64,000 nucleotides of DNA from Photobacterium swingsii (GTDB lineage Bacteria > Pseudomonadota > Gammaproteobacteria > Enterobacterales > Vibrionaceae): NCBI RefSeq assembly GCF_024346715.1, contig NZ_AP024853.1:124001-188000 (forward strand). Direction: 5' to 3'. Both the position numbers and the translations under genes were made by a program. Below are positions 1 through 64,000 of the stretch, one piece after another; position 1 is the first letter of the stretch, and each line of letters starts with the position of its first letter. Below the pieces are notes generated by a model. That model had not been told where the DNA came from. It made no database searches and was given only the letters and a program-made list of their open reading frames with translations.

Positions 1-349
1 CGCTAGTGGCGACCATTACTGGGTCGATCACCAAGTGGTTAGGTTGATATTGTTGTAGCTTTTTAGCAACCATAGCGATGATCTTGGTATCGCTTAACAT
101 GCCAATTTTAACGGACTTCACGTCTAAATCTGAGAAAATAGCATCAAGTTGTTGTTCAACGAATTCCGGTGAAATAGGTAAGATACCACTGACACCAAGG
201 GTGTTTTGTGCTGTCAGCGCTGTGATAGCGGAACACGCGTAGCCACCAGTGGCAGAGATTGCTTTTATATCGGCTTGAATGCCCGCACCACCGCCACTGT
301 CAGAGCCTGCGATGGTTAAAGTGATTGGTGTTTTAGATGGCGTTACCAT
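1..349 (-). CDS. thiD: Hydroxymethylpyrimidine/phosphomethylpyrimidine kinase ThiD (5' part, runs off left edge)
   Basis: Reading the reverse strand from the ATG at 349 gives a ThiD N-terminus: a beta-strand followed by the ribokinase-fold motif AGSDSGGGAGIQAD, then GGYACSAITALTAQNT and, later, SVKIGMLSD and VIDPVMVA. ThiD phosphorylates HMP and HMP-P in cytoplasmic thiamine biosynthesis. Only about 116 codons are in the window; the rest lies left of position 1. The gene sits directly behind a TPP riboswitch on the same strand, which fits thiamine repression and supports the call. Start chosen because the conserved TIAGSDSGGGAG block follows it closely and no upstream in-frame start is needed. 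Confidence 0.95.
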   Translation of the reverse strand, partial: MVTPSKTPITLTIAGSDSGGGAGIQADIKAISATGGYACSAITALTAQNTLGVSGILPISPEFVEQQLDAIFSDLDVKSVKIGMLSDTKIIAMVAKKLQQYQPNHLVIDPVMVATS

Positions 350-419
350 AATTTATCCCTAAAATTGATGTAGGGATAACAGGTGCCAATAGTGCGATCT
401 TAAGCGATCGGAATAGGGG

Positions 420-518
420 ACACAGCTGTTAGTTCCCTACGCCAGTGTTAACTGGATCAGGTTCAACGGGTCCCGCTTGGTATGTATACCTTGCAGTCTC
501 AGCCTAAGGCTCCCCGAC
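420..518 (-). promoter_or_regulatory. TPP riboswitch (THI element)
   Basis: On the reverse strand the segment begins GTCGGGGAGCCTTAGGCTGA, continues with GAGACTGC, then GGACCCGTTGAACCTGATC and CAGTTAACACTGGCGTAGG, GAAC. These are the conserved P2/J3-2 (CTGAGA) and P4/P5 (ACCCGTTGAACCTGATC) blocks of the TPP aptamer. It lies about 70 nt upstream of thiD and should lower thiD expression when thiamine pyrophosphate is bound. The expression platform is not obvious; ribosome-site sequestration is the usual mode in gammaproteobacteria. Confidence 0.96.
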
Positions 519-572
519 TAACTTTCAAACACACTGAAAATATCAATATGTTTAGCATTTTGTATGGCAGGG

Positions 573-602
573 ATTATAACGCAATCACGTGGATCATCTA
601 CC
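573..602 (-). promoter_or_regulatory. Candidate promoter for the thiD riboswitch transcript
   Basis: The reverse strand reads TATAAT at 578-573, about 55 nt upstream of the start of the aptamer. The -35 region near 596-602 is poor. The position is right for a leader transcript that contains the whole riboswitch, but this is inferred from one good hexamer only. Confidence 0.4.
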
Positions 603-744
603 CCTATTCGAGATTATTTAAGATTTAGTCACTGTGTAAGTATTATAAGGTGATGAAATTATTGGAATAAAATCGTGTTAAGAATGGGGCAGATAACCAA
701 ATAGAAAGGTGGTGGGGGAGCCCATATCATAAATGTTGGATAGC

Positions 745-771
745 AAAAAGGCGCTAAATAAGCGCCTTTTT
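745..771 (-). terminator. Intrinsic terminator after phnA
   Basis: A hairpin with arms AAAAAGGCGC and GCGCCTTTTT around the loop TAAATA. It lies 21 nt past the phnA stop on the reverse strand and has U-runs in both directions, so it could also stop leftward-to-rightward readthrough. Confidence 0.85.
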
Positions 772-791
772 GAGTCATGCATTCGAGTGAA

Positions 792-1367
792 TTACATTTT
801 TTTACAGTAAGCTGCGATAAGTACCATAGTTGTACCCGCTGCTTTACCGCTGATGTGTAGTGGGTTGTCGTTTAGACGAATACCACGAACAGCAGTACCT
901 TGTTTAACAACAAGGCTAGAACCTTTAACTGGAAGGTCTTTAATCACAGTAACGTTATCGCCAGCTTGTAGCGGTGTACCGTTAACGTCAACAGTTTGGA
1001 TTGATTCAAGCTCTTCAAGTGCGATGCCTTTCTCAGCCCATTCAACCATGTCTTCTTCCATGTACATCATGTCTTTAAGGTCTTGAGCCCAAGATTCTGA
1101 TGCCGCAAGACGGTTAAGCATGCGGTAAGCCATGATTTGAACAGCTGGAGTTTGGCTCCACATGCTGTCGTTAAGACAACGCCAGTGGTTAGCTTCAACT
1201 GTATCTGCATCTTCGATTTGTCCACGACAAGTATCACAAACCATTACACAACAACCAGCAGTTTGATCCGGTGATGCTGGCACTTCATAAACACTTAGGT
1301 TGCTGTCTGAAGAACAAAGCTCACACTTAGATTCGCTGCGTTGTTTTAGAATATTTTCAATAGTCAT
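792..1367 (-). CDS. phnA: PhnA/YjdM-family zinc-ribbon protein
   Basis: A 191-aa protein with an N-terminal zinc ribbon (CELC near residue 15 and CDTC near residue 45) and the C-terminal PhnA domain (VDVNGTPLQAGDNVTVIKDLPVKG and the VVKQGTAVRGIRL strand). The family was once linked to phosphonoacetate hydrolysis but E. coli YjdM is outside the phn operon and its function is unsettled, so no reaction is assigned. An in-frame start exists at 1439, but it would add 24 residues unlike the family; MTIENILKQR at 1367 is the expected beginning. It is a single gene, closed by the hairpin at 745-771. Confidence 0.9.
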   Translation of the reverse strand: MTIENILKQRSESKCELCSSDSNLSVYEVPASPDQTAGCCVMVCDTCRGQIEDADTVEANHWRCLNDSMWSQTPAVQIMAYRMLNRLAASESWAQDLKDMMYMEEDMVEWAEKGIALEELESIQTVDVNGTPLQAGDNVTVIKDLPVKGSSLVVKQGTAVRGIRLNDNPLHISGKAAGTTMVLIAAYCKKM

Positions 1368-1604
1368 TAGAAATTGTCCGTAGATTTTGTGAGGCCGTAT
1401 TATGCCACCATTTAGTGAATTTGGAAGGCAAATGGGCATATATCACACAATTATATTGTAGCGACATACGGTTTAGTACAGCAAAAATAGCGCAAAAGTA
1501 AAAAAACGCAATTAATTATAGTTACAGCTATAAAGAAAAAGCATAATTAGCCGATGTTTAGTAGCATGCAAACAACATAATTAGAACATACATAAAGGAT
1601 GATT

Positions 1605-2072
1605 ATGAAAAAGGCCATTGCACTTATTAGCTTAGTAGCCCTGTTTGGCTGCACGGAAGAAGAAATCAAAGACACGCTGTCAGGCAAAACCAAGGTGTTT
1701 GCGGTTGAAAGCGTCGAAGTTGCGGGCTTAAGTGGCTTAGCGGACGGCACGCACTCTGTGACAGATAGCAAATTGGCGAGCCTTTTACCCGATGTATTCC
1801 CTAATGGGACTAAAGCTGATTTAGATAATTACGGAATTGGCACGCATGGGTCATCATGTGCGAAGATCGATACTACAACACCAGTATGTTTTGAAGATGG
1901 AAAAAGCTGTACGCCATCTGAAATGAAACAACTGAACTTGAAAGTGTATAAAATTGATCTTACAGATATCAAGTCAGCCTATGAGAACGCTAAGTTTTTC
2001 CCTACTTTGGCGACACAGTTAGGTATTGAAGGTTTAAGCCAGATTGATATCCAAGAAGTTAATTGTCCATAA
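1605..2072 (+). CDS. Small putative lipoprotein, function unknown
   Basis: A 155-aa protein starting with a short lipoprotein signal, MKKAIALISLVALFGC, with the lipobox LFGC, so it is probably anchored to a membrane by its Cys16. The mature part is acidic and contains three further cysteines in a small region (SSCAK, PVCFE, KSCTP) plus one at the C-terminus, which suggests disulfides in the periplasm. The ATG at 1605 is preferred over the one at 1599 because AAAGGA lies 5 nt upstream. I do not recognise a domain. A strong terminator follows, so it is transcribed alone. Confidence 0.75.
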   Translation: MKKAIALISLVALFGCTEEEIKDTLSGKTKVFAVESVEVAGLSGLADGTHSVTDSKLASLLPDVFPNGTKADLDNYGIGTHGSSCAKIDTTTPVCFEDGKSCTPSEMKQLNLKVYKIDLTDIKSAYENAKFFPTLATQLGIEGLSQIDIQEVNCP

Positions 2073-2101
2073 ATTAACGTATTTCCGGTAACGAACAAGA
2101 C

Positions 2102-2130
2102 AAACCGCACTCATTGGGTGCGGTTTTTTT
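2102..2130 (+). terminator. Intrinsic terminator after the small lipoprotein gene
   Basis: Stem AACCGCAC/GTGCGGTT followed by a run of seven T, 30 nt after the stop codon at 2072. Confidence 0.9.
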
Positions 2131-2288
2131 ATGATAAATTTCGGCAAATATAACCCTTCACGCTTATCAGTTGTAGGCATTTCATTTGATTTAATGATGT
2201 CTCTCGTAAAGGTTTGTCACAGCAATTGGGTAGTATCCATAATGTGATTAGATCCCGCTATTACAAGGATGTTAGTAGTGAGAAAGGC

Positions 2289-3518
2289 ATGTTTGATAAA
2301 ACAATTTGCTTCGCTGTTGGGCTAGGGATAGCGAGTGTCTCTTTACCTTTATACGCACAAGAATTTAATATTGCACCTCGGATCATTGATGGCGAAAATG
2401 CGACACTTGCAGATAATCCATGGATGGCATCACTTCGATTAAGTGTTAACAATGAACACCCGATGTGCGGCGGCACGATTATAGACAGTAATTGGGTATT
2501 AACGGCTGCGCACTGTGTTGTTCATCCAAGAACAAATGGTGCGATTGAATCCGATTATTTTGTGCTTAAACCTTATCAAATCAGTATTACTGTCGGTGAA
2601 GCAACCTTATCAAACGCGCAAATCGATGATTATTATTCGGTCTCTCATGTTGTGGTTCACCCTAAGTACACGCGATTGTCTAAAATAGTGAGCACTCCTC
2701 GGCCTGACGGTAGTGTTGAATCGGATGTGAAAGCGCTGGCATTAGACAGTGATATAGCACTATTGCGTGTTAATCGATCTTTCCCTACAGCGTTAACGCC
2801 TATCACATTAGCTGATTCTCAAGTCGCAACCGATTTTGATCGTGTGCTAGGTGAAGCATGGGATGAAGGTAAGCGTCCTGAAAATTTGACAGTAACGGGT
2901 TGGGGAACAACAGCGATCGATGGTAGCAGTGAGTCCGCTTCAGATATATTGCAAACAGCCAGCGTCGCTTTTTTACCGATGAATCTTTGTTTTGACCGAT
3001 TGGAAAGTGGCGATGATGCCCCGTCATTGGTTGATAGCCCATTTAACCTCACTAAAATATGTTCGCTACCCTCCAAAATTAGTACGCCTCCGATCGGATC
3101 GCCGGAAGATCTTCCACCCTACGGGCCCGATGTTTGTAAAGGAGACAGTGGTGGCCCTGTTACGGTTAAAGATGCCCAAGGGAAAGTTATCCAATTAGGG
3201 ATCATGAGCGGTGTGCCCGGCGGTTCACCCTTATGTGGCTCTATCAACCGACCTGCTTTTTATACTCGCATGGGAACTTATTACAATTGGGTACAGGGCT
3301 ATTTGAATAACGGCGCTCCAAGTGACGCTGTCACACAGCCAGACTTTATTAAAGATGACCCGAATAACCCGGACGGTGATAAGAAGTGTAACCCTAATGC
3401 TGAAGGGGTTTCGCCGAATAACTGTAATTTTATTGATCATGATGGTGGTGGATCAGTGCCTTGGTATATCGGATTACTGCTAGGGGCGGTTGCATTTGTG
3501 AGGCGAAGAAAGCGTTAA
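2289..3518 (+). CDS. Secreted trypsin-like serine protease with GlyGly-CTERM tail (VesA/B-like)
   Basis: A 409-aa S1-family protease. A signal peptide (residues 1-23, ending PLYA) is followed by the activation site APRIIDG near residue 30. The catalytic triad is visible: H75 in LTAAHC, D155 in DSDIALL and S287 in CKGDSGGP. The C-terminus carries the GlyGly-CTERM anchor: DGGGS, a hydrophobic helix, then RRRKR. In Vibrio such proteins go through type II secretion and are processed by rhombosortase, so the enzyme is likely at or beyond the cell surface. ATG 2289 is preferred because the signal peptide starts there; a TTG at 2214 in the same frame would give 434 aa. The Shine-Dalgarno site is poorly spaced. 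The stop codon overlaps a palindromic repeat. Confidence 0.93.
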   Translation: MFDKTICFAVGLGIASVSLPLYAQEFNIAPRIIDGENATLADNPWMASLRLSVNNEHPMCGGTIIDSNWVLTAAHCVVHPRTNGAIESDYFVLKPYQISITVGEATLSNAQIDDYYSVSHVVVHPKYTRLSKIVSTPRPDGSVESDVKALALDSDIALLRVNRSFPTALTPITLADSQVATDFDRVLGEAWDEGKRPENLTVTGWGTTAIDGSSESASDILQTASVAFLPMNLCFDRLESGDDAPSLVDSPFNLTKICSLPSKISTPPIGSPEDLPPYGPDVCKGDSGGPVTVKDAQGKVIQLGIMSGVPGGSPLCGSINRPAFYTRMGTYYNWVQGYLNNGAPSDAVTQPDFIKDDPNNPDGDKKCNPNAEGVSPNNCNFIDHDGGGSVPWYIGLLLGAVAFVRRRKR

Positions 3519-3680
3519 TACCAATCTGGGTAAGTAAATGTTCAGGTGATTGCGCAGGAAAAAACACTGAGAACAAGGCGTAGATTGCAGATAGCTAGTT
3601 GTTCTATCTACAAAATCTATAACGCCGTTATCATTGATTTTAACCAGCAAGAACGATCAGTTACTTAGTTTGATTGGTAT
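3518..3680. repeat. Palindromic intergenic repeat (MITE-like) starting in the protease stop codon
   Basis: The left end reads ATACCAATC, four bases, TAAGTAA; the right end is its inverse, TTACTTA, four bases, GATTGGTAT. Inside, the segment from AACAAGGCGTAGATTGCAGATAG pairs imperfectly with the segment ending AACGCCGTT, so the whole unit can fold into one long hairpin. It contains no gene. The form (about 160 bp, inverted ends, fully palindromic) is that of the dispersed palindromic elements of Vibrionaceae. The A of the left end is the last base of the protease stop codon. Confidence 0.65.
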
Positions 3681-3736
3681 AAATCATAAGATTGTCGGGA
3701 GAGTCGACAACAAGAGAAGATTAAAATAGGGTAGAT

Positions 3737-3772
3737 AAAAAAGCCACTGGCAGTGAATGTGCAGTGGCTTTT
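3737..3772 (-). terminator. Intrinsic terminator after codA (bidirectional)
   Basis: Arms AAAAGCCACTG and CAGTGGCTTTT around a 12-nt loop, 40 nt past the codA stop on the reverse strand. A- and T-runs flank the stem on both sides, so it may also end transcripts from the protease gene. Confidence 0.88.
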
Positions 3773-3812
3773 AGCGTTCATTGGCGATCTATAAATCAAT
3801 CGCTATAAATGA

Positions 3813-5096
3813 TTAACGACGGAAAGTAATCGCTTCTTTTTCATCTAATGTAATGTGTGTTGTTGCTGGTTGTGTTTCAGCAATTACCTTACCACCACGA
3901 ATAGAGAAACGAACCGGTACTTGGCGGCGAACGGCGTCGAAACCATTTTCAGCTGGCAAGACAAGCAAATTAGCGGCTTTGCCTTGCTCGATACCGTACT
4001 CAGATAGAATGTTTAATGTACGAGCCGATTTCACACTGATTAAATCTAATGATTGGTTAATCTGATCGTAGCCCATCACCTGACACACATGCAGCCCCAT
4101 GTGCAGTACTTGCAACATATTCGCTGTGCCTAGTGGGTACCAAGGGTCAAATACATCATCATGACCAAAACAGACATTAATATCAGCCGCAAGCATCTCT
4201 TTTACACGCGTAATGCCACGACGTTTCGGGTAGTCATCAAATCGGCCTTGCAGATGAATGTTTACCAGAGGGTTAGCAACAAAATTAATCCCTGACATTT
4301 TTAGCAAACGGAATAAGCGAGAAGCATAAGCACCATTGTATGAGTGCATTGCTGTCGTATGGCTTGCTGTTACACGATCGCCCATCTCGTATTTGTGTGC
4401 GAGAGCGGCCAATGTTTCCACAAAGCGTGATTGCTCATCGTCAATTTCATCACAATGCACATCAATTAAGCGGTCGTATTTGCGCGCTAATTCAAAAGCA
4501 AAGTGTAGTGACTCAATGCCATACTCACGGGTAAATTCGAAATGTGGAATAGCGCCAACAACGTCAGCACCCAGTTTTACCGCTTCTTCTAGCAGCTCTT
4601 TACCATTAGGGTACGACAAGATACCTTCTTGTGGAAATGCCACAATTTGAATATCAACCCATTCCTTCATTTCTTCCTTTACTTCCAACATGGCTTTTAA
4701 TGCAATCAGTGTTGGGTCAGAAACGTCGACATGGGTACGCACATGTTGAACACCATTAGCGATCTGCCATTTTAGTGTTTGTTTTGCTCGTTTTTTTACA
4801 TCTTCGACAGAGAGTAGGGCTTTACGCTCAGACCAGCGTTCGATACCTTCAAAAAGCGTACCTGAAATATTCCAGCTCGGTTCACCTGCTGTTTGTGTTG
4901 TATCAAGGTGAACATGAGGTTCACAGAAAGGAGGTATCGCCATACCGCCTTCACCGTCAATTATGTTGCCCTCAAATGCAATCGCTTCATCTGCAGGTGC
5001 GATCTTAGAGAACTGACCGTTCTCAATGAGGATTTGATGCAGGCCTTCCTTGCCTTGAATGGTAACGTTTTTGATGAGCATTTCTGACTGTTGCAT
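3813..5096 (-). CDS. codA: Cytosine deaminase CodA
   Basis: A 427-aa amidohydrolase that converts cytosine to uracil and ammonia in the cytoplasm. It matches E. coli CodA almost throughout: the metal-binding [12 protein letters not shown] near residue 60, [29 protein letters not shown] (catalytic His and Glu), [14 protein letters not shown] and [14 protein letters not shown] (metal Asp). It is downstream of codB with an 11-nt gap, so the two are one operon. ATG 5096 is preferred over 5102 because AAGG is then 9 nt upstream instead of 3. Confidence 0.97.
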
Positions 5097-5107
5097 CGCC
5101 ATATACC

Positions 5108-6349
5108 TTATGCGTTAGCTTGAACAGATTGATTGTGACGGTTTAAAAGCGGGTTCAGCACTAAGTAACTTAATGCGCCACCTAATACTGCGTTGATTGG
5201 GACAACGCCAGGCAGGAAGTGGCCTGCTGCAACACCGATAGCAACACCTATGATGGCTGCCCAGTTAACCGTAGTAAATTCTGCATTTGCGAAATCTTTG
5301 TAACGATGACGGTTTTTCAAGAAATCCGCAATAATAATGCCGCCAATTGGTGGAATTGCTGCCGATAGGAAGGTTAACCAACCAACAAAGTTATTGTAGA
5401 GCCATAGCGCACATAGAGTACCGATAATACCGTTAATCATAGAAAGGTACTTACTTGGAATGCCTGTGACATTTGAGAACCCTAGACCAGAGGCATACAG
5501 CGCATTATCGTTGGTTGTCCAAATGTTTAAACCCAGCACGATAATCGCAGGAATCAATAAGCCTTGTGCAATCATCACTTCGGAAATATCGGCCTGACCT
5601 GTTGCAGCACCACCTGCAGCACCGAAGATAAACATTAAGGAGTTACCGATGAAAAAAGCAATCATGGTGATGAATACTGCAGCTTTAGGTTTTTTACCAA
5701 ATCGAACGAAGTCGGCGGTTAGCGTTCCTGCTGAAATGAATGAGCCAACGACGAGTGCCAGTGCGGTAGAGAATTCGAGAGGGTCTTTCGGTGTGATGGC
5801 TTTTAAACCTTCCATGCCACCCATGCTGCTAACAGCTTCAATGACAGAGTAACCGCCCAGTAGCGCAATGGCTGGGACTGCGATAGCGGAAAGGATCATT
5901 AATGCGGCAATACCGAAGTACACAGTGACTGTCATTAATAAACCTGAAACGGCGATGAGGATGTTGGTATCAATGCCTGTGGCTTTATGAACTGGGATGG
6001 CAAACATTGCTACGCCAACACCAAACCAACCAACTTGCGTACCGCTTAGAAGAAGAGAGGGAAGCCAAGAGCCTTTAGAACCAAAAGAGAATCGAGCAAG
6101 AAGGTGAGTAGAGAGGCCTGTAGAAGAGCCGATGTAACCAAGAAAAGAAGTATAGATACCGAGAATTAAATTACCAATCAGGACAGCGAGGAGAAAATCA
6201 TCATAGGTTAACCCAGTTCCTAATGTTCCACCCGTCCACATACTGGCGGAAAAGAATGTCAACCCTAACATTACCATGGTTAGCGATAGAACCCCTTTCC
6301 TCGCCGATTGCGGTACGGGACCCAAGCTATAGTTATTGTCGCCAGCCAT
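5108..6349 (-). CDS. codB: Cytosine permease CodB
   Basis: A 413-aa transporter of the nucleobase-cation symport-1 family with about twelve membrane helices. It begins [19 protein letters not shown], the typical N-terminal stretch of this family, and shows TGGTLGTGL in the first helix and [10 protein letters not shown] after helix 2. It imports cytosine across the inner membrane for CodA, whose gene follows 11 nt after the stop. Two PurR-like boxes lie about 190-240 bp upstream of the start, which agrees with purine repression of codBA in E. coli. Confidence 0.96.
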
Positions 6350-6540
6350 TTCAAACCTCTACAGTCGATTATCACTAAATAAATTATTGTTGCCATATTT
6401 CAGCCAAACGGCGCGTATTTTATGGATATAAATAAACTTATCAAGTGGTTTTTTTGTTATTTCTTTTATTATTTCGACGCGCCTGCTTTAAGTGTAGTTA
6501 ATTCAATAGGTTGGTCGATTTTCTATGATTTTATTCTGGC

Positions 6541-6556
6541 GTAGAAACGTTTGCTT
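6541..6556. promoter_or_regulatory. Candidate PurR box 1 upstream of codB
   Basis: Reads AAACGTTTGC at its core, matching the palindromic PurR operator ACGCAAACGTTTGCGT at 11 of 16 positions. E. coli codBA is repressed by PurR, so the position upstream of codB is meaningful. Confidence 0.55.
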
Positions 6557-6573
6557 TTTGGTGGTTAATTGTA

Positions 6574-6589
6574 ATGCAAACGATTTTTA
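6574..6589. promoter_or_regulatory. Candidate PurR box 2 upstream of codB
   Basis: Reads ATGCAAACGATTTTTA, with GCAAACG matching the conserved half of the PurR operator. Its centre is 33 bp from box 1, about three helical turns, so two dimers could bind on the same face. Confidence 0.5.
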
Positions 6590-7048
6590 TCATTTCTATT
6601 GGGTGTAATGCCTAAATATCAATGTAAATGATCTTGCAAAGGAGAGTGCTTTTTTAATGAAATCGATAACATATGAGTTTTGCAGAGTGGGGTTTTAAGG
6701 GTGAGCTACCTTTTGCATATATGTGTAAGTGCTAATTCTTTATAAGAAATGGTGTAGAAATCATGATCAAAAATACAGTAGAAGGGCTGCTTTATCGTTT
6801 TGTCTCAAAGGGTAGAGCTTCTACAGCGGCATTTTCAAAAATGGGACGATGTTTTTCAAATTTGACATTGTCGTAAACAATGGCGTGGGTATGAATAGGT
6901 TTAAAAAATAATGAACAAGCTATTTTAGCTTGTATTTGGAATTTTATAATTTCGCTGAAAGTTTTATTAAAACAATCAGTTATATTCTGCTTTACTCTGT
7001 TTTATTTGTTCGACTAGGCTGTGAACAAAGTTAATCACAGATCTTTCG

Positions 7049-7071
7049 TTATCCACAGAAGCTGTGAATAA
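7049..7071. promoter_or_regulatory. Inverted pair of DnaA boxes
   Basis: TTATCCACA at 7049-7057, a perfect high-affinity DnaA box, is followed after 5 nt by TGTGAATAA at 7063-7071, the inverse of TTATTCACA, which fits the relaxed consensus TTWTNCACA. A third partial match (TTAATCACA) lies at 7031-7039. No replication gene is nearby. Confidence 0.4.
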
Positions 7072-7355
7072 CTCTGTGGGAAATGCTCACAGGCTAGAAA
7101 TCATGCCGCATCTGGTAAAGTCAATACTCTAGCTTGAGAGAAATTAGCGAAAAATAGCTTGTTTTGATTTAGTTCAATTCTTGAAAAAAGAGCGAGAAAT
7201 AAAATCGCTTTTGGCGTTGTTCGTGCTAATAGAGCAGGCGTGCTGTACTTTGATATAAGCTGATTTATTTATATAAATCTGAGAACTATCGAAGAGATTT
7301 TCTTGTTACTTTCCAATAGGCCTCAGTTTTGCTAATAGATACGCTTTGCTGTTTT

Positions 7356-8783
7356 TTAACTTTTAGGGCTCGAAAATAGGCCTGTATAAAAGCGAATAAC
7401 AGCCATACAAATCATCACGTTTACTAGCATGATTAACGGTGTTTCTATGCTATAGCTGGGTGTTGTTTGTAACGCACTCATGGTGAGTACGACCAGTAAA
7501 TTACCACCAAGCACTTTTTGTATGCCTAGGCTAGGTGATTCGCACAATTTCCAAATGATAATAAAGTTAATCCCATAAAAGCCGGCTAACTGCCACAACT
7601 CGGTAAAGCTGGGCATGATGAAGGTATATTGCAATAGGATGGCTGCCCCCCAGCCAAGTGTTCCCCAAAAAGCTTGTTTAACGATGCTATCCGGCATAGT
7701 CACAATGACGTTGGCAAAAACTGATGCTAGCATTGGAAATATTGCCCCACCAGGCAGTGGAATAAAGATCCATAGCGCAAAACAAGTCAGCAATATACAC
7801 ACGGCTTTTAATGCATTACGCAGTCGAATTTTTGTCTCTTGACTTAGTCTTCGTTGTTTAATGGCGTTATCAAATAATGGTGGCTGTATTTCAAGCGGTA
7901 CTTTTAATTCGACACTATGCTCTTGCATGAAGAGGCGTAGTCTTTTATGGCTATTTCTATCGTTTGTTATTGCTTTATCTAGTAGCGGTAGCACTGTGGC
8001 TAATGTGCATAATGCTTTTTCAACATCTGTAGCATTGTTACTTTCAAGCAATCCATTTTGTTGCTCTAAATAATCAATATGTGCTTGTACTCGCTGACAA
8101 ACACCCACCAACAATCGCCATTGTTTGTGTTGATGCTGTAGTTGATGACTGCCTGTTAAAGGCAGGGAGAGCAGTTCTTGTAGCTTATATATTTGGGGCT
8201 GCACACTGTTGGAGCAGTCTACCTTACGGCTGTTGTTATCAAGTAACGTGCAATAACGGCGGTTGAGTTCTACGACAACTTTTTTGAGCGCCATAAAGAA
8301 ATGATACTCTGTTTCTTGTGGCCATAGTATGCGAAAAACAATGGAGTAAACGACAACCCCCAGTAGCGTTTCTTGAATACGTAAAACAGCAATATTAAAG
8401 GTGTTGGTACTATCAAAGCCACCAATCGAAGCAATAATGGCGCAAACCACAAAAGCGATAGTGAACATATATCCGTAGCGCTGATTACCCGCCATAAATA
8501 CACAATAAGCTAAGAATAGCGTGTAGAAGAGAATAAACAGCAGAGGATTTTGAGAGAAACAACCAATAAGAAAGAGCGCGTAGCCCATTCCGAGTAATGT
8601 ACCCAATACTCGATTTCGCCCCTTACGTAATGCATGGCCATACGTTTCATTCGCTGCCATTGCTATGATGCTAATCACCGACCAATAGGGTTTATCCCAC
8701 TGAAACCAAAGCGCAAGGCATATAGCCAAAACAACAGAAATGGCGACTTTAATAGCATTTTTTGTCGACGAGCTAATACGCAT
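7356..8783 (-). CDS. FUSC-family inner-membrane efflux protein (AaeB-like)
   Basis: A 475-aa protein with two blocks of membrane helices (about residues 12-165 and 325-470) split by a cytoplasmic region, the layout of the fusaric-acid-resistance/aromatic-acid exporter family. The N-terminal block contains WDKPYWSVISI and ALRKGRNRVLGTLLG, which are typical of FUSC proteins. It is the last gene of an operon with a DUF1656 protein and an HlyD-type adaptor, the same order as E. coli aaeXAB, so export of aromatic or other weak acids is likely. It is shorter than E. coli AaeB (about 655 aa). RBS AGAGGA precedes the start at 8783. Confidence 0.88.
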   Translation of the reverse strand: MRISSSTKNAIKVAISVVLAICLALWFQWDKPYWSVISIIAMAANETYGHALRKGRNRVLGTLLGMGYALFLIGCFSQNPLLFILFYTLFLAYCVFMAGNQRYGYMFTIAFVVCAIIASIGGFDSTNTFNIAVLRIQETLLGVVVYSIVFRILWPQETEYHFFMALKKVVVELNRRYCTLLDNNSRKVDCSNSVQPQIYKLQELLSLPLTGSHQLQHQHKQWRLLVGVCQRVQAHIDYLEQQNGLLESNNATDVEKALCTLATVLPLLDKAITNDRNSHKRLRLFMQEHSVELKVPLEIQPPLFDNAIKQRRLSQETKIRLRNALKAVCILLTCFALWIFIPLPGGAIFPMLASVFANVIVTMPDSIVKQAFWGTLGWGAAILLQYTFIMPSFTELWQLAGFYGINFIIIWKLCESPSLGIQKVLGGNLLVVLTMSALQTTPSYSIETPLIMLVNVMICMAVIRFYTGLFSSPKS

Positions 8784-8794
8784 GGCGTCCTCTT

Positions 8795-9670
8795 TTATAC
8801 TGACGTTTTATCTTTAATGATTTTGATTGATGCAGTCATGCCGACTCGAAGTTGTAACTGTTGAGGCATTTGTTTGAGGTGCACTTTTACAGGTATACGC
8901 TGGGCTAGGCGGATCCACTGAAAGTTTGGGTTTACGTTTGGCAATAAAGCGTTGCCTGTGCTGCCATCTTGTTTTGCAATACCATAACCTATACTTTGAA
9001 TTTCACCTTTAAGTGGTTGATCATCATGCATCATCAAAGTGACTAAGGTTTTGTCTTTTGGATTAACATTTTGCAGATCTGTTTCTTTGAAAAAGCCTTC
9101 AATCCAAAAGCTATTTTGATCGATCAAAGCAACAACGGGAGTATTCGCGACAACTTGTGAACCGACACGATGACTAAGGTTCGTGATATAGCCATCTGTT
9201 GGTGCTGTAATTCTGGTGAACGTCAGATCTAACTGAGCAGCATCGATTTGCGCATCTGCCGCAAAAACACTGGCTTGTGCGGTTTCGACGGCATTGTGTA
9301 AGTTATTCAGCGTTAGTGTAGGGATAGCGCCTGGTGTACGTTTGATTAAATTCAGTGAACGACGTTCTTCATTTTTGGCTTTATTTAATAAAGCGATAGC
9401 CTGCTTTTGGCTTGCAAGGGCTTTGTTTAGGTTGTTTTTGTATACGCTGTCATCAATTTCAAATAACACCTCACCTTTTTTAACTTGTGCATTATCTTCA
9501 ATGTACATTTTTTTAATTTGCCCCGTTACACGTGGTGTGATTTGGATGACATATGCACGGACTTGTCCATCGCGTGTCCAAGGGTTTTGTGTATAAGTGA
9601 GGTAATGTGAATAGAGGATCACCGAAGCCGTCACCACTAAAATAAGGGTGAGTAAGTAACGTTTTAGCAT
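8795..9670 (-). CDS. HlyD-family periplasmic adaptor (AaeA-like)
   Basis: A 291-aa membrane-fusion protein. One N-terminal membrane helix (residues 5-25) is followed by the biotinyl-lipoyl-like strand region (TPRVTGQIKKMYIEDNAQVK), a short alpha-hairpin and the barrel segment FTRITAPTDGYITNL. It would link the inner-membrane pump encoded 11 nt downstream to an outer-membrane channel. The gene lies 12 nt after the DUF1656 gene on the same strand. Best comparison is E. coli AaeA (about 310 aa). Substrate cannot be read from the sequence. Confidence 0.9.
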   Translation of the reverse strand: MLKRYLLTLILVVTASVILYSHYLTYTQNPWTRDGQVRAYVIQITPRVTGQIKKMYIEDNAQVKKGEVLFEIDDSVYKNNLNKALASQKQAIALLNKAKNEERRSLNLIKRTPGAIPTLTLNNLHNAVETAQASVFAADAQIDAAQLDLTFTRITAPTDGYITNLSHRVGSQVVANTPVVALIDQNSFWIEGFFKETDLQNVNPKDKTLVTLMMHDDQPLKGEIQSIGYGIAKQDGSTGNALLPNVNPNFQWIRLAQRIPVKVHLKQMPQQLQLRVGMTASIKIIKDKTSV

Positions 9671-9682
9671 TGAATAATTCTC

Positions 9683-9889
9683 TTAAAAAATCGTGATGTA
9701 TTTACTGATGGCGTTGACAAAAATAACCATTAAGCACAGTTCGGCAATAACGGGAAAAGCTATGAAGCGGTACAACCCAAGCTTGCCAGCAATAAAAAAG
9801 GCAAAACTCGCCAGTGCATAAGCGATGATGACAACTAATAGAAGTGGCGGGATATACACTTCACCTAATGCAATTTCATGCGGCATCAT
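9683..9889 (-). CDS. DUF1656 small membrane protein (AaeX-like)
   Basis: A 68-aa protein starting MMPHEIALGEVYIPPLLL, the signature beginning of DUF1656, with two membrane helices. The family is always found beside HlyD/FUSC efflux genes, as here, and its role is not known. The ATG at 9889 has AGGTG 9 nt upstream; the in-frame TTG at 9916 would add nine residues not seen in the family. Confidence 0.85.
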   Translation of the reverse strand: MMPHEIALGEVYIPPLLLVVIIAYALASFAFFIAGKLGLYRFIAFPVIAELCLMVIFVNAISKYITIF

Positions 9890-9971
9890 AATTTTTGTCA
9901 CCTTTGGGCGGATCAACGTAGTTATTGAAAGGTGCTCAATGATAGAGGGAGGACTTAGCGGCTCGTAATCG

Positions 9972-9998
9972 CTTTTGATGGATCAGATCCATCAAAAG
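9972..9998. promoter_or_regulatory. Perfect 27-bp palindrome between the LysR gene and the efflux operon
   Basis: Arms CTTTTGATGGATC and GATCCATCAAAAG around one base. There is no T-run on either side, so it looks more like an operator than a terminator. It lies 83 bp upstream of the DUF1656 start and 27 bp past the LysR stop. Confidence 0.5.
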
Positions 9999-10024
9999 GA
10001 GGCTAGCTATGGAGATAGTCGTAA

Positions 10025-10912
10025 TTATTGTGTGTATTGCGCTATTGTAGCGATAATATTTTCTTTTACTTTGGTGATTTGTTTTGAATGTGGGCACCAA
10101 AGTGCGAGAGGGATCTTCAAGTCGTCTTTTAGCTGCTCAGCCGGTAGTTTGACTAAGTGTTCACTGATGTATTCGGAATGAATAATTTTGGTTGGAAGCA
10201 CTGACCAACCAAGCCCTTGTTCGACAAATCTCACGATCAATGACAGCTGATCTATGACTTCGTAGTTGGGGGATAGAATCACTTTTTCACCCATCTCATC
10301 GTCAATTAATGATTTTAGGACAAACTGACGGCTTGTTTTTAATGCTCCATACTGCTCGGCAGTCGGTATGGCGGATATAGGGTGGCTTTTGCCAACAAAG
10401 GGTGCAAAAGAAATGTGGTTTAGAAGGGTGTAATCGATGCTGTTAATCAGCGTGCTATGGTGAACATTCACCATCCCAAAGTGAATGGAGCCATCTTGAA
10501 TCCCTTTCTTTATTTCAGGCTTAGTCCGAACGATAAAGTTAACTCGCATAGAGGGGAATGCTTTTGCAAGATTGGCACGAATGTCGGTTAGCACCTTATT
10601 GGGTAAAAAGCTGCAGTACGCAATGGTGACCGATTCAAGCCCGCCATAAGAAAGGCTTAATGCCACACGATCAAAAGTCCGTGCTTGCTCGATGGCTTGT
10701 TTTGCATAGCGATAAAGGAGTTCACCATCTTCGGTTGGTTTGACCGAACGGCCAACTCGATCGAAGACTTTGATGGCGAGTTGATCCTCTAAATTCGAGA
10801 TGACCTGACCAATAGTAGTGCGGTGTTTATTGAGTTTAGTAGCGGCTTTGCTGAAAGATGCTTGCTCGTAAACGGTAACGAAAGCATCAAGTTGCTCTAG
10901 GCTGAAATTCAT
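10025..10912 (-). CDS. LysR-family transcriptional regulator next to the efflux operon
   Basis: A 295-aa LTTR. The winged helix-turn-helix is at residues 4-62 (LEQLDAFVTVYEQASFSKAA, then GQVISNLEDQLAIKVFDR), followed by a periplasmic-binding-protein-like effector domain. It is upstream of, and on the same strand as, the DUF1656-HlyD-FUSC operon, like aaeR next to aaeXAB, so it is the likely regulator of that operon. The start at 10912 gives the standard LTTR N-terminus; a longer frame to 11185 has no family similarity and runs into the divergent gene. Confidence 0.88.
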   Translation of the reverse strand: MNFSLEQLDAFVTVYEQASFSKAATKLNKHRTTIGQVISNLEDQLAIKVFDRVGRSVKPTEDGELLYRYAKQAIEQARTFDRVALSLSYGGLESVTIAYCSFLPNKVLTDIRANLAKAFPSMRVNFIVRTKPEIKKGIQDGSIHFGMVNVHHSTLINSIDYTLLNHISFAPFVGKSHPISAIPTAEQYGALKTSRQFVLKSLIDDEMGEKVILSPNYEVIDQLSLIVRFVEQGLGWSVLPTKIIHSEYISEHLVKLPAEQLKDDLKIPLALWCPHSKQITKVKENIIATIAQYTQ

Positions 10913-11081
10913 GTAACGACTGACTGAGTAATGAGTATTCCTAACTGTAGCACTGTATGTCTTTGGTGTATAAAAGACTTTGGCAGGTGAAACTTGATGA
11001 TGAAAGGAGTCACGATGATCACGCTTAACACAGTGTTTTTTTGTTAGAATGAACAGACTTTTCAGCGTATAGGAGAGAAAA

Positions 11082-11435
11082 ATGACACCTGCACCCATAA
11101 AAGAACTTATCGCATTCAGTGATTTTGAAAAGCTCGATATTCGTGTTGGCACAATAACCGCAGTCACAGATGTAGAAAAATCCAAAAAACTGATGAAGTT
11201 GACGGTAGATTTCGGCGATCATACACGCACTATTCTTGCTGGTATCAAGCAAGAGCGTGAAAACCCGTCTGAAATTGAAGGCAAGCAGGCGCTGTTTGTT
11301 GTTAATCTTCCTGAGCAAAAAATGGCAGGAGAAGTATCGCAGGGGATGCTGTTCGATATTGGTTATGCTGATAAGCAGTTACCGTGTTTAGCAATGCCAG
11401 AAACACCGATGCCAAATGGAAGTCGTGCAGGTTAA
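11082..11435 (+). CDS. tRNA-binding OB-fold protein (Trbp111/CsaA/YgjH type)
   Basis: A 117-aa protein consisting of a single EMAP-II/Trbp111 OB fold: FEKLDIRVGTITAV, FGDHTRTILAGI and EVSQGMLF are the family motifs. Such stand-alone domains dimerise and bind the outside corner of tRNA; E. coli YgjH is the closest familiar example and CsaA a chaperone-like relative. The C-terminal TPMPNGSRAG is typical. RBS AGGAGAG lies 9 nt before the ATG. Divergent from the LysR gene. Confidence 0.9.
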   Translation: MTPAPIKELIAFSDFEKLDIRVGTITAVTDVEKSKKLMKLTVDFGDHTRTILAGIKQERENPSEIEGKQALFVVNLPEQKMAGEVSQGMLFDIGYADKQLPCLAMPETPMPNGSRAG

Positions 11436-11790
11436 CGTATTCATCTTTATAGTCGCTAATTTGGTGAAATATTGAGTTTTAATTGCGATTAAGCGCAATA
11501 TTTCATCAGTCTAAGATCATATCTAATTTAATTCTATTACGTTCCGCTTACATGCCAGTCTCTCTTTTCCAATTGGGTACATAGTGTTACTTTAACTATT
11601 CACCATTAATATGAATCTACACTCGCATTACGGCAAAACTTCTATTATATTATCCTCTGGTCTTTCTGGATTTGTAATTCTCATTTTTTATTTTATATAC
11701 CTAAAAAGCGTTATGCTTTATTGGGTATGGTTTTATGTGTCTATTAATGAGTAATTATAAAAAACAAAATCTATTAAAGAATATGTTTTT
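11436..11790. other. 355-bp AT-rich intergenic region with one inverted repeat
   Basis: It holds a dyad with perfect 10-bp arms TGAAATATTG (11465-11474) and CAATATTTCA (11496-11505), which could end the tRNA-binding-protein transcript although no T-run follows. I see no gene in the rest. Confidence 0.5.
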
Positions 11791-12048
11791 ATGAAGTTTA
11801 CTGTTTTAAAGCATTCACTTTTTGTCGCAATGCATATAATGATTGCGTATTCGACAACATTTTTTGCCACTATTGTCATGATTTTTACTGAAGACTGGAA
11901 TAACCCATGGAGTCATGAAACTCATCAGTTAATTTCAGATATTGTACTATACGTTTTACTTGTTTATGGTTGCATTGTCGTTTACTGGCATGTCATTAAA
12001 CCAATATTGGCATGGAAATCTTTACGAAGCGCGAAGTTCGGAATCTAG
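11791..12048 (+). CDS. Small two-helix membrane protein, unknown
   Basis: An 85-aa frame with two hydrophobic segments (about residues 8-30 and 47-69) joined by a polar loop rich in His, Asn and Trp. No family recognised. The ribosome site is weak (AAAGA), so the start is uncertain; the reading frame is nevertheless full length with a plausible membrane topology. Neighbours give no clue. Confidence 0.45.
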   Translation: MKFTVLKHSLFVAMHIMIAYSTTFFATIVMIFTEDWNNPWSHETHQLISDIVLYVLLVYGCIVVYWHVIKPILAWKSLRSAKFGI

Positions 12049-12210
12049 GGACTAATGAATCAATACCCATAGCGCATTAAATTTATGTTTATTTGTGAAT
12101 AGATTAAAACAAACTGTCTTTCACTATAAACTTATTTTCATGGTATAAATACGTTAGTAATATAAGCGTATATTTGTAGGCCATGAGATAAGCATGGCAG
12201 GAGAGAGTAA

Positions 12211-12729
12211 ATGGAATTAATTTCACCTTCAGATAAATTTGAAAGCGCATTCTCTGATTTTTATGACGACTTTCAGGTTAATGATCATGAAAATGCAGAG
12301 TTTTATATCGCAGGGAAACAAGATTTCGCTGCTTATGTTCAGAGTCTTCTTGATGAAGCGAACGGTGTGAATCTGCGCGAAGGGTATGTGCCTTGTAATC
12401 ACTATTGGCTAGTGAATGATAATAAGTCGATATTAGGTGCGATTCGTGTTCGCCATAATATAGACAACGAATTTCTTGCCTTAGAAGCAGGCCATATTGG
12501 CTATGATGTAGCACCTTCATTCAGGCAGCAAGGCAATGGCAGGACCATGCTGAAACTTGCGCTACCCAAAGCCAAGGCATTAGGTATTCATTCTGCATTG
12601 ATTACAGCCAACGAAGACAACCTTGCATCGCGTCGTGTTATTGAAAGTAATGGCGGGCGGTTCGATAAAATTGTCCATGGCAAGGTGTTTCCATATCCTA
12701 TCGCACGATATTGGGTTGATTGCATTTGA
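12211..12729 (+). CDS. GNAT-family N-acetyltransferase
   Basis: A 172-aa GNAT protein. The acetyl-CoA-binding segment is GYDVAPSFRQQGNGRTMLKL (residues 98-117), a form of the R/Q-x-x-G-x-G/A motif A, followed by ALITANEDNLASRRVIESNG, the motif-B region. It ends with a tyrosine/arginine-rich strand as in YedL- or PhnO-like enzymes. Substrate unknown. RBS GGAGAGAG lies 4 nt before the ATG. Confidence 0.85.
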   Translation: MELISPSDKFESAFSDFYDDFQVNDHENAEFYIAGKQDFAAYVQSLLDEANGVNLREGYVPCNHYWLVNDNKSILGAIRVRHNIDNEFLALEAGHIGYDVAPSFRQQGNGRTMLKLALPKAKALGIHSALITANEDNLASRRVIESNGGRFDKIVHGKVFPYPIARYWVDCI

Positions 12730-12836
12730 TTTAAGTTGTTGATAAATAAGGTTTGTCATGTTTGTGTCGTGCTCGTGACGTTACTAATATTGGCCTGAAG
12801 GGCTAATCTTCACCGAAACAGCAGAGGGAGTTGGCG

Positions 12837-13349
12837 ATGATAGTTAGGAAATTAAGATTACAACGAGGCTGGTCTCAGGAACACTTGTCGCAAATCAGTG
12901 GGTTGAGTGTGAGAACCATTCAACGTATTGAACGAGGGCATAAGGCTGGCCTTGAATCTTTAAAATCTCTCGCTGCTGTGTTTGAAGTTCAAGTAACGGA
13001 TTTACAACAGGAGCCAGATATGAACGATATGAATAGGAATGACTCTGACATCAAGCATGCTGAGATGCATAGTGATATAAGTATCTCTGATGAAGAAAGT
13101 AAAGTACTTGCTCAGGTCAGAGAGATTAAAGGTTTTTATTCCCACTTAGTCACTTATGTACTCGTGATTAGTATGCTGTTTGTTATAAACTTTATCACTG
13201 ACGCTAGTTATATCTGGGCATGGTGGCCAGCAATGGGCTGGGGTATCGGTATTGTATCTCATGCTTTAAGTGCATTTGAGATAATGAATTTCTTCGGTGC
13301 TGATTGGGAGAAAAAACAAGTAGAAAAACGCTTAGGTCGTAAATTATAG
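12837..13349 (+). CDS. XRE-type HTH regulator fused to a 2TM domain
   Basis: A 170-aa protein. Residues 1-60 are a Cro/C1-type helix-turn-helix (RGWSQEHLSQISGLSVRTIQ, then RIERG). After an acidic linker, residues 98-165 contain two membrane helices with WWPAMGWGIGIVSHAL between them, the conserved centre of the 2TM domain. A membrane-tethered DNA-binding protein is the likely form. The ATG at 12837 has GAGGGAG 6 nt upstream; the TTG at 12831 is less likely. Target genes unknown. Confidence 0.85.
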   Translation: MIVRKLRLQRGWSQEHLSQISGLSVRTIQRIERGHKAGLESLKSLAAVFEVQVTDLQQEPDMNDMNRNDSDIKHAEMHSDISISDEESKVLAQVREIKGFYSHLVTYVLVISMLFVINFITDASYIWAWWPAMGWGIGIVSHALSAFEIMNFFGADWEKKQVEKRLGRKL

Positions 13350-13366
13350 CTTGTGTTATTTGCTTT

Positions 13367-13405
13367 AGAGCTAGGTTATATATACAAGAAACCTAGCTCT
13401 ACTTT
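13367..13405 (+). terminator. Terminator hairpin between convergent genes
   Basis: Perfect 11-bp arms AGAGCTAGGTT and AACCTAGCTCT around a 12-nt AT loop, then ACTTTATTAT. It lies between the XRE-2TM gene and the convergent P-loop kinase gene. Confidence 0.75.
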
Positions 13406-13412
13406 ATTATCT

Positions 13413-13958
13413 TCATGCTATGATATTTTCGATAAATTGCTTTGCTTCTTTGGGGGATGTAATTCTTACAAACTGAATGTGCGAATATTGCTCGTCAGTC
13501 ATGATGCTTTGGTAGCGAATCTTGTTAGTGTGATATGTTTTGAGTGTCCAGAGTAATATTGAATCTTTACTGGCTAGTACTTTTTTCAAGCTTTCTTTAT
13601 TGCCGGTGTTTGGCCAGAGTTCTTTTTGGCTAATAATGCGATAAACAGCGCGCTTTACTGCTTGGTATAGAGTGCGGCCTAAAGAGTAATCAATCCAAAT
13701 AACAGTATCTACCTTGTGCCACTTTATCGGAACTGTTCGGTTATAGTTTCCATCTAATACCCAGTGTTCATTTGATGTGACTTGCGATAAAGCCTCAAAG
13801 AACTCTTCATCTGTTGATTCCTGCCAGTTTGCTTTCCAAAACAAACTGTCCATTTCGTAATAAGGGCAAGACAACTTTCCAGCTAAATGCTTTGAGAATG
13901 TTGATTTACCACTGCCACTGGTCCCTACAACGTTTATTCGCCTCATTGTTACTGCCAT
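13413..13958 (-). CDS. P-loop nucleoside kinase-like protein (FlaR/adenylate-kinase-like)
   Basis: A 181-aa P-loop NTPase. The Walker A is GTSGSGKST near residue 12; a LID-like segment with many Arg/Lys follows (RTLYQAVKRAVYRI). It resembles the 'DNA topology modulation protein FlaR' group of adenylate-kinase-like proteins, common single genes in bacteria with no settled role. ATG 13958 or 13946 are both possible starts. Tail-to-tail with the XRE-2TM gene. Confidence 0.8.
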   Translation of the reverse strand: MAVTMRRINVVGTSGSGKSTFSKHLAGKLSCPYYEMDSLFWKANWQESTDEEFFEALSQVTSNEHWVLDGNYNRTVPIKWHKVDTVIWIDYSLGRTLYQAVKRAVYRIISQKELWPNTGNKESLKKVLASKDSILLWTLKTYHTNKIRYQSIMTDEQYSHIQFVRITSPKEAKQFIENIIA

Positions 13959-13982
13959 TCCGTTGCCAGCCTTCTATCAGTA

Positions 13983-14450
13983 TTAAAGATCTAAATACAG
14001 TCTCAGCATATCTTTATGCTGAATACCATTTTCAATGATTGGATCTGGGTAGTGTGTAATAAAGTGGTCTTTAACTACTTTATCAATTCTAAAACCTAAT
14101 CGGTGGTAATAGGTGAGCTGGTACCCAAAGGCACCTGTACCGAGCTCAATCCTCTTTACCCCTTTTTCTTTGAGCGCATTGATGGAAAATGCCAGCAGTT
14201 TGGATCCGATGCCTTGCTGTTGATATTCAGGCTGTACAGAAACATTGAATATTTCAACGAGAGTAGACATGTCTTGTCGCTGCTTAGATTTTTTTGGTGA
14301 CACAATACAGGCTGCGCGTATATCAGTATTCTCAGTTGCTACAAAGCACCAAGCGTTAGATAAGTAGCCTTGAATACTAATTTCTGATGGATCGGCTTCG
14401 AGCAACAAGGATAAAGGGACTTGATCCGATGGAACTTGATGATAGTGCAT
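13983..14450 (-). CDS. GNAT-family N-acetyltransferase
   Basis: A 155-aa GNAT enzyme with motif A at VSVQPEYQQQGIGSKLLAF (residues 71-89) and the following helix-strand KGVKRIELGTGAFGYQLTYY, HRLGF. The GTGAFGYQLTYYHRLGFR stretch is typical of the group that includes B. subtilis YvbK-like acetyltransferases. Substrate unknown. It lies 24 nt upstream of the P-loop kinase gene on the same strand and may share its transcript. Confidence 0.82.
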   Translation of the reverse strand: MHYHQVPSDQVPLSLLLEADPSEISIQGYLSNAWCFVATENTDIRAACIVSPKKSKQRQDMSTLVEIFNVSVQPEYQQQGIGSKLLAFSINALKEKGVKRIELGTGAFGYQLTYYHRLGFRIDKVVKDHFITHYPDPIIENGIQHKDMLRLYLDL

Positions 14451-14504
14451 GGTTATAAAGTCTCTCTCTTTATTGCTGTAATAATGATTGAGCTAACGAT
14501 GTTG

Positions 14505-14972
14505 CTATAACGGGAAGACTTTTTCAAAGCGTTCGAGTACAAGTTCTGACTCTTCATTAAAAGTCGCACCTATTTGGGCGGCATAATGCGTGAAAAAGTC
14601 GATGTGAGCCTGACGCCACCATTCGTAGCTACCATCTCCTTCGCCTTCTGATTCCGCAAATTCCCGCGAGACTCGATTAAAAGGGCTGGTGGATACCTCA
14701 GTGAGTCGTACTATACATACGGGGTCTTCAGCCCAGTTTAAAACAAGGGTTAAGTTACCAACTTGTGGTAGTGGATCATTTTCAATGTCATAGCCAGCTT
14801 TCAGGCTACAGGATGCGCGTTTAATACCCTTATTGATCAAACGAGCGCACTCATTGGCATTGTACTCATCGGCACAAAAATACTCAGCAATAATTTGAGG
14901 GATTGCAGCACGTTCGGTTGGCGTTAACTGTACTAGATAGGCATCTATCATTGCTTGTTGATTTGGTGTCAT
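14505..14972 (-). CDS. ASCH-domain RNA-binding-like protein
   Basis: A 155-aa ASCH-superfamily protein. The motif INKGIKRASCSL (residues 46-57) matches the family's G-x-K-x-x-x-x-S signature and EGEGDGSYEWWRQAHIDFF (residues 109-127) is the second conserved block. ASCH proteins have a PUA-like fold and some (YqfB) hydrolyse acetylated cytidine; this one belongs to the larger YqfB-unlike group often annotated as ASCH/DUF984. Function unassigned. Confidence 0.82.
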   Translation of the reverse strand: MTPNQQAMIDAYLVQLTPTERAAIPQIIAEYFCADEYNANECARLINKGIKRASCSLKAGYDIENDPLPQVGNLTLVLNWAEDPVCIVRLTEVSTSPFNRVSREFAESEGEGDGSYEWWRQAHIDFFTHYAAQIGATFNEESELVLERFEKVFPL

Positions 14973-15018
14973 GTTCTTCCTTGAAATAGAGGTTGCTTAA
15001 CAAATGAATGCTTATTTA

Positions 15019-15462
15019 TTAATTCTTAATGAGATATTGGTTAATAAATGCTTTTACTTGGCTTTCTGCTATGCCGACATCAACTTGAATGTTTGCTTTC
15101 TGAAGTCGAGCTAGGCCTTTTCCGCTGTTTCGCGGATCTGGATCGATAAGGGCAACAACCACACGCTTAAAACCTAAGGTCGCAAGGGTGTCAGCGCAAG
15201 CAGGTGTTCGTCCCACAAAAGAGCAGGGTTCAAGAGTGACATAAGCGGTTACATCACTAAAGTTGGCTGACGTATTCTCTAAGTATAACGCGATAGCATG
15301 TGCTTCAGCATGGTGCTGACCGGGTGGTTGCGTATAACCTTCGCTAATGATGCTCCCATTTTTTACCAGCACACAGCCAACGGGAGGGTTGGGGCGACAT
15401 TGCGGTAGCGCTTGTCGTGATAGCTCAAGCGCCCGTAACATGTATTTTTTATCATAGTGCAT
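15019..15462 (-). CDS. RibD-type pyrimidine deaminase domain protein
   Basis: A 147-aa stand-alone deaminase of the cytidine deaminase superfamily. Zinc-site motifs HAEAHA (His and catalytic Glu) and PCSFVGRTPAC (two Cys) match the N-terminal deaminase half of RibD; the reductase half is absent. RibD converts diaminohydroxyphosphoribosylaminopyrimidine in riboflavin synthesis, but isolated copies may act on other bases. ATG 15462 is chosen since GGAAG is 8 nt upstream; the first 11 nt overlap the end of the upstream nucleotidyltransferase gene, implying co-translation. Confidence 0.85.
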   Translation of the reverse strand: MHYDKKYMLRALELSRQALPQCRPNPPVGCVLVKNGSIISEGYTQPPGQHHAEAHAIALYLENTSANFSDVTAYVTLEPCSFVGRTPACADTLATLGFKRVVVALIDPDPRNSGKGLARLQKANIQVDVGIAESQVKAFINQYLIKN

Positions 15463-16018
15463 CACTGAAACTTCCAATTGTGAGTTTAGGCCAATGGACT
15501 ACCCATTGTTTTGCTTGGATTCGTTGCTCGAAGAGTGCGCGTGAACGCCTAGGATTATGGGTGATCTTGAGGTCAAATAAAGAATCTACACCAAAAGCAC
15601 TTATCCCTTGGTAACCACCTCTGCCAGCTGTCGTTGGCACTTTTCTAATGGCAATGGCTGTTTCTTTTTCTGGCCAAAAACGCATGGCATCTAGTGTACT
15701 TAAATACGGGCGATCGCCATTATAGCCGTGCATCCTTGCTTGATTTCGCACTTGCCAATTTTGATTTGGCATCATGTCTGAGAGTTGTTGCTCAAGCGCA
15801 ATATCTCTGCTTGGATCGCTTTCAGTTGGGTCGAAATAAATAACATCCAGATCATTGAGCGGGGTTGTTATCGGTTTTTCGGGATGCAGGTGATCCCAGA
15901 CTAAATTTCGGACAAAGCCAGCGGCTAAATAACATTGTGGAAGTGCTAGTAGCGATACACAATGAAGCGCCTCTTGCCGTAATTGATCCTTTTCAATGAG
16001 TGTGATAATTCGCTGCAT
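15452..16018 (-). CDS. Nucleotidyltransferase-family protein (DUF925/NTP_transf_6)
   Basis: A 188-aa protein of the nucleotidyltransferase-like DUF925 group: AAGFVRNLVWD (residues 32-42), NDLDVIYFD (residues 54-62, catalytic-Asp pair) and YLSTLDAMRFWPE (residues 105-117) are the family blocks. Presumed to transfer a nucleotide to an unknown target. Overlaps the following RibD-type deaminase gene by 11 bp. Confidence 0.85.
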   Translation of the reverse strand: MQRIITLIEKDQLRQEALHCVSLLALPQCYLAAGFVRNLVWDHLHPEKPITTPLNDLDVIYFDPTESDPSRDIALEQQLSDMMPNQNWQVRNQARMHGYNGDRPYLSTLDAMRFWPEKETAIAIRKVPTTAGRGGYQGISAFGVDSLFDLKITHNPRRSRALFEQRIQAKQWVVHWPKLTIGSFSDAL

Positions 16019-16027
16019 ATTATTGAC

Positions 16028-16840
16028 TCAATTTGTTATTTCTAGTTTTGCTTCTGCGTATTCTCTTAGTACTCGAGCATTATCGGCATATACATCATTG
16101 CCACACGCTATGCCATCGAAAGCGATAGAAGGGCTGGAGTAGAAGGGGTGTAATTCATCCGCGTAAGACATCACTGTGCCTTTACCTCCGCAGCGATAAC
16201 CATAGGCGTATTGTTTTATTTTAGAATGGAGCCCAACAGGTAACCAAGTTGCTAAATCGAATAGGTAGCCTTCAGTCTGATCTGAGAGTGTATCGATATC
16301 GTGATTTGCCCATGCTAAGTGGCCTAATTCATGTTCTAACACGGTTTTGGGACAGTTTATATCTAGCACGAAAAATTGAGGATAGAGTGTAACGTCTGTT
16401 TGTCCGCATTTATCGGGATTGAACGTTGAATTCCGCGTGCTGAATACTACGCCGTAATAAGGGTATACGTGATGATGTGATTGGTTTTGCTGCAGCGATT
16501 TTATTCTATCTGGATAGTAATAGGCGAGGAGATCATGCACAGCATAGATATCTTGGAAGTTGATATCGAGTAATTCACTGATGTACACCACCTCTTTTAA
16601 GGTCCGTTTCATGGGAATGCAAGAATTACGCATGACGGTATTGGAATGTTCCAACCAACTCTTTATGTGGCCTTCAATAACAAAGGGGGCATATTGCGCC
16701 TTAATTGATTCGGTTAAAAACAAAGTGATAGGCGTTGTTAACACAGCTTCTGGTAAACAAGTGGGTGTAGTGAGTGGTTTATCCTCAGCGAACGAATTGA
16801 ATGAAAACAGAGATAAAAAGATCGCAATATATTTCCCCAA
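16028..16840 (-). CDS. Secreted metzincin-like zinc metalloprotease
   Basis: A 270-aa protein with the zinc motif HELGHLAWANHD (H170, E171, H174, H180 from the start used here), the metzincin pattern HExxHxxxxxHD, followed about 45 residues later by VMSYAD, a plausible Met-turn. Several Cys suggest disulfides. The TTG at 16840 has AAGGAG 7 nt upstream and gives a clean signal peptide (GKYIAIFLSLFSFNSFA then ED). A longer ATG start at 16915 would place 25 extra residues before it. It is thus probably exported and proteolytic. No close named family recognised. Confidence 0.75.
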   Translation of the reverse strand: MGKYIAIFLSLFSFNSFAEDKPLTTPTCLPEAVLTTPITLFLTESIKAQYAPFVIEGHIKSWLEHSNTVMRNSCIPMKRTLKEVVYISELLDINFQDIYAVHDLLAYYYPDRIKSLQQNQSHHHVYPYYGVVFSTRNSTFNPDKCGQTDVTLYPQFFVLDINCPKTVLEHELGHLAWANHDIDTLSDQTEGYLFDLATWLPVGLHSKIKQYAYGYRCGGKGTVMSYADELHPFYSSPSIAFDGIACGNDVYADNARVLREYAEAKLEITN

Positions 16841-17141
16841 ACTCACGCTCCTTGTGAATATTTTGGTTATTAGTCCATAGAAACCAAAGAGATAGTAGCA
16901 TAAAAAACCTTTCATATAGCAGAAGGTTTATATCGTAATAGTAAGGCCATAACGGTATGGCTTATATGCATTATTTATCCAAAATGAAGCTTTCATCCTG
17001 TAAGTCTGACTTACAGCTGCTTGTTGGTGCTGTTTTCATCAGGCGAGTAATATCAATGCCAACGAAACGGGGTACTCAACCAATATTCAACATTGAATAT
17101 CTCACCGAGATAACCAGTCGAATTCTGATGAGGATAAGATT
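16841..17141. other. 300-bp intergenic region with a 19-bp palindrome
   Basis: Besides the palindrome listed separately I see no gene here; a short open stretch at 16957-17145 has no ribosome site or signature. It separates the divergent metalloprotease and choloylglycine-hydrolase-family genes and must hold both promoters. Confidence 0.5.
16998..17016. promoter_or_regulatory. Perfect 19-bp palindrome, candidate operator
   Basis: CTGTAAGTC, T, GACTTACAG. It lies 125 bp upstream of the choloylglycine-hydrolase-family gene and between divergent genes, a typical place for a dimeric regulator to bind. The regulator is not identifiable. Confidence 0.45.
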
Positions 17142-18146
17142 ATGAAAGCATCAAAAACTATTATCGCGACGTTAATTGCAGCATCAACCATGGGTATGGC
17201 AAGCATAGCAACAGCATGTACATCGGCTATTTACAATAATGGTGATGTTAGCATGACAGTCCGTACTATGGATTGGACTGGTCAAGATCAAGCAGAAGTT
17301 GTCGGTAAAGGACGAGGTATTGAAAATCAGTATGCCGATACAAAAGATGGTGTCACAAGTAAATCTAAGTATGCCTCTATGCAGATTAAATCTTTTAACC
17401 CTGGGATTGTGGCTGAAGCGATGAATGAAAAAGGGCTTGTAGCGCGTATCTTGTATCTAGGTAAAGATTACACTGAGTTTCCAGCGGGTAAAGCTGGGGT
17501 TCCAGATGTGAGTGCAGGTGAAGTGCCACGCTTCGTGGTTGATAACTTTGCCACAACCGATGAAGCACTCGAAGCGCTGCGTAGCATTGATGTGATTGAC
17601 CAGAAAATTTGTGATTTACCGGGTCATGCCAATGAATGTATTTCAGCCCCAGTTCATTATCAAATTACAGATGCATCGGGCAAGAGTGCGGTTATTGAGT
17701 ATGTGAAGGGTGAGCAAAAAATCTATGAAGGCACGTATGAAACCGCGCCTGGTGTACAGTTCATGTCGAATGATCCTGAGTTCAGCACGCATTTAATCAT
17801 GGACAAAGAGGGCACGAAAGCGGACGCCAGTATCCGTTCATACGACAGACGTCTTCGCGCCAAAGAAATTGTTGAAGACTTGTATGCTCGAGATGTCAAA
17901 GACCCAGCAAAAGCAGCACTGAGCATCAAAGCAGTTGCTAATAATGTGTTCTCTGGCTACGACCGTATCGACCCACATGTGAATGATGTATTCCCAACGT
18001 TATGGACAATTTACACCGACCAAGCGAACCAAACATGGACGCTAGATCGTGCCGATACATGGGAAATTGAACAGTACAACTTTACAATGTTTGATAATGC
18101 ACAAGCTGCTGAAACCGTATTGGGACAAAACCCTAACGTAAAATAG
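17142..18146 (+). CDS. Exported linear amide C-N hydrolase (choloylglycine hydrolase/penicillin V acylase family)
   Basis: A 334-aa Ntn hydrolase. A signal peptide (residues 1-25, ending IATA) is cut just before C26, which is the catalytic nucleophile of this family, in the context CTSAIYNN; VRTMDW follows, as in bile-salt hydrolases and penicillin V acylases. The conserved N in QFMSNDPEF is the oxyanion residue. A periplasmic amidase, by analogy with Gram-negative members that cleave N-acyl homoserine lactones or penicillin V; the true substrate is not known. RBS AGGAT is near the ATG. A terminator follows. Confidence 0.92.
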   Translation: MKASKTIIATLIAASTMGMASIATACTSAIYNNGDVSMTVRTMDWTGQDQAEVVGKGRGIENQYADTKDGVTSKSKYASMQIKSFNPGIVAEAMNEKGLVARILYLGKDYTEFPAGKAGVPDVSAGEVPRFVVDNFATTDEALEALRSIDVIDQKICDLPGHANECISAPVHYQITDASGKSAVIEYVKGEQKIYEGTYETAPGVQFMSNDPEFSTHLIMDKEGTKADASIRSYDRRLRAKEIVEDLYARDVKDPAKAALSIKAVANNVFSGYDRIDPHVNDVFPTLWTIYTDQANQTWTLDRADTWEIEQYNFTMFDNAQAAETVLGQNPNVK

Positions 18147-18189
18147 GGCAGTATTTGTTAAGAAACTCTGTTTTCTCGCCGATAGCAAC

Positions 18190-18219
18190 AAAAAGCCAGT
18201 GACGAATCACTGGCTTTTT
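18190..18219 (+). terminator. Intrinsic terminator after the amidase gene
   Basis: Stem AAAAGCCAGTG/CACTGGCTTTT with loop ACGAAT (start of the loop at 18202) and T-run, 44 nt past the stop. Confidence 0.9.
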
Positions 18220-18249
18220 ACTGTACGAATAGCTGTTGAATGATAGCAA

Positions 18250-18615
18250 TCACACTTGATTTAAGTTCAGCTCTTTTTGCAATTTCTTTGTCAGCCCTAA
18301 GGAAACAATTCGGTGAGACTCGGTCAGGTAATACATGAGTTCTTCATCCGTCTGCGCTGAACTTGCAAAGTGTTGTATCCATTTCATCCCGCGTGATGCA
18401 AAGTAAGGCGCTGGTTTATAACCGGGGTGCTCACTCAGGTAATGATAATTCTGATCAGACGTTTTAAATATAAAGGCAGGTGCATCGTCTGGTCCTAACC
18501 CGCCAATGGCAAAGACTTTTCCACCGACTTTCCATACGTGAGAGTTATTCCATTGCACAACATAGGTCGTTGCTGGTAATGCACGACAAAAAGCATTGTA
18601 TTGGTCATAATCCAT
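18250..18615 (-). CDS. MmcQ/YjbR-family protein
   Basis: A 121-aa protein with the features of the MmcQ/YjbR fold: WKVGGKVFAIGGL (residues 28-40), FKTSDQNYHYLSEHPGYKPAPYF (residues 50-72) and a C-terminal helix with SHRIVSLGLTKKLQKEL. The fold resembles the CyaY or double-wing DNA-binding domain; biological role unknown. Close to, but on the same strand as, a GNAT gene 44 nt upstream. Confidence 0.88.
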   Translation of the reverse strand: MDYDQYNAFCRALPATTYVVQWNNSHVWKVGGKVFAIGGLGPDDAPAFIFKTSDQNYHYLSEHPGYKPAPYFASRGMKWIQHFASSAQTDEELMYYLTESHRIVSLGLTKKLQKELNLNQV

Positions 18616-18659
18616 TGTTGATCCCTCGTGTGTATGCCAGCCGACAGTGGCCTTCTTTG

Positions 18660-19262
18660 TTATGAAGACAATTGAAGCTTGAATGTTAGGTTTGCTTTAA
18701 CAGCGAGCCATTCGCTTTCAATGATAGAAAAAACAACCGTGTCTCGGTAACTACCATTTGGCATCTTTTGATGATTGCGAATAACTCCATCTTGCTTAGC
18801 ACCTAAGCGTGCGATGGCATTACGTGAGGCTTGATTATGCCAGTGAGTGCAAAATTGAACCGCGATGGCAGATAAATTTTCGAAAGCATAAGTCAGTAAT
18901 AGGTATTTGCACTCGGTGTTTACCGCTGTGCGTTGATAACGTTTTGCATACCATGTGTAACCTATTTCAACGCGATGATTCGTGCAATCAGCGTTGCAAT
19001 AACGAGTCGTGCCTATAACCTCTTGAGTCTGATTATTGATAACGACAAAGGGTAGTGAACGGCCTTGTTTTTTTTCTGACAGCGCTGTTTCTATATAAGC
19101 ATCAACCTTTTCCTCATTGGGTATGGATGTATACCATAAATTCCAAAGCTCACCATCAGATGCCGCTTGAACAAGCGCTTTAGCATGCTCTTTTTTCAGG
19201 GGCACTAGAGTAATATTGTTACCCTGTAACCTAATATCCGAAAGCCATGTTGTGTTTGGCAT
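18660..19262 (-). CDS. RimJ/RimL-type GNAT acetyltransferase
   Basis: A 200-aa acetyltransferase of the Acetyltransf_3 group: an N-terminal ligand strand (LQGNNITLVPLKKEHAKAL), EVIGTTRYCN, RVEIGYTWYAKRYQRTAVNT and CTHWHNQASRNAIARLGAKQDGVIRNH are in the usual order. Similar enzymes acetylate ribosomal-protein termini or small molecules; the target is not known. ATG 19262 is preferred because AAGGAG lies 9 nt upstream. Confidence 0.87.
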   Translation of the reverse strand: MPNTTWLSDIRLQGNNITLVPLKKEHAKALVQAASDGELWNLWYTSIPNEEKVDAYIETALSEKKQGRSLPFVVINNQTQEVIGTTRYCNADCTNHRVEIGYTWYAKRYQRTAVNTECKYLLLTYAFENLSAIAVQFCTHWHNQASRNAIARLGAKQDGVIRNHQKMPNGSYRDTVVFSIIESEWLAVKANLTFKLQLSS

Positions 19263-19496
19263 GAATAACAGCTCCTTGTTATATGTTTCCTTACTCATTA
19301 GATACACGGCGTTTATACCTAACCTAATGATTTTAAATTGTGAGTTAACACCATAGCGAAAGGCATCATAAAAGCAATGCTTCCGTGATCGGGTATGGTG
19401 AGTTGTTACCTTTGTAAGTTAATGGAGAAAGTTAGCCTTGACCCGTCTATAGGTTTAGGGTTGATATTACTCAGCCGGATAATAAATGGTGAATCT

Positions 19497-20006
19497 ATGC
19501 TAACTGTAACTCAACTGGCTCGAAAGTGCGGGATTTCGCGCGCGACTATTCTTTATTACGAACGTGAAGAGATTTTGTTTCCCGCTTATCGTGCTGATAA
19601 TGGCTATCGCTGGTATGGCGAAAAAGAAGTTGAACGCTTAAAAGCGATCACCTCATATCGGTCATACGGGCTGCCTGTTGCAAGTATTCGAACCTTGTTA
19701 GCTCAAAAGGGCAAGTCGCAAGCGCAAATTATGAAAGATCACTTTAATGAGCTTGAGCGAGAAATTCAGAACTTACGGGCGCAACAAAAGGCCATTGTTG
19801 GCTTGCTGCAGGAACCCGCTCTTTTAACCGATAATAAGGTTACCAAAGCGCGCTGGGTGAACATTATGAAAGCTGCGGGCTTTACTGAAGAAGATATGAC
19901 AACGTGGCACAAAAAGTTTGAAGAGTTGGAGCCGACAGAACATCAACGTTTCTTGGAATCACTTGGGATTTCAGAGAATGAAATTGCCCGTATTAGGGGC
20001 AATTAG
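19497..20006 (+). CDS. MerR-family transcriptional regulator
   Basis: A 169-aa regulator. The winged HTH MLTVTQLARKCGISRATILYY is at the N-terminus, with the YRWYGEKEVERL wing and a long coiled coil (residues 78-115). The C-terminal ATTWHKKFEELEP-like stretch (MTTWHKKFEELEPTEHQRFL) resembles the TipAS/antibiotic-sensing-type end without clear ligand residues. The start at 19497 gives the canonical N-terminus. Upstream, TTGACC at 19437 is spaced 18 bp from TGATAT, a long spacer as in MerR-type promoters. Confidence 0.85.
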   Translation: MLTVTQLARKCGISRATILYYEREEILFPAYRADNGYRWYGEKEVERLKAITSYRSYGLPVASIRTLLAQKGKSQAQIMKDHFNELEREIQNLRAQQKAIVGLLQEPALLTDNKVTKARWVNIMKAAGFTEEDMTTWHKKFEELEPTEHQRFLESLGISENEIARIRGN

Positions 20007-20016
20007 GTGTTTATCG

Positions 20017-20274
20017 TTAGTGGCGCAGCTGACGATAGAGCTTACAACCCACCGCGTAGCCAACAGCAAACAGCGTTATAAACAACATGGCAGAGATAAA
20101 ATACGCAAGGTACTGAGAAATACCGAGTCCCCACACTAAGCTAAAGACCAAGCCTTGGTATGCTTCAAATGGCCACTCAATAACAGGGAAGTGTGAGCCT
20201 CCAGCCAATAATAAAATAAGACCCAAAACGGGAATTAAACCACCCAATATGCCACTGGTGAGCTGTTTATTCAT
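20017..20274 (-). CDS. Small membrane protein, unknown
   Basis: An 85-aa protein with two or three hydrophobic helices (residues 7-27, 40-62, 63-80) and a basic C-terminus (KLYRQLRH). No family recognised. It is convergent with the MerR gene, 10 nt from its stop. Confidence 0.55.
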   Translation of the reverse strand: MNKQLTSGILGGLIPVLGLILLLAGGSHFPVIEWPFEAYQGLVFSLVWGLGISQYLAYFISAMLFITLFAVGYAVGCKLYRQLRH

Positions 20275-20477
20275 GAATAGCTACTTACGTGAACCCTAAA
20301 ATGTACAGTTATTGTGATTTTATATTGCCTGATACTCAAGTGTTTTATGCCTGTGTAGTTTTTATCTAAGTAAGGTTATTTTTATGGTGGTGGGAGTACG
20401 TTACTTGCAACGGCGAGAAAGTCTCTATAAGTAAAGCTCCGAGAGGAAAAGTACCTGGAGATAATATCTCTGGAGAA

Positions 20478-20509
20478 AAGCCTCCCGCGAAAACAAAAAC
20501 GGGAGGCTG
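20478..20509 (-). terminator. Intrinsic terminator after the chemoreceptor gene
   Basis: Stem AGCCTCCCG/CGGGAGGCT; on the reverse strand it is followed by TTTTCT. It lies 23 nt past the stop at 20532. Confidence 0.85.
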
Positions 20510-20531
20510 AAGTTTAAGTTACTGTTAATAC

Positions 20532-22097
20532 TTACTGGTTGATTTTAAAAGCACCAACATGGTGATCGAGTGTTTTCGCTAGATCGGCCAGTTTTTGGCT
20601 AGAGAGTTCGAGCTCTTGGCTTGCTGTTAGCCCGAGTTTTACCGAGCTATCAACTGTATCCATATTTAGGTTGATCTCATTTGCCACGCTGGTTTGTTGT
20701 TCAGTCGCAGTGGCTACTTGGGTATTCATATCTAGTATTGCCATCACTTGTGCCGAAATGCTCTCTAGAGCCTGCTGGGCTTTTTCCGTCGCCTGTGAAC
20801 CTTCAATGGTGAGTGACTTACTGCTATCCATCGCATCAACCGCATTCTTAGCTTCGTCTTGAAGCTGATCAATCATGGTTTGAATTTCATTTGTCGATTG
20901 TGCCGTTTTAGTGGCGAGGTTTCTTACTTCATCAGCAACAACAGCGAAGCCTCGTCCAGCTTCACCTGCGCGAGCGGCTTCAATTGCAGCATTGAGTGCC
21001 AAGAGGTTTGTTTGCTCTGAAATACCACGAATTACTTCTAGGATAGATCCAATAGACTGTGTTCTATCGGCAAGAGAGGTAATGACCCCTGAAGTATCAT
21101 TGATTTGATTTGCAAGACTCGTGATTGTGCTGGTGGCTTCTTGCAATATCTTATGCCCATTCTGGGTTTCGATATTCGCTTTTTCAGCGGACTCGGCCGC
21201 ACCACTCGCATTTTGGGAAATCTCTGCGATTGTTGCGATCATCTCGTTCATTGACGTAACAACTAACAATGACTGCTCGCTTTGATCTTGACCGCGTGCT
21301 AATGCCTGTTGGGATTGGCTACGTAGATCCGTTGCGGAATGACCCAGATCGACACCAGTATTTGCAACTTGTGCAATGATCTCATTAATTTTGATAACAA
21401 AAGTGTTAAAGGCGGTTGAGATATGGGCAATCTCGTCATTGCCATTAACAGGTAAGCGAATTGTTAGATCACCATCGCCTTTAGAGATGTTTTCTAGCGC
21501 GTGTTGTAAGCCTGAAAGTGGGCGTAGTAGTTTGCCTAATAGCCACATCAGTACACAGCCACAGATGAAGAAAATACCAAGAATAACCACGAGCTGACTC
21601 ATTACGATGCCTTTAGCTGCGTCACTCACCTCTGTGATAGGAATACCGATATCAAATGTACCGTATAGTCCACCGTTGACATAAACAGGGGATAAAATGT
21701 CGTATACCCATACCTTTTGAACATCGGCATACCATTTCGAATACTGTGGTTTGCCGCGTGTCGCGCCATCAACGGTATAGCTATCGTTATAGACTTTATT
21801 GAGTTTTTCTATATCACTGTGCGCAATCGCCTGAACATTTTTATCAATAACAACGGCATAACTAATGTCTGAGCGACTATTTAGTGACAGTACAAATTGC
21901 TGTAAATCTTCGACAGGCTGTGAAGATGAACTCAAGATATATTCGACGTTTTTAGCCAGTAGCTCAGCTTGTGCTTGCGACTTTTTCAGTATGATTTTAT
22001 CGATTTCTTGATGGGAGATATAAGATGTTGAAGAGACACTCGCTATCGCTGCAATTGCAAACATGATGCAAACTGCAATTAATATTATTTTTTTCAT
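20532..22097 (-). CDS. Methyl-accepting chemotaxis protein
   Basis: A 521-aa chemoreceptor. A signal-anchor helix (residues 3-23), a periplasmic single-Cache-like ligand domain (about 30-160, with [18 protein letters not shown]), a second helix (about 168-190), a HAMP domain ([20 protein letters not shown]) and a long cytoplasmic coiled coil with the hairpin tip [35 protein letters not shown]. It signals to CheA/CheW at the cell pole. The Cache-type ligand domain suggests small carboxylates or amino acids but the ligand is not predictable. Confidence 0.93.
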
Positions 22098-22393
22098 GAA
22101 CCTAACCTGTTCCTTATGCTTTAGAAGCCATAAAAATCCTAACCAATATCATCACAACGTGTATTTCTAGGGAGTACCCAGTAGGTGCTTTGATTTATGT
22201 GTTTTATCTACACGCTGATTTAAGCTTGGAATGATACACGTCATGATGTCATATCACTCTTACGCATATTAAAAAGGTTGATATGGTTCAATATATAAAG
22301 TTGTCAGCAACAATATGCGTTTAAGGTAAGGTTGGTTTTGCTTGTTATCTATACAATTAGCTGTGAGTCACAAAAGGGGAATGGACTACGAAG
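22098..22393. other. Upstream region of the chemoreceptor gene, no gene seen
   Basis: About 300 bp, AT-rich, holding the chemoreceptor promoter. I see no conserved motif or small gene. Confidence 0.4.
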
Positions 22394-22429
22394 AAAAGCC
22401 GACACGAATGAACCAGCGTCGGCTTTGGT
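22394..22429 (-). terminator. Intrinsic terminator after ygjK
   Basis: Stem AAAGCCGAC/GTCGGCTTT around a 14-nt loop, 70 nt past the ygjK stop on the reverse strand, followed by TTCTTCG. Confidence 0.75.
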
Positions 22430-22499
22430 TTGTATCATTTAGGCTGTTAGGTTAGGGGGGATCTAAAGCCCATGATATTGGTTGATCTATAGTGAATAC

Positions 22500-25217
<2,718 letters not shown>

Positions 25218-25315
25218 CTATTATTTACGTTATAATTTTTGCTTAGATAAATAAGCGAATTTTAAGTGTGAGAATCCATCCAGAGTAAATAGGATTCTCT
25301 TTATTTTTTATATTT

Positions 25316-26086
25316 TTATTCTAATTCTTTGGCGAACGAAATTGCTTTTAGTAATTCACCATCTACATTAGGGATAGTGTCAGATAGAAATATCTGATTA
25401 CCTGGAGTAAATGTCATAAGTACATTTTTCAATGTTTCTTTGTTTTCACCCATTTTATTTTGAACATCAAATTCTATAAGTTTGTTATATACCTCCGTAG
25501 CGAGTTTTTCCTCTTGATCTTCTGTAATTGCAATTCTTCCAATACAAATAGGAGGACGTATTTTATGGCTAAATGATTCTTTACGAAATCTTTCGGCAAA
25601 TAATGTATCTAGCTTTGAGCCTTCTTCAAAAATAAAACGCCCTTTATCTTTAAACTGGTACTGGTGTTCACCTTTAAGCACTACGTAGTCCATCATTTCT
25701 AATGCCCGCAAGTATAGGGTTATAGAAGTTGAACTCAGGGTGTACTTTTGGGTGATCTCTTCCAATGTCCACTCATTACGACGAAGTAAATATAAAAAGT
25801 CGAAAAGGTGAGGAAACTGATGGAAAATATCACTATTCACATCTGTTATAAACTGTTCGTTTTCAAGCTGTAACTGCCGGCCTCGTTGCGATAGTTCAAC
25901 CAGATCGGTATCTAAATGACTCGCATAATAGAGTATCTTATCAAGCCCTAATGCAGTGTTATGCAGCTGTCTTTTTATTGTCGAAAGGGGGATCCCCGTA
26001 CCAATCGATAGTTCAGCATAACAAATTCCTTTTTCTTTAATTTTTTCTCTTAACGCAGCGAGCAAGTACGTTGCGGAGTTATTCAT
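25316..26086 (-). CDS. XRE-type HTH regulator upstream of ygjK
   Basis: A 256-aa protein with an N-terminal helix-turn-helix (CYAELSIGTGIPLSTIKRQL, residues 22-41) and a second winged-helix-like segment (WTLEEITQKYTLSSTSITLYL, residues 111-131). The remainder has no domain I recognise. Being on the same strand 107 bp before ygjK and without a terminator between them, it may control the glucosidase. Confidence 0.7.
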   Translation of the reverse strand: MNNSATYLLAALREKIKEKGICYAELSIGTGIPLSTIKRQLHNTALGLDKILYYASHLDTDLVELSQRGRQLQLENEQFITDVNSDIFHQFPHLFDFLYLLRRNEWTLEEITQKYTLSSTSITLYLRALEMMDYVVLKGEHQYQFKDKGRFIFEEGSKLDTLFAERFRKESFSHKIRPPICIGRIAITEDQEEKLATEVYNKLIEFDVQNKMGENKETLKNVLMTFTPGNQIFLSDTIPNVDGELLKAISFAKELE

Positions 26087-26847
26087 TTACTATGCCTGTT
26101 TCTTATCTATTTCGTCCTTGGTGTTATCACAAGATATCCTTATTCTTGTGATCTTGATTCAAATTTTAATTATGAGGGTGTATATAACTATTTATCGATA
26201 AGCTGGATTATAAGTTTTAATTTCTAATCGATTACATTAAAACTTTATCGTATATATGCCGCTCTTAGTTAACGAAGGTGAGTATAGTTGTTTTAATGGC
26301 TTTTATTAAGGGGGATGTACCGTAAATCTACTGTTTTATCGCTGAGGTATAAATATGAAAACTTGAGTATCAATAATTTGAACTTTCAAAAATAGTAAAG
26401 TGTCACTTCACATTAGTAATGATAAATACTGGATTTTCCTTGTTGTTTTCATTCGTAAATTGAATGTTAATAACTTCGTGGTGAGGCGTTAATTTTCACT
26501 TTGTGTTATTGAATCGAAATCATATTATATTGGTCTTTTATAAGATACTAGATGTTTTAATTAACAATTGATAATAATACGATTGAGTAAAAGCAAAAAA
26601 TGGTATGCCCGCTTTTAGCATCATAAAATACTCATAGAGTAAATTAATAATCGCGTTGTTTTTTATATTCGTGACTTGTAATGAATGAGTACGTTTATTC
26701 AACAACTTAGCTTTGTTCTATAAAAAGGCAAGCAATATGAGGTGAGTGGCATATTGGTGTGTATTCAGGCGCTATTGACGCTTGCTAATCAGTTCATTTG
26801 GCGGTATTGATGTTGAAATATGACACACAGCATCAAGATGAAAAGAT
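26087..26847. other. 760-bp AT-rich intergenic region, no gene seen
   Basis: Very AT-rich with frequent stops in all frames. I looked for short genes with ribosome sites, hairpins and RNA motifs and found none that stand out. It contains the promoters of the divergent XRE gene and lysE-like gene. Its length is out of proportion with the two promoters required. Confidence 0.5.
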
Positions 26848-27483
26848 ATGGATATCCTAAACGTTGAGGCATTTCTAATTGCCATCACCATTTTAACGCT
26901 GACTCCAGGGTTAGATACCGCATTGGTCATTCGTAACACCAGCCGCTCGGGGTTGGCCGACGGTTGCATGACAAGTTTTGGTATTTGTAGTGGGCTTTTT
27001 GTCCATGCTTTTTTTTCTGCAGTTGGAATTTCTGCTATTTTGGCGCAATCAGCAGAACTATTTCAGATGGTCAAGATGGTGGGGGCTACATACCTGATTT
27101 GGTTAGGGGTAAGTAGTTTACGGGCTATGGTGAAAAATAAAGGATGCATTGAAATTGGGGAGTTGGTACAAGGCACTTATAGCGCGAAACGGTCTTTGCG
27201 TGAAGGCTTCTTGTCGAATGTTTTAAACCCTAAAACAGCGGTATTCTATCTTGCGTTTCTTCCCCAGTTTGTAAACCCAGAAGGATCACCCTTATGGCAG
27301 TCAATGCTAATGGCTTCGATTCACTTCATTATTGCTATGGTATGGCAATGTGGCTTGGCTAGTATATTGAACTCAGCCAAAAACCTTCTTAAAAATGCAC
27401 GCTTTATGCACTGGATGGAAGGTGTCACAGCTGTGGTGTTAGTGGGGCTTGGCATTAAATTGTTAATGGAAGAATCGCCATAA
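26848..27483 (+). CDS. LysE/RhtB-family exporter
   Basis: A 211-aa inner-membrane exporter with the family's N-terminal motif TLTPGLDTALVIRNTSRSG and about six hydrophobic helices; GFLSNVLNPKTAVFYLAFLPQFV (residues 129-151) is the second family signature. RhtB proteins export amino acids such as threonine, homoserine lactone or lysine; the substrate is not predictable. Confidence 0.93.
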   Translation: MDILNVEAFLIAITILTLTPGLDTALVIRNTSRSGLADGCMTSFGICSGLFVHAFFSAVGISAILAQSAELFQMVKMVGATYLIWLGVSSLRAMVKNKGCIEIGELVQGTYSAKRSLREGFLSNVLNPKTAVFYLAFLPQFVNPEGSPLWQSMLMASIHFIIAMVWQCGLASILNSAKNLLKNARFMHWMEGVTAVVLVGLGIKLLMEESP

Positions 27484-27589
27484 ACCATAGTGCTTTTGCT
27501 CACTGCATGATTTGACTTTGGTTATTTAATCGTTCGCTTCTATGCTTTCACTATTCTTTATAATTCATCATTTGAGATATGGAGGCTGT

Positions 27590-28045
27590 ATGCTGGTGAA
27601 ATACTTTCTAGGTGGCGTACTTGCTCTAGTGCTAACGACAACCGCAAATGCTGATAATGGACTAATTATGCTTAAAAGTGGTTTCAGCGTGGATGAAACT
27701 GCCGATAGGTTCGAGAGCGTCGCGCAAGAAAAGGGGATGATTATTTTTGCTCGTATCGATCATGCCAAAAGAGCTGAAAAGGTTGGGGTAAAGTTACGTC
27801 CAACTCAGTTAGTGATCTTTGGTAATCCTAAAGTAGGCTCACCTTTGATGGCATGTAGTCAAAGTGTTGCCATTGATTTACCCCAGAAAGTGGTAGTCAG
27901 TGAAGATGAAAACCAACAGGTGTGGTTAACCTACAATGATCCGCAATACTTGCAAACCAGACACAATATTGAAGGATGTGATGCTGTAATTGAAAAAATC
28001 ACTAAGGCGCTGGCTAGCTTTTCTCAATCTGCAACACAGCCTTGA
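27590..28045 (+). CDS. DUF302-domain exported protein
   Basis: A 151-aa protein with a signal peptide ending TANA (residues 1-18) and a DUF302 domain: SVDETADRFESVAQEKGMIIFARIDHAKRAEKVG, LRPTQLVIFGNPKVGSPLM and LPQKVVVSEDE are its conserved blocks. The fold binds unknown ligands; some members are linked to redox or metal stress. The ATG at 27590 has GGAGG 5 nt upstream and begins the signal peptide; a start at 27542 is less likely. Confidence 0.9.
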   Translation: MLVKYFLGGVLALVLTTTANADNGLIMLKSGFSVDETADRFESVAQEKGMIIFARIDHAKRAEKVGVKLRPTQLVIFGNPKVGSPLMACSQSVAIDLPQKVVVSEDENQQVWLTYNDPQYLQTRHNIEGCDAVIEKITKALASFSQSATQP

Positions 28046-28086
28046 TGACTACTTGTTTCATCGTAAGAAATAAATTCTTAATGGTA

Positions 28087-29094
28087 TTATAACGATTTTG
28101 ATACACCAACCGGTCGCTTACCATCGCAGGCCCCTTTTTCTAGCTGATGAATAGGACTACTGTCTTTTAATGCCCAGCGGTGATCGTTGCGGCTGAGTTT
28201 TCGGTACTGAGTTGGCGTTACACCAAGATAGCTCTGAAAGGTTTGGTAAAAACGACTGCTTGAATTAAAACCTACGGTCAGTGAAATATCTAAGATTGTC
28301 TTTTCAGTATCACTTAATAGTGCGCGTGCATGGTTAATACGCATGGCGGTAATGTATTGTTTGATAGTCAGCTGCATCATGCGCTGGAAAATTCCCATCG
28401 CATAGTTGGCATGTAATCCAACATGCTCAGCAATTTGCTTTACTGTTAGCGGCGTATCATGGTGTGTCGCTATGTATTCAAGCATTTGACTGACATAAAA
28501 CTGCGAATGCTTAGAGACGCCATTTTGTGTCGGTTTATCTGTTCGGCTCGTTAATACTTGTGACCAGCCATCGAGGCATATTCGCTTTAGCATTAAGCTG
28601 ATTTCATCAGCAGCAAGTTGTTGGCGGCTCTCGGTTAAATGCATCATTTCATTTTCCCATCGAGCGATTTCAAATTCGCTAACTAATGAAGGAGCATCTG
28701 AGTGTAATACCGCACCATGCGTAATTTGATTAACGAACTCTCTATTTAACGGCCAAGATAAAAAGTGATGGATAGGGATATTAATGATCCCCATATTTCG
28801 ACACTCACCAATATTCGTTAAGCGGTGCGGAACTGAAGCCCAAAATAAACCAATATGCCCATCTTTAAGTAATACTGGGCTGCCATTCACTATGTACTCC
28901 ACATCCCCACCAAATGGAATGTTTACTTCTACTTGCCCGTGCCAGTGGTAGCCAGGCATGTCATGCGGTCGTCTAAGCTCAATGTCTATCTTCTCATACG
29001 AGGAATAGAGCGACAGCGGGCTGACAGAAACACTTTCTGTTGAGTAGTTTTCCTGCGGAGAGATAAGCAGGGCTTCTTTATCATGTGGCTTCAT
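28087..29094 (-). CDS. melR: Melibiose-operon regulator MelR (AraC family)
   Basis: A 335-aa AraC-type activator that matches E. coli MelR along its length: SPLSLYSSYEKIDIELRRPH, YHWHGQVEVNIPFGGDVEY, LFWASVPHRLTN, LMLKRICLDGW, then the twin HTH MLEYIATHHDTPLTVKQIAEHVGLHANYAM and FNSSSRFYQTFQSYLGVTPTQYRKLS. MelR binds melibiose and activates melAB, which lies divergently. It is a little longer than E. coli MelR at the C-terminus. Its gene and melA are separated by 336 bp that carry a dyad of the right size for two regulator sites. Confidence 0.95.
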   Translation of the reverse strand: MKPHDKEALLISPQENYSTESVSVSPLSLYSSYEKIDIELRRPHDMPGYHWHGQVEVNIPFGGDVEYIVNGSPVLLKDGHIGLFWASVPHRLTNIGECRNMGIINIPIHHFLSWPLNREFVNQITHGAVLHSDAPSLVSEFEIARWENEMMHLTESRQQLAADEISLMLKRICLDGWSQVLTSRTDKPTQNGVSKHSQFYVSQMLEYIATHHDTPLTVKQIAEHVGLHANYAMGIFQRMMQLTIKQYITAMRINHARALLSDTEKTILDISLTVGFNSSSRFYQTFQSYLGVTPTQYRKLSRNDHRWALKDSSPIHQLEKGACDGKRPVGVSKSL

Positions 29095-29280
29095 GTCAGT
29101 GAGCTCTTTAGAGAATGGTATGCTTTGGCTTTTCTATCAGACTCTTCCATTTCTTTCAGGATAAGTATCACATACTGATTATTTCCATTAGGTATAAATG
29201 GTAAGGCGAGAGATAGCTAACAGTTTCATATTTTTTATTGTTTAGGCCTCCGAAAACATCACTAAATTACACCATTTTGT

Positions 29281-29330
29281 CCTGTTTTCTCATATTTTAC
29301 GCCAGCTGAAACTAAATAGGAGAAAACAGG
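29281..29330. promoter_or_regulatory. Inverted repeat in the melR-melA control region
   Basis: Perfect 11-bp arms CCTGTTTTCTC (29281-29291) and GAGAAAACAGG (29320-29330), centred 125 bp upstream of melA. AraC-type regulators such as MelR bind as pairs of half-sites, so this is the best operator candidate. It does not copy the E. coli MelR site in any obvious way. Confidence 0.5.
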
Positions 29331-29430
29331 ATAGCGACATCATTTAGCGAGACGAAAAGTTAATGTGAAGGCGTGTAATGTTTCATCATCACATAACTAT
29401 TGTTACTTGAGATTGAAGGATATAAATCGC

Positions 29431-30783
29431 ATGAACACGCCAAAGATCACTTTCATTGGAGCTGGCTCAACCATTTTCGTTAAGAATATTCTTGGCGATG
29501 TTTTCCATAAACCAGCACTTAAACATGCACAAATAGCGTTAATGGATATTGATGAGACTCGCTTAGCGGAATCTCAAATCGTTGTTAGTAAACTAATGGA
29601 ATCAGCGGGGGCTGAAGGCACCATCACTTGTCACCTTGATCAAAAAGAAGCGTTACAAGGTGCGGATTTTGTTGTAGTTGCTTTTCAAATTGGAGGTTAC
29701 GAACCATGTACTGTGACAGATTTTGAAGTCTGTAAACGTCATGGCTTAGAGCAAACAATTGCTGATACCTTAGGTCCTGGCGGTATTATGCGTTCGTTAC
29801 GTACTATCCCGCATTTATGGCAGATTTGTGAAGATATGACTGAAATTTGCCCAGATGCGACCATGCTGAATTACGTAAACCCTATGGCGATGAATACATG
29901 GGCTATGTACGCGAAATACCCTAACATCAAGCAAGTTGGCCTTTGCCATTCAGTGCAAGGTACGGCAGAAGAGTTGGCGCGTGATTTGGAGATCGATTAC
30001 CGTGATTTACGCTTTACTTGTGCGGGTATCAATCACATGGCGTACTACCTCACACTAGAAAAGAAAACAGAGCAGGGCGAGTACCTTGATATTTATCCTG
30101 ATCTTTTAGCTGCGTTTGAAAGTGGTAAAGCACCTAAGCCCGGTATTCACCACGCGGGTCGTTGCGTAAATTTAGTCCGTTATGAAATGTTTAAAAAGCT
30201 CGGTTACTTTGTTACTGAGTCATCAGAGCACTTTTCTGAATACACGCCATATTTCATTAAGCCAAATCGCCCAGATCTGATCGAACGTTATAAAGTGCCG
30301 CTAGATGAATACCCAAAACGTTGTGTTGAGCAAATCGCAGCGTGGAAACACGATTTGGAAGATTTTAAAAATGCAGATCGTATTGAAGTAAAAGAGTCGC
30401 ATGAGTACGCCAGTATCATCATGAATGCGATTTGGGCGGGTGTCCCAAGCGTGATTTACGGCAACGTAAAAAATGATGGCCTGATTGATAACTTGCCCCA
30501 AGGCTGCTGCGTGGAAGTGGCATGTTTAGTCGATGCCAATGGTATTCAACCGACTAAAGTTGGGCAATTGCCAAGTCACTTGGCGGCATTAATGCAAACT
30601 AATGTGAATGTACAAACCTTACTGACGGAAGCCATTCTGACAGAGAACCGCGACCGTATTTACCATGCTGCAATGTTAGATCCACACACAGCTGCAGTGC
30701 TTGGCATTGATGAAATTTATGCGCTCGTTGATGATCTGATTGCTGCGCATGAAGGTTGGTTGCCTGCTTGGGTACACCAATAA
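29431..30783 (+). CDS. melA: Alpha-galactosidase MelA (GH4, NAD+/Mn2+)
   Basis: A 450-aa GH4 enzyme that hydrolyses melibiose and related alpha-galactosides in the cytoplasm using NAD+ and a divalent metal. Motifs: FIGAGSTIFVKNILGD (Rossmann), NPMAMNTW, CHSVQGT (metal Cys) and GINHMAYYL (metal His), and a long match to E. coli MelA (451 aa). The ATG at 29431 gives the expected length; GAAGGA lies upstream. First gene of melAB. Confidence 0.96.
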   Translation: MNTPKITFIGAGSTIFVKNILGDVFHKPALKHAQIALMDIDETRLAESQIVVSKLMESAGAEGTITCHLDQKEALQGADFVVVAFQIGGYEPCTVTDFEVCKRHGLEQTIADTLGPGGIMRSLRTIPHLWQICEDMTEICPDATMLNYVNPMAMNTWAMYAKYPNIKQVGLCHSVQGTAEELARDLEIDYRDLRFTCAGINHMAYYLTLEKKTEQGEYLDIYPDLLAAFESGKAPKPGIHHAGRCVNLVRYEMFKKLGYFVTESSEHFSEYTPYFIKPNRPDLIERYKVPLDEYPKRCVEQIAAWKHDLEDFKNADRIEVKESHEYASIIMNAIWAGVPSVIYGNVKNDGLIDNLPQGCCVEVACLVDANGIQPTKVGQLPSHLAALMQTNVNVQTLLTEAILTENRDRIYHAAMLDPHTAAVLGIDEIYALVDDLIAAHEGWLPAWVHQ

Positions 30784-30962
30784 AATTAGTGTGGTATATG
30801 AGTCTATGCCTAGCCAATACAGGGCAAAGGCGAAGCAGTAATACCTTAAAAATAATAATTACCAACCATTATCAATATTAACGTGAATTAAATGGAATCT
30901 AGCCCCCTTATCTTTTTATGAGGATAAAGCGCTTAAATAGAAAGGGGGCCATAGGAGTCGCA

Positions 30963-32384
30963 ATGAGTGTTTCAATGAACACCAAGCTAAGCTACGGTTT
31001 TGGCGCATTTGGTAAAGATTTTGCCATTACCATTGTTTATATGTACCTCATGTTTTACTACACCGACGTTGTAGGGATCTCTGCTGGCATTGTCGGGACG
31101 ATTTTCTTAGTCGCACGTATTTGGGATGCTGTTAACGATCCTATTATGGGCTGGGTTGTGAATAATACTCGAACACGTTGGGGCAAATTCAAACCTTGGA
31201 TTTTAATAGGCACAATTACGAATTCTATTGTGCTGTATATGTTGTTTACCGCGCACTATTTTGAAGGTCCATGGCTGATAGCCTATGCCGCAGTTACCTA
31301 TATATTGTGGGGCATGACCTATACCTTAATGGACATTCCATTTTGGTCATTAGTACCCACATTAACGCTTGATAAGCGAGAACGTGAAGAGCTCGTTCCT
31401 TATCCTCGCTTCTTTGCCAGCCTTGCTTGGATAGTCACAGCAGCTATTGCGATGCCTATGATTAACTACTTTGGTGGTGAAGATAAAGGCTTTGGTTTTC
31501 AGGTGTTCAGTCTAATGTTGATTGTGTGCTTTGCCCTTTCAACCTTTATTACCTTGCGTAATGTAAAAGAGCGTTATTCAACTGATAAACTCGATAGTGA
31601 ACAAGCTGAAGAGAAAGTGTCACTGAAGAAAATGGTGTCATTAATCTATAAAAACAGTCAGCTAAGTTGCGTACTCTGTATGGCGTTGTCATATAACCTT
31701 GCCACAAACATTATTATGGCGTTCGCGGTGTATTACTTCACATACGTTGTTGGCAACGAAGAGTTGTTCCCGTATTACATGGCATACGCCGGCGTGGCTA
31801 ACTTAATCACACTGGTACTTTTCCCTAAATTAGCGAAAATTTTCTCTCGCCGTATGTTATGGGCTGGGGCCTCTGGTTTTCCGATTTTAGGTAGCTTAGT
31901 TCTTATTTATATCGGCTTATATGATCAACAGAGTGTATTGCTGATCTCTACTGCCGGTATTTTACTGCAAATCGGTACGGCGCTGTTTTGGGTGCTAAAC
32001 GTTATCATGGTGGCAGACACTGTTGATTACGGTGAGTATAAGTTAGGTGTACGCTGTGAAAGTATCGCGTTCTCAGTACAAACCTTAGTGGTTAAAGCAG
32101 GCTCAGCATTTGCTGCTTTCTTTATTGGCATTGCATTAACTGCGGTTAACTATATTCCTAATATTGAACAAAGTGCTGACACTATCTTTGGCATGCAGTG
32201 CATCATGATTGGTTTGCCAAGCTTCTTTTTTGTCATTGCATTGGTGATTTATTTCCGATTCTATAAATTAAACGGGGCGTACCATCAGAAAATTCAGGAT
32301 CACCTGACTGAGAAATACGATCACTTGATACCTGATGGTGGCGGCGAACTTAAAGCCTCGGGTAAGCCAGCTCCTGCGGTATAA
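30963..32384 (+). CDS. melB: Melibiose:cation symporter MelB
   Basis: A 473-aa sugar-cation symporter of the GPH family, twelve helices. It begins [18 protein letters not shown], identical in pattern to E. coli MelB, with [10 protein letters not shown] (cation-site Asp), [27 protein letters not shown] and [15 protein letters not shown]. It imports melibiose with Na+, Li+ or H+. The ATG at 30963 has AGGAG 5 nt upstream and lies 6 codons or so before the usual MelB start. Confidence 0.96.
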
Positions 32385-32411
32385 CAACTCACTATTCTCA
32401 CTTTTATTATG

Positions 32412-32440
32412 AGCCTCCTTACAGGTAGGAGGCTTTATCT
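32412..32440 (+). terminator. Intrinsic terminator after melB
   Basis: Stem AGCCTCCT/AGGAGGCT with loop TACAGGT and TTTATCTT, 28 nt past the stop. Confidence 0.85.
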
Positions 32441-32630
32441 TGTTGGTATCGGTTTTTTATTAGCCAATGGCTTATGTGATTTTTTGAATATTTGAACTTA
32501 CTGTTGAGGCGAAGATTAAAATGCCTTACCATTTAATGGTATATCATGCTGTAAATATTAAAGTTAGTAACGTTAATTGGTGTTCGCAGTATGTTTAGAA
32601 AAACGCGCAATAGAAATGAAAGGTGAGTGA

Positions 32631-32741
32631 GTGTCCTGTCAGCATTCAGAAGTAAAAAGAATTAAACGTACGTTTTTTCAGAAATTGTTCTGTAAGGCCA
32701 TCTATCAATGTCAACGCTGTGGTGTGTATATTAAATTATGA
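32631..32741 (+). CDS. 36-aa Cys-rich microprotein, possible zinc ribbon
   Basis: A GTG-start frame of 36 codons reading MSCQHSEVKRIKRTFFQKLF then CKAIYQCQRCGVYIKL. Cys3, His5, Cys27 and Cys30 form a CxH...CxxC pattern and residue 31 is the Gly typical of a zinc knuckle; the middle is strongly basic. AAAGGTG lies 5 nt upstream. The translation is clean and protein-like, whereas the surrounding 400 bp is otherwise featureless. No family name can be given. It is free-standing between melB's terminator and the convergent LysR gene. Confidence 0.5.
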   Translation: MSCQHSEVKRIKRTFFQKLFCKAIYQCQRCGVYIKL

Positions 32742-32843
32742 GTGGAATAATATGCGCATCAAACCAGCATCCAGAATTCAAGAAAGTGCTTCGTTTTAGT
32801 AATGATTGAATAATCATAAACAAGGCACGCATTCTTCTGCGCT

Positions 32844-33746
32844 TCACGCATTTGAGTCATGACTAACATCATCGTAATTTAAATACTCAATGCACAAATC
32901 ATGAAAAGCTTGCGCTTGTGGTGAAATAGTTCGATCTTTTAACCGGAAAATACCAATTTGACGTTTAAGCGGTGGGTCTATCAGTGGGATCCAGACTAAG
33001 CGAGTTTCGTTGGTTGGGAAGGCCAGCTTCGGTAGGGTAGTTACGCCAATTCCTAACTCTAGAACTGAGAATAATGACGTAATGTTTTCTACAGAATAGA
33101 GTGCTTGTTCACTTAGAGTCCGCGCTGGGGTTGGGTCTAATAGCTTGCATGTCCCGTTGCGAATAAACGGCAGTTGTAACAGTGTTTTCCATTCAATCCC
33201 TTCAGGTTGTTGCGCGATGGGATCATCGCGTAAACAGACGACACCGATGGGATCTGAGACTAACGGCGTAAAGTCTATGGCGTCTTCTTCAAGTTCGGAA
33301 CAATTCCCTAAGGCTAAATCGACCTCACCTGAGAGTAATCTTTCTTCCACTCCTGCGGCATTATCATCGATTAAGCTGACCTCGACATTGGGGTATTTTT
33401 CACAAAATGCACCAAGGACGCTAGGGATCAATTTAGCCGCAACAGAAGGGACGCTTGCTATACGGACTCGTCCTTGTTGACCAGCTGCAGCAGCGCGTAG
33501 ATCATTATTTAACGCATTGTAAACGTTTAAAAATTGAATGATTTTAGGCAAGCAAATTGTACCGAATGGTGTGAGTGTTGATTTGTTGCCCGCTTCAAAA
33601 AGTGACTGACCTAATATTTTTTCAAGCTCTTTTATTGAGGTCGAAAGTGCAGCTTGTGATCGATTAGCGCGATGAGATGCAGCGCGAAATCCACCTTCTT
33701 CAACCACTAATACAAAATGTTTCAATTGTTGGAGCTTTATACTCAT
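32844..33746 (-). CDS. LysR-family regulator of the RidA-ALDH-BCCT cluster
   Basis: A 300-aa LTTR starting MSIKLQQLKHFVLVVEEGGF, then RAASHRANRSQAALSTSIKE, with the effector domain behind it. Start 33746 is chosen because AGGAAG lies 8 nt upstream and gives the usual LTTR beginning; an in-frame start at 33869 adds a non-homologous 41 residues. Divergent from the RidA gene by 158 bp, so it is the probable controller of the catabolic cluster to its right. Confidence 0.88.
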   Translation of the reverse strand: MSIKLQQLKHFVLVVEEGGFRAASHRANRSQAALSTSIKELEKILGQSLFEAGNKSTLTPFGTICLPKIIQFLNVYNALNNDLRAAAAGQQGRVRIASVPSVAAKLIPSVLGAFCEKYPNVEVSLIDDNAAGVEERLLSGEVDLALGNCSELEEDAIDFTPLVSDPIGVVCLRDDPIAQQPEGIEWKTLLQLPFIRNGTCKLLDPTPARTLSEQALYSVENITSLFSVLELGIGVTTLPKLAFPTNETRLVWIPLIDPPLKRQIGIFRLKDRTISPQAQAFHDLCIEYLNYDDVSHDSNA

Positions 33747-33904
33747 AGAGGATGCTTCCTTGTCAGCCCTTTGTTTATCATGCTTCCCGTAAGGTGATAA
33801 GTTTTTATTATCATTTGTACAAAATTTACCGTTAGATTTATCAAGTGTCAAAGGGCAGTATTTAACCATCTTGAAACATTGCTGTTACATGGTTGAATTA
33901 AAAC

Positions 33905-34306
33905 ATGAATGCTCATACTCAAAAACATCCAGTAAAGACCTCTCTATTTGCTTCAAAAGCCCCATTGGAATGGGCCATTGTCAATAATGGCACCTTATAT
34001 ACAGCGCAGATCCCTATTGACCAAACAGGGACGGTTGTTGAAGGCGGTATTGAAGCTCAAACTCGTCAAACCTTTAGTAACTTGATCCATACTTTGGAAT
34101 GCGCAGGCGAATCATTAGATTCCGTACTGCAAGTGATGATCTATGTAACCGATCGTGAATACCTTAAAACTGTTAACAATGTGTATGCCGAATATTTCAA
34201 CGCGCCTTACCCAAATCGAGCAGCCATCGTTGTAGCAGGGCTTGCTCGTGAAGAAATGCTGGTGGAATTTGTCGTGTATGCAGCAGTGGCGCAACCAAGC
34301 GTGTGA
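33905..34306 (+). CDS. RidA/YjgF-family enamine/imine deaminase
   Basis: A 133-aa RidA-family protein with an internal YjgF core (LYTAQIPIDQTGTVVEGGIEAQTRQTFSNL), VYVTD-like VMIYVTDREYLKTVNNVYAEYF and PNRAAIVVAGLAREEMLVEF. The Arg in PNRAA and the Glu in VEFVVYA are at the active-site positions. RidA hydrolyses reactive enamines/imines made by amino-acid-handling enzymes. First gene of the cluster, divergent from the LysR gene. Confidence 0.93.
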   Translation: MNAHTQKHPVKTSLFASKAPLEWAIVNNGTLYTAQIPIDQTGTVVEGGIEAQTRQTFSNLIHTLECAGESLDSVLQVMIYVTDREYLKTVNNVYAEYFNAPYPNRAAIVVAGLAREEMLVEFVVYAAVAQPSV

Positions 34307-34430
34307 TTGTGTCGCCAAAGCATGTTTTCTTTTATACCAACCGAAATAAGTTTGACTGTGCAAAAGAATATTGAAGGTTGTTAGGTTCCAATACAGCCGT
34401 TGTTTATCAAGTATTAGTTACAAGGACAAA

Positions 34431-35894
34431 ATGATGACTCAATTACAGAATGTTCAATCAGAAACCTCACTTTATATTGCTGGCGAATGGCAGTCAGGGA
34501 TCAGCACGGTTGCCAATATCAATCCATCAGATATTAGTGAAAATCTCGGTGATTATGCGCAAGCAAGTGAAGCGCAAGTGCAGCAAGCAATCGCGGTCGC
34601 AAAACAGGCTCAACCACAATGGGAAAAAACACCGATTGAGCGCAAGCAAGCCGTGCTTCAAGCCATTGGTGACGAATTAATTGCCCGTTGCGATGAACTT
34701 GGGGCCTTGCTTTCCCGTGAAGAAGGTAAGCCGTTTGCCGAAGGGCGCGGTGAGATTTACCGAGCTGGTCAATTTTTCCAATATTTTGCCGCTGAAGTAC
34801 TGCGCCAGATTGGGGATAGTGCTGATTCAGTTCGTCCTGGTGTGTCGGTAGAAGTGACGCGTGAAGCTGTGGGTGTGGTAGCAATCATTTCACCATGGAA
34901 CTTCCCAACAGCGACAGCCGCTTGGAAAATTGCGCCTGCATTAGCTTTTGGTAATAGCGTCATTTGGAAGCCAGCCAACCTGACTCCAGCAAGCGCAGTT
35001 GCACTGACTGAAATTATTCATCGTCAAGGCTTACCTGCTGGCACCTTTAACTTGGTGTTAGGTAGTGGTTCGCAAGTTGGTAATACCCTTATCAATTCAA
35101 AAGACATTAACGGTGTCAGCTTTACAGGATCCGTTGAGACAGGCCGTAAAGTCGCAGCGGCAACAGCGCCTAATTTTGTTCGTTGTCAGCTTGAAATGGG
35201 CAGCAAAAATGCCTTGGTGATTGCTGATGATGCCGATATTCAAACAGCAGTAGACGCCACAATAGCCGGTTCATTCTCAGGTGCGGGCCAGAAGTGTACT
35301 GCATCATCTCGTTTAGTGGTGATGGACAATATTCACGATGCCTATGTTGAAGCTTTGATCAAACGTATGAGCGAATTAAAAGTCGGTCATGCGTTAGAAG
35401 ATGGCGTATTTATGGGCCCTGTTGTGGATGGAAACCAGCTTGAATCTAATTTCACTTGGATTGATCGAGCACGCCAAAGTGGTGCTGAACTCGCTTGTGG
35501 TGGAGAGCGTTTGAGCTTGAAACATGATGGTTATTACATGTCACCAACTTTATTTTTGAATACGAAAAATAGTTGGGAGGTAAACCAAGAAGAAGTGTTT
35601 GCTCCTATGGCCTGTGTGATTCGCGTAGCGGATTTAGAAGAAGCGATAGCGACAACCAATGATACTCGCTTTGGTTTAACAGGGGGGATCATCACGCAGA
35701 GTCTGCGTACCAGTGCCATGTTCAAGCAACAGGCGCAAACAGGTTGTGTGATGGTGAATTTACCAACAGCGGGTACGGATTACCACGTGCCATTCGGGGG
35801 GCGTAAAGAGTCGAGTTTTGGCCCTCGAGAACAAGGCCAATATGCGAAAGAGTTCTATACCGTAGTGAAAACAGCCTACCAGCGCCCTTATTAA
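34431..35894 (+). CDS. NAD(P)+-dependent aldehyde dehydrogenase
   Basis: A 487-aa ALDH. It has the Rossmann and substrate motifs PWNFPTATAAWKIAPALAFGN, GSVETGRKVA, the catalytic Glu in LEMGSKN and the catalytic Cys in GAGQKCTASSR (about residue 289). The sequence is closest in style to the alpha-ketoglutarate semialdehyde dehydrogenase/succinate semialdehyde group. It would oxidise the aldehyde formed in the pathway of this cluster. The two ATGs at 34431 and 34434 are equivalent; AAGGA lies just upstream. Confidence 0.93.
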   Translation: MMTQLQNVQSETSLYIAGEWQSGISTVANINPSDISENLGDYAQASEAQVQQAIAVAKQAQPQWEKTPIERKQAVLQAIGDELIARCDELGALLSREEGKPFAEGRGEIYRAGQFFQYFAAEVLRQIGDSADSVRPGVSVEVTREAVGVVAIISPWNFPTATAAWKIAPALAFGNSVIWKPANLTPASAVALTEIIHRQGLPAGTFNLVLGSGSQVGNTLINSKDINGVSFTGSVETGRKVAAATAPNFVRCQLEMGSKNALVIADDADIQTAVDATIAGSFSGAGQKCTASSRLVVMDNIHDAYVEALIKRMSELKVGHALEDGVFMGPVVDGNQLESNFTWIDRARQSGAELACGGERLSLKHDGYYMSPTLFLNTKNSWEVNQEEVFAPMACVIRVADLEEAIATTNDTRFGLTGGIITQSLRTSAMFKQQAQTGCVMVNLPTAGTDYHVPFGGRKESSFGPREQGQYAKEFYTVVKTAYQRPY

Positions 35895-35913
35895 GCGCTT
35901 TGAAGCAGGGAAG

Positions 35914-35973
35914 TGTGAAAGTATCGCACTTTCTCTGGTCTGAGTGAGTAGGTGAGGCTTGCTTACTCACTCA
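35914..35973 (+). repeat. Two hairpins between the aldehyde dehydrogenase and M19 genes
   Basis: The first is GAAAGT, ATCGC, ACTTTC (about 35917-35933). The second has perfect arms TGAGTGAGTA (35941-35950) and TACTCACTCA (35964-35973). Neither has a following T-run, so they are more likely mRNA processing or stability elements than terminators. Confidence 0.5.
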
Positions 35974-36003
35974 TGAGATTAAAACACCGTTTAAGGAGTG
36001 GCT

Positions 36004-36993
36004 ATGTATCAACAACGGATTGTGATTGATGGGTTGCAGTACTGCAATTGGGATAGAGAGTATTTTCAAACCTTGCAAGCCAGTGGCATTACTGCCGTAC
36101 ATGCGACCGTGGTGTATCACGAAAATGCCCGTGAGACACTGACTCGGTTCGCTGAGTGGAATTTACGGTTTGAGCAAAATGCCGACTTAATCATGCCAAT
36201 TCATTCAATGGCAGATGTTGAGCAAGCAAAAGCAACAGGCAAAGTTGGCGTTTTTCTTGGTGCGCAAAACTGTTCTCCAATCGACGACGAAATAGGCTTG
36301 ATCCCAGTAATGCGTCAGCAAGGGTTGCTGATCATGCAGCTCACGTATAACAACCAAAGTTTACTGGCGACGGGGTGTTATGAAAAGCATGACACTGGCA
36401 TTACCCGTTTTGGTAAACAAGCCATCGAAGAGATGAATCGTGTCGGCATGATTATCGATATGTCACACAGTGCTGAGCGCTCCACACTTGAAGCAATCGA
36501 CTTATCGTCACGTCCTATTTGTATCAGCCACGCAAATCCTACATTTGCTCATGATGCCCTACGTAATAAATCAAACACGGTTATCAAAGCGTTAGCGGCA
36601 CGCGGTGGCTTGATTGGCTTTAGTTTGTACCCCTTTCATTTGCCAAACGGTAGCCAATGTACCTTGGATGATTTTTGCCAGATGGTAGCAACAACAGCCG
36701 ATATGGTGGGGATAGAACACCTAGGTATCGGTAGTGATCTATGTTTAAACCAGCCCCAAGCCGTTTTGGAGTGGATGCGAAATGGACGTTGGTCGAAAGC
36801 TATGGATTACGGTGAAGGTTCAGCAAGTAACTCAGGCTGGCCTGATGCATTGCCATGGTTCTGTGGTAGTGCAGGTATGGAAAATATTTATAACGGACTT
36901 ATCCAGCATGGATTCAGCGAAGGGGAGGCAGGAAAAGTCTTGGGTGAGAACTGGTTTAATTTCCTGAGCGAGGGGCTGGAATCAGCAAGCTAA
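36004..36993 (+). CDS. M19-family 'membrane dipeptidase' homologue with altered metal site
   Basis: A 329-aa protein of the renal-dipeptidase fold. Conserved late ligands are present: H155 in IIDMSHS, H176 in ISHANP and D245 in IGSDLC. The first HxD motif of active M19 enzymes (usually DGHxD) is replaced by IDGLQYCNWD at residues 8-17, and the bridging-Glu region (residues 84-89, FLGAQN) has Ala/Gln. As I recall, similar HxD-less M19 proteins occur in betaine and dimethylglycine catabolic loci of Pseudomonas, so the enzyme may bind a single metal or act on a non-peptide. GTG at 35998 is in frame, but ATG 36004 has AAGGAG 5 nt upstream. Confidence 0.85.
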   Translation: MYQQRIVIDGLQYCNWDREYFQTLQASGITAVHATVVYHENARETLTRFAEWNLRFEQNADLIMPIHSMADVEQAKATGKVGVFLGAQNCSPIDDEIGLIPVMRQQGLLIMQLTYNNQSLLATGCYEKHDTGITRFGKQAIEEMNRVGMIIDMSHSAERSTLEAIDLSSRPICISHANPTFAHDALRNKSNTVIKALAARGGLIGFSLYPFHLPNGSQCTLDDFCQMVATTADMVGIEHLGIGSDLCLNQPQAVLEWMRNGRWSKAMDYGEGSASNSGWPDALPWFCGSAGMENIYNGLIQHGFSEGEAGKVLGENWFNFLSEGLESAS

Positions 36994-37105
36994 AATTTTG
37001 GCCGAATAAGGCTTTGATAAAAAAGTAATATTTTCATGGAAAAGTAACTGCACTTAAATACTGAGCTCAATACTACAAGAATAGAGCTGGTGTTAAACAA
37101 ATCTC

Positions 37106-37135
37106 TTGTAGCCACTGAATGGCTGGTCGCTACAA
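37106..37135 (+). repeat. Hairpin between the M19 and BCCT genes
   Basis: Perfect arms TTGTAGC (37106-37112) and GCTACAA (37129-37135) around 16 nt, 20 bp before the BCCT start. No terminator T-run. Confidence 0.4.
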
Positions 37136-37154
37136 AAACCTCTGGAGTCAGAGT

Positions 37155-38744
37155 ATGTCTGATTTAAGTAATCGTATGCACGCGAGCACAAACAAAATTG
37201 CAAGTGAACACACACGAACGGACACCTCAAAATCGACATCTGAAAAGCTTGGTTTAGATAACCCTGCGTTTTGGTACAGCGGCGGTTTCATCGCTCTCTT
37301 TGTCGCGATAGCCGTGTTTGATGCGGACCTGTTATCAACGCTCGTTAATACTGGGTTTGCATGGTCGGTAAAAATCTTTGGTCCGTATTGGCAAATGCTA
37401 CTACTTCTGACTTTTCTTATTGGTCTTGGCTTGGCAGCAGGGCGAACAGGCAAAGTCATTTTAGGCGGCCTTGCCGAACCTGAGATTGACGGTTTTCGTT
37501 GGATGGCGATCATCTTTTGTACGCTGTTAGCGGGTGGTGGGGTCTTTTGGGCTGCGGCAGAACCCATTGCACACTTTGTGAGTCCGCCACCTTTGTATGG
37601 CCCTCAAGAAAACCCGCAACAAGGGGCTGTTAATGCCTTATCACAATCGTTTATGCACTGGGGGTTTCTTGCTTGGGCAATAGTGGGCAGCTTAACATCT
37701 ATCGTGGTGATGCACCTTCACTATGATAAGGGGTTACCGTTAAAACCACGTACTTTACTTTATCCTGTATTAGGTGAACGAGCACTCAAAGGCCATACCG
37801 GCGCCATCATTGACGCGTGTTGTATTATCGCAGTTGCAGCAGGCACGATTGGACCTATTGGCTTCCTTGGCCTTCAAGTAAGTTATGCACTTAATGCGTT
37901 GTTTGATATTCCAGATGGTTTTACCACTCAGCTCATCATCATTTTATTTGCGATTGCACTCTATACCTTATCGGCACTGAGTGGTTTAAACCGTGGCATG
38001 CAAATGCTTAGCCGTTACAACGTTATTTTGGCGATGGCGCTAATGGTTTATGTGCTGATTTTTGGTCCGACTAACTTCATCTTTAATGCCTACATTCAAG
38101 GTGTAGGCAGTATGTTAGATAACTTTATTCCGATGGCGACTTACCGTGGTGATGAAGGTTGGTTGAGTTGGTGGACGGTATTCTTTTGGGGGTGGTTCCT
38201 TGGTTATGGCCCTATGATGGCTATCTTTATTGCCCGTATTTCACGTGGCCGCACCATACGTCAAATCATCACAACCATAAGTATTGTGGCACCTTTTGTT
38301 ACCTGTTTTTGGTTCACCATTGTGGGTGGTTCTGGCTTAGCATTTGAAATTGCAGACCCTGGTAGTGTGAGTAAAGCGTTTGAAGGTTTCAATTTACCTG
38401 GCGCATTACTGGCGGTGACTCAGCAGCTGCCATTGCCGATGCTGACATCAATCTTATTCCTGATTTTAACCACCATCTTTATTGTGACCACAGGGGATTC
38501 CATGACGTACACCATCAGTGTGGTTGTGAGTGGTGAAACTGAACCCAACCCTGTCATAAGAACATTTTGGGGAGTGATGATGGGGGTTACAGCACTGATA
38601 CTGATCTCCCTCGGCTCTGGCGGTATCTCTGCGTTGCAATCTTTCATTGTCATCACAGCTGTCCCCGTTTCATTAATCTTGTTGCCATCGCTTTGGAACG
38701 CGCCTCAGATCGCGATGAAGATGGCGAAAGCACAAGGACTGTGA
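37155..38744 (+). CDS. BCCT-family transporter (betaine/carnitine/choline type)
   Basis: A 529-aa transporter with twelve predicted helices. The family signature around helix 4 is present (GVFWAAAEPIAHF), with LSQSFMHWGFLAWAI and WTVFFWGWFLGYGPMMAIFIARISRGRTIR in helices 6-8. BCCT proteins carry quaternary-ammonium compounds or related zwitterions. Whether uptake is for osmoprotection or catabolism is open, but the surrounding ALDH, RidA and M19 genes favour catabolism. ATG 37155 is preferred; the N-terminal 40 residues are hydrophilic, as usual. Confidence 0.92.
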   Translation: MSDLSNRMHASTNKIASEHTRTDTSKSTSEKLGLDNPAFWYSGGFIALFVAIAVFDADLLSTLVNTGFAWSVKIFGPYWQMLLLLTFLIGLGLAAGRTGKVILGGLAEPEIDGFRWMAIIFCTLLAGGGVFWAAAEPIAHFVSPPPLYGPQENPQQGAVNALSQSFMHWGFLAWAIVGSLTSIVVMHLHYDKGLPLKPRTLLYPVLGERALKGHTGAIIDACCIIAVAAGTIGPIGFLGLQVSYALNALFDIPDGFTTQLIIILFAIALYTLSALSGLNRGMQMLSRYNVILAMALMVYVLIFGPTNFIFNAYIQGVGSMLDNFIPMATYRGDEGWLSWWTVFFWGWFLGYGPMMAIFIARISRGRTIRQIITTISIVAPFVTCFWFTIVGGSGLAFEIADPGSVSKAFEGFNLPGALLAVTQQLPLPMLTSILFLILTTIFIVTTGDSMTYTISVVVSGETEPNPVIRTFWGVMMGVTALILISLGSGGISALQSFIVITAVPVSLILLPSLWNAPQIAMKMAKAQGL

Positions 38745-38815
38745 TTTACCGCGTGCATGGTTGGCCTGCACGTATTCCATCGAACTGGTGAAGATACATC
38801 AGTCATTCAACTGTT

Positions 38816-38834
38816 AGGGCGAGACTATCGCCCT
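38816..38834 (+). repeat. Hairpin between the BCCT gene and the unrecognised gene
   Basis: Perfect arms AGGGCGA and TCGCCCT with loop GACTA, 46 bp before the next start. GC-rich stem; no U-run, so the element is unlikely to be a standard terminator. Confidence 0.5.
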
Positions 38835-38879
38835 CACTATAAATGAACATTCTTACAACTACACATGGTGGTGAGCAAT

Positions 38880-40619
38880 ATGGATGCACATCGTTCAACT
38901 AACACTAAAGCGTCAATGCGAAGCGCAGACGTCGTCATGGTGCCTGAAAGGCTAGGGGCTATGCACCAAAATCGAATCAGTTTTGTGAGGACCATGATTC
39001 GAAAAATGGCACAGCAGCAGTGGCAAGTGACTCAACATGAGTGGCAGTTATGCCCACAAGGTTTTGGTCATGTTATCTATAAACTGGTGACGCCCCATCA
39101 TGTGTATCACTTGGTTGTATTTTGCGATCACATTGCTGATGATGAGCGTAATGATCGCGTGATCGCCGAAAAGTGGGATGTGACTTTTGCGCTGCTTCAA
39201 GGTGATGTTGATGTGGCCTTATTAGAGCGGTTAAGGGCTAATGTTCCGTTGCAAGAAGCAGGACGTAATCCAAATACTGTCTTAGTGTTAGCGCGTGCAA
39301 ATAAAAGTGTGCGTGTGTTTGAACATATTGTGAGTCACCTTGCGACAGGTGTACAACCTGATCCTGCAGCCTTGGCGGAAGTGGGTTATATCCTACGCAC
39401 AACCGCTGTATACGGAAATGGCAAGTTTGGCATTGCAGACTTTAAGCTACTTGAAAATAACCCCGATTTTAATCAGTCCTTTAGTGCCCAGATGTGTGCG
39501 GTGTACTTACTGCGTGAATTTAGCTTAGATTGGGTGAATTACCTCGCGAAACAACAAGGCGGTGCTCAAGCCATTGCTTTGCATCGAGAGTTGCAACGTT
39601 ACTTAGGGATCGGAAACGCAACGGGTTTGGGTATGGCCCCTTATTTGATCAACCACCCATGTATTGTTGATCAGTGGATGACAACGCGAGAAGCCGCACT
39701 GGCTGAAGTGCTCGCGTGTCCCACTGAGCTTGCAAAATATGCTTACTTACAGGCACTACTTCAAAAAGCGATTTTGCATTTAACCCAAGTTGTAACCATT
39801 AATGAGCATCAACAGCTGCTCAATAATGTAGCTGAAAGTGAATTAAAACGATTAGATAACGAGTTAGAAGCCCTGATTACGAGCTGTGATACTTGGCAGC
39901 AGGTGGTTGAATCGTCATTGCATATGAGTATGGAAGCCCAAGAAATCCTACTGACTTGCTTGATGGAGCTTTACCCTGAACGTGTTGATGCTTATCAAGA
40001 GCAAATGAATTGCGATGAAACCTTATCGTTGCCAAGTGGCAAGCAAGTTCAAGATTTGATTACCACGCTAGAGCAGCATTACCGCTGGGCAATAGACACA
40101 GATTTTAACCAAACTGAAAATAGCTACTGGTTTTGGTATCGCTCACAAGATAAAGAAGAACCAAGGTTAGGGGTTCGCGGCGAAGAAGCAGGGGAAGAAA
40201 GAGAGCTGCCGTTGGACATTGGTCGCCAAGTCTATCGGTTATATCAAGCACTATCAGTACAACCGCCAACGCAGTCATTAGCGGAATTTCTGGTTCTTCA
40301 ACCGCAATTTCGCGCGATAGCTCGCAGAGTGTGGACATTAGGAAATAAAGCGATGGGCGATATACAAATGAATGTATTGCATCAAGCATCGCTTCCTATG
40401 CATCTGCTGCGTTGCAAGTTAGCTGTGTTTGGAGCGACTAAATTTGACCCTAGATCAGATCGTTGGGTACGTGTGACTTTCTTTCAAGGTGCACCGCTAC
40501 TGGATGAGTTATCAACGCCGTCTTTTCAAGAACAGTGGTTGTTTCCGTTATTACCCAGTCAGGATGAGCTAAAGGCATCGTGCCATTCTAATCAACAGCA
40601 ATACGGAGGAAAGGGCTGA
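38880..40619 (+). CDS. Large protein of unknown function in the BCCT cluster
   Basis: A 579-aa soluble-looking protein with no signal or membrane segment. I recognise no domain. It is rich in Leu/Glu/Gln helices in the middle (residues 270-350), and ends with a conserved-looking segment RSDRWVRVTFFQGAPLLDEL. It ends in TGATG, sharing one base with the start of the DUF3726-like gene, so the two are translationally coupled and probably function together. An in-frame ATG at 38865 is also possible. The reading frame is long and clean, so the gene is real. Confidence 0.75.
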   Translation: MDAHRSTNTKASMRSADVVMVPERLGAMHQNRISFVRTMIRKMAQQQWQVTQHEWQLCPQGFGHVIYKLVTPHHVYHLVVFCDHIADDERNDRVIAEKWDVTFALLQGDVDVALLERLRANVPLQEAGRNPNTVLVLARANKSVRVFEHIVSHLATGVQPDPAALAEVGYILRTTAVYGNGKFGIADFKLLENNPDFNQSFSAQMCAVYLLREFSLDWVNYLAKQQGGAQAIALHRELQRYLGIGNATGLGMAPYLINHPCIVDQWMTTREAALAEVLACPTELAKYAYLQALLQKAILHLTQVVTINEHQQLLNNVAESELKRLDNELEALITSCDTWQQVVESSLHMSMEAQEILLTCLMELYPERVDAYQEQMNCDETLSLPSGKQVQDLITTLEQHYRWAIDTDFNQTENSYWFWYRSQDKEEPRLGVRGEEAGEERELPLDIGRQVYRLYQALSVQPPTQSLAEFLVLQPQFRAIARRVWTLGNKAMGDIQMNVLHQASLPMHLLRCKLAVFGATKFDPRSDRWVRVTFFQGAPLLDELSTPSFQEQWLFPLLPSQDELKASCHSNQQQYGGKG

Positions 40620-41347
40620 TGATCGTTTCTCATAATGAATTAGTTGCGGTAGTAAACAAAGCTTTCCTTGGAATGCGTCGGGCATGCGGTGAGGGCGATG
40701 TCATTGCGACCATGGTTGCCGATTTACAGATGGTTGGCTTGCATGGCGTACACCATTTTAACAATGCCAGTGCGCACATGGGGTTGGAAGTCGACAGCCC
40801 AGTAGATATTTATCTGCGTGATGAAAATACCATTGAAGTCGATCTACACAGCTGTAGTTTGGCTTGTCATTTACCCGCAGTGATGGATTACGCCATTGAA
40901 AAAATGATTGGCGGCAGTGTGCTGACGATAGAATTAAAGAACTGTCACAACCGCTGGTTGGCATATAGCGAACTCGTGAAATTGGCTGCCAAAGGCATTG
41001 CTTGTACTGCCAAGTGGGAAAATGGCAGTAGCCCTAAGCACACTATGTATGTACTCAATCGTGGCTGTGTCGCGCCAGAACTCTTTTTATCGGATGTCGA
41101 TCTTGTTTCTCACAAGGTGCATGACATGACCATAAAACTGTCTATCCAAGATTTCGATATCGAGGGGGTCTCTGAAGGTTATTGCACGCATGTCGAGGCG
41201 CAATCATTTTTAGGGGCGCAGGAAAGTGCATGGCACGATGGCATTTATGTGGATGATGCAGAGTGGGATACCTTAAAAACAACTGCAACCGCGATATTGG
41301 TCGAGAACAGCGAGCAGTCAGCAAGGGGGGCGGGAGGACTCGCCTAG
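40619..41347 (+). CDS. DUF3726-like protein in the BCCT cluster
   Basis: A 242-aa protein whose N-terminus (MIVSHNELVAVVNKAFLGMR then RACGEGDVIATMVADLQMVG) resembles, from memory, the DUF3726 family, found beside amine or betaine catabolic genes. Function unknown. It overlaps the preceding gene by one base (TGATG) and is followed by a hairpin terminator, so it ends the operon. It has many Cys and His (YSSCSLAC-like HSCSLACHLP) that could bind metal. Confidence 0.7.
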   Translation: MIVSHNELVAVVNKAFLGMRRACGEGDVIATMVADLQMVGLHGVHHFNNASAHMGLEVDSPVDIYLRDENTIEVDLHSCSLACHLPAVMDYAIEKMIGGSVLTIELKNCHNRWLAYSELVKLAAKGIACTAKWENGSSPKHTMYVLNRGCVAPELFLSDVDLVSHKVHDMTIKLSIQDFDIEGVSEGYCTHVEAQSFLGAQESAWHDGIYVDDAEWDTLKTTATAILVENSEQSARGAGGLA

Positions 41348-41403
41348 TTGTTTGCTAACAGGCTGCGTAATGTCAGTATGTGACAATATATAGATAGAGA
41401 TAT

Positions 41404-41433
41404 AGAAAGCCAGCACACGAGGTTGCTGGCTTC
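41404..41433. terminator. Terminator between the DUF3726-like and RRM genes
   Basis: Stem AAGCCAGCA/TGCTGGCTT around 8 nt, between convergent genes. Weak T-run on each side, so it may serve both directions. Confidence 0.65.
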
Positions 41434-41461
41434 TTGGTATAAAGGGAAGGGTTATAACCGA

Positions 41462-41701
41462 TTACCCTTCAGCACGCTTAACGCGAATTTTGCTTTTAGC
41501 AACACTTGTCATGTGTAGGCTTGTTAGTGCTACTTTGGCTTCATCTTCATCAGGCATTTCAACGAATGCAAAGCCTTTAGAGTGACCCGTTTCTTGGTCT
41601 AGTACTAGAGTACATTCAGCAACAGAACCGTGCTCTGAAAAAAGTGCACGAAGTTCGTGTTCAGTTGTTGTGCGCGCAAGATTGCGAACTAAAAGTTTCA
41701 T
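41462..41701 (-). CDS. Single-RRM RNA-binding protein
   Basis: A 79-aa RNA recognition motif: RNP2 KLLVRNL at residues 2-8 and RNP1 KGFAFVEM at residues 42-49, with two helices between. Stand-alone bacterial RRM proteins are common in marine gammaproteobacteria and cyanobacteria, where some are cold-induced. No target known. The leader before the ATG has no clear Shine-Dalgarno. Confidence 0.92.
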   Translation of the reverse strand: MKLLVRNLARTTTEHELRALFSEHGSVAECTLVLDQETGHSKGFAFVEMPDEDEAKVALTSLHMTSVAKSKIRVKRAEG

Positions 41702-41816
41702 AATTAACCATATTTGGTATGAGAATAACCCCTAGATTGTCGCAGTTAAGTCGAAACAAACCAAGGAAATAAATCACTCAATCAAAACTAATAGAACATC
41801 AACGACGGTGCGAGGC

Positions 41817-42302
41817 TTAAAGCGTGTTCGAATCAGTATTGGCTTGTGCTGTATTCTGATCACTTAATGCAAAGTAAATCTTTGAGATCACAACCTCAGA
41901 AATCAAGATAGTAAACACGACAGCAAAGAAAGCAATCACGCCGTTCCACGGTCCACTGAAAGTCACTTTTTCGCCAAAGAGGATATTGATGGCTTCGAGC
42001 ATCACAAATTTACTGCCGACTAAAATAACGTAAGTACTTAACCCTCGATACACTTTTGGGGCAGTGCCAGTTTTCGTTTTAAAGTAATTAGCCACTTTAT
42101 GTTCAGCGCTAATTGATAGTTTTAGTAGTAGTTGAAGTAATATGGCAGCTGCAAATGAAATTGTAAATGATTCAATAGTGACATAATCCCAATACTCATC
42201 GAAAAAGTTGAGAACTGTCAAATCTACTAATACAGCAAGGGTATAACCAACAAATAAACGCTGGGGCGTGTTGAAACCATATTCTTTTTCAATCGAGCTC
42301 AT
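41817..42302 (-). CDS. Four-helix membrane protein, unknown
   Basis: A 161-aa membrane protein with four predicted helices (about residues 17-35, 43-66, 87-110, 117-145). It has a charged N-terminus and an Asp/Gln-rich tail. No family recognised; the sequence is clean and the reading frame well isolated, so it is a real gene. Confidence 0.65.
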   Translation of the reverse strand: MSSIEKEYGFNTPQRLFVGYTLAVLVDLTVLNFFDEYWDYVTIESFTISFAAAILLQLLLKLSISAEHKVANYFKTKTGTAPKVYRGLSTYVILVGSKFVMLEAINILFGEKVTFSGPWNGVIAFFAVVFTILISEVVISKIYFALSDQNTAQANTDSNTL

Positions 42303-42529
42303 GCTTAATACCTATATTCAATGTGCGTGCTTTAGGTGATTCACTTTGCCTAAATACAAGATTAATTGAAAGAGTAATGGCTATTTGAAATTTTAATTGG
42401 CGTAAAATGGTAAATTAAAATAAGTACTTTCCTAAATGCAAATTATGATAATAGCGGGTCGTGAATAAGAAATAAGTGCAATAATAAGACACTGAAATTA
42501 ACTGCTTGTAATAGCAATAAAAAGCTCAG

Positions 42530-43537
42530 CTATTCTTCTATCCCTAATAGTGATTTTTTATAAGATTTTGGTGAAAGTCCTGTAATTTTTTTAAAAGCAC
42601 GAGAATAATGAGAAAGGTTTTTATACCCTAATTGGTTAGCGATCTGAGTGAGTGAACGTCCTTGCTCCATTAAATCGCAAGAAGCAGATAGCATTAGGCT
42701 TTCTTTGATTTGCCTAAAGGTGGTCTTTTCTTCTTTTAATCGCCTTTGAAGTGTACGTGATGACATTTGGAGTAGACGAGCAGCTTGGTCAATACTTAGT
42801 GAATACTCTTTTACGTAGGGTAGCAACGCTGTAAAAACGTTATCACTAAAACTAGTATGCCACTCGACCAATTCTTTTTTAGGCCTAGCGCTGAACGTCG
42901 AAAGTTGAAGTTTAGTCTCTAGCACTTCTTGATTGATCAAAACCGCTGTTTTGTTGTGTCCAACAAATAGCTGTGTCTCTGAACCAATTGCAGATTCAAT
43001 CGCTTCTGTACTGTTATGTTGAATCTTTACCTGTGTGGGATGCCAATCTAATAGAGTCAATGCACTGATTAGCTCTATGGTATAAAGCACAGCAAAGACT
43101 TCTCCCCAAATGAAGTAGGGTGACTCTTCATAATGTGCACCGCGACAAAACCAAAATCGACCATGTGCCTCTTCAACAGCAATTTGACTCCCCGGCGAAT
43201 CCGATGAAAAGATCCTACTTGCTTGGATGAGGGCATCTCGCACTGTTTCAGCTGTATCAAATTGGCTGATGATGGATGGAATGATGTGTTCGCGAAAAGC
43301 AAGACGCAGTAAATGACTGAAATTATTGCCATCGACTTGGTGTGATAATAGGTAGATCAAGCGTTTTACGGGTTCGACTGGCAGATAATCTTGCGTATTA
43401 CTGAGTAGATCTGGCGGTAATCCTGAATTTTTTAGTAATTCATGCGCATTGATACCAGTCTCTGTAAATATTTCTACTAAGATTCGAGTGTATTCAGTGC
43501 GTATCATCGGCAAGGTGTTCTGTGACTTAACTGACAA
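42530..43537 (-). CDS. AraC-family regulator divergent from the HlyD/DUF2955 operon
   Basis: A 335-aa regulator with an N-terminal arabinose-binding-like domain of the type found in OruR/ArgR-like AraC proteins (EYTRILVEIFTETGINAHEL) and a C-terminal double HTH (SLSIDQAARLLQMSSRTLQR then RLKEEKTTFRQIKESL and LTQIANQLGYKNLSHYSRAF). The 246-bp gap to the next, divergent operon makes it the likely controller of that operon. Confidence 0.88.
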   Translation of the reverse strand: MSVKSQNTLPMIRTEYTRILVEIFTETGINAHELLKNSGLPPDLLSNTQDYLPVEPVKRLIYLLSHQVDGNNFSHLLRLAFREHIIPSIISQFDTAETVRDALIQASRIFSSDSPGSQIAVEEAHGRFWFCRGAHYEESPYFIWGEVFAVLYTIELISALTLLDWHPTQVKIQHNSTEAIESAIGSETQLFVGHNKTAVLINQEVLETKLQLSTFSARPKKELVEWHTSFSDNVFTALLPYVKEYSLSIDQAARLLQMSSRTLQRRLKEEKTTFRQIKESLMLSASCDLMEQGRSLTQIANQLGYKNLSHYSRAFKKITGLSPKSYKKSLLGIEE

Positions 43538-43783
43538 TGCTTATTCCCCCATTTTTATTAGACAATAATTCAAGTGGCGCGAAATGGTAAGTTTTATTGC
43601 TTGGTTCAGTATATATTTATTTTGCTATGATAATACAATCCATCGGTATTGTTGAAAGGCATAAATATAGTTTGCTGTGTTTAAAGTAAGAGACGTTTCT
43701 TATTGATGAGTTTTAGAAGCGTCTAAATAAATGCCTTGATTAGACTAGCGCTATATCCAGTAAAGCATTCAGTAGGAAAGGTT

Positions 43784-44929
43784 ATGTCGGATAACTCTGA
43801 AATAGAAAATAAAGACCTTGTTGAGAATCAAGATGAAAAGCAGAACAACAAGGAACAAACGCCACCTAAAACCAATAAAATTCGTCAAATTACCAATTGT
43901 TTGCTGTTAATTGCAGCCTTGATGCTGACGTTTAGCATTATTTCTGATCGCATTATTCCCTTTACAGATAATGCGCGTGTTAAAGGTTATGTCGTACCGA
44001 TCAAACCAGAAGTTTCAGGCCAAGTGTTGGATATTCTAGTTCAGCCAAATCAGCCCGTTTCAGAAGGTGATGTTTTAGTTAAGTTGAATCCGACAGACTA
44101 TGAAATTGCGGTCAAACAGGCAGAACAAGATTTAGAAATTGCAGGTCAAAATGTTGGGGCGCAAACGGCAGCAATCGCGGCTTCACAAGCGCGTGTCACA
44201 ACGGCTGTGGTTGAGTTAGAAAACAGCAAATTACAAACGAATCGCGTACTTGCCATGGCGAAGCGTGGTGTGGTTTCACAATCCGATGGCGATCAGGCGC
44301 GTGCCGATTTAGCCACTGCACGTGCGAATGTGGTGAATGCTAAAGCGGACTTAGAAAAAGCCAAGCAGCAATTAGGGGCAAAAGGGCAAGATAATAGCCA
44401 GATCAAAGCGGCGTTATTGGCTTTAGAGCAGGCACAAATCAACCTAGAGCGAACCACAATTAAAGCGCCAACAGCGGGCGGTGTCTCTAATTTCAGTTTA
44501 TCGGAAGGTTTCTACGCCTCGACGGGGCAAGCCTTGATGACATTTGTTTCAACAGAAAGCATTTGGGTGGAAGCCTATTTCCGCGAGAATAGCTTAGGCA
44601 ATATTAAGGCCGGCGACGAAGTTGAAGTGGCGCTAGATTTTGCACCAGGCAAGGTAATTAAAGGTAAAGTCACCAGTGTGGATTGGGGCGTTGATTGGGG
44701 TCAAAACGATCAAGCTGGTAAGCTCGCTCAAGCAAATAATCAAACGGGTTGGTTGCGACAGACTCAAATGTTGCCAATTTCTATTGAGTTCAATCACCAA
44801 GAAGTGAGTGGATTACTTCGCATTGGGGGGCAGGCTGATGTCATTGTTTATAGTGGCGATAATCCTATATTCAATACCATTGGTAAGCTGTGGATTCGTT
44901 TCGTGAGCTTTATGTCTTATGTCCGATAA
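43784..44929 (+). CDS. HlyD-family efflux adaptor
   Basis: A 381-aa membrane-fusion protein: a cytoplasmic N-tail rich in Asp/Glu/Lys, one helix (residues 43-62), a barrel/lipoyl segment (KPEVSGQVLDILVQPNQPVS), an alpha-hairpin (residues 105-210) and the distal barrel motif TTIKAPTAGGVSNFSL. It is the EmrA type. It overlaps the next gene by 11 bp (44919-44929), so the two are co-translated. AGGAAAGG lies just before the ATG at 43784. Confidence 0.9.
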   Translation: MSDNSEIENKDLVENQDEKQNNKEQTPPKTNKIRQITNCLLLIAALMLTFSIISDRIIPFTDNARVKGYVVPIKPEVSGQVLDILVQPNQPVSEGDVLVKLNPTDYEIAVKQAEQDLEIAGQNVGAQTAAIAASQARVTTAVVELENSKLQTNRVLAMAKRGVVSQSDGDQARADLATARANVVNAKADLEKAKQQLGAKGQDNSQIKAALLALEQAQINLERTTIKAPTAGGVSNFSLSEGFYASTGQALMTFVSTESIWVEAYFRENSLGNIKAGDEVEVALDFAPGKVIKGKVTSVDWGVDWGQNDQAGKLAQANNQTGWLRQTQMLPISIEFNHQEVSGLLRIGGQADVIVYSGDNPIFNTIGKLWIRFVSFMSYVR

Positions 44930-45962
44930 TCCGTTAGCCGTCTCGACAAGCAGCCCTGATCCTCTTGAGGATGCGCGCGTTCAGACCAAAATTATTCGCT
45001 ATACCGTCGGGGTTGGGGTAGCCGTATTTCTGGCAGCCTTGATTGACTGGCCGCTCGCTTTTGTTGCACCGATATTTGTTGCTAAGTTTTTGGTCGATAA
45101 ACCTGAGCTGAACAAAGAAACCCTGTATGAATTAACTATCGCTATGGTGGCGACTATTGCACTGGGGTTACTGTTATCAAATGGTATTACTCAGTATCCA
45201 TTACCATTGCTGATCTTGGTTGGCTTAATGATGCTGTGGGGTTATTTCTTGTTTACTGACCCTAAATGGAATCTCTTTGCCACCATTTTGATCATCGCTG
45301 TGCTTATGCTGCCCTTTATGGCGATTTCGAATCAAGGGGTATCTGTCTTTTTGGCGGTGGGATTGGCTAGTTCGGGGGTTGTCGCGGTCATTATTTTTGC
45401 CCTTGTACACATTTATTTCCCAGAGCCTGAGTCTACCTTTACAGGTTACCAAGCTTCACCATTAACAAAAGAGCAACGCTGGCACGCCGCGTTTCGAGCC
45501 ATGATTATCTCGTTTCCTGTGGTGTGTTTCTTTTTCATCTTTCAAATATCTGAAGCGCTACTGACCATGATGTTCATCGCTCTACTATCCTTGATGATTA
45601 CAGGGGAGAAGTCAGTCAAGTTAAGCGCTTTCTTGATTATCACCAATACCATAGGTGGTGTGCTTGCGATTGGTGTTTTCTTCGTCCTATCGCTTGTACC
45701 CAATATTTTGTTTTATACCTTGTTTATTTCATTGGTTGCGATTGTGATGGCGACTCAAATTTATACTAAGCCTGAGAAAGCCCCAATTTTTGCAACCGCT
45801 TTTAGCACAGTTTTAGTTTTACTTGGCAGTACCTTGATGAGTTCGGGGGAAATAGACAACAACATGTTTATACGGATCTTTCAGCTGTTCATGATAGGTA
45901 TTTACATGATCGTAGCGTCGTTCTTTTTAGAAACGAGAAACTGGAAATTTCTGAAGATCTAA
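44919..45962 (+). CDS. DUF2955 inner-membrane protein (FUSC-like)
   Basis: A 347-aa protein with ten or so hydrophobic segments, arranged as in FUSC/DUF2955 proteins that pair with HlyD adaptors. The likely role is the pump partner of the adaptor encoded just before it. Export substrate unknown. It begins inside the end of the adaptor gene, in another frame. Confidence 0.85.
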   Translation: MSDNPLAVSTSSPDPLEDARVQTKIIRYTVGVGVAVFLAALIDWPLAFVAPIFVAKFLVDKPELNKETLYELTIAMVATIALGLLLSNGITQYPLPLLILVGLMMLWGYFLFTDPKWNLFATILIIAVLMLPFMAISNQGVSVFLAVGLASSGVVAVIIFALVHIYFPEPESTFTGYQASPLTKEQRWHAAFRAMIISFPVVCFFFIFQISEALLTMMFIALLSLMITGEKSVKLSAFLIITNTIGGVLAIGVFFVLSLVPNILFYTLFISLVAIVMATQIYTKPEKAPIFATAFSTVLVLLGSTLMSSGEIDNNMFIRIFQLFMIGIYMIVASFFLETRNWKFLKI

Positions 45963-45993
45963 CCTTTGCTGTATTCAATACCAAGGAATACCT

Positions 45994-47109
45994 ATGAAGC
46001 ATGAAAGTGAATTTACGAAACAAGTTATTGATGTATCAATTAAAATAGCCGCTATCGCCATTCTTGTTTATTGGTGTTTCTCGATTCTACGGCCCTTTAT
46101 TATGCTGGTGGTGTGGGGCGGAATTATCGCCACAGCACTTTATCCTATAGTGACCTGGGCTCATGGAAAATATGGCCTTAGTAAGGGGAAATTGAGCGGG
46201 GGACTCGCTTTTATTGGTGTCTTGTTGCTGTTACTGCCGCTGATTGCACTTTCGACGGGCCTGTATACTAGTGGAGCCGATCTCGTGAGTGGGATTCAAG
46301 AAGGGACGATGGCGATTCCTAAACCTTCTCCTAGCATACAAGACTGGCCGATCATTGGTGAAAAAGCCTATGCCTTTGGGTTGCAAGCATCATCAAACTT
46401 AGAAAGTGTTTTTGCCAATTATGGTGAAGAAGTTAAAGCCGTAGTTGCTAAGTTAGCCTCTGTCATCGGCTCTTTAGGTGGCGGTTTTATTCAGTTCATC
46501 ATTTCGACCATTATTGCAGGCGTTTTCATGGCGAATGCCGATAAGTGTGAACGTGCGTTTGTACTGATTGCAAGCCGTTTAACGGGTGATCATGGTGAAG
46601 ACTTAACCCAGCTATCAAAAGTTACAGTGCGCAGTGTTGTACAAGGTGTGATTGGTGTTGCGGTGATTCAATCTGTTATGACAGGGATAGGGGCTGCGGT
46701 TGCGGGTGTGCCAGCGGTAGGTTTTTGGATGCTGTTAGTCTTGCTGGTGGCGATCATTCAGCTGCCGCCAATTCTAGCCCTGCTACCTGCAATTATTTAT
46801 GTCTTCAGCGTAGATACCACTACCACGGCTGTTCTGTTTATGATCTGGTGTATTTTGGTCAGCGGCAGTGATGCGATTTTAAAACCTATGCTATTAAGCC
46901 GAGGATCGGATATCCCTATGTTGGTTATCTTACTTGGTGCGCTCGGTGGGATGGCGATGTCAGGCATAGTTGGCTTGTTCGTTGGTGCTGTCGTGCTGAG
47001 TTTGACCTATCAACTATTCACTGTGTGGCTAGACAGCGAATCGATTGAGGTACGCCCTGAGGGTGAAACAAAGGTTGATTCAGCGCAAGAAGAAAGCGGT
47101 CAGCTATGA
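45994..47109 (+). CDS. AI-2E family transporter (TqsA/PerM type)
   Basis: A 371-aa membrane protein of the AI-2E exporter family with eight helices and the typical double-layered topology; IIAGVFMANADKCERAF and the C-terminal IVGLFVGAVVLSLTYQLF are consistent. Members include TqsA (AI-2 export) and Na+/H+-antiport-like proteins, so autoinducer transport cannot be claimed. It shares ATGA with the next gene. Confidence 0.9.
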   Translation: MKHESEFTKQVIDVSIKIAAIAILVYWCFSILRPFIMLVVWGGIIATALYPIVTWAHGKYGLSKGKLSGGLAFIGVLLLLLPLIALSTGLYTSGADLVSGIQEGTMAIPKPSPSIQDWPIIGEKAYAFGLQASSNLESVFANYGEEVKAVVAKLASVIGSLGGGFIQFIISTIIAGVFMANADKCERAFVLIASRLTGDHGEDLTQLSKVTVRSVVQGVIGVAVIQSVMTGIGAAVAGVPAVGFWMLLVLLVAIIQLPPILALLPAIIYVFSVDTTTTAVLFMIWCILVSGSDAILKPMLLSRGSDIPMLVILLGALGGMAMSGIVGLFVGAVVLSLTYQLFTVWLDSESIEVRPEGETKVDSAQEESGQL

Positions 47110-47816
47110 TGAAGAAAGTCTCAAAAGACGATAACTTTTACTTTCTGCTGGCTGCCTTGTTGGGGCTGTTGTTTATCAGTGCTTTTATGCAGCAGCTCTT
47201 TGCGGGGGGGCAGAAGACCATTTTGGCTTTGATCATTATTTGTTTAGGAGTGTCGATCGCTGGGGTACATAGAGAAAAGGTGTTCTACCGAAACTGGTAT
47301 GGTTTTCTGCTTTTCTTGGCTGCAATCTCTGGCACCTTTACATTCTTGGAAACTGTCGATCTCTCGCTAGTTACCTTGTTCACCTTGCTGTTTTTCTTGT
47401 TGTCGCATACTTACACTGCGCTTAAACAAGTGATGATCACAGATTATGTCAGTGGCAATCAAATTGTTGGTTCAATTTGCGTCTATTTACTGCTGGGCTT
47501 ATCGTGGTCATTTATCTACTTGATTCAATTAGAACTATTTCCAACTGCTTTTAATGGCATCGAATATAAACCTTGGCTTGATAACCTTTTTGAAGCGGTT
47601 TACTTTAGTTTTATCACCTTAACAACGGTTGGATACGGTGATATTTCACCTGCTTTACCCATCCCAAGATTTTTCGTTTTTATTGAATCCATTCTAGGGG
47701 GATTTTATTTAGCTATCATGGTGGCAAGTTTAGTCAGTAGCCGTTTGAGCCAGAGTGATAACAAGCAGGCTCAGCATGATCACACCGGGTCTGAATCTGT
47801 AGAGCGTGAAAAGTAA
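47106..47816 (+). CDS. Two-pore-helix potassium channel protein
   Basis: A 236-aa protein with several N-terminal helices and a C-terminal ion-channel module: FEAVYFSFITLTTVGYGDIS with the selectivity filter TVGYGD. It has no cytoplasmic RCK domain in the final 40 residues. It starts at ATGATG overlapping the previous stop by 4 bp, making a four-gene membrane operon. Confidence 0.9.
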   Translation: MMKKVSKDDNFYFLLAALLGLLFISAFMQQLFAGGQKTILALIIICLGVSIAGVHREKVFYRNWYGFLLFLAAISGTFTFLETVDLSLVTLFTLLFFLLSHTYTALKQVMITDYVSGNQIVGSICVYLLLGLSWSFIYLIQLELFPTAFNGIEYKPWLDNLFEAVYFSFITLTTVGYGDISPALPIPRFFVFIESILGGFYLAIMVASLVSSRLSQSDNKQAQHDHTGSESVEREK

Positions 47817-47874
47817 AATGCAGTTAATTAGCTAAATTGCCAGCGCTGCAGAGTCGCACTCTCGAATCAATACA

Positions 47875-47912
47875 CCCAGAACCGACATCATATTGATGGT
47901 GTCGGTTCTGGG
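47875..47912. terminator. Hairpin between the K+ channel and flavoprotein genes
   Basis: Perfect 13-bp arms CCCAGAACCGACA and TGTCGGTTCTGGG around 12 nt, midway between convergent genes. There is no strong T-run, so it probably acts by structure or with Rho. Confidence 0.6.
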
Positions 47913-47949
47913 ATGAAATTAATCGCGAGATGACTATTATTGCTTTTTA

Positions 47950-49911
47950 TTAGAGCCAACTTTTTATTGGTTGATGTTGGCTTTTAGCGGAAAGTTCAGC
48001 GTTATCAAGATTATACTTAGAAGCACAATCACGAAGGGCACATTGATTACGACTGTGGCAGCCACATTCGAGGCAGCGTTCCGCTTCCGTGACCGCAGCT
48101 TGATGACTCATCCCTTTTTCAACTTCTTCAAAGCTCCCTTGGCGCTGTTCAAGTGTCATCTCAGGTACAGTGACCCGTAAGATGTGTTGCATCGCATCTG
48201 AAAATTTCACTTCTTTTTGTTCCGCGGTTTTGCCTTTAGAGAGCATACGCATCACTTCAGTGATATTGGTCAAATGGTCTGGATTCACGAACTGCATCTT
48301 GGAATCATTTTTGAAAGTAAAGGGTTTATGTGGCAGGCGATCAAGCTGCCCATCCAAATAGTACGCAATAGCGTCTGCGGCTCGGCGACCATCGGCTACG
48401 GCTTCGATCGCTGTTGCAGGCCCACGGCGAAAATCACCAATACCAAAGATATTACGAATACCGCTGTACATGTTATTTTCATCGCAATCTATGGTGTTCC
48501 AACGCGTTAGCGGGATGGCGATGTCTTCATTATCTAGAAGGCTTAAATCAGGTGCTTGCGATACCGCAGCAATCACGGTATCAAATTCTTGGGTGATATA
48601 TTCACCTGTTGGTTCTGGTCGGCAGCGCCCTGACGAGTCGGGTTTACCCAGCGCCATGATCTCTAATTTAACCTGACTGACCCAATTGTTTTTATTTGTA
48701 TCCTCGCTATCAGTAGCCGCAATATTCTCAACGGGGTTGGTGAGGAAGCTGAATTTCACACCTTCTTTCTCGGCTTCATCCACTTCATAGGCTTCTGCTG
48801 GCATTTCTGCGCGGGTACGACGGTAAATTAATGTCGTTTCCGCCCCTGCACGAACTGCGGTACGTGCGCAGTCAATCGCAGTATTCCCTCCACCAATCAC
48901 CGCGACTTTTTTACCTGTTACGCATTTTTGCTCGGTCATGAAATCTTTAAGGTAGTCGACACCTAAATAACAACCTTCTAAGTCACTGCCGGGGTAGGCC
49001 ATGCCCACAGCCTTGGATGCACCAACTGCCATACAAACGGCATCGTATTCTTCGCTGAGTGCCGTAAGGCTTAGGTTTTCGCCAATTTTACAGTTGGTTT
49101 TGATTTCCATACCGTTACGACACATTAACTCGATTTCTTTATCTAGAATCGCTTTGGGTAAACGGTATTCAGGAATGCCATAGCGCAACCAGCCACCAGT
49201 CAGTGGCATGGCTTCAAATACGGTGACATTGTAGCCTTCATTACTCAGGTAATAACCACAGGTTAATCCGCCAGGGCCGCTACCTATGATCGCAATCGAC
49301 TTATCTTTGCTGGGTTTCCGTGGTGGTACATAGGACTCAAGTGCGACAAGATCGATATCGGCGGTATGCCGTTTTAATTGGCGGATTGCGAGTGGTTCGT
49401 CGATTAATCGACGTCGGCAGCCAGCTTCACAAAATGCAGGACAAACTCTGCCAATAGACAATGGCATAGGTAGGGTTTGCTTAATGACTTCAATGGCTTT
49501 TTGATGTTCGTTATTGGCGATATGGTGTAAATAAGATTGAATATCGACCCCTGCTGGACATGCGGTTTGACAAGGTGCTTCGCAATACTCCTTGCTGTCT
49601 TCAGACAAGAGTTGAATCAGAATTTTTTTTCTGTGTTTTGAAAGTGCATCAGATTCAGTGATCACAGACATGCCATCATAAGGCGTTGTCTTACATGCTT
49701 TCTTTAATCCGCTTCCTTCAATTTCAACTTCGCAGAGCTCACAATGCGAGTGAGTGGCAGTATTATCGCCACTTGAACTATTACAGGAATCAAGGTTGGT
49801 ATCGACAGTGCAAAGCGTAGGGATGTCGATGCCATGGTGTTTCGCGATAGTGAGTAGGGTGTGATTGTTATCAACCTCAAGCAACTTCCCATTTATAGTA
49901 ATGGTGATCAT
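47950..49911 (-). CDS. NAD(P)H-dependent flavoprotein with NuoG-like and GltD-like domains
   Basis: A 653-aa protein with three parts. The first is a 2Fe-2S domain like the N-terminus of NuoG or formate dehydrogenase (IDIPTLC, then HCELCEVEI, and CKTTPYDGM). Next, the GltD-type 4Fe-4S segment (CEAPCQTACPAGVDIQSYL, RVCPAFCEAGCRRRLI), then FAD (AIIGSGPGGLTCGYYL) and NADPH (AVIGGGNTAIDCARTAV) Rossmann folds. A cysteine-rich tail (CLECGCHSRNQCALRDC) may hold one more cluster. Similar proteins feed electrons between NADPH and formate dehydrogenase or hydrogenase. The divergent hyp operon and the FNR box suit this, but no partner enzyme is in the window. Confidence 0.85.
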   Translation of the reverse strand: MITITINGKLLEVDNNHTLLTIAKHHGIDIPTLCTVDTNLDSCNSSSGDNTATHSHCELCEVEIEGSGLKKACKTTPYDGMSVITESDALSKHRKKILIQLLSEDSKEYCEAPCQTACPAGVDIQSYLHHIANNEHQKAIEVIKQTLPMPLSIGRVCPAFCEAGCRRRLIDEPLAIRQLKRHTADIDLVALESYVPPRKPSKDKSIAIIGSGPGGLTCGYYLSNEGYNVTVFEAMPLTGGWLRYGIPEYRLPKAILDKEIELMCRNGMEIKTNCKIGENLSLTALSEEYDAVCMAVGASKAVGMAYPGSDLEGCYLGVDYLKDFMTEQKCVTGKKVAVIGGGNTAIDCARTAVRAGAETTLIYRRTRAEMPAEAYEVDEAEKEGVKFSFLTNPVENIAATDSEDTNKNNWVSQVKLEIMALGKPDSSGRCRPEPTGEYITQEFDTVIAAVSQAPDLSLLDNEDIAIPLTRWNTIDCDENNMYSGIRNIFGIGDFRRGPATAIEAVADGRRAADAIAYYLDGQLDRLPHKPFTFKNDSKMQFVNPDHLTNITEVMRMLSKGKTAEQKEVKFSDAMQHILRVTVPEMTLEQRQGSFEEVEKGMSHQAAVTEAERCLECGCHSRNQCALRDCASKYNLDNAELSAKSQHQPIKSWL

Positions 49912-50171
49912 TATTACCTCGGTATTATCTTGTTTTAGCCCTATAAATTTGAATTATTAGCTTTGTTAATCTATGAGACTAGATCAATATTTGGTGAGTA
50001 AACTTGCCCTTGCTCGTGTTTTAATGACCGCATCGCGAATTAAGTATCGAATTAACAATAGGTTGTATGGCTGGTCACATTTTAGGCGTGCTTCTTGTAA
50101 AGCCTTATGCTTTAGGGCTCGTTAATGTCATTATCTGATAGTTGTTTATTGTCTAAACTTGTTTGTTATTA

Positions 50172-50185
50172 TTGATTTAAATCAA
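50172..50185. promoter_or_regulatory. Perfect FNR-type palindrome TTGATTTAAATCAA
   Basis: The 14 bp read TTGAT, TTAA, ATCAA, a perfect match to the FNR consensus TTGATNNNNATCAA. It lies between the divergent flavoprotein and hypF genes, 175 bp before hypF and 261 bp from the flavoprotein start, and would allow anaerobic control of either. Confidence 0.75.
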
Positions 50186-50360
50186 TGTGATAGCAGAATT
50201 ATTGCTGAGTTTGGGCCAAAAGTAACCCCAACTGATTTAATGTGAACTTAGTCTAATTATTATTCACTCAATTACTTATCATACAAATATGTGTGCGTGT
50301 CGTTTTGGCGTATTTTGTCTAGCGTTAACGCGTTAGATATTTGGGGTAAGTTGGTGGGGC

Positions 50361-52889
50361 ATGGGGCAAATTCGGCAGTTAATTCATATTACAGGGATAG
50401 TACAGGGGGTCGGATTTCGACCTTTTATCTACAAACTGGCCAAGCAATATCAACTCAGTGGTTATGTGCTTAACAATGGTGATGGCGTTAGTATTGAGGT
50501 TGAAGGCGAGGAAAGACAAGTAACGGCTTTTTATAACGACATCACTTTGCAAGCGCCACCGCTGAGCCGTATTGATAGTATTACCGCCCAAGCGATTGCG
50601 GTTGTTGATGCGTTAACTTTTATTTCTGATAATGTCTCACCTGAACATACCCCCAAGTTTATTATTACCGAAAGTGACAGCAGTCAAAGTGCCACAGTGT
50701 GTGTGTCGCCAGACCAAGGTATTTGTCCTGCTTGCCTTGATGATATTAACGATCCAACCAATCGTCACTATCGTTACCCTTTCACCAATTGTACCCACTG
50801 CGGCCCACGCTATACGCTAATTAAACAGCTGCCTTATGATCGTAAGCAAACTTCGATGGCGGCTTTTGCTATGTGTCCTGATTGCGAAGCGGCTTATACC
50901 AACCCTGAAGATCGCCGTTATCATGCGCAACCTGTTAGCTGTCCTAAATGCGGGCCTTGGGTCAGTTTTTATGATCTAGCGTGTAAGGCAGAGCAACCCG
51001 AACCTATTGCTGATCATTATGCGGCGATAGAAGCAACAGCTGCTGCCTTGAATGCAGGGAAAATCATTGCGGTAAAAGGTCTTGGTGGTTTCCACTTAAT
51101 GTGTGATGCCACTAATCAACAGGCAGTCGCTCAGCTCAGACTTCGCAAACAACGCCAACGCAAACCGCTGGCGGTGATGATGAAAGATACACACCAAGCC
51201 CAATGCTATATAGAAGGCAGTCAGCAAGAGTGGGCACTATTAGGATCTCAGCAGCGGCCTATTACCTTATTTCGTAAAAAAGCATCGTGCTCAGGTTACG
51301 TAAGTGGTGAAGATCTTACTATTACGGCTCGGACTAGGGCTGATATTGCCGATAATGTCGCGCCCAATATCCCTTATCTTGGAGTGATGTTGCCTTACAC
51401 ACCGCTGCATTACTTATTATTCGATTTAGTAGATGTGCCTTTGGTGGCAACCAGCGCCAATATTTCTGGCTTTCCCATAATTGCGAACAGTGATGATATT
51501 TTCAGGCAGTTGGGGCATGTGGTGGATGGCGTACTCGATCATAACCGTGAAATCGTTCATTGCTGCGATGACAGCTTGGTCCAGGTTGCAGGCGGTAGAC
51601 GACAAACACTCCGTTTAGCCCGTGGTTATGCTCCTTATACTTTTTCGCTGCCACATAAGTTAACGCACCCTGTGCTGGCTGTGGGTGGACAGCAAAAAGT
51701 GACCTTTGGTTTGGGGTTTGCCGGGCAAGGGATCATCAGCCCACATGTCGGTGATATGTTTGGCTTGGACATGCAGCAACACTATCAACAAATGTTGAAT
51801 GGTTTTACTCATATTTATCACGTAAAACCACAAACGATAGTGTGCGACAAGCATCCAAACTATATGACCACAGAGTGGGCGCAGGACTATGTTGAAGGTT
51901 CTGTTCAAGGCTGTGTTCAGAAAAATGGTCAAGAAGCGGCTCAGGAAAATAGCCCCGACAGTATTCGCACTAACAACCACGACACGCGTTGCGAGAAGCC
52001 TGCTCAATTACTCCAGCTGCAACACCATCATGCCCATATTGTTGCTGTTATGGCTGAACACCAAATGCGAGAAACGGTATTAGGTTTTGCTTTTGATGGC
52101 ACAGGCTTGGGGGATGATCACCAAATTTGGGGTGGGGAGGTGTTACTGGCCGATCATCAAACGGCTAAGCGCCTTTATCATCTAAAACCCTTCCGCCTAA
52201 TCGGTGGTGAGCGAGCGATTAAAGAGCCCGCACGGATTTTGTTGGGCTTGCTGCTGGAGTATTACTCGTTCGAACAGATAAAAGCATTACAGCTAGACGC
52301 TTTTACCTGCATGCCTAACAGCAAACTCGATAACTTGTACCGATTATGGCTAACCGAACAGAGTTCACCTTATACCACTTCGATGGGGCGTTTAGTCGAT
52401 GCGTTTGCCAGCTTACTTGGCCTTGTTGAAAGGGTTGATTATGAAGGTGAGTGCGGTATGCGATTAGAAGCGCTTGCTATACAAGCAGAAGCAAATGAGG
52501 CGGTAGAACCGCTGCCTATCCCTATGTTTTTTGTTGAAAATGACGTTATCGATCCGCAACCCCTACTTGCGAGTGTGATCGATAATCTAATCACCAGTGC
52601 TACCCAATCAGATTCCTCTAACTTTATGGCTCAGCGAGACTTGGCGGTTAAGCTAAACGCGGCGAATCAGTTTTTTACCGCGCTGGTTGAGATGATCTAC
52701 ACCATCAGTGCCAAACACCCTGAGTACCCCGTTGTGGTCTCGGGTGGGGTTTTCCAAAACCGTGTGCTGATGGACAGGCTTGATGCCCGCTTTACATCTG
52801 AGGATCGTTCGTTTCTCACCAGCGAAATCATTCCACTTAATGATGGTGGGATCGCGATGGGGCAGCTTTGGCATGGATTATGGCAATAA
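50361..52889 (+). CDS. hypF: Carbamoyltransferase HypF
   Basis: An 842-aa HypF that makes the CN ligand precursor for [NiFe] hydrogenase from carbamoyl phosphate. Domains: acylphosphatase-like (HITGIVQGVGFRPFIYKLA, residues 8-26), two zinc fingers (CPACL...CTHCG near residues 121-150 and CPDCE...CPKCG near 172-200), YrdC-like (residues 215-400), Kae1-like with QLQHHHAHI. It is longer than the usual 750-780 aa because of a low-complexity insert at about residues 510-548. First gene of hypFCDE. Confidence 0.96.
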   Translation: MGQIRQLIHITGIVQGVGFRPFIYKLAKQYQLSGYVLNNGDGVSIEVEGEERQVTAFYNDITLQAPPLSRIDSITAQAIAVVDALTFISDNVSPEHTPKFIITESDSSQSATVCVSPDQGICPACLDDINDPTNRHYRYPFTNCTHCGPRYTLIKQLPYDRKQTSMAAFAMCPDCEAAYTNPEDRRYHAQPVSCPKCGPWVSFYDLACKAEQPEPIADHYAAIEATAAALNAGKIIAVKGLGGFHLMCDATNQQAVAQLRLRKQRQRKPLAVMMKDTHQAQCYIEGSQQEWALLGSQQRPITLFRKKASCSGYVSGEDLTITARTRADIADNVAPNIPYLGVMLPYTPLHYLLFDLVDVPLVATSANISGFPIIANSDDIFRQLGHVVDGVLDHNREIVHCCDDSLVQVAGGRRQTLRLARGYAPYTFSLPHKLTHPVLAVGGQQKVTFGLGFAGQGIISPHVGDMFGLDMQQHYQQMLNGFTHIYHVKPQTIVCDKHPNYMTTEWAQDYVEGSVQGCVQKNGQEAAQENSPDSIRTNNHDTRCEKPAQLLQLQHHHAHIVAVMAEHQMRETVLGFAFDGTGLGDDHQIWGGEVLLADHQTAKRLYHLKPFRLIGGERAIKEPARILLGLLLEYYSFEQIKALQLDAFTCMPNSKLDNLYRLWLTEQSSPYTTSMGRLVDAFASLLGLVERVDYEGECGMRLEALAIQAEANEAVEPLPIPMFFVENDVIDPQPLLASVIDNLITSATQSDSSNFMAQRDLAVKLNAANQFFTALVEMIYTISAKHPEYPVVVSGGVFQNRVLMDRLDARFTSEDRSFLTSEIIPLNDGGIAMGQLWHGLWQ

Positions 52890-52956
52890 GGCACAGGCTT
52901 ATAGGCATTCCGTCCTTAATAAAAAGAATATTACCAACTTGGAAGAGAGATAAATT

Positions 52957-53214
52957 ATGTGTTTGTGTATTCCCTCGCAGATAGTGGAAATCCACGCAGA
53001 GGACAGTACGGTCACGGTCGATACTTTGGGCGTCCGACGTAGGATCAGTACGCATTTAATCGAAGACCCATTGAGCATGGGGGATTACTTATTGATCCAT
53101 GTTGGCTTTGCTATTAGCAAAATCAATGAACAAGAAGCCTTAAAAAGCCTAGAAGAATACCGCTTATTATTGGCTGAAATGGGTGAAGAAGAAGCGAGAG
53201 CATTGTTTATATGA
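52957..53214 (+). CDS. hypC: Hydrogenase maturation chaperone HypC
   Basis: An 85-aa HypC/HupF-type chaperone. The N-terminal Cys2 in MCLCIPSQIV is the residue that holds the Fe(CN)2CO group; the rest is a small beta-barrel plus a C-terminal helix. It overlaps hypD by 4 bp (ATGA-type). Confidence 0.95.
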   Translation: MCLCIPSQIVEIHAEDSTVTVDTLGVRRRISTHLIEDPLSMGDYLLIHVGFAISKINEQEALKSLEEYRLLLAEMGEEEARALFI

Positions 53215-54425
53215 TTGAACTTAAAGATCTCTCCCAAGGCTTTCGTAACCCCGAGTTAATGCAGTCGCTTTCTCAACGTATTCATCAACTTTCTGCTCAA
53301 TTAAGTGAACCGATTAAAATCATGGAGGTGTGCGGTGGTCATACCCACACCATCATGAAATACGGTTTAAATCAGTTGTTACCCCGTAATATTGAATTCA
53401 TTCATGGTCCCGGCTGTCCTGTTTGTATCATGCCGAAAGAGCGGATTGATCATGCGATTGAACTGGCGATGTTACCCGAGGTCATTCTGGTAACCTTGGG
53501 CGATATGATCCGTGTACCTGGCTCGAAAGGTACCTTAGCGCAATGTCGTGCAAAAGGGGGCGATGTTCGTCCGGTTTATGATCCGCTTGATGCCCTTGAA
53601 ATCGCTAAGCAGAACCCAGATCGCAAGGTGGTCTTTTTTGCGATTGGTTTTGAAACCACCACACCAATGACAGCCGTGTTATTGGAGCTGGCTGAAAAGC
53701 AAAATGTCGCCAACCTCTATTTTCATATTAACCATGTGTTAGTGCCGCCTGCGGTTGATGCCGTAATGGCAGACGGCGCAGCCAAAGTTACCGCCTTTAT
53801 TGGTCCTTCGCATGTTAGTGCCATTACCGGTTCTGATATTTATCAGCCGATTGTCGATTGTTACCACACACCCGTTGTGGTGAGCGGCTTTGAACCTGTT
53901 GATGTGATGCAGTCGATTTTGATGATAGTGGAGCAGAAAGTACAAGGTGTCGCCAAGTTAGAAGTGCAATACACCCGTGTTGTCACAGCCAAAGGCAATC
54001 AAGCAGCACAGCAGAAAGTGGCGAGTATGTTCACCTTGCGTCCGCATTTTCGCTGGCGTGGCCTTGGCGATATCCCATTGTCATCTCTGGTGTTGTCGGA
54101 GCAATATCGTCATCGTGATGCAGAAGTTGTGTTTGCCGATGTTTTGTCGGATCAGGCGATAGAAGATCATAAAGCCTGTCAGTGTGCCGACATTTTACGA
54201 GGGTTAGCGAAACCGAATCAATGCCGTGTGTTTGGCCGAGGCTGTACCCCAACCAAACCAATGGGAAGTTGTATGGTCAGTTCGGAAGGGGCGTGCAATG
54301 CCTATTATCGCTATGCAGGCTTGGCGTTTGACCTCGATTTGAATAAAGACGCCGCGGCTAAAGAGGCTACAGCAGACGAAGCCTCGATAAACAGAGCTAA
54401 GACAGAAAAGGAGATCACAGCATGA
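53211..54425 (+). CDS. hypD: Hydrogenase maturation protein HypD
   Basis: A 404-aa iron-sulfur scaffold that assembles the Fe(CN)2CO unit with HypC. Motifs: EVCGGHTH, FIHGPGCPVC, FFAIGFETT and the C-terminal 4Fe-4S cysteines in CADILRG, QCRVFGRGCTPTKPMGSCMV. It overlaps hypC and hypE by 4 bp each. The extra C-terminal tail (Ala/Lys/Glu-rich, 20-25 residues) is unlike most HypD. Confidence 0.96.
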   Translation: MIELKDLSQGFRNPELMQSLSQRIHQLSAQLSEPIKIMEVCGGHTHTIMKYGLNQLLPRNIEFIHGPGCPVCIMPKERIDHAIELAMLPEVILVTLGDMIRVPGSKGTLAQCRAKGGDVRPVYDPLDALEIAKQNPDRKVVFFAIGFETTTPMTAVLLELAEKQNVANLYFHINHVLVPPAVDAVMADGAAKVTAFIGPSHVSAITGSDIYQPIVDCYHTPVVVSGFEPVDVMQSILMIVEQKVQGVAKLEVQYTRVVTAKGNQAAQQKVASMFTLRPHFRWRGLGDIPLSSLVLSEQYRHRDAEVVFADVLSDQAIEDHKACQCADILRGLAKPNQCRVFGRGCTPTKPMGSCMVSSEGACNAYYRYAGLAFDLDLNKDAAAKEATADEASINRAKTEKEITA

Positions 54426-55414
54426 GAACTGTTCAACTAAGCCATGGTGGCGGTGGTCAGGAAATGAATAAACTGATCAGTGATCTGTTTTTCCACCATT
54501 TTCAAAACGAGATACTGTTGAAAGCTGAAGATGCCGCGGTATTGCAGCTTGAAGGGCCGATTGCGTTCACGTCAGATAGCTTTACCGTTTCTCCGTTGTT
54601 TTTTGCGGGTGGCGACATTGGTAAGTTGGCGATAGCAGGCACAGTGAATGACTTAGCCATGGTCGGTGCACAGCCGCAATACCTGAGTTGTAGCTTCATC
54701 ATCGAAGAAGGTTTTGAGTACCACAAGCTTGAAACCATAGTGAAAAGCATGAAAGCGGAACTAGAAAAATCGGGTGCACAAATCGTGTGTGGCGATACTA
54801 AAGTCGTGCCTCGTGGTGCGGCTGATGGCGTGTTTATTAACACAACAGGCGTTGGCACGGTTAAATACCCCAATATTTCGGTAAGTCAGCTGCAGGCGGG
54901 CGATGCCATTTTGGTTTCTCGCGATATTGGTTGTCATGGTAGCTGTATATTAATGGCTCGTGATGAACTGCGCTTAGAGTCTGAGCTAGTGAGTGATTGT
55001 GCGACATTGTGGCCAGTGGTCGAGCGCCTGATTGAGTCTGGGGTTTCCCTTCATGCTATGCGCGACGCGACTCGCGGTGGTTTGTCGGCTGTTTTGAATG
55101 AATGGTGTGAAGGCTCCAAAATCCAAATTGATGTCGAAGAAGAGAAAATCCCTGTTGCCGATGCTGTGCAAGGCTTGTGTGAATTATACGGTTTTGAGCC
55201 CTACGATTTAGCCAACGAAGGCACCATGATTTTGGCGGTTCCCGCGAAAGATGTTCCTGCCGCTTTAGATGTGTTGCGCCTGTTTTCACCAAGCGCCCAA
55301 CAGATAGGCACCGTGGTTGAAGCACAACAGCACAAAGTGATTATGCATAACCCATGGGGCGGGCGTCGTTACCTTGAATTACCGCAAGGCGAGCTGTTAC
55401 CGCGTATTTGTTAG
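54422..55414 (+). CDS. hypE: Hydrogenase maturation protein HypE
   Basis: A 330-aa HypE that dehydrates the HypF-made thiocarboxamide to the thiocyanate. It has SHGGGGQEMNKLI near the start, FTSDSFTVSP, GTVNDLAMVGAQP and the terminal PRIC, whose Cys carries the thiocyanate. It is the last gene of the operon and is closed by a large hairpin. Confidence 0.97.
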   Translation: MRTVQLSHGGGGQEMNKLISDLFFHHFQNEILLKAEDAAVLQLEGPIAFTSDSFTVSPLFFAGGDIGKLAIAGTVNDLAMVGAQPQYLSCSFIIEEGFEYHKLETIVKSMKAELEKSGAQIVCGDTKVVPRGAADGVFINTTGVGTVKYPNISVSQLQAGDAILVSRDIGCHGSCILMARDELRLESELVSDCATLWPVVERLIESGVSLHAMRDATRGGLSAVLNEWCEGSKIQIDVEEEKIPVADAVQGLCELYGFEPYDLANEGTMILAVPAKDVPAALDVLRLFSPSAQQIGTVVEAQQHKVIMHNPWGGRRYLELPQGELLPRIC

Positions 55415-55467
55415 CATCAGTAATAGATGAATTGCGCTTATTTTAGTGAGTGCGATGAGTAAGGGAG

Positions 55468-55516
55468 GCAGGGGGGATTAAGCATTGACGAATTCGTGCT
55501 TCCTCCCTGCTTCTAT
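55468..55516 (+). terminator. Terminator after hypE
   Basis: Arms GCAGGGGGG (55468-55476) and CCTCCCTGC (55502-55510) with an internal ACGAATTCGT palindrome in the loop, then TTC and a T-rich stretch. It separates the hyp operon from the peptide cluster to its right. Confidence 0.7.
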
Positions 55517-55675
55517 GACTTTCTTTACATTCTCTCGGGCTTAGAGTGCGAAAGGTAATGCGTCAAATTAGGTCGAAAACTCCTCGATTAAGCGATATTT
55601 AACTTCGTTAAAATCACATGCGAAAATGATGTATGTCACTGTAATTTATGTGTATACATGATATTTTTCAGTTGA

Positions 55676-55691
55676 TTTAATCCAGATTAAA
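55676..55691. promoter_or_regulatory. Inverted repeat before the peptide-cluster operon
   Basis: TTTAATC, CA, GATTAAA, twenty bp before the first ATG at 55712. Either an operator or part of the leader. A wider stretch (55610-55670) is very AT-rich and should hold the promoter. Confidence 0.4.
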
Positions 55692-55711
55692 CATATTTAG
55701 GTCGTTCAACC

Positions 55712-55993
55712 ATGAGTGAAGATTTGAAGCCGTTTGATTGTGAGGCTTGCGGTGAATGTTGTAGACATATCCATTTAGTCGAAGGGCTGAAACACTTACA
55801 AACTAATGGTGTATGCGACTACTTGGAAGGCAATAAATGCAGAATTTATAGTAGAAGACCAGAACTTTGTCAGTATGAAAAAGTGTTTGAGTTATATAAA
55901 AACCAATACACAGCAAAGGAATTCTATGATTTAACAGTTAAGTTTTGCAATGAATTAAAAGAAATAAAACGATTGCGAGAAGAAAATGATTGA
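55712..55993 (+). CDS. YkgJ-family cysteine-cluster protein, first gene of the RiPP-like operon
   Basis: A 93-aa protein with CEACGECCRH at residues 10-19 and further Cys at 35, 43, 53 and 79; CRIYSRRPELC is the typical second half of the YkgJ zinc/iron-chelating cluster. Eight Cys for 93 residues. The family's reaction is not known, but members often sit beside radical SAM enzymes. It overlaps the radical SAM gene by 8 bp, so both are made together. A role in cluster supply or in holding the peptide is inference. Confidence 0.88.
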   Translation: MSEDLKPFDCEACGECCRHIHLVEGLKHLQTNGVCDYLEGNKCRIYSRRPELCQYEKVFELYKNQYTAKEFYDLTVKFCNELKEIKRLREEND

Positions 55994-57029
55994 ACATTCG
56001 TTGCTTAGACAACAACAAGAATTTATTGAGCAGGAAATAAAGCAAGTTACTGAAAATCAAAAAAATGGTTTGTACCCTCTAGAATTTCCAATGCCTATTG
56101 GAGTTCAGTTCGAATTAACGATGAAGTGCAACTTGTACTGCAAGCATTGCTACAATGCGTCAGGTGAAGATGCTTGTACTGATAGAATGGATATTAGCTC
56201 GTGGTTGTCAGTAATAGATAACATCAACGAAAACGGTGGTGTTTTCCAATGCATTATCTCCGGAGGAGAGCCACTACTTTATGGTAAGAACATGTTCACA
56301 GTCATGGATGCACTCCATGAAAAGGGGACTGGCTTCATATTAATTACAAACGGGATGTTAATCCGTCCATCAACAGTTAAAAAGCTACAAAAGTATAACT
56401 ATTATTGGGTTCAGGTTTCTATTGATGATTTTGATGCTGCAAAGCATGATGATTTCCGTGGAGTTACAGGCTCATGGGACAAAGCAATAGAGGCTGCTTT
56501 TTTACTTTCTAGTGCGGGGCTACCACTGCGAATTGCTCATTCAGTAACGCCAGAAAATTTATCTAGATTACCTGATATGGTCGATCTTGCCTATCAACTT
56601 GGCGCATCATCTATAGTGTGTGGTGCAATTATGCCAAGTGGACGAGCTTCAAATGATGAAACTATTGTTTGTACTAGTGAAGGTTTCCTAACTGAATTGT
56701 ATAACATCATTCAAAACAAACAGTGTGAATATAATGGCAGAATGGAAGTCCTGTCTAGTTCGAATCTAAAAGAAGACATAATAAGAAAGAAAAACCAACC
56801 TAACTCTGCAATTGTAGTTCGACCAAATGGTGATGTTCGTATGGATTGCACAATGCCGTTTGTTCTAGGGAATGTTTTTGACGATAAGTTTTCTGCTATA
56901 TGGAAAAAGCATGGTAATTCATGTTGGTCACATCCGAAGGTTAATGAATACATTTCTAAGTTAGATATGTATGGAGAGCACCCGGAACATAAAAATCATA
57001 CAGACCTTGATATTCAGTTAGATGATTAG
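55986..57029 (+). CDS. Radical SAM enzyme of the RiPP-like operon
   Basis: A 347-aa radical SAM protein. The 4Fe-4S/SAM motif is C48, C52, C55 in MKCNLYCKHCYN; GGEP (SGGEPLLYG) and the TNG motif in ITNGMLI follow, and VQVSIDD is a typical strand 6. The C-terminal region VVRPNGDVRMDC then MPFVLGNVFDD looks like the start of a SPASM/twitch domain but has only C288 and C313, too few for a full SPASM. Such enzymes make thioether, C-C or D-residue modifications in peptides. The substrates are probably the two small peptides encoded directly downstream, 8 bp after its stop. Confidence 0.93.
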   Translation: MIEHSLLRQQQEFIEQEIKQVTENQKNGLYPLEFPMPIGVQFELTMKCNLYCKHCYNASGEDACTDRMDISSWLSVIDNINENGGVFQCIISGGEPLLYGKNMFTVMDALHEKGTGFILITNGMLIRPSTVKKLQKYNYYWVQVSIDDFDAAKHDDFRGVTGSWDKAIEAAFLLSSAGLPLRIAHSVTPENLSRLPDMVDLAYQLGASSIVCGAIMPSGRASNDETIVCTSEGFLTELYNIIQNKQCEYNGRMEVLSSSNLKEDIIRKKNQPNSAIVVRPNGDVRMDCTMPFVLGNVFDDKFSAIWKKHGNSCWSHPKVNEYISKLDMYGEHPEHKNHTDLDIQLDD

Positions 57030-57037
57030 GAAGATAT

Positions 57038-57253
57038 ATGAAAAAAAAATATATTAAACCAGTTATAGCAACAAGCTCATTTAGGGTTGGTTTACCTACT
57101 GTCTTGGCTGTAGGTGCTGTCGCAGCGGCGGCAGGAGCGGCTTCGGTTGCTGTTGGAAAAATGGTTGGTGATATTACTAATATTAAAGCAAGTCATAATA
57201 GTGGCAATTTGAAGGTTAGAGGCTCTAATGAAAAAAACGTATGCATCGCCTAA
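57038..57253 (+). CDS. Candidate RiPP precursor peptide 1, Ala/Gly-rich
   Basis: A 71-aa peptide. A basic start MKKKYIKP is followed by a polar stretch (residues 9-18), an Ala/Gly/Val-rich hydrophobic run (residues 19-40, starting LPTVLAVGAVAAAAGAA), then the motif KMVGDITN (residues 41-48) and a polar, Asn/Ser-rich tail with a single Cys69 near the end. It shares the MKKxYxxP start, the Ala/Gly run and the K-x-x-G-D motif with the next gene. AGGAAGATAT lies before the ATG. The last 26 bp overlap the start of precursor 2 in another frame. No known family; a membrane-inserting bacteriocin-like peptide is one reading. Confidence 0.7.
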   Translation: MKKKYIKPVIATSSFRVGLPTVLAVGAVAAAAGAASVAVGKMVGDITNIKASHNSGNLKVRGSNEKNVCIA

Positions 57254-57434
57254 TTGTATTTTGGGTACTCAGTTGAAAACGATGGCCGCACCATTGGCTA
57301 TTTTTTCAGCAGCAACAGCCGCAGCTGCTGCTGTGGGCCTTGTAGCTGGCGCTGCTGCTACATCTAAACTTATTGGTGATGACATCAATCGATGTACTAT
57401 ACGAAAGTTAAAAAAAATTGAGGGTTTCATTTAA
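57228..57434 (+). CDS. Candidate RiPP precursor peptide 2, Ala-rich
   Basis: A 68-aa peptide starting MKKTYASPNC, then a polar segment, a very Ala-rich hydrophobic run (residues 20-44, PLAIFSAATAAAAAVG and LVAGAAATS), then KLIGDDIN (residues 47-54), Cys56 and a basic tail. Cys10 and Cys56 are its only cysteines. It is a paralogue in layout, not in detail, of precursor 1. It starts inside the end of precursor 1, and its stop (TAA) shares a base with the PqqD-like gene's ATG, so all three are translationally coupled. Confidence 0.7.
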   Translation: MKKTYASPNCILGTQLKTMAAPLAIFSAATAAAAAVGLVAGAAATSKLIGDDINRCTIRKLKKIEGFI

Positions 57435-57736
57435 TGAGTGCCGTTGTATTCGATAAACTTAAATCATTACAACTGGTATCAAATCCATTAAAGGTTCGTG
57501 ATGATGGTGAATTTTTAATTGCAATGAATGAAAGCATGGAGCTGTTTTACTTTAAAGATACGGCTAAAGATATGTTGTTGAAAGTAATCGAGTCAAAACC
57601 GACAGTTCAAGAATTGTTGGATTACTTATTGTCAGAGTATGATGTATCAAAAGAATTACTGATAAAAGATGTCATTCAATTCGTTAGAGATCTACAGTGG
57701 CAACGCTTGATTTCTATGAAGTGTGTGATTAATTAA
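57434..57736 (+). CDS. PqqD-like RiPP recognition (RRE) protein
   Basis: A 100-aa protein with the PqqD layout: strands around PLKVRDDGEFLIAMNESMEL, then three helices (TAKDMLLKVIESKPTVQELL, DYLLSEYDVSKELLIKDVIQ, FVRDLQWQRL). PqqD-type RREs bind the leader of a precursor peptide and present it to the modifying enzyme, here the radical SAM protein. Last gene of the operon, closed by a strong terminator. Confidence 0.87.
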   Translation: MSAVVFDKLKSLQLVSNPLKVRDDGEFLIAMNESMELFYFKDTAKDMLLKVIESKPTVQELLDYLLSEYDVSKELLIKDVIQFVRDLQWQRLISMKCVIN

Positions 57737-57747
57737 TAAAAATATTA

Positions 57748-57772
57748 AGAAAAGCAGTCAGTGACTGCTTTT
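57748..57772 (+). terminator. Strong intrinsic terminator ending the RiPP-like operon
   Basis: Perfect 11-bp arms AAAAGCAGTCA and TGACTGCTTTT with a one-base centre, followed by TT; 12 nt after the PqqD-like stop. Confidence 0.9.
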
Positions 57773-57996
57773 TTATACTGTAGTGTTTTCCCTACCAAAA
57801 CTAATCCGATTTAGAGGGGTATATAATCACCTCATATACTCGATAGCATTGTGAAATAATATGTGACGAAATTTTTGCGCTTGCTTTTCGCTGACTAAAA
57901 CGCTGCTCATAATTAATGTCAATCAAATTTAATTATTTTATTTCAGTACTTTAGATGGTAAGTTTTCGCCTTTATTTGGTTTTATAGGCTTATCTT

Positions 57997-60495
57997 GTGC
58001 GGTGTTTTTCTATTTTCCCTATAATTGCAGCGCTTGCTGGTAGTCCAAGTTTAGCTGCAGATCCATTATCAGAATTTAAAAATGAATTACAACAGCCGAA
58101 GCTTAGCGCTGAGCAGCGACTTACGCTGGCTGAGTCTATCACCAAGCATACCGCTTGGAGTGCAGGGGCATTGGCGCAATTCTATTACACGGGGGAGGGG
58201 CTAGAGTCGCCGAATAAAGATCGTGCGTTGGCAATGTTTGAATTGAGCGCACAATTAGGCGATGCGTATTCAGCTTACAGTGCATTTTTAGGTCATATCC
58301 AAGGTTGGTCAAGTCAATCAGACCCAAGCAAAGCGGCATCATATTTATGGCAAGCCGCAAAAGCCGATATTAGACAATCTCGAATGTATTTAGCGGAAGG
58401 TTATCGAACGGGCAACTATGGATTGCCTCAAGATTTAAAAGCTGCGATGCAATGGGCTTATACGACTGAAGTGCCGCCGCAAATGCATTTGGATATGTGT
58501 CTTCAAGAGGACCCTTTATATCTAAGCCAGCATTGTGTTAATGAATGGGTTAAACCAGCCGCATTGCAAGGCGATGCGATAGCAAGTTACCGCATGGGAT
58601 TACAGTTTCAGCATGGCATTAGTATGCTGACTCCAGATCTAAATGAGGCGAATACTTGGTTTGAAAAGGCGGGTAACTACGGACCTGCGTTATTCGCTCG
58701 CGGTGATCTTTTATTTGCTCAACAAGGAAACTCTTTTTTCACTAAAGACGATAGCGAGCAGATGAAATCATTGTTGTTCACTGCCGCTCAAGCGGGTGAG
58801 CTTGGCGCGTTTACAGAACTCGCGTATGTGATGATTAATGGTGGTGAATCTGACTCTGCTTTGATGTTACTAAGTCAAGCCGACATAGTTGGATCGTGTG
58901 ACGCTGCATGTAAGTATCAATTATCAGTGCTGCTTGAAAACGGCGAGCCTGAAAACGCTGAAGCATATTTACAAAGTGCGATGAGTGAAGGTGATGCCAA
59001 CGCTTTGCTTGAGACTGCGCTTAAACAAGCCCCTGATTTACCTGAAACTCGCGCTAAAATTTACCAAGCAGCAATTAAAGGCAATGTAACTGCAATGCTA
59101 TGGTTGATGGATAGAGCAAATGAGTCGGGCGATAAAGAGCAAGCGATTATTTGGCGTCAAGAAGCGGCAGCTTTTCAAGACAGATATAGTCAGTTTGAGT
59201 TGGCCTTGCACGCGCGTAAAGAGCATTGGTATGAAGCTTCTAGCTATTGGAGGAGCAGAAACGAGTTTTCTAATCGCTTTAAAGATGACGTTAATGTCTT
59301 AGCTGATAGTGGGCGTTCTGAAGTACGCGAGGATGCCATTCAATATACAAAACAATTTAGCGGTGATCTGAAAAAGCGTTATCAAGAGTTGAACGCCCAG
59401 CATGATGAGCCAAATTATTATTTAGAACATAACCGCTTACTTAACCAACTTAAGCGTGTTCGCTTTCGTGACTACTCATTATCGCCATGGCGAATTGTCG
59501 CTGAAGCCCCTGATGTACCGCAAATAGAGGCTTATAACCGTACTGATAAAGTGCCAAGGAGATATAAAGATGGGCGTTTAGCCGTGGATGGGTCTTGGAA
59601 TCCGCCCGAGAAACTCCCATTTAAATTATTGGCTAATAATCAAAGTGTGCAACAAAGCCATTGTGGATACTTATTTAATCGTGCGACAGGGGAGCATCTT
59701 TTGATCCACCGCTTGAAAGGCGGATGTCGTCCTGAACCAAGTATTTTGGCTCGACTTGAGCAAGAAGGGGCGAAAAAGCTAGTTCATAACGACGCGGCTT
59801 CAGCTGCTTTATTTGATGATGGAAGTGTTGTCACTTGGGGCGGTGCTATGGCTGGTGGCAGTCCTATTCTTGCAGCATCTAATTTTGAAGATTCAGCCTA
59901 TCAAAGCCTTGATGATGAAATCAAAGTTTACCGTCGTTTACAAGCGAATATTGTCGATATCGCGCCCGTGCAAAGCCATTTCCTCGCCTTAGATAGCTCA
60001 GGGAATATTTTGCTTTGGGGACCAATGGCTTATCATTTTGGTAGTGAAATTAAAGGTGAGTATCAAGCACTGGCAGCGAGCCCTGATAGTGACCGTTTTT
60101 GTGCGTTGAGTCGTAATGGTGATGTCGATTGCTGGGATTTAGGTGGCGGCGCTTCACCACGAGTTATTGCTCATAACAAGGCGCGCGTGATGAAAGTTGA
60201 AGGTACTTTTGACACTTTTGCAATGCTTGATGAAAATGGACAATTGACATTACAGTCTATCGTTATGAATCAAGGCATCAATGATTTATTACCGACGATT
60301 GATAAAAGTAAGCGCTGGAAAAAGTTAGAACAAGTAGTTGTTTACGGTAGGCTACGAACTCTTCTGATTGATACGGATGATAAACTCTATTACATCAAGC
60401 CAAATCATCAAAAGTTAGAATTAAAATCGGTACATAATACTGGCGAAGAAACGCTATTTATTACTTCAAATGAAACAATGGCATATTTGAACTAG
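57997..60495 (+). CDS. Exported Sel1-repeat/RCC1-like protein
   Basis: An 832-aa protein with a signal peptide (IIAALAGSPSLA, then ADPL), Sel1-like alpha-repeats (about residues 50-330; GALAQFYYTGEGL, NKDRALAMFELSAQLGDAYS are repeats) and a C-terminal RCC1-like half (about 590-830) with the VVTWGGAM, ILLWGPM and DVDCWDLGGG strands. It starts at GTG, the only good start in frame after a TAG at 57985. Such Sel1 proteins usually act as adaptors in the envelope; the RCC1-like half is unusual. AT content is moderate, unlike the RiPP cluster before it. Confidence 0.8.
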   Translation: MRCFSIFPIIAALAGSPSLAADPLSEFKNELQQPKLSAEQRLTLAESITKHTAWSAGALAQFYYTGEGLESPNKDRALAMFELSAQLGDAYSAYSAFLGHIQGWSSQSDPSKAASYLWQAAKADIRQSRMYLAEGYRTGNYGLPQDLKAAMQWAYTTEVPPQMHLDMCLQEDPLYLSQHCVNEWVKPAALQGDAIASYRMGLQFQHGISMLTPDLNEANTWFEKAGNYGPALFARGDLLFAQQGNSFFTKDDSEQMKSLLFTAAQAGELGAFTELAYVMINGGESDSALMLLSQADIVGSCDAACKYQLSVLLENGEPENAEAYLQSAMSEGDANALLETALKQAPDLPETRAKIYQAAIKGNVTAMLWLMDRANESGDKEQAIIWRQEAAAFQDRYSQFELALHARKEHWYEASSYWRSRNEFSNRFKDDVNVLADSGRSEVREDAIQYTKQFSGDLKKRYQELNAQHDEPNYYLEHNRLLNQLKRVRFRDYSLSPWRIVAEAPDVPQIEAYNRTDKVPRRYKDGRLAVDGSWNPPEKLPFKLLANNQSVQQSHCGYLFNRATGEHLLIHRLKGGCRPEPSILARLEQEGAKKLVHNDAASAALFDDGSVVTWGGAMAGGSPILAASNFEDSAYQSLDDEIKVYRRLQANIVDIAPVQSHFLALDSSGNILLWGPMAYHFGSEIKGEYQALAASPDSDRFCALSRNGDVDCWDLGGGASPRVIAHNKARVMKVEGTFDTFAMLDENGQLTLQSIVMNQGINDLLPTIDKSKRWKKLEQVVVYGRLRTLLIDTDDKLYYIKPNHQKLELKSVHNTGEETLFITSNETMAYLN

Positions 60496-60517
60496 GTTGT
60501 TTCTTTGCATGGTAAGG

Positions 60518-60553
60518 GCCTCTTTAACTGTATAAGGTTAAAGAGGCTTTTTT
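60518..60553 (+). terminator. Terminator after the Sel1/RCC1-like gene
   Basis: Arms GCCTCTTTAAC and GTTAAAGAGGC around TGTATAAG-like loop, followed by a run of six T, 22 nt past the stop. Confidence 0.9.
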
Positions 60554-60763
60554 ATTTCGCTATCTAGCTATGGCAACGACCTAACCTTATCTAAAAACAA
60601 CGCATTGTTAACGCCCCAAGTTGTCTAAAAAGGTTCTGTGACGAAATTCTGCATTTAATCTTGCGATAAAATAAAATGCCATTCATGATTGGCGTGTGAT
60701 GAGTTTAATAAGTCAGACCTTACCGCTATTGCTGGGCAGAAGGTTTAAGGTCCTTTTTCTTAC

Positions 60764-61552
60764 TTAAGAACACTGCATCGACTTTAGGTGTAGCGTGTTC
60801 ATAAATAATCTTGGGTCTGCAATATTATTGAGCATTGATTGAGTGGGTAAGCAATCATCATCGACGTAGTCGACATAATCCGCTGATGAATCAAAAATCA
60901 AGATATCCAACGCCAAACGATCCAATCCGTATAGGCCACGGTGGATCATATCCGCTGAAAACACCAATAAGTCGCCCGCCGCTAACGCAATTGGCTTACC
61001 GCCAGAGATGCTATCACTGCTTACTTTGCCATTCACTTCTTGGCGAACATTGTACTCTTCTTCATTGTCCCATCGCTTGTGCGTGCCGGGTATGATCTCC
61101 ATGCCGAGCTCATCAAATAAGGGCACGCGAAGATGCAACACTTGTGTTTCGAGTATGACTTTCATCTGGTCTTCAATGTCATAGTCGTATTGACAGTCAC
61201 GATGCCAGAAGTCTTTTTGTTGCGGATTCACCGGATTGAAGAACAACTGCGTGTTCATAAACGCTGGATTTTCCGGAATCACCGCATCGACCACGTCCAT
61301 GATTTTTGGGGAGCTGATGAAGTTAAAAAGTATCTTTCTATCATTGCTGAGCAAATATTCGCTTCCCGTAATTAAAGACGAGTTAAACGCTTCTTCCTGA
61401 TAGAATTCTTCGTTGTCTGCTTTCCATAATTCATGGAATTTCAATACCACTTCTCTAAGCGATGCAATTTGAGCTTCATCGAAATAATTTCTAATAACAA
61501 AGTAACCATGTTCGTTGTAACTGTTACTTAATTGTTGGCTGTTTTTTAACAC
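60764..61552 (-). CDS. Phytanoyl-CoA dioxygenase-family protein
   Basis: A 262-aa Fe(II)/2-oxoglutarate dioxygenase-fold protein of the PhyH family. The HxD of the metal triad is in FWHRDCQ and the distal His in DMIHRGLYG, with LEIIPGTHKRW between (as in EIIPGTHKRW). It begins with a YxEHGYFVIRNYFDEAQI-type helix (SYNEHGYFVIRNYFDE). Substrate unknown; marine bacteria use such enzymes on osmolytes and natural products. Single gene. Confidence 0.88.
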   Translation of the reverse strand: MLKNSQQLSNSYNEHGYFVIRNYFDEAQIASLREVVLKFHELWKADNEEFYQEEAFNSSLITGSEYLLSNDRKILFNFISSPKIMDVVDAVIPENPAFMNTQLFFNPVNPQQKDFWHRDCQYDYDIEDQMKVILETQVLHLRVPLFDELGMEIIPGTHKRWDNEEEYNVRQEVNGKVSSDSISGGKPIALAAGDLLVFSADMIHRGLYGLDRLALDILIFDSSADYVDYVDDDCLPTQSMLNNIADPRLFMNTLHLKSMQCS

Positions 61553-61806
61553 TGACTACCTTCACACTCTTTGTACCGTTTACTGTTCACGGCGTTCTTT
61601 GGTGCATGATGCCAGACTGGCGCCATTCAACCAAGTAACTAATGAGGGGATAACTGGCGATGGTGAGAGTAGACTTTGGCGGTATTATTGATTTACAAAA
61701 TAGGGTCAAAACAGCTAAAGAAAAGTACCGAGAAGCTATACAATACTCGCGTTGCGAGGTCGCAGCATGGGATACTCATTCATAGAAAACCTCAAAGTAG
61801 CCACAT

Positions 61807-62271
61807 ATGTCTAAAGATTTTGATTTCACCATAGAATACACCCTCGATAAGCTCTTCTTTGCTGAGTGTTATGATCAAACTAGCCGTCCTGCTGAATTTC
61901 CAAAAGCCTATTTAAAAGGAATACTTTTTCTGATTTTTGGGGTGGTTTTAGTTAAATTTGAGCTACTACCCACTGGTCACGTTGGTTGGTTCTTTATTGT
62001 TTTGAGTATTGTTGAGGCACTTAGTGTTTATTTTAAGAGAACCTGGTGGCTATGGCGACAAACATTCAGTATGAGCTTTGGCAGCAAAGTGGTATTTCAT
62101 GTTGACGCTAACGGTGTGAATTATAAAAGTGGTAAAAATACGCGTAACATCGCTTGGAGTGACATCGACCAACTTCAACAAACTGATTTAGGCTTTATCC
62201 TTCATATGGGTAAACGGCGTCAATATGTCAGTAAATCTTGCTTAAGCGATGAAGTGATTGCATCATGGTAG
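61807..62271 (+). CDS. YcxB-like small membrane protein
   Basis: A 154-aa protein with two membrane helices (about residues 36-57 and 60-78) followed by a cytoplasmic domain with KSGKNTRNIAWSDIDQLQQ, the YcxB-like C-terminal domain. The role of YcxB proteins is not known. No SD of note: AGTAGCC lies before the ATG. Confidence 0.75.
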   Translation: MSKDFDFTIEYTLDKLFFAECYDQTSRPAEFPKAYLKGILFLIFGVVLVKFELLPTGHVGWFFIVLSIVEALSVYFKRTWWLWRQTFSMSFGSKVVFHVDANGVNYKSGKNTRNIAWSDIDQLQQTDLGFILHMGKRRQYVSKSCLSDEVIASW

Positions 62272-62472
62272 AGCAGCACGCAGCATCCAAAAAGAACTAA
62301 CGTCAGTGCACGCCAAATAAAGGAAGTGAAGCGCTCGCGTGCATGTGGTTCTACGTAATTTAAAATGCAGCCCAGCTTGATGAATACAAGTTGATGAATA
62401 CAAGCCAAGCTGCATGCGACCCTAGTTATGGTAAAAATGCCTTGCTAAAGGTAAAGGTAGCTAGGTCGTTGA

Positions 62473-64000
62473 TTAGCTTACTCGCTTGTGTTCAAGGTGT
62501 AACATGGCTTCTAATACGCTACCTGCAATTGCGCGTGCTTTATCTGATACCGTAGTGTAATCCGCTTCCGCACCTCTAGGGTCAATATCACCAATCTTAA
62601 AGCCTTCTCGAACGGTCAGGCCATCGTTTAATAACCCGCGTACCATTCCGCTTAGTGGGGCGATTACAGGGCTGTCACCGATATGGGCAATGACATCATC
62701 TTCTTCAACCAGATCGCCAAGTTTGACGTGGTTATGCATGACACCTGCACATGGCGACCTAAGTACGCGTTGATGTGTATAACCTGCAATATTGCCGGGA
62801 ACGCCTGTATTTGGCTGGGTTGAACCGTGGTAAATCACTCGACCTAAATGATGGCCTCGATTGGTTTCAATAACGGCATCACAATCTTTACCTGCGGTAA
62901 AACCTGGGCCTAAGGCGATGGTAATTGGCGCCATGTCTTTTTGAGTACCGAGATTGTGCTTGGCAAGGATCGTATCAACCAAGAATGTGGGTTTTAGTGT
63001 CTCTGCCGAGGTGCAATCTTCATCGATCACAACCGGAATTTGGTTGCGGTCAATGATATCGAACACTTCGTCTTTGTTATTGGCTTTGCAGGCTGTGATT
63101 CCTTCTACTTCGATGGGGTTGCCATATAAGCACTGCCCGAACGATACGCCGCAGCGAATCATGGTGGGTTTGGCGATATCTGTCATCACGACTTTATAGC
63201 CGGCATTGAATAAGCGAACAGCAACGCCGGTTGATATGTCTCCCGCGCCGCGTAGTAACACCAATTTATTGCGGTTAAGGCGGGTATCATCTTTCATTTG
63301 GCCGCCCGCTGACTCATGTTTCACCTTGAGGATTTCAGCCATTATGCTGATGGCGATCTCCTCCGGTGTTTCAGCGCCGATATTGAAACCGATAGGGGAG
63401 TGGATATTTTTGATCCTATCTTCATCGACACCACTCTGACGCAGGTGAGTAAAAAGTGCCTGTACTTTACGACGACTCGCCATAAGACCGGTATAGCGGG
63501 TTTCACAGTCGACGACTTTGGATATAGCATCTTGATCTTGGTGATTCGTCGCGATGACGACATAGCTGTCTTTGTTGATATCGAGTTGCTCGATGGCCTG
63601 CTCCATGGTATCGCCGAGTAGACGTTTGGTGCCGATTGGAAAATGCGCTTCGGCGAGACTATCGGCATAGGCATCGGCGACAGAAATATCGAAACCCAGT
63701 ACGTGAGCGGCTTGGGCAACGGCACGGTTGACATGCCCAGCACCAATAAGAATCAAGCTAGGGCGCAAACCATAGACGTCGATAAACACTGTCATCGCGC
63801 CACCACAATCCATGCCCATCGCATCAGGGCCATTGCGGGTCATACGTCCTTTAACAACGCGAGGCTTTTTCTCTTGTAGCGCTTCCAAGGCTTGTTCAAT
63901 CACATATCGCTCAATCATCCCACCGCCAACTGTGCCTGTGATGGTGCCATCAGCCTTGATGATCATCTGGCCTGAATGGCGTGGTGCCGAGCCGCGGGTT
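62473..64000 (-). CDS. yqeB: YqeB, XdhC-type selenium/molybdenum hydroxylase maturation protein (5' end off right edge)
   Basis: At least 509 codons. The N-terminal XdhC-CoxI-type domain is visible (TRGSAPRHSGQM just before the window edge, then GTVGGGMIERYV, GPDAMGMDCGGAM, ILIGAGHVNRAVAQ), followed by the YqeB/EF2563-family part (LLRGAGDISTGVAVRLFNAG, CGVSFGQCLYGN, IALGPGFTAGKDCDAVIETN). YqeB is named in the EF2563-type selenium-dependent molybdenum hydroxylase maturation systems; E. coli YqeB is about 540 aa. The reading frame is open to the window's end, so the start is outside. Confidence 0.9.
   Translation of the reverse strand, partial: TRGSAPRHSGQMIIKADGTITGTVGGGMIERYVIEQALEALQEKKPRVVKGRMTRNGPDAMGMDCGGAMTVFIDVYGLRPSLILIGAGHVNRAVAQAAHVLGFDISVADAYADSLAEAHFPIGTKRLLGDTMEQAIEQLDINKDSYVVIATNHQDQDAISKVVDCETRYTGLMASRRKVQALFTHLRQSGVDEDRIKNIHSPIGFNIGAETPEEIAISIMAEILKVKHESAGGQMKDDTRLNRNKLVLLRGAGDISTGVAVRLFNAGYKVVMTDIAKPTMIRCGVSFGQCLYGNPIEVEGITACKANNKDEVFDIIDRNQIPVVIDEDCTSAETLKPTFLVDTILAKHNLGTQKDMAPITIALGPGFTAGKDCDAVIETNRGHHLGRVIYHGSTQPNTGVPGNIAGYTHQRVLRSPCAGVMHNHVKLGDLVEEDDVIAHIGDSPVIAPLSGMVRGLLNDGLTVREGFKIGDIDPRGAEADYTTVSDKARAIAGSVLEAMLHLEHKRVS

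Follow-up and report, generated by a model that had tools for sequence, protein, structure and literature searches.

A candidate RiPP operon of an unnamed family, with a radical SAM enzyme and lasso-type leader peptides, in Photobacterium swingsii

Five tightly packed open reading frames (ORFs) were listed on the forward strand at positions 55712-57736 of the Photobacterium swingsii DNA analysed here (a stretch of 64,000 nucleotides, referred to as the window). They encode a YkgJ-type protein, a radical SAM enzyme (rSAM), two small peptides and a PqqD-like RiPP recognition element (RRE), and the operon looks like a real, conserved and so far unnamed family of modified-peptide systems. The same gene set was found in a Planctomycetia MAG and in 19 Selenomonadaceae-family genomes, which excludes a chance arrangement. 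The gene set, its conservation, the leader motif of the peptides, the cysteine pattern and the fold class of the rSAM model are established here. Judged from these sequences, RiPP-type maturation of the peptides is very probable. The best explanation as a whole, which we consider reasonably likely, is an unnamed RiPP family in which the RRE would present an aliphatic core to an rSAM that epimerises it via residue C288, with the YkgJ-type protein as partner.

The operon and its proteins

The initial annotation had described five packed genes of these kinds, and this description is borne out by the ORFs (Table 1) and by matches above cut-off to PF03692, PF04055 and PF05402. The junctions are, in gene order, an 8-bp overlap, an 8-bp gap, a 26-bp overlap and a 1-bp overlap. 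The hairpin behind the last gene is assigned to the minus strand by the scan, while its T run on the plus strand was judged by eye. The upstream neighbour is hypE, named from its annotated matches, whose product is closest in the plasmid collection to a record labelled Aeromonas caviae (70.7%). Downstream lies a Sel1/RCC1-repeat gene (57997-60495, 832 aa), and the close relative G1140 has DNA there that is 94% alike. With these two neighbours the statement that no transporter or protease gene adjoins the operon holds. No tRNA was found in the whole 64,000-nt window and no Rfam match within positions 50000-64000. The G+C content of the operon is 37.0%, compared with 47.9% and 48.6% for the two preceding genes, 43.6% for the following gene and 42.6% for the window, in which 3.8% of stretches of 2025 bp are as low.

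Table 1. Features of the operon, in window coordinates
Feature	Position	Strand	Basis or remark
YkgJ-type CxxCxxCC protein, 93 aa, probable metal/Fe-S accessory	55712..55993	+	PF03692; 8 invariant Cys
Radical SAM enzyme, 347 aa	55986..57029	+	PF04055; SPASM-like C-terminal domain without the usual Cys set
Putative precursor peptide 1, 71 aa	57038..57253	+	homologues directly 3' of rSAM in L167 and Selenomonadaceae loci
Putative precursor peptide 2, 68 aa	57228..57434	+	leader YASPNC, Ala/Gly run, KLIGD
Discrete PqqD-like RiPP recognition element, 100 aa	57434..57736	+	PF05402; profile matches to RREs
Terminator-like hairpin, 10 pairs, closes the operon	57750..57772	.	hairpin scan

The YkgJ-type protein matches PF03692 with an E-value of 3.7e-5 (24.8 bits, cut-off 23). 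Eight cysteines are invariant over 20 aligned rows, the window included and a fragment in locus L263 left out. The gene was found in all 21 operons compared (those of the window, of the planctomycete locus L167 and of the 19 Selenomonadaceae-family genomes), as a 51-aa fragment in L263 and in a downstream position in L267. Its ORF overlaps that of the rSAM in 17 of the 18 operons counted (L259, L263 and L267 left out, starts as given by the ORF lister). The predicted model has a mean pLDDT of 80.1, but the five models spread from 59.0 to 80.1, and a Foldseek comparison with the PDB gave no match. To our knowledge a YkgJ (PF03692) protein has not been proposed before as a partner beside an rSAM. 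The one paper found to name both places them, in the part consulted, on separate islands and proposes no partnership there. According to an excerpt of PMC8598068, the cysteine motif CX4CX3CC of the flagellin methylase FliB, compared by the authors with PF03692, binds [4Fe-4S]. The YkgJ-type protein has a similar PF03692-type cysteine motif and may by analogy have an Fe-S role; unlike FliB, a methyltransferase, it is a stand-alone neighbour of an rSAM.

The PqqD-like protein matches PF05402 (E 1.7e-7) and is also encoded in 21 of 21 operons. The profile of its family matches both PqqD (5sxy, E 7.1e-7) and the lasso RRE TbiB1 (E 1.3e-5).

The rSAM matches PF04055 with an E-value of 7.5e-20, and the SPASM family PF13186 stays just below its cut-off (20.8 against 21.5 bits). 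In all 21 operons the enzyme has the cysteines of the CxxxCxxC motif (C48, C52 and C55) and a lone invariant cysteine, C288. Since this is the single invariant cysteine beyond the motif, the SPASM-like domain is predicted to be unable to hold an all-cysteine auxiliary cluster. In the phylogenetic tree the window joins L167 with support of 84/98 on long branches, which allows no firm claim. A relation to antiviral viperin was considered and rejected, as the likeness is that of the superfamily only (NF038283, 60.5 bits against a cut-off of 180); the PADLOC pVip match (E 2.8e-19) covers only residues 40-157.

Homologous operons and their peptides

A pattern based on the region of the rSAM motif was used to scan genome contigs, with 590 stretches among the matches listed. 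Among these, at least six rSAM homologues are 40-44% identical to the window enzyme, after which identity drops to 30%. Locus L167 has the same gene order as the window (YkgJ, rSAM, peptide 1, peptide 2, PqqD), and in the Selenomonadaceae loci L168-L171 YkgJ and rSAM are followed by one or two peptides, PqqD and then more peptides. In the genome family of G797 (L170) the rSAM profile matches 23 of 189 genomes at E<=1e-70; the operon is present in 19 of them, all with E<=1e-146. A second profile (A10), which includes distant rows, was used on 190 genomes. There 99 pass 1e-60, and only G797 and G814, both already known, stand above a gap that separates 7.8e-168 and better from 4.6e-76 and worse.

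The initial annotation had named peptide genes occurring without the rSAM and PqqD-like genes as a finding that would speak against it; for the rSAM, no such case was found in the 189 genomes. A precursor profile built from 28 peptides (A13) matches 21 of them, and the rSAM was found in 20 of these 21. In the remaining genome, G864, two contigs end within the rSAM gene, leaving its 3' part immediately ahead of the peptides, with PqqD behind, so that all 21 have the enzyme, one of them cut. Three genomes are positive for the rSAM and have no match to the precursor profile (G855, G876 and G896, corresponding to L270, L271 and L268). L270 and L271 are distant, and in L268 peptides are visible by eye. 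In the variant represented by L268 and L269, PqqD comes first and the peptides are related; the 4 kb examined gave no YkgJ hit. On the reverse complement of L268 (493-1137) three similar tandem precursors (KKKYRTPKV...) precede PqqD and rSAM, a sister architecture. Blautia sp. MSJ-9 (L172) was left out of the family because its rSAM, though 40% identical, seems to belong to another kind of rSAM peptide cassette; at 5500-7975 the related enzyme is adjacent to a second rSAM and a 60-aa cysteine-rich peptide, with no YkgJ or PqqD hit.

Peptide 1 of the window has the leader YIKPVI, a GLPTVLAV turn, an Ala/Gly run and KMVGD. In peptide 2, which has 26 bp in common with peptide 1, an AAPLAIF turn stands between leader and run. 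Neither matches any Pfam family at cut-off. The Ala/Gly run followed by KhhGD, in which the initial annotation saw the mark of these precursors, is thus correct for the window; as a family motif KhhGD fails, since it occurs in 4 of 64 family peptides, both window peptides included. What the peptides share is a lasso-type leader motif (YxxP and then a hydrophobic residue), to which a hydrophobic-Pro turn and a stretch rich in Ala, Gly and Val are added, and this combination is the hallmark of the family. The pairing of precursors needs a similar correction. Two are present in the window, and the 21 operons have 2-5, so that two is the minimum and not a fixed number.

The full leader motif [Y/W]xxPx[L/V/I/F/A], given in an excerpt of PMC13381572 as the motif read by discrete lasso RREs, was found in 63 of 64 peptides (a set with four from L268/L269). 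The sole exception is window peptide 2, with Cys at the final position (YASPNC). YxxP itself is present in 64 of 64 by construction, the precursors having been picked with a [YF]..P filter near the start and then by eye. The later Pro was no selection criterion except in the A13 alignment (28 of the 64 rows picked). In a second set of 64, from which the L268/L269 peptides were dropped and to which four from L304/L305 were added, a Pro after a hydrophobic residue occurs 9-20 residues past YxxP in 58 peptides, whereas 500 shuffles gave 14.8 on average and never more than 25. The Y, P and P invariant in the 28 rows of A13 are weaker evidence, these rows being hand-picked from the 64. In the 58 cores bearing the turn, the stretch past it consists of 40% Ala, 13% Gly, 12% Val and 10% Leu, and its length to the first K/R/D/E/H/N/Q varies from 0 to 56 residues. 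An apparently shared C-terminal DFCMA/NVCIA motif was rejected as independent evidence because it lies in coding overlaps with the start of the next gene (window 57228-57253) and with pqqD (L170 6298-6317).

The two contigs of genome G864 (L304 and L305) are near-identical in the rSAM 3' end, the first peptide and PqqD, whereas their later peptides differ, a sign of fast change. The pair may reflect fast turnover, two copies or mixed strains. The strong variation of the peptides between relatives suggests products under diversifying pressure.

Rarity and a variable genomic site

Near its source genome the operon is rare. Only the window's own rSAM was recovered from 60 relatives (E<=1e-40), 394 genomes of the order (E<=1e-25), 52 genomes of the genus (E<=1e-60, 1 of 52) and, with profile A10, 350 genomes of the class (E<=1e-70), these sets overlapping one another. 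Within its own genome the query yields one match at E<=1e-3. The PqqD-like protein, as a single query against 369 class genomes, was also found in its own genome alone. In the order of the planctomycete the operon rSAM is present in 1 of 146 genomes.

In the close relative G1140 (L334), the flanks are 93-94% identical to those of the window, but the segment between them measures about 12.1 kb and carries other genes, compared with 2.3 kb, operon included, in the window; in G386 and G382 the match to the window likewise ends just after hypE. The variable site 3' of hypE corresponds to window 55443-57783, and the G1140 insert encodes, by eye, GTPase-like, LysR-like and hydrolase-like proteins. 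Near its right edge lies a 70-bp copy, 88% alike, of the 3' end of hypE (window 55320-55389). Rarity among relatives and the variable site together indicate that the operon is accessory. Its lower G+C content, patchy presence and variable site suggest that it may have been acquired by horizontal transfer.

Two plasmid records match the rSAM at E<=1e-20, and none matches the PqqD-like protein or peptide 1. One of the two, the small mobilizable plasmid pMCCL1 of Macrococcoides caseolyticum, carries a ThiF-family gene, then two adjacent rSAM genes, and an MFS transporter; its annotation includes no precursor of the present kind. One phage record matches, at 25%, and the best hit of the viral sequence searches has an E-value of 8e-25 at 26% identity (L039), the others being weaker or short. 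As far as seen, the viral matches are generic rSAMs.

In five genomes with longer flanks (L171 and L355-L358), in which the starts of ORFs of at least 90 aa were read by eye, no transporter or peptidase gene is shared, although single transporters occur. Leader removal and export would therefore need functions coded elsewhere. Downstream of the operon of G867 (L355 9570-9905) a bacteriocin-like ORF of 111 aa has an apparent double-glycine-type leader (EEQLNQVAGG).

Comparison with known systems and the probable reaction

The 21 operons combine several precursors, a conserved leader, a variable core, a modifying enzyme and an RRE, which corresponds to the broad definition of a RiPP system. By its layout the system thus appears to be of RiPP type and outside every named family testable here, as the initial annotation had held. 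No NCBIfam model reaches its cut-off: the rSAM scores 89.6 bits against 381.35 for PqqE (TIGR02109), and 83.1 of 650 and 24.2 of 110 for the tryglysin enzymes WgkB (NF050035) and WgkC (NF050069). Moreover, a search of the open-access literature found no description of the YkgJ/rSAM/two-peptide/PqqD gene set.

The system shares features with several known ones. Like lasso peptides it has, by sequence, a YxxP leader and a discrete PqqD-type RRE; unlike them it has an rSAM in place of the macrolactam synthetase and B2 peptidase, and no macrolactam synthetase or leader peptidase domain was found in the five proteins or the downstream neighbour. A discrete PqqD-like RRE, an rSAM maturase and a small peptide are shared with PQQ (PqqA/PqqD/PqqE), whereas the several divergent precursors, the missing all-cysteine auxiliary set and the YkgJ gene are not. 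Proteusins have cores rich in small aliphatic residues, as does the present family, and a Nif11/nitrile-hydratase-like leader. The proteusin epimerases of the PoyD/OspD type are described in an excerpt of PMC8326336 as having no auxiliary cluster, a single conserved extra cysteine and a C-terminal RRE. The same cysteine pattern is seen here in 21 of 21 operons, namely C288 and no auxiliary-cluster set; the discrete RRE, the YxxP leader and the YkgJ partner set the family apart from these systems.

From these comparisons we infer the following mechanism. The PqqD-like RRE would bind the Y-x-x-P-x-[hydrophobic] leader of each small peptide and offer the hydrophobic-Pro turn and the Ala/Gly/Val-rich core to the rSAM. 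An aliphatic residue, located close to the turn or within the Ala/Gly run, would lose a hydrogen to the rSAM and regain one from C288, with L to D epimerisation as the redox-neutral outcome. The YkgJ-type protein would act as a metal-cluster partner, supplying electrons or resetting C288. That the chemistry is aliphatic rather than of the thioether kind is rather likely. Epimerisation with C288 as hydrogen donor is put forward tentatively as the likeliest single reaction, because no all-cysteine auxiliary cluster appears possible and exactly one extra cysteine is invariant. The initial annotation had taken a lack of mass change on co-expression as an argument against the system, but epimerisation in H2O causes no mass shift, and such a result would not refute it.

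Alternatively, an auxiliary Fe-S cluster could come in trans from the YkgJ-type protein, and the enzyme would then modify the Ala/Gly-rich core oxidatively, by cross-linking, dehydrogenation or a change of the backbone. The eight invariant cysteines, the presence of the gene in every locus with its ORF mostly overlapping that of the rSAM, the [4Fe-4S] bound by the related FliB motif and the lack of an all-cysteine set in the rSAM itself all fit this reading. It is nevertheless rather unlikely, since L268 and L269 combine rSAM, PqqD and peptides with no YkgJ hit over about 1.5 kb on each side, the YkgJ model found no counterpart in the PDB, and no RiPP rSAM is known to us that receives a cluster in trans. 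That the operon is a sactipeptide, ranthipeptide or cyclophane (triceptide) system whose precursors have degenerated is already disfavoured and quite improbable. Although the nearest solved fold to the predicted rSAM model is the sactisynthase SkfB and the AlbA, StsB, SkfB and PapB models give matches below threshold, these scores are far below the curated cut-offs. Cysteine is missing past the leader motif in 52 of the 64 precursors (the second set), and in the rSAM a single C-terminal cysteine is invariant, in contrast to the core cysteines and SPASM-bound auxiliary clusters of sactipeptides and ranthipeptides. Cyclophanes or triceptides are marked by a conserved core motif of three residues that includes an aromatic one; in the 58 cores Trp occurs in 4, Tyr in 22 and Phe in 49, and 3 have none of them. 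SkfB itself, the sporulation killing factor enzyme, forms a thioether from Cys to the alpha carbon (excerpt of PMC8326336), unlike what precursors mostly devoid of Cys and a C-terminal domain without the cysteine set would allow.

Two further explanations concern the fate of the peptides. An rSAM, PqqD and a small peptide are also the layout of PQQ and mycofactocin, and genes for export, proteolysis or immunity neither adjoin the operon of the window nor recur across the five other genomes; on these grounds the product might be a cofactor or housekeeping factor rather than secreted. We regard this as improbable in view of the 2-5 divergent peptides per operon and the differing downstream sets of G864, which point to a diversifying product, and of the presence of the operon in a single genome of the genus, its site being occupied by other genes in a close relative. 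Least probable is a reading in which the peptides stay unmodified as hydrophobic membrane peptides, or are chance ORFs next to an rSAM unrelated to them. Ala/Gly-rich sequence is of low complexity and easily arises by chance, and modification is deduced from the neighbouring genes; nevertheless, homologous peptides stand beside the rSAM in the window, the planctomycete and the 19 other genomes, peptide and rSAM co-occur in all 21 peptide-positive genomes (one cut at contig ends), and the hydrophobic-Pro turn far exceeds its frequency in shuffled peptides.

Variable peptides and patchy presence suggest a role in competition or signalling, and the products may be membrane-active antagonists or signals. 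The phyla that hold the operon are diderm bacteria. The operon might, as a more speculative proposal, represent a new RiPP class of three diderm phyla, in which an rSAM free of auxiliary clusters and a YkgJ protein install D-residues, or another aliphatic change, in two to five fast-changing peptides with lasso-type leaders. For RiPP chemists it offers a compact, testable system of five genes that has a defined leader motif and lacks an adjoining dedicated exporter or protease, and the cysteine pattern of its rSAM predicts an unusual reaction. The YkgJ (PF03692) family would moreover gain a partner role beside radical SAM enzymes.
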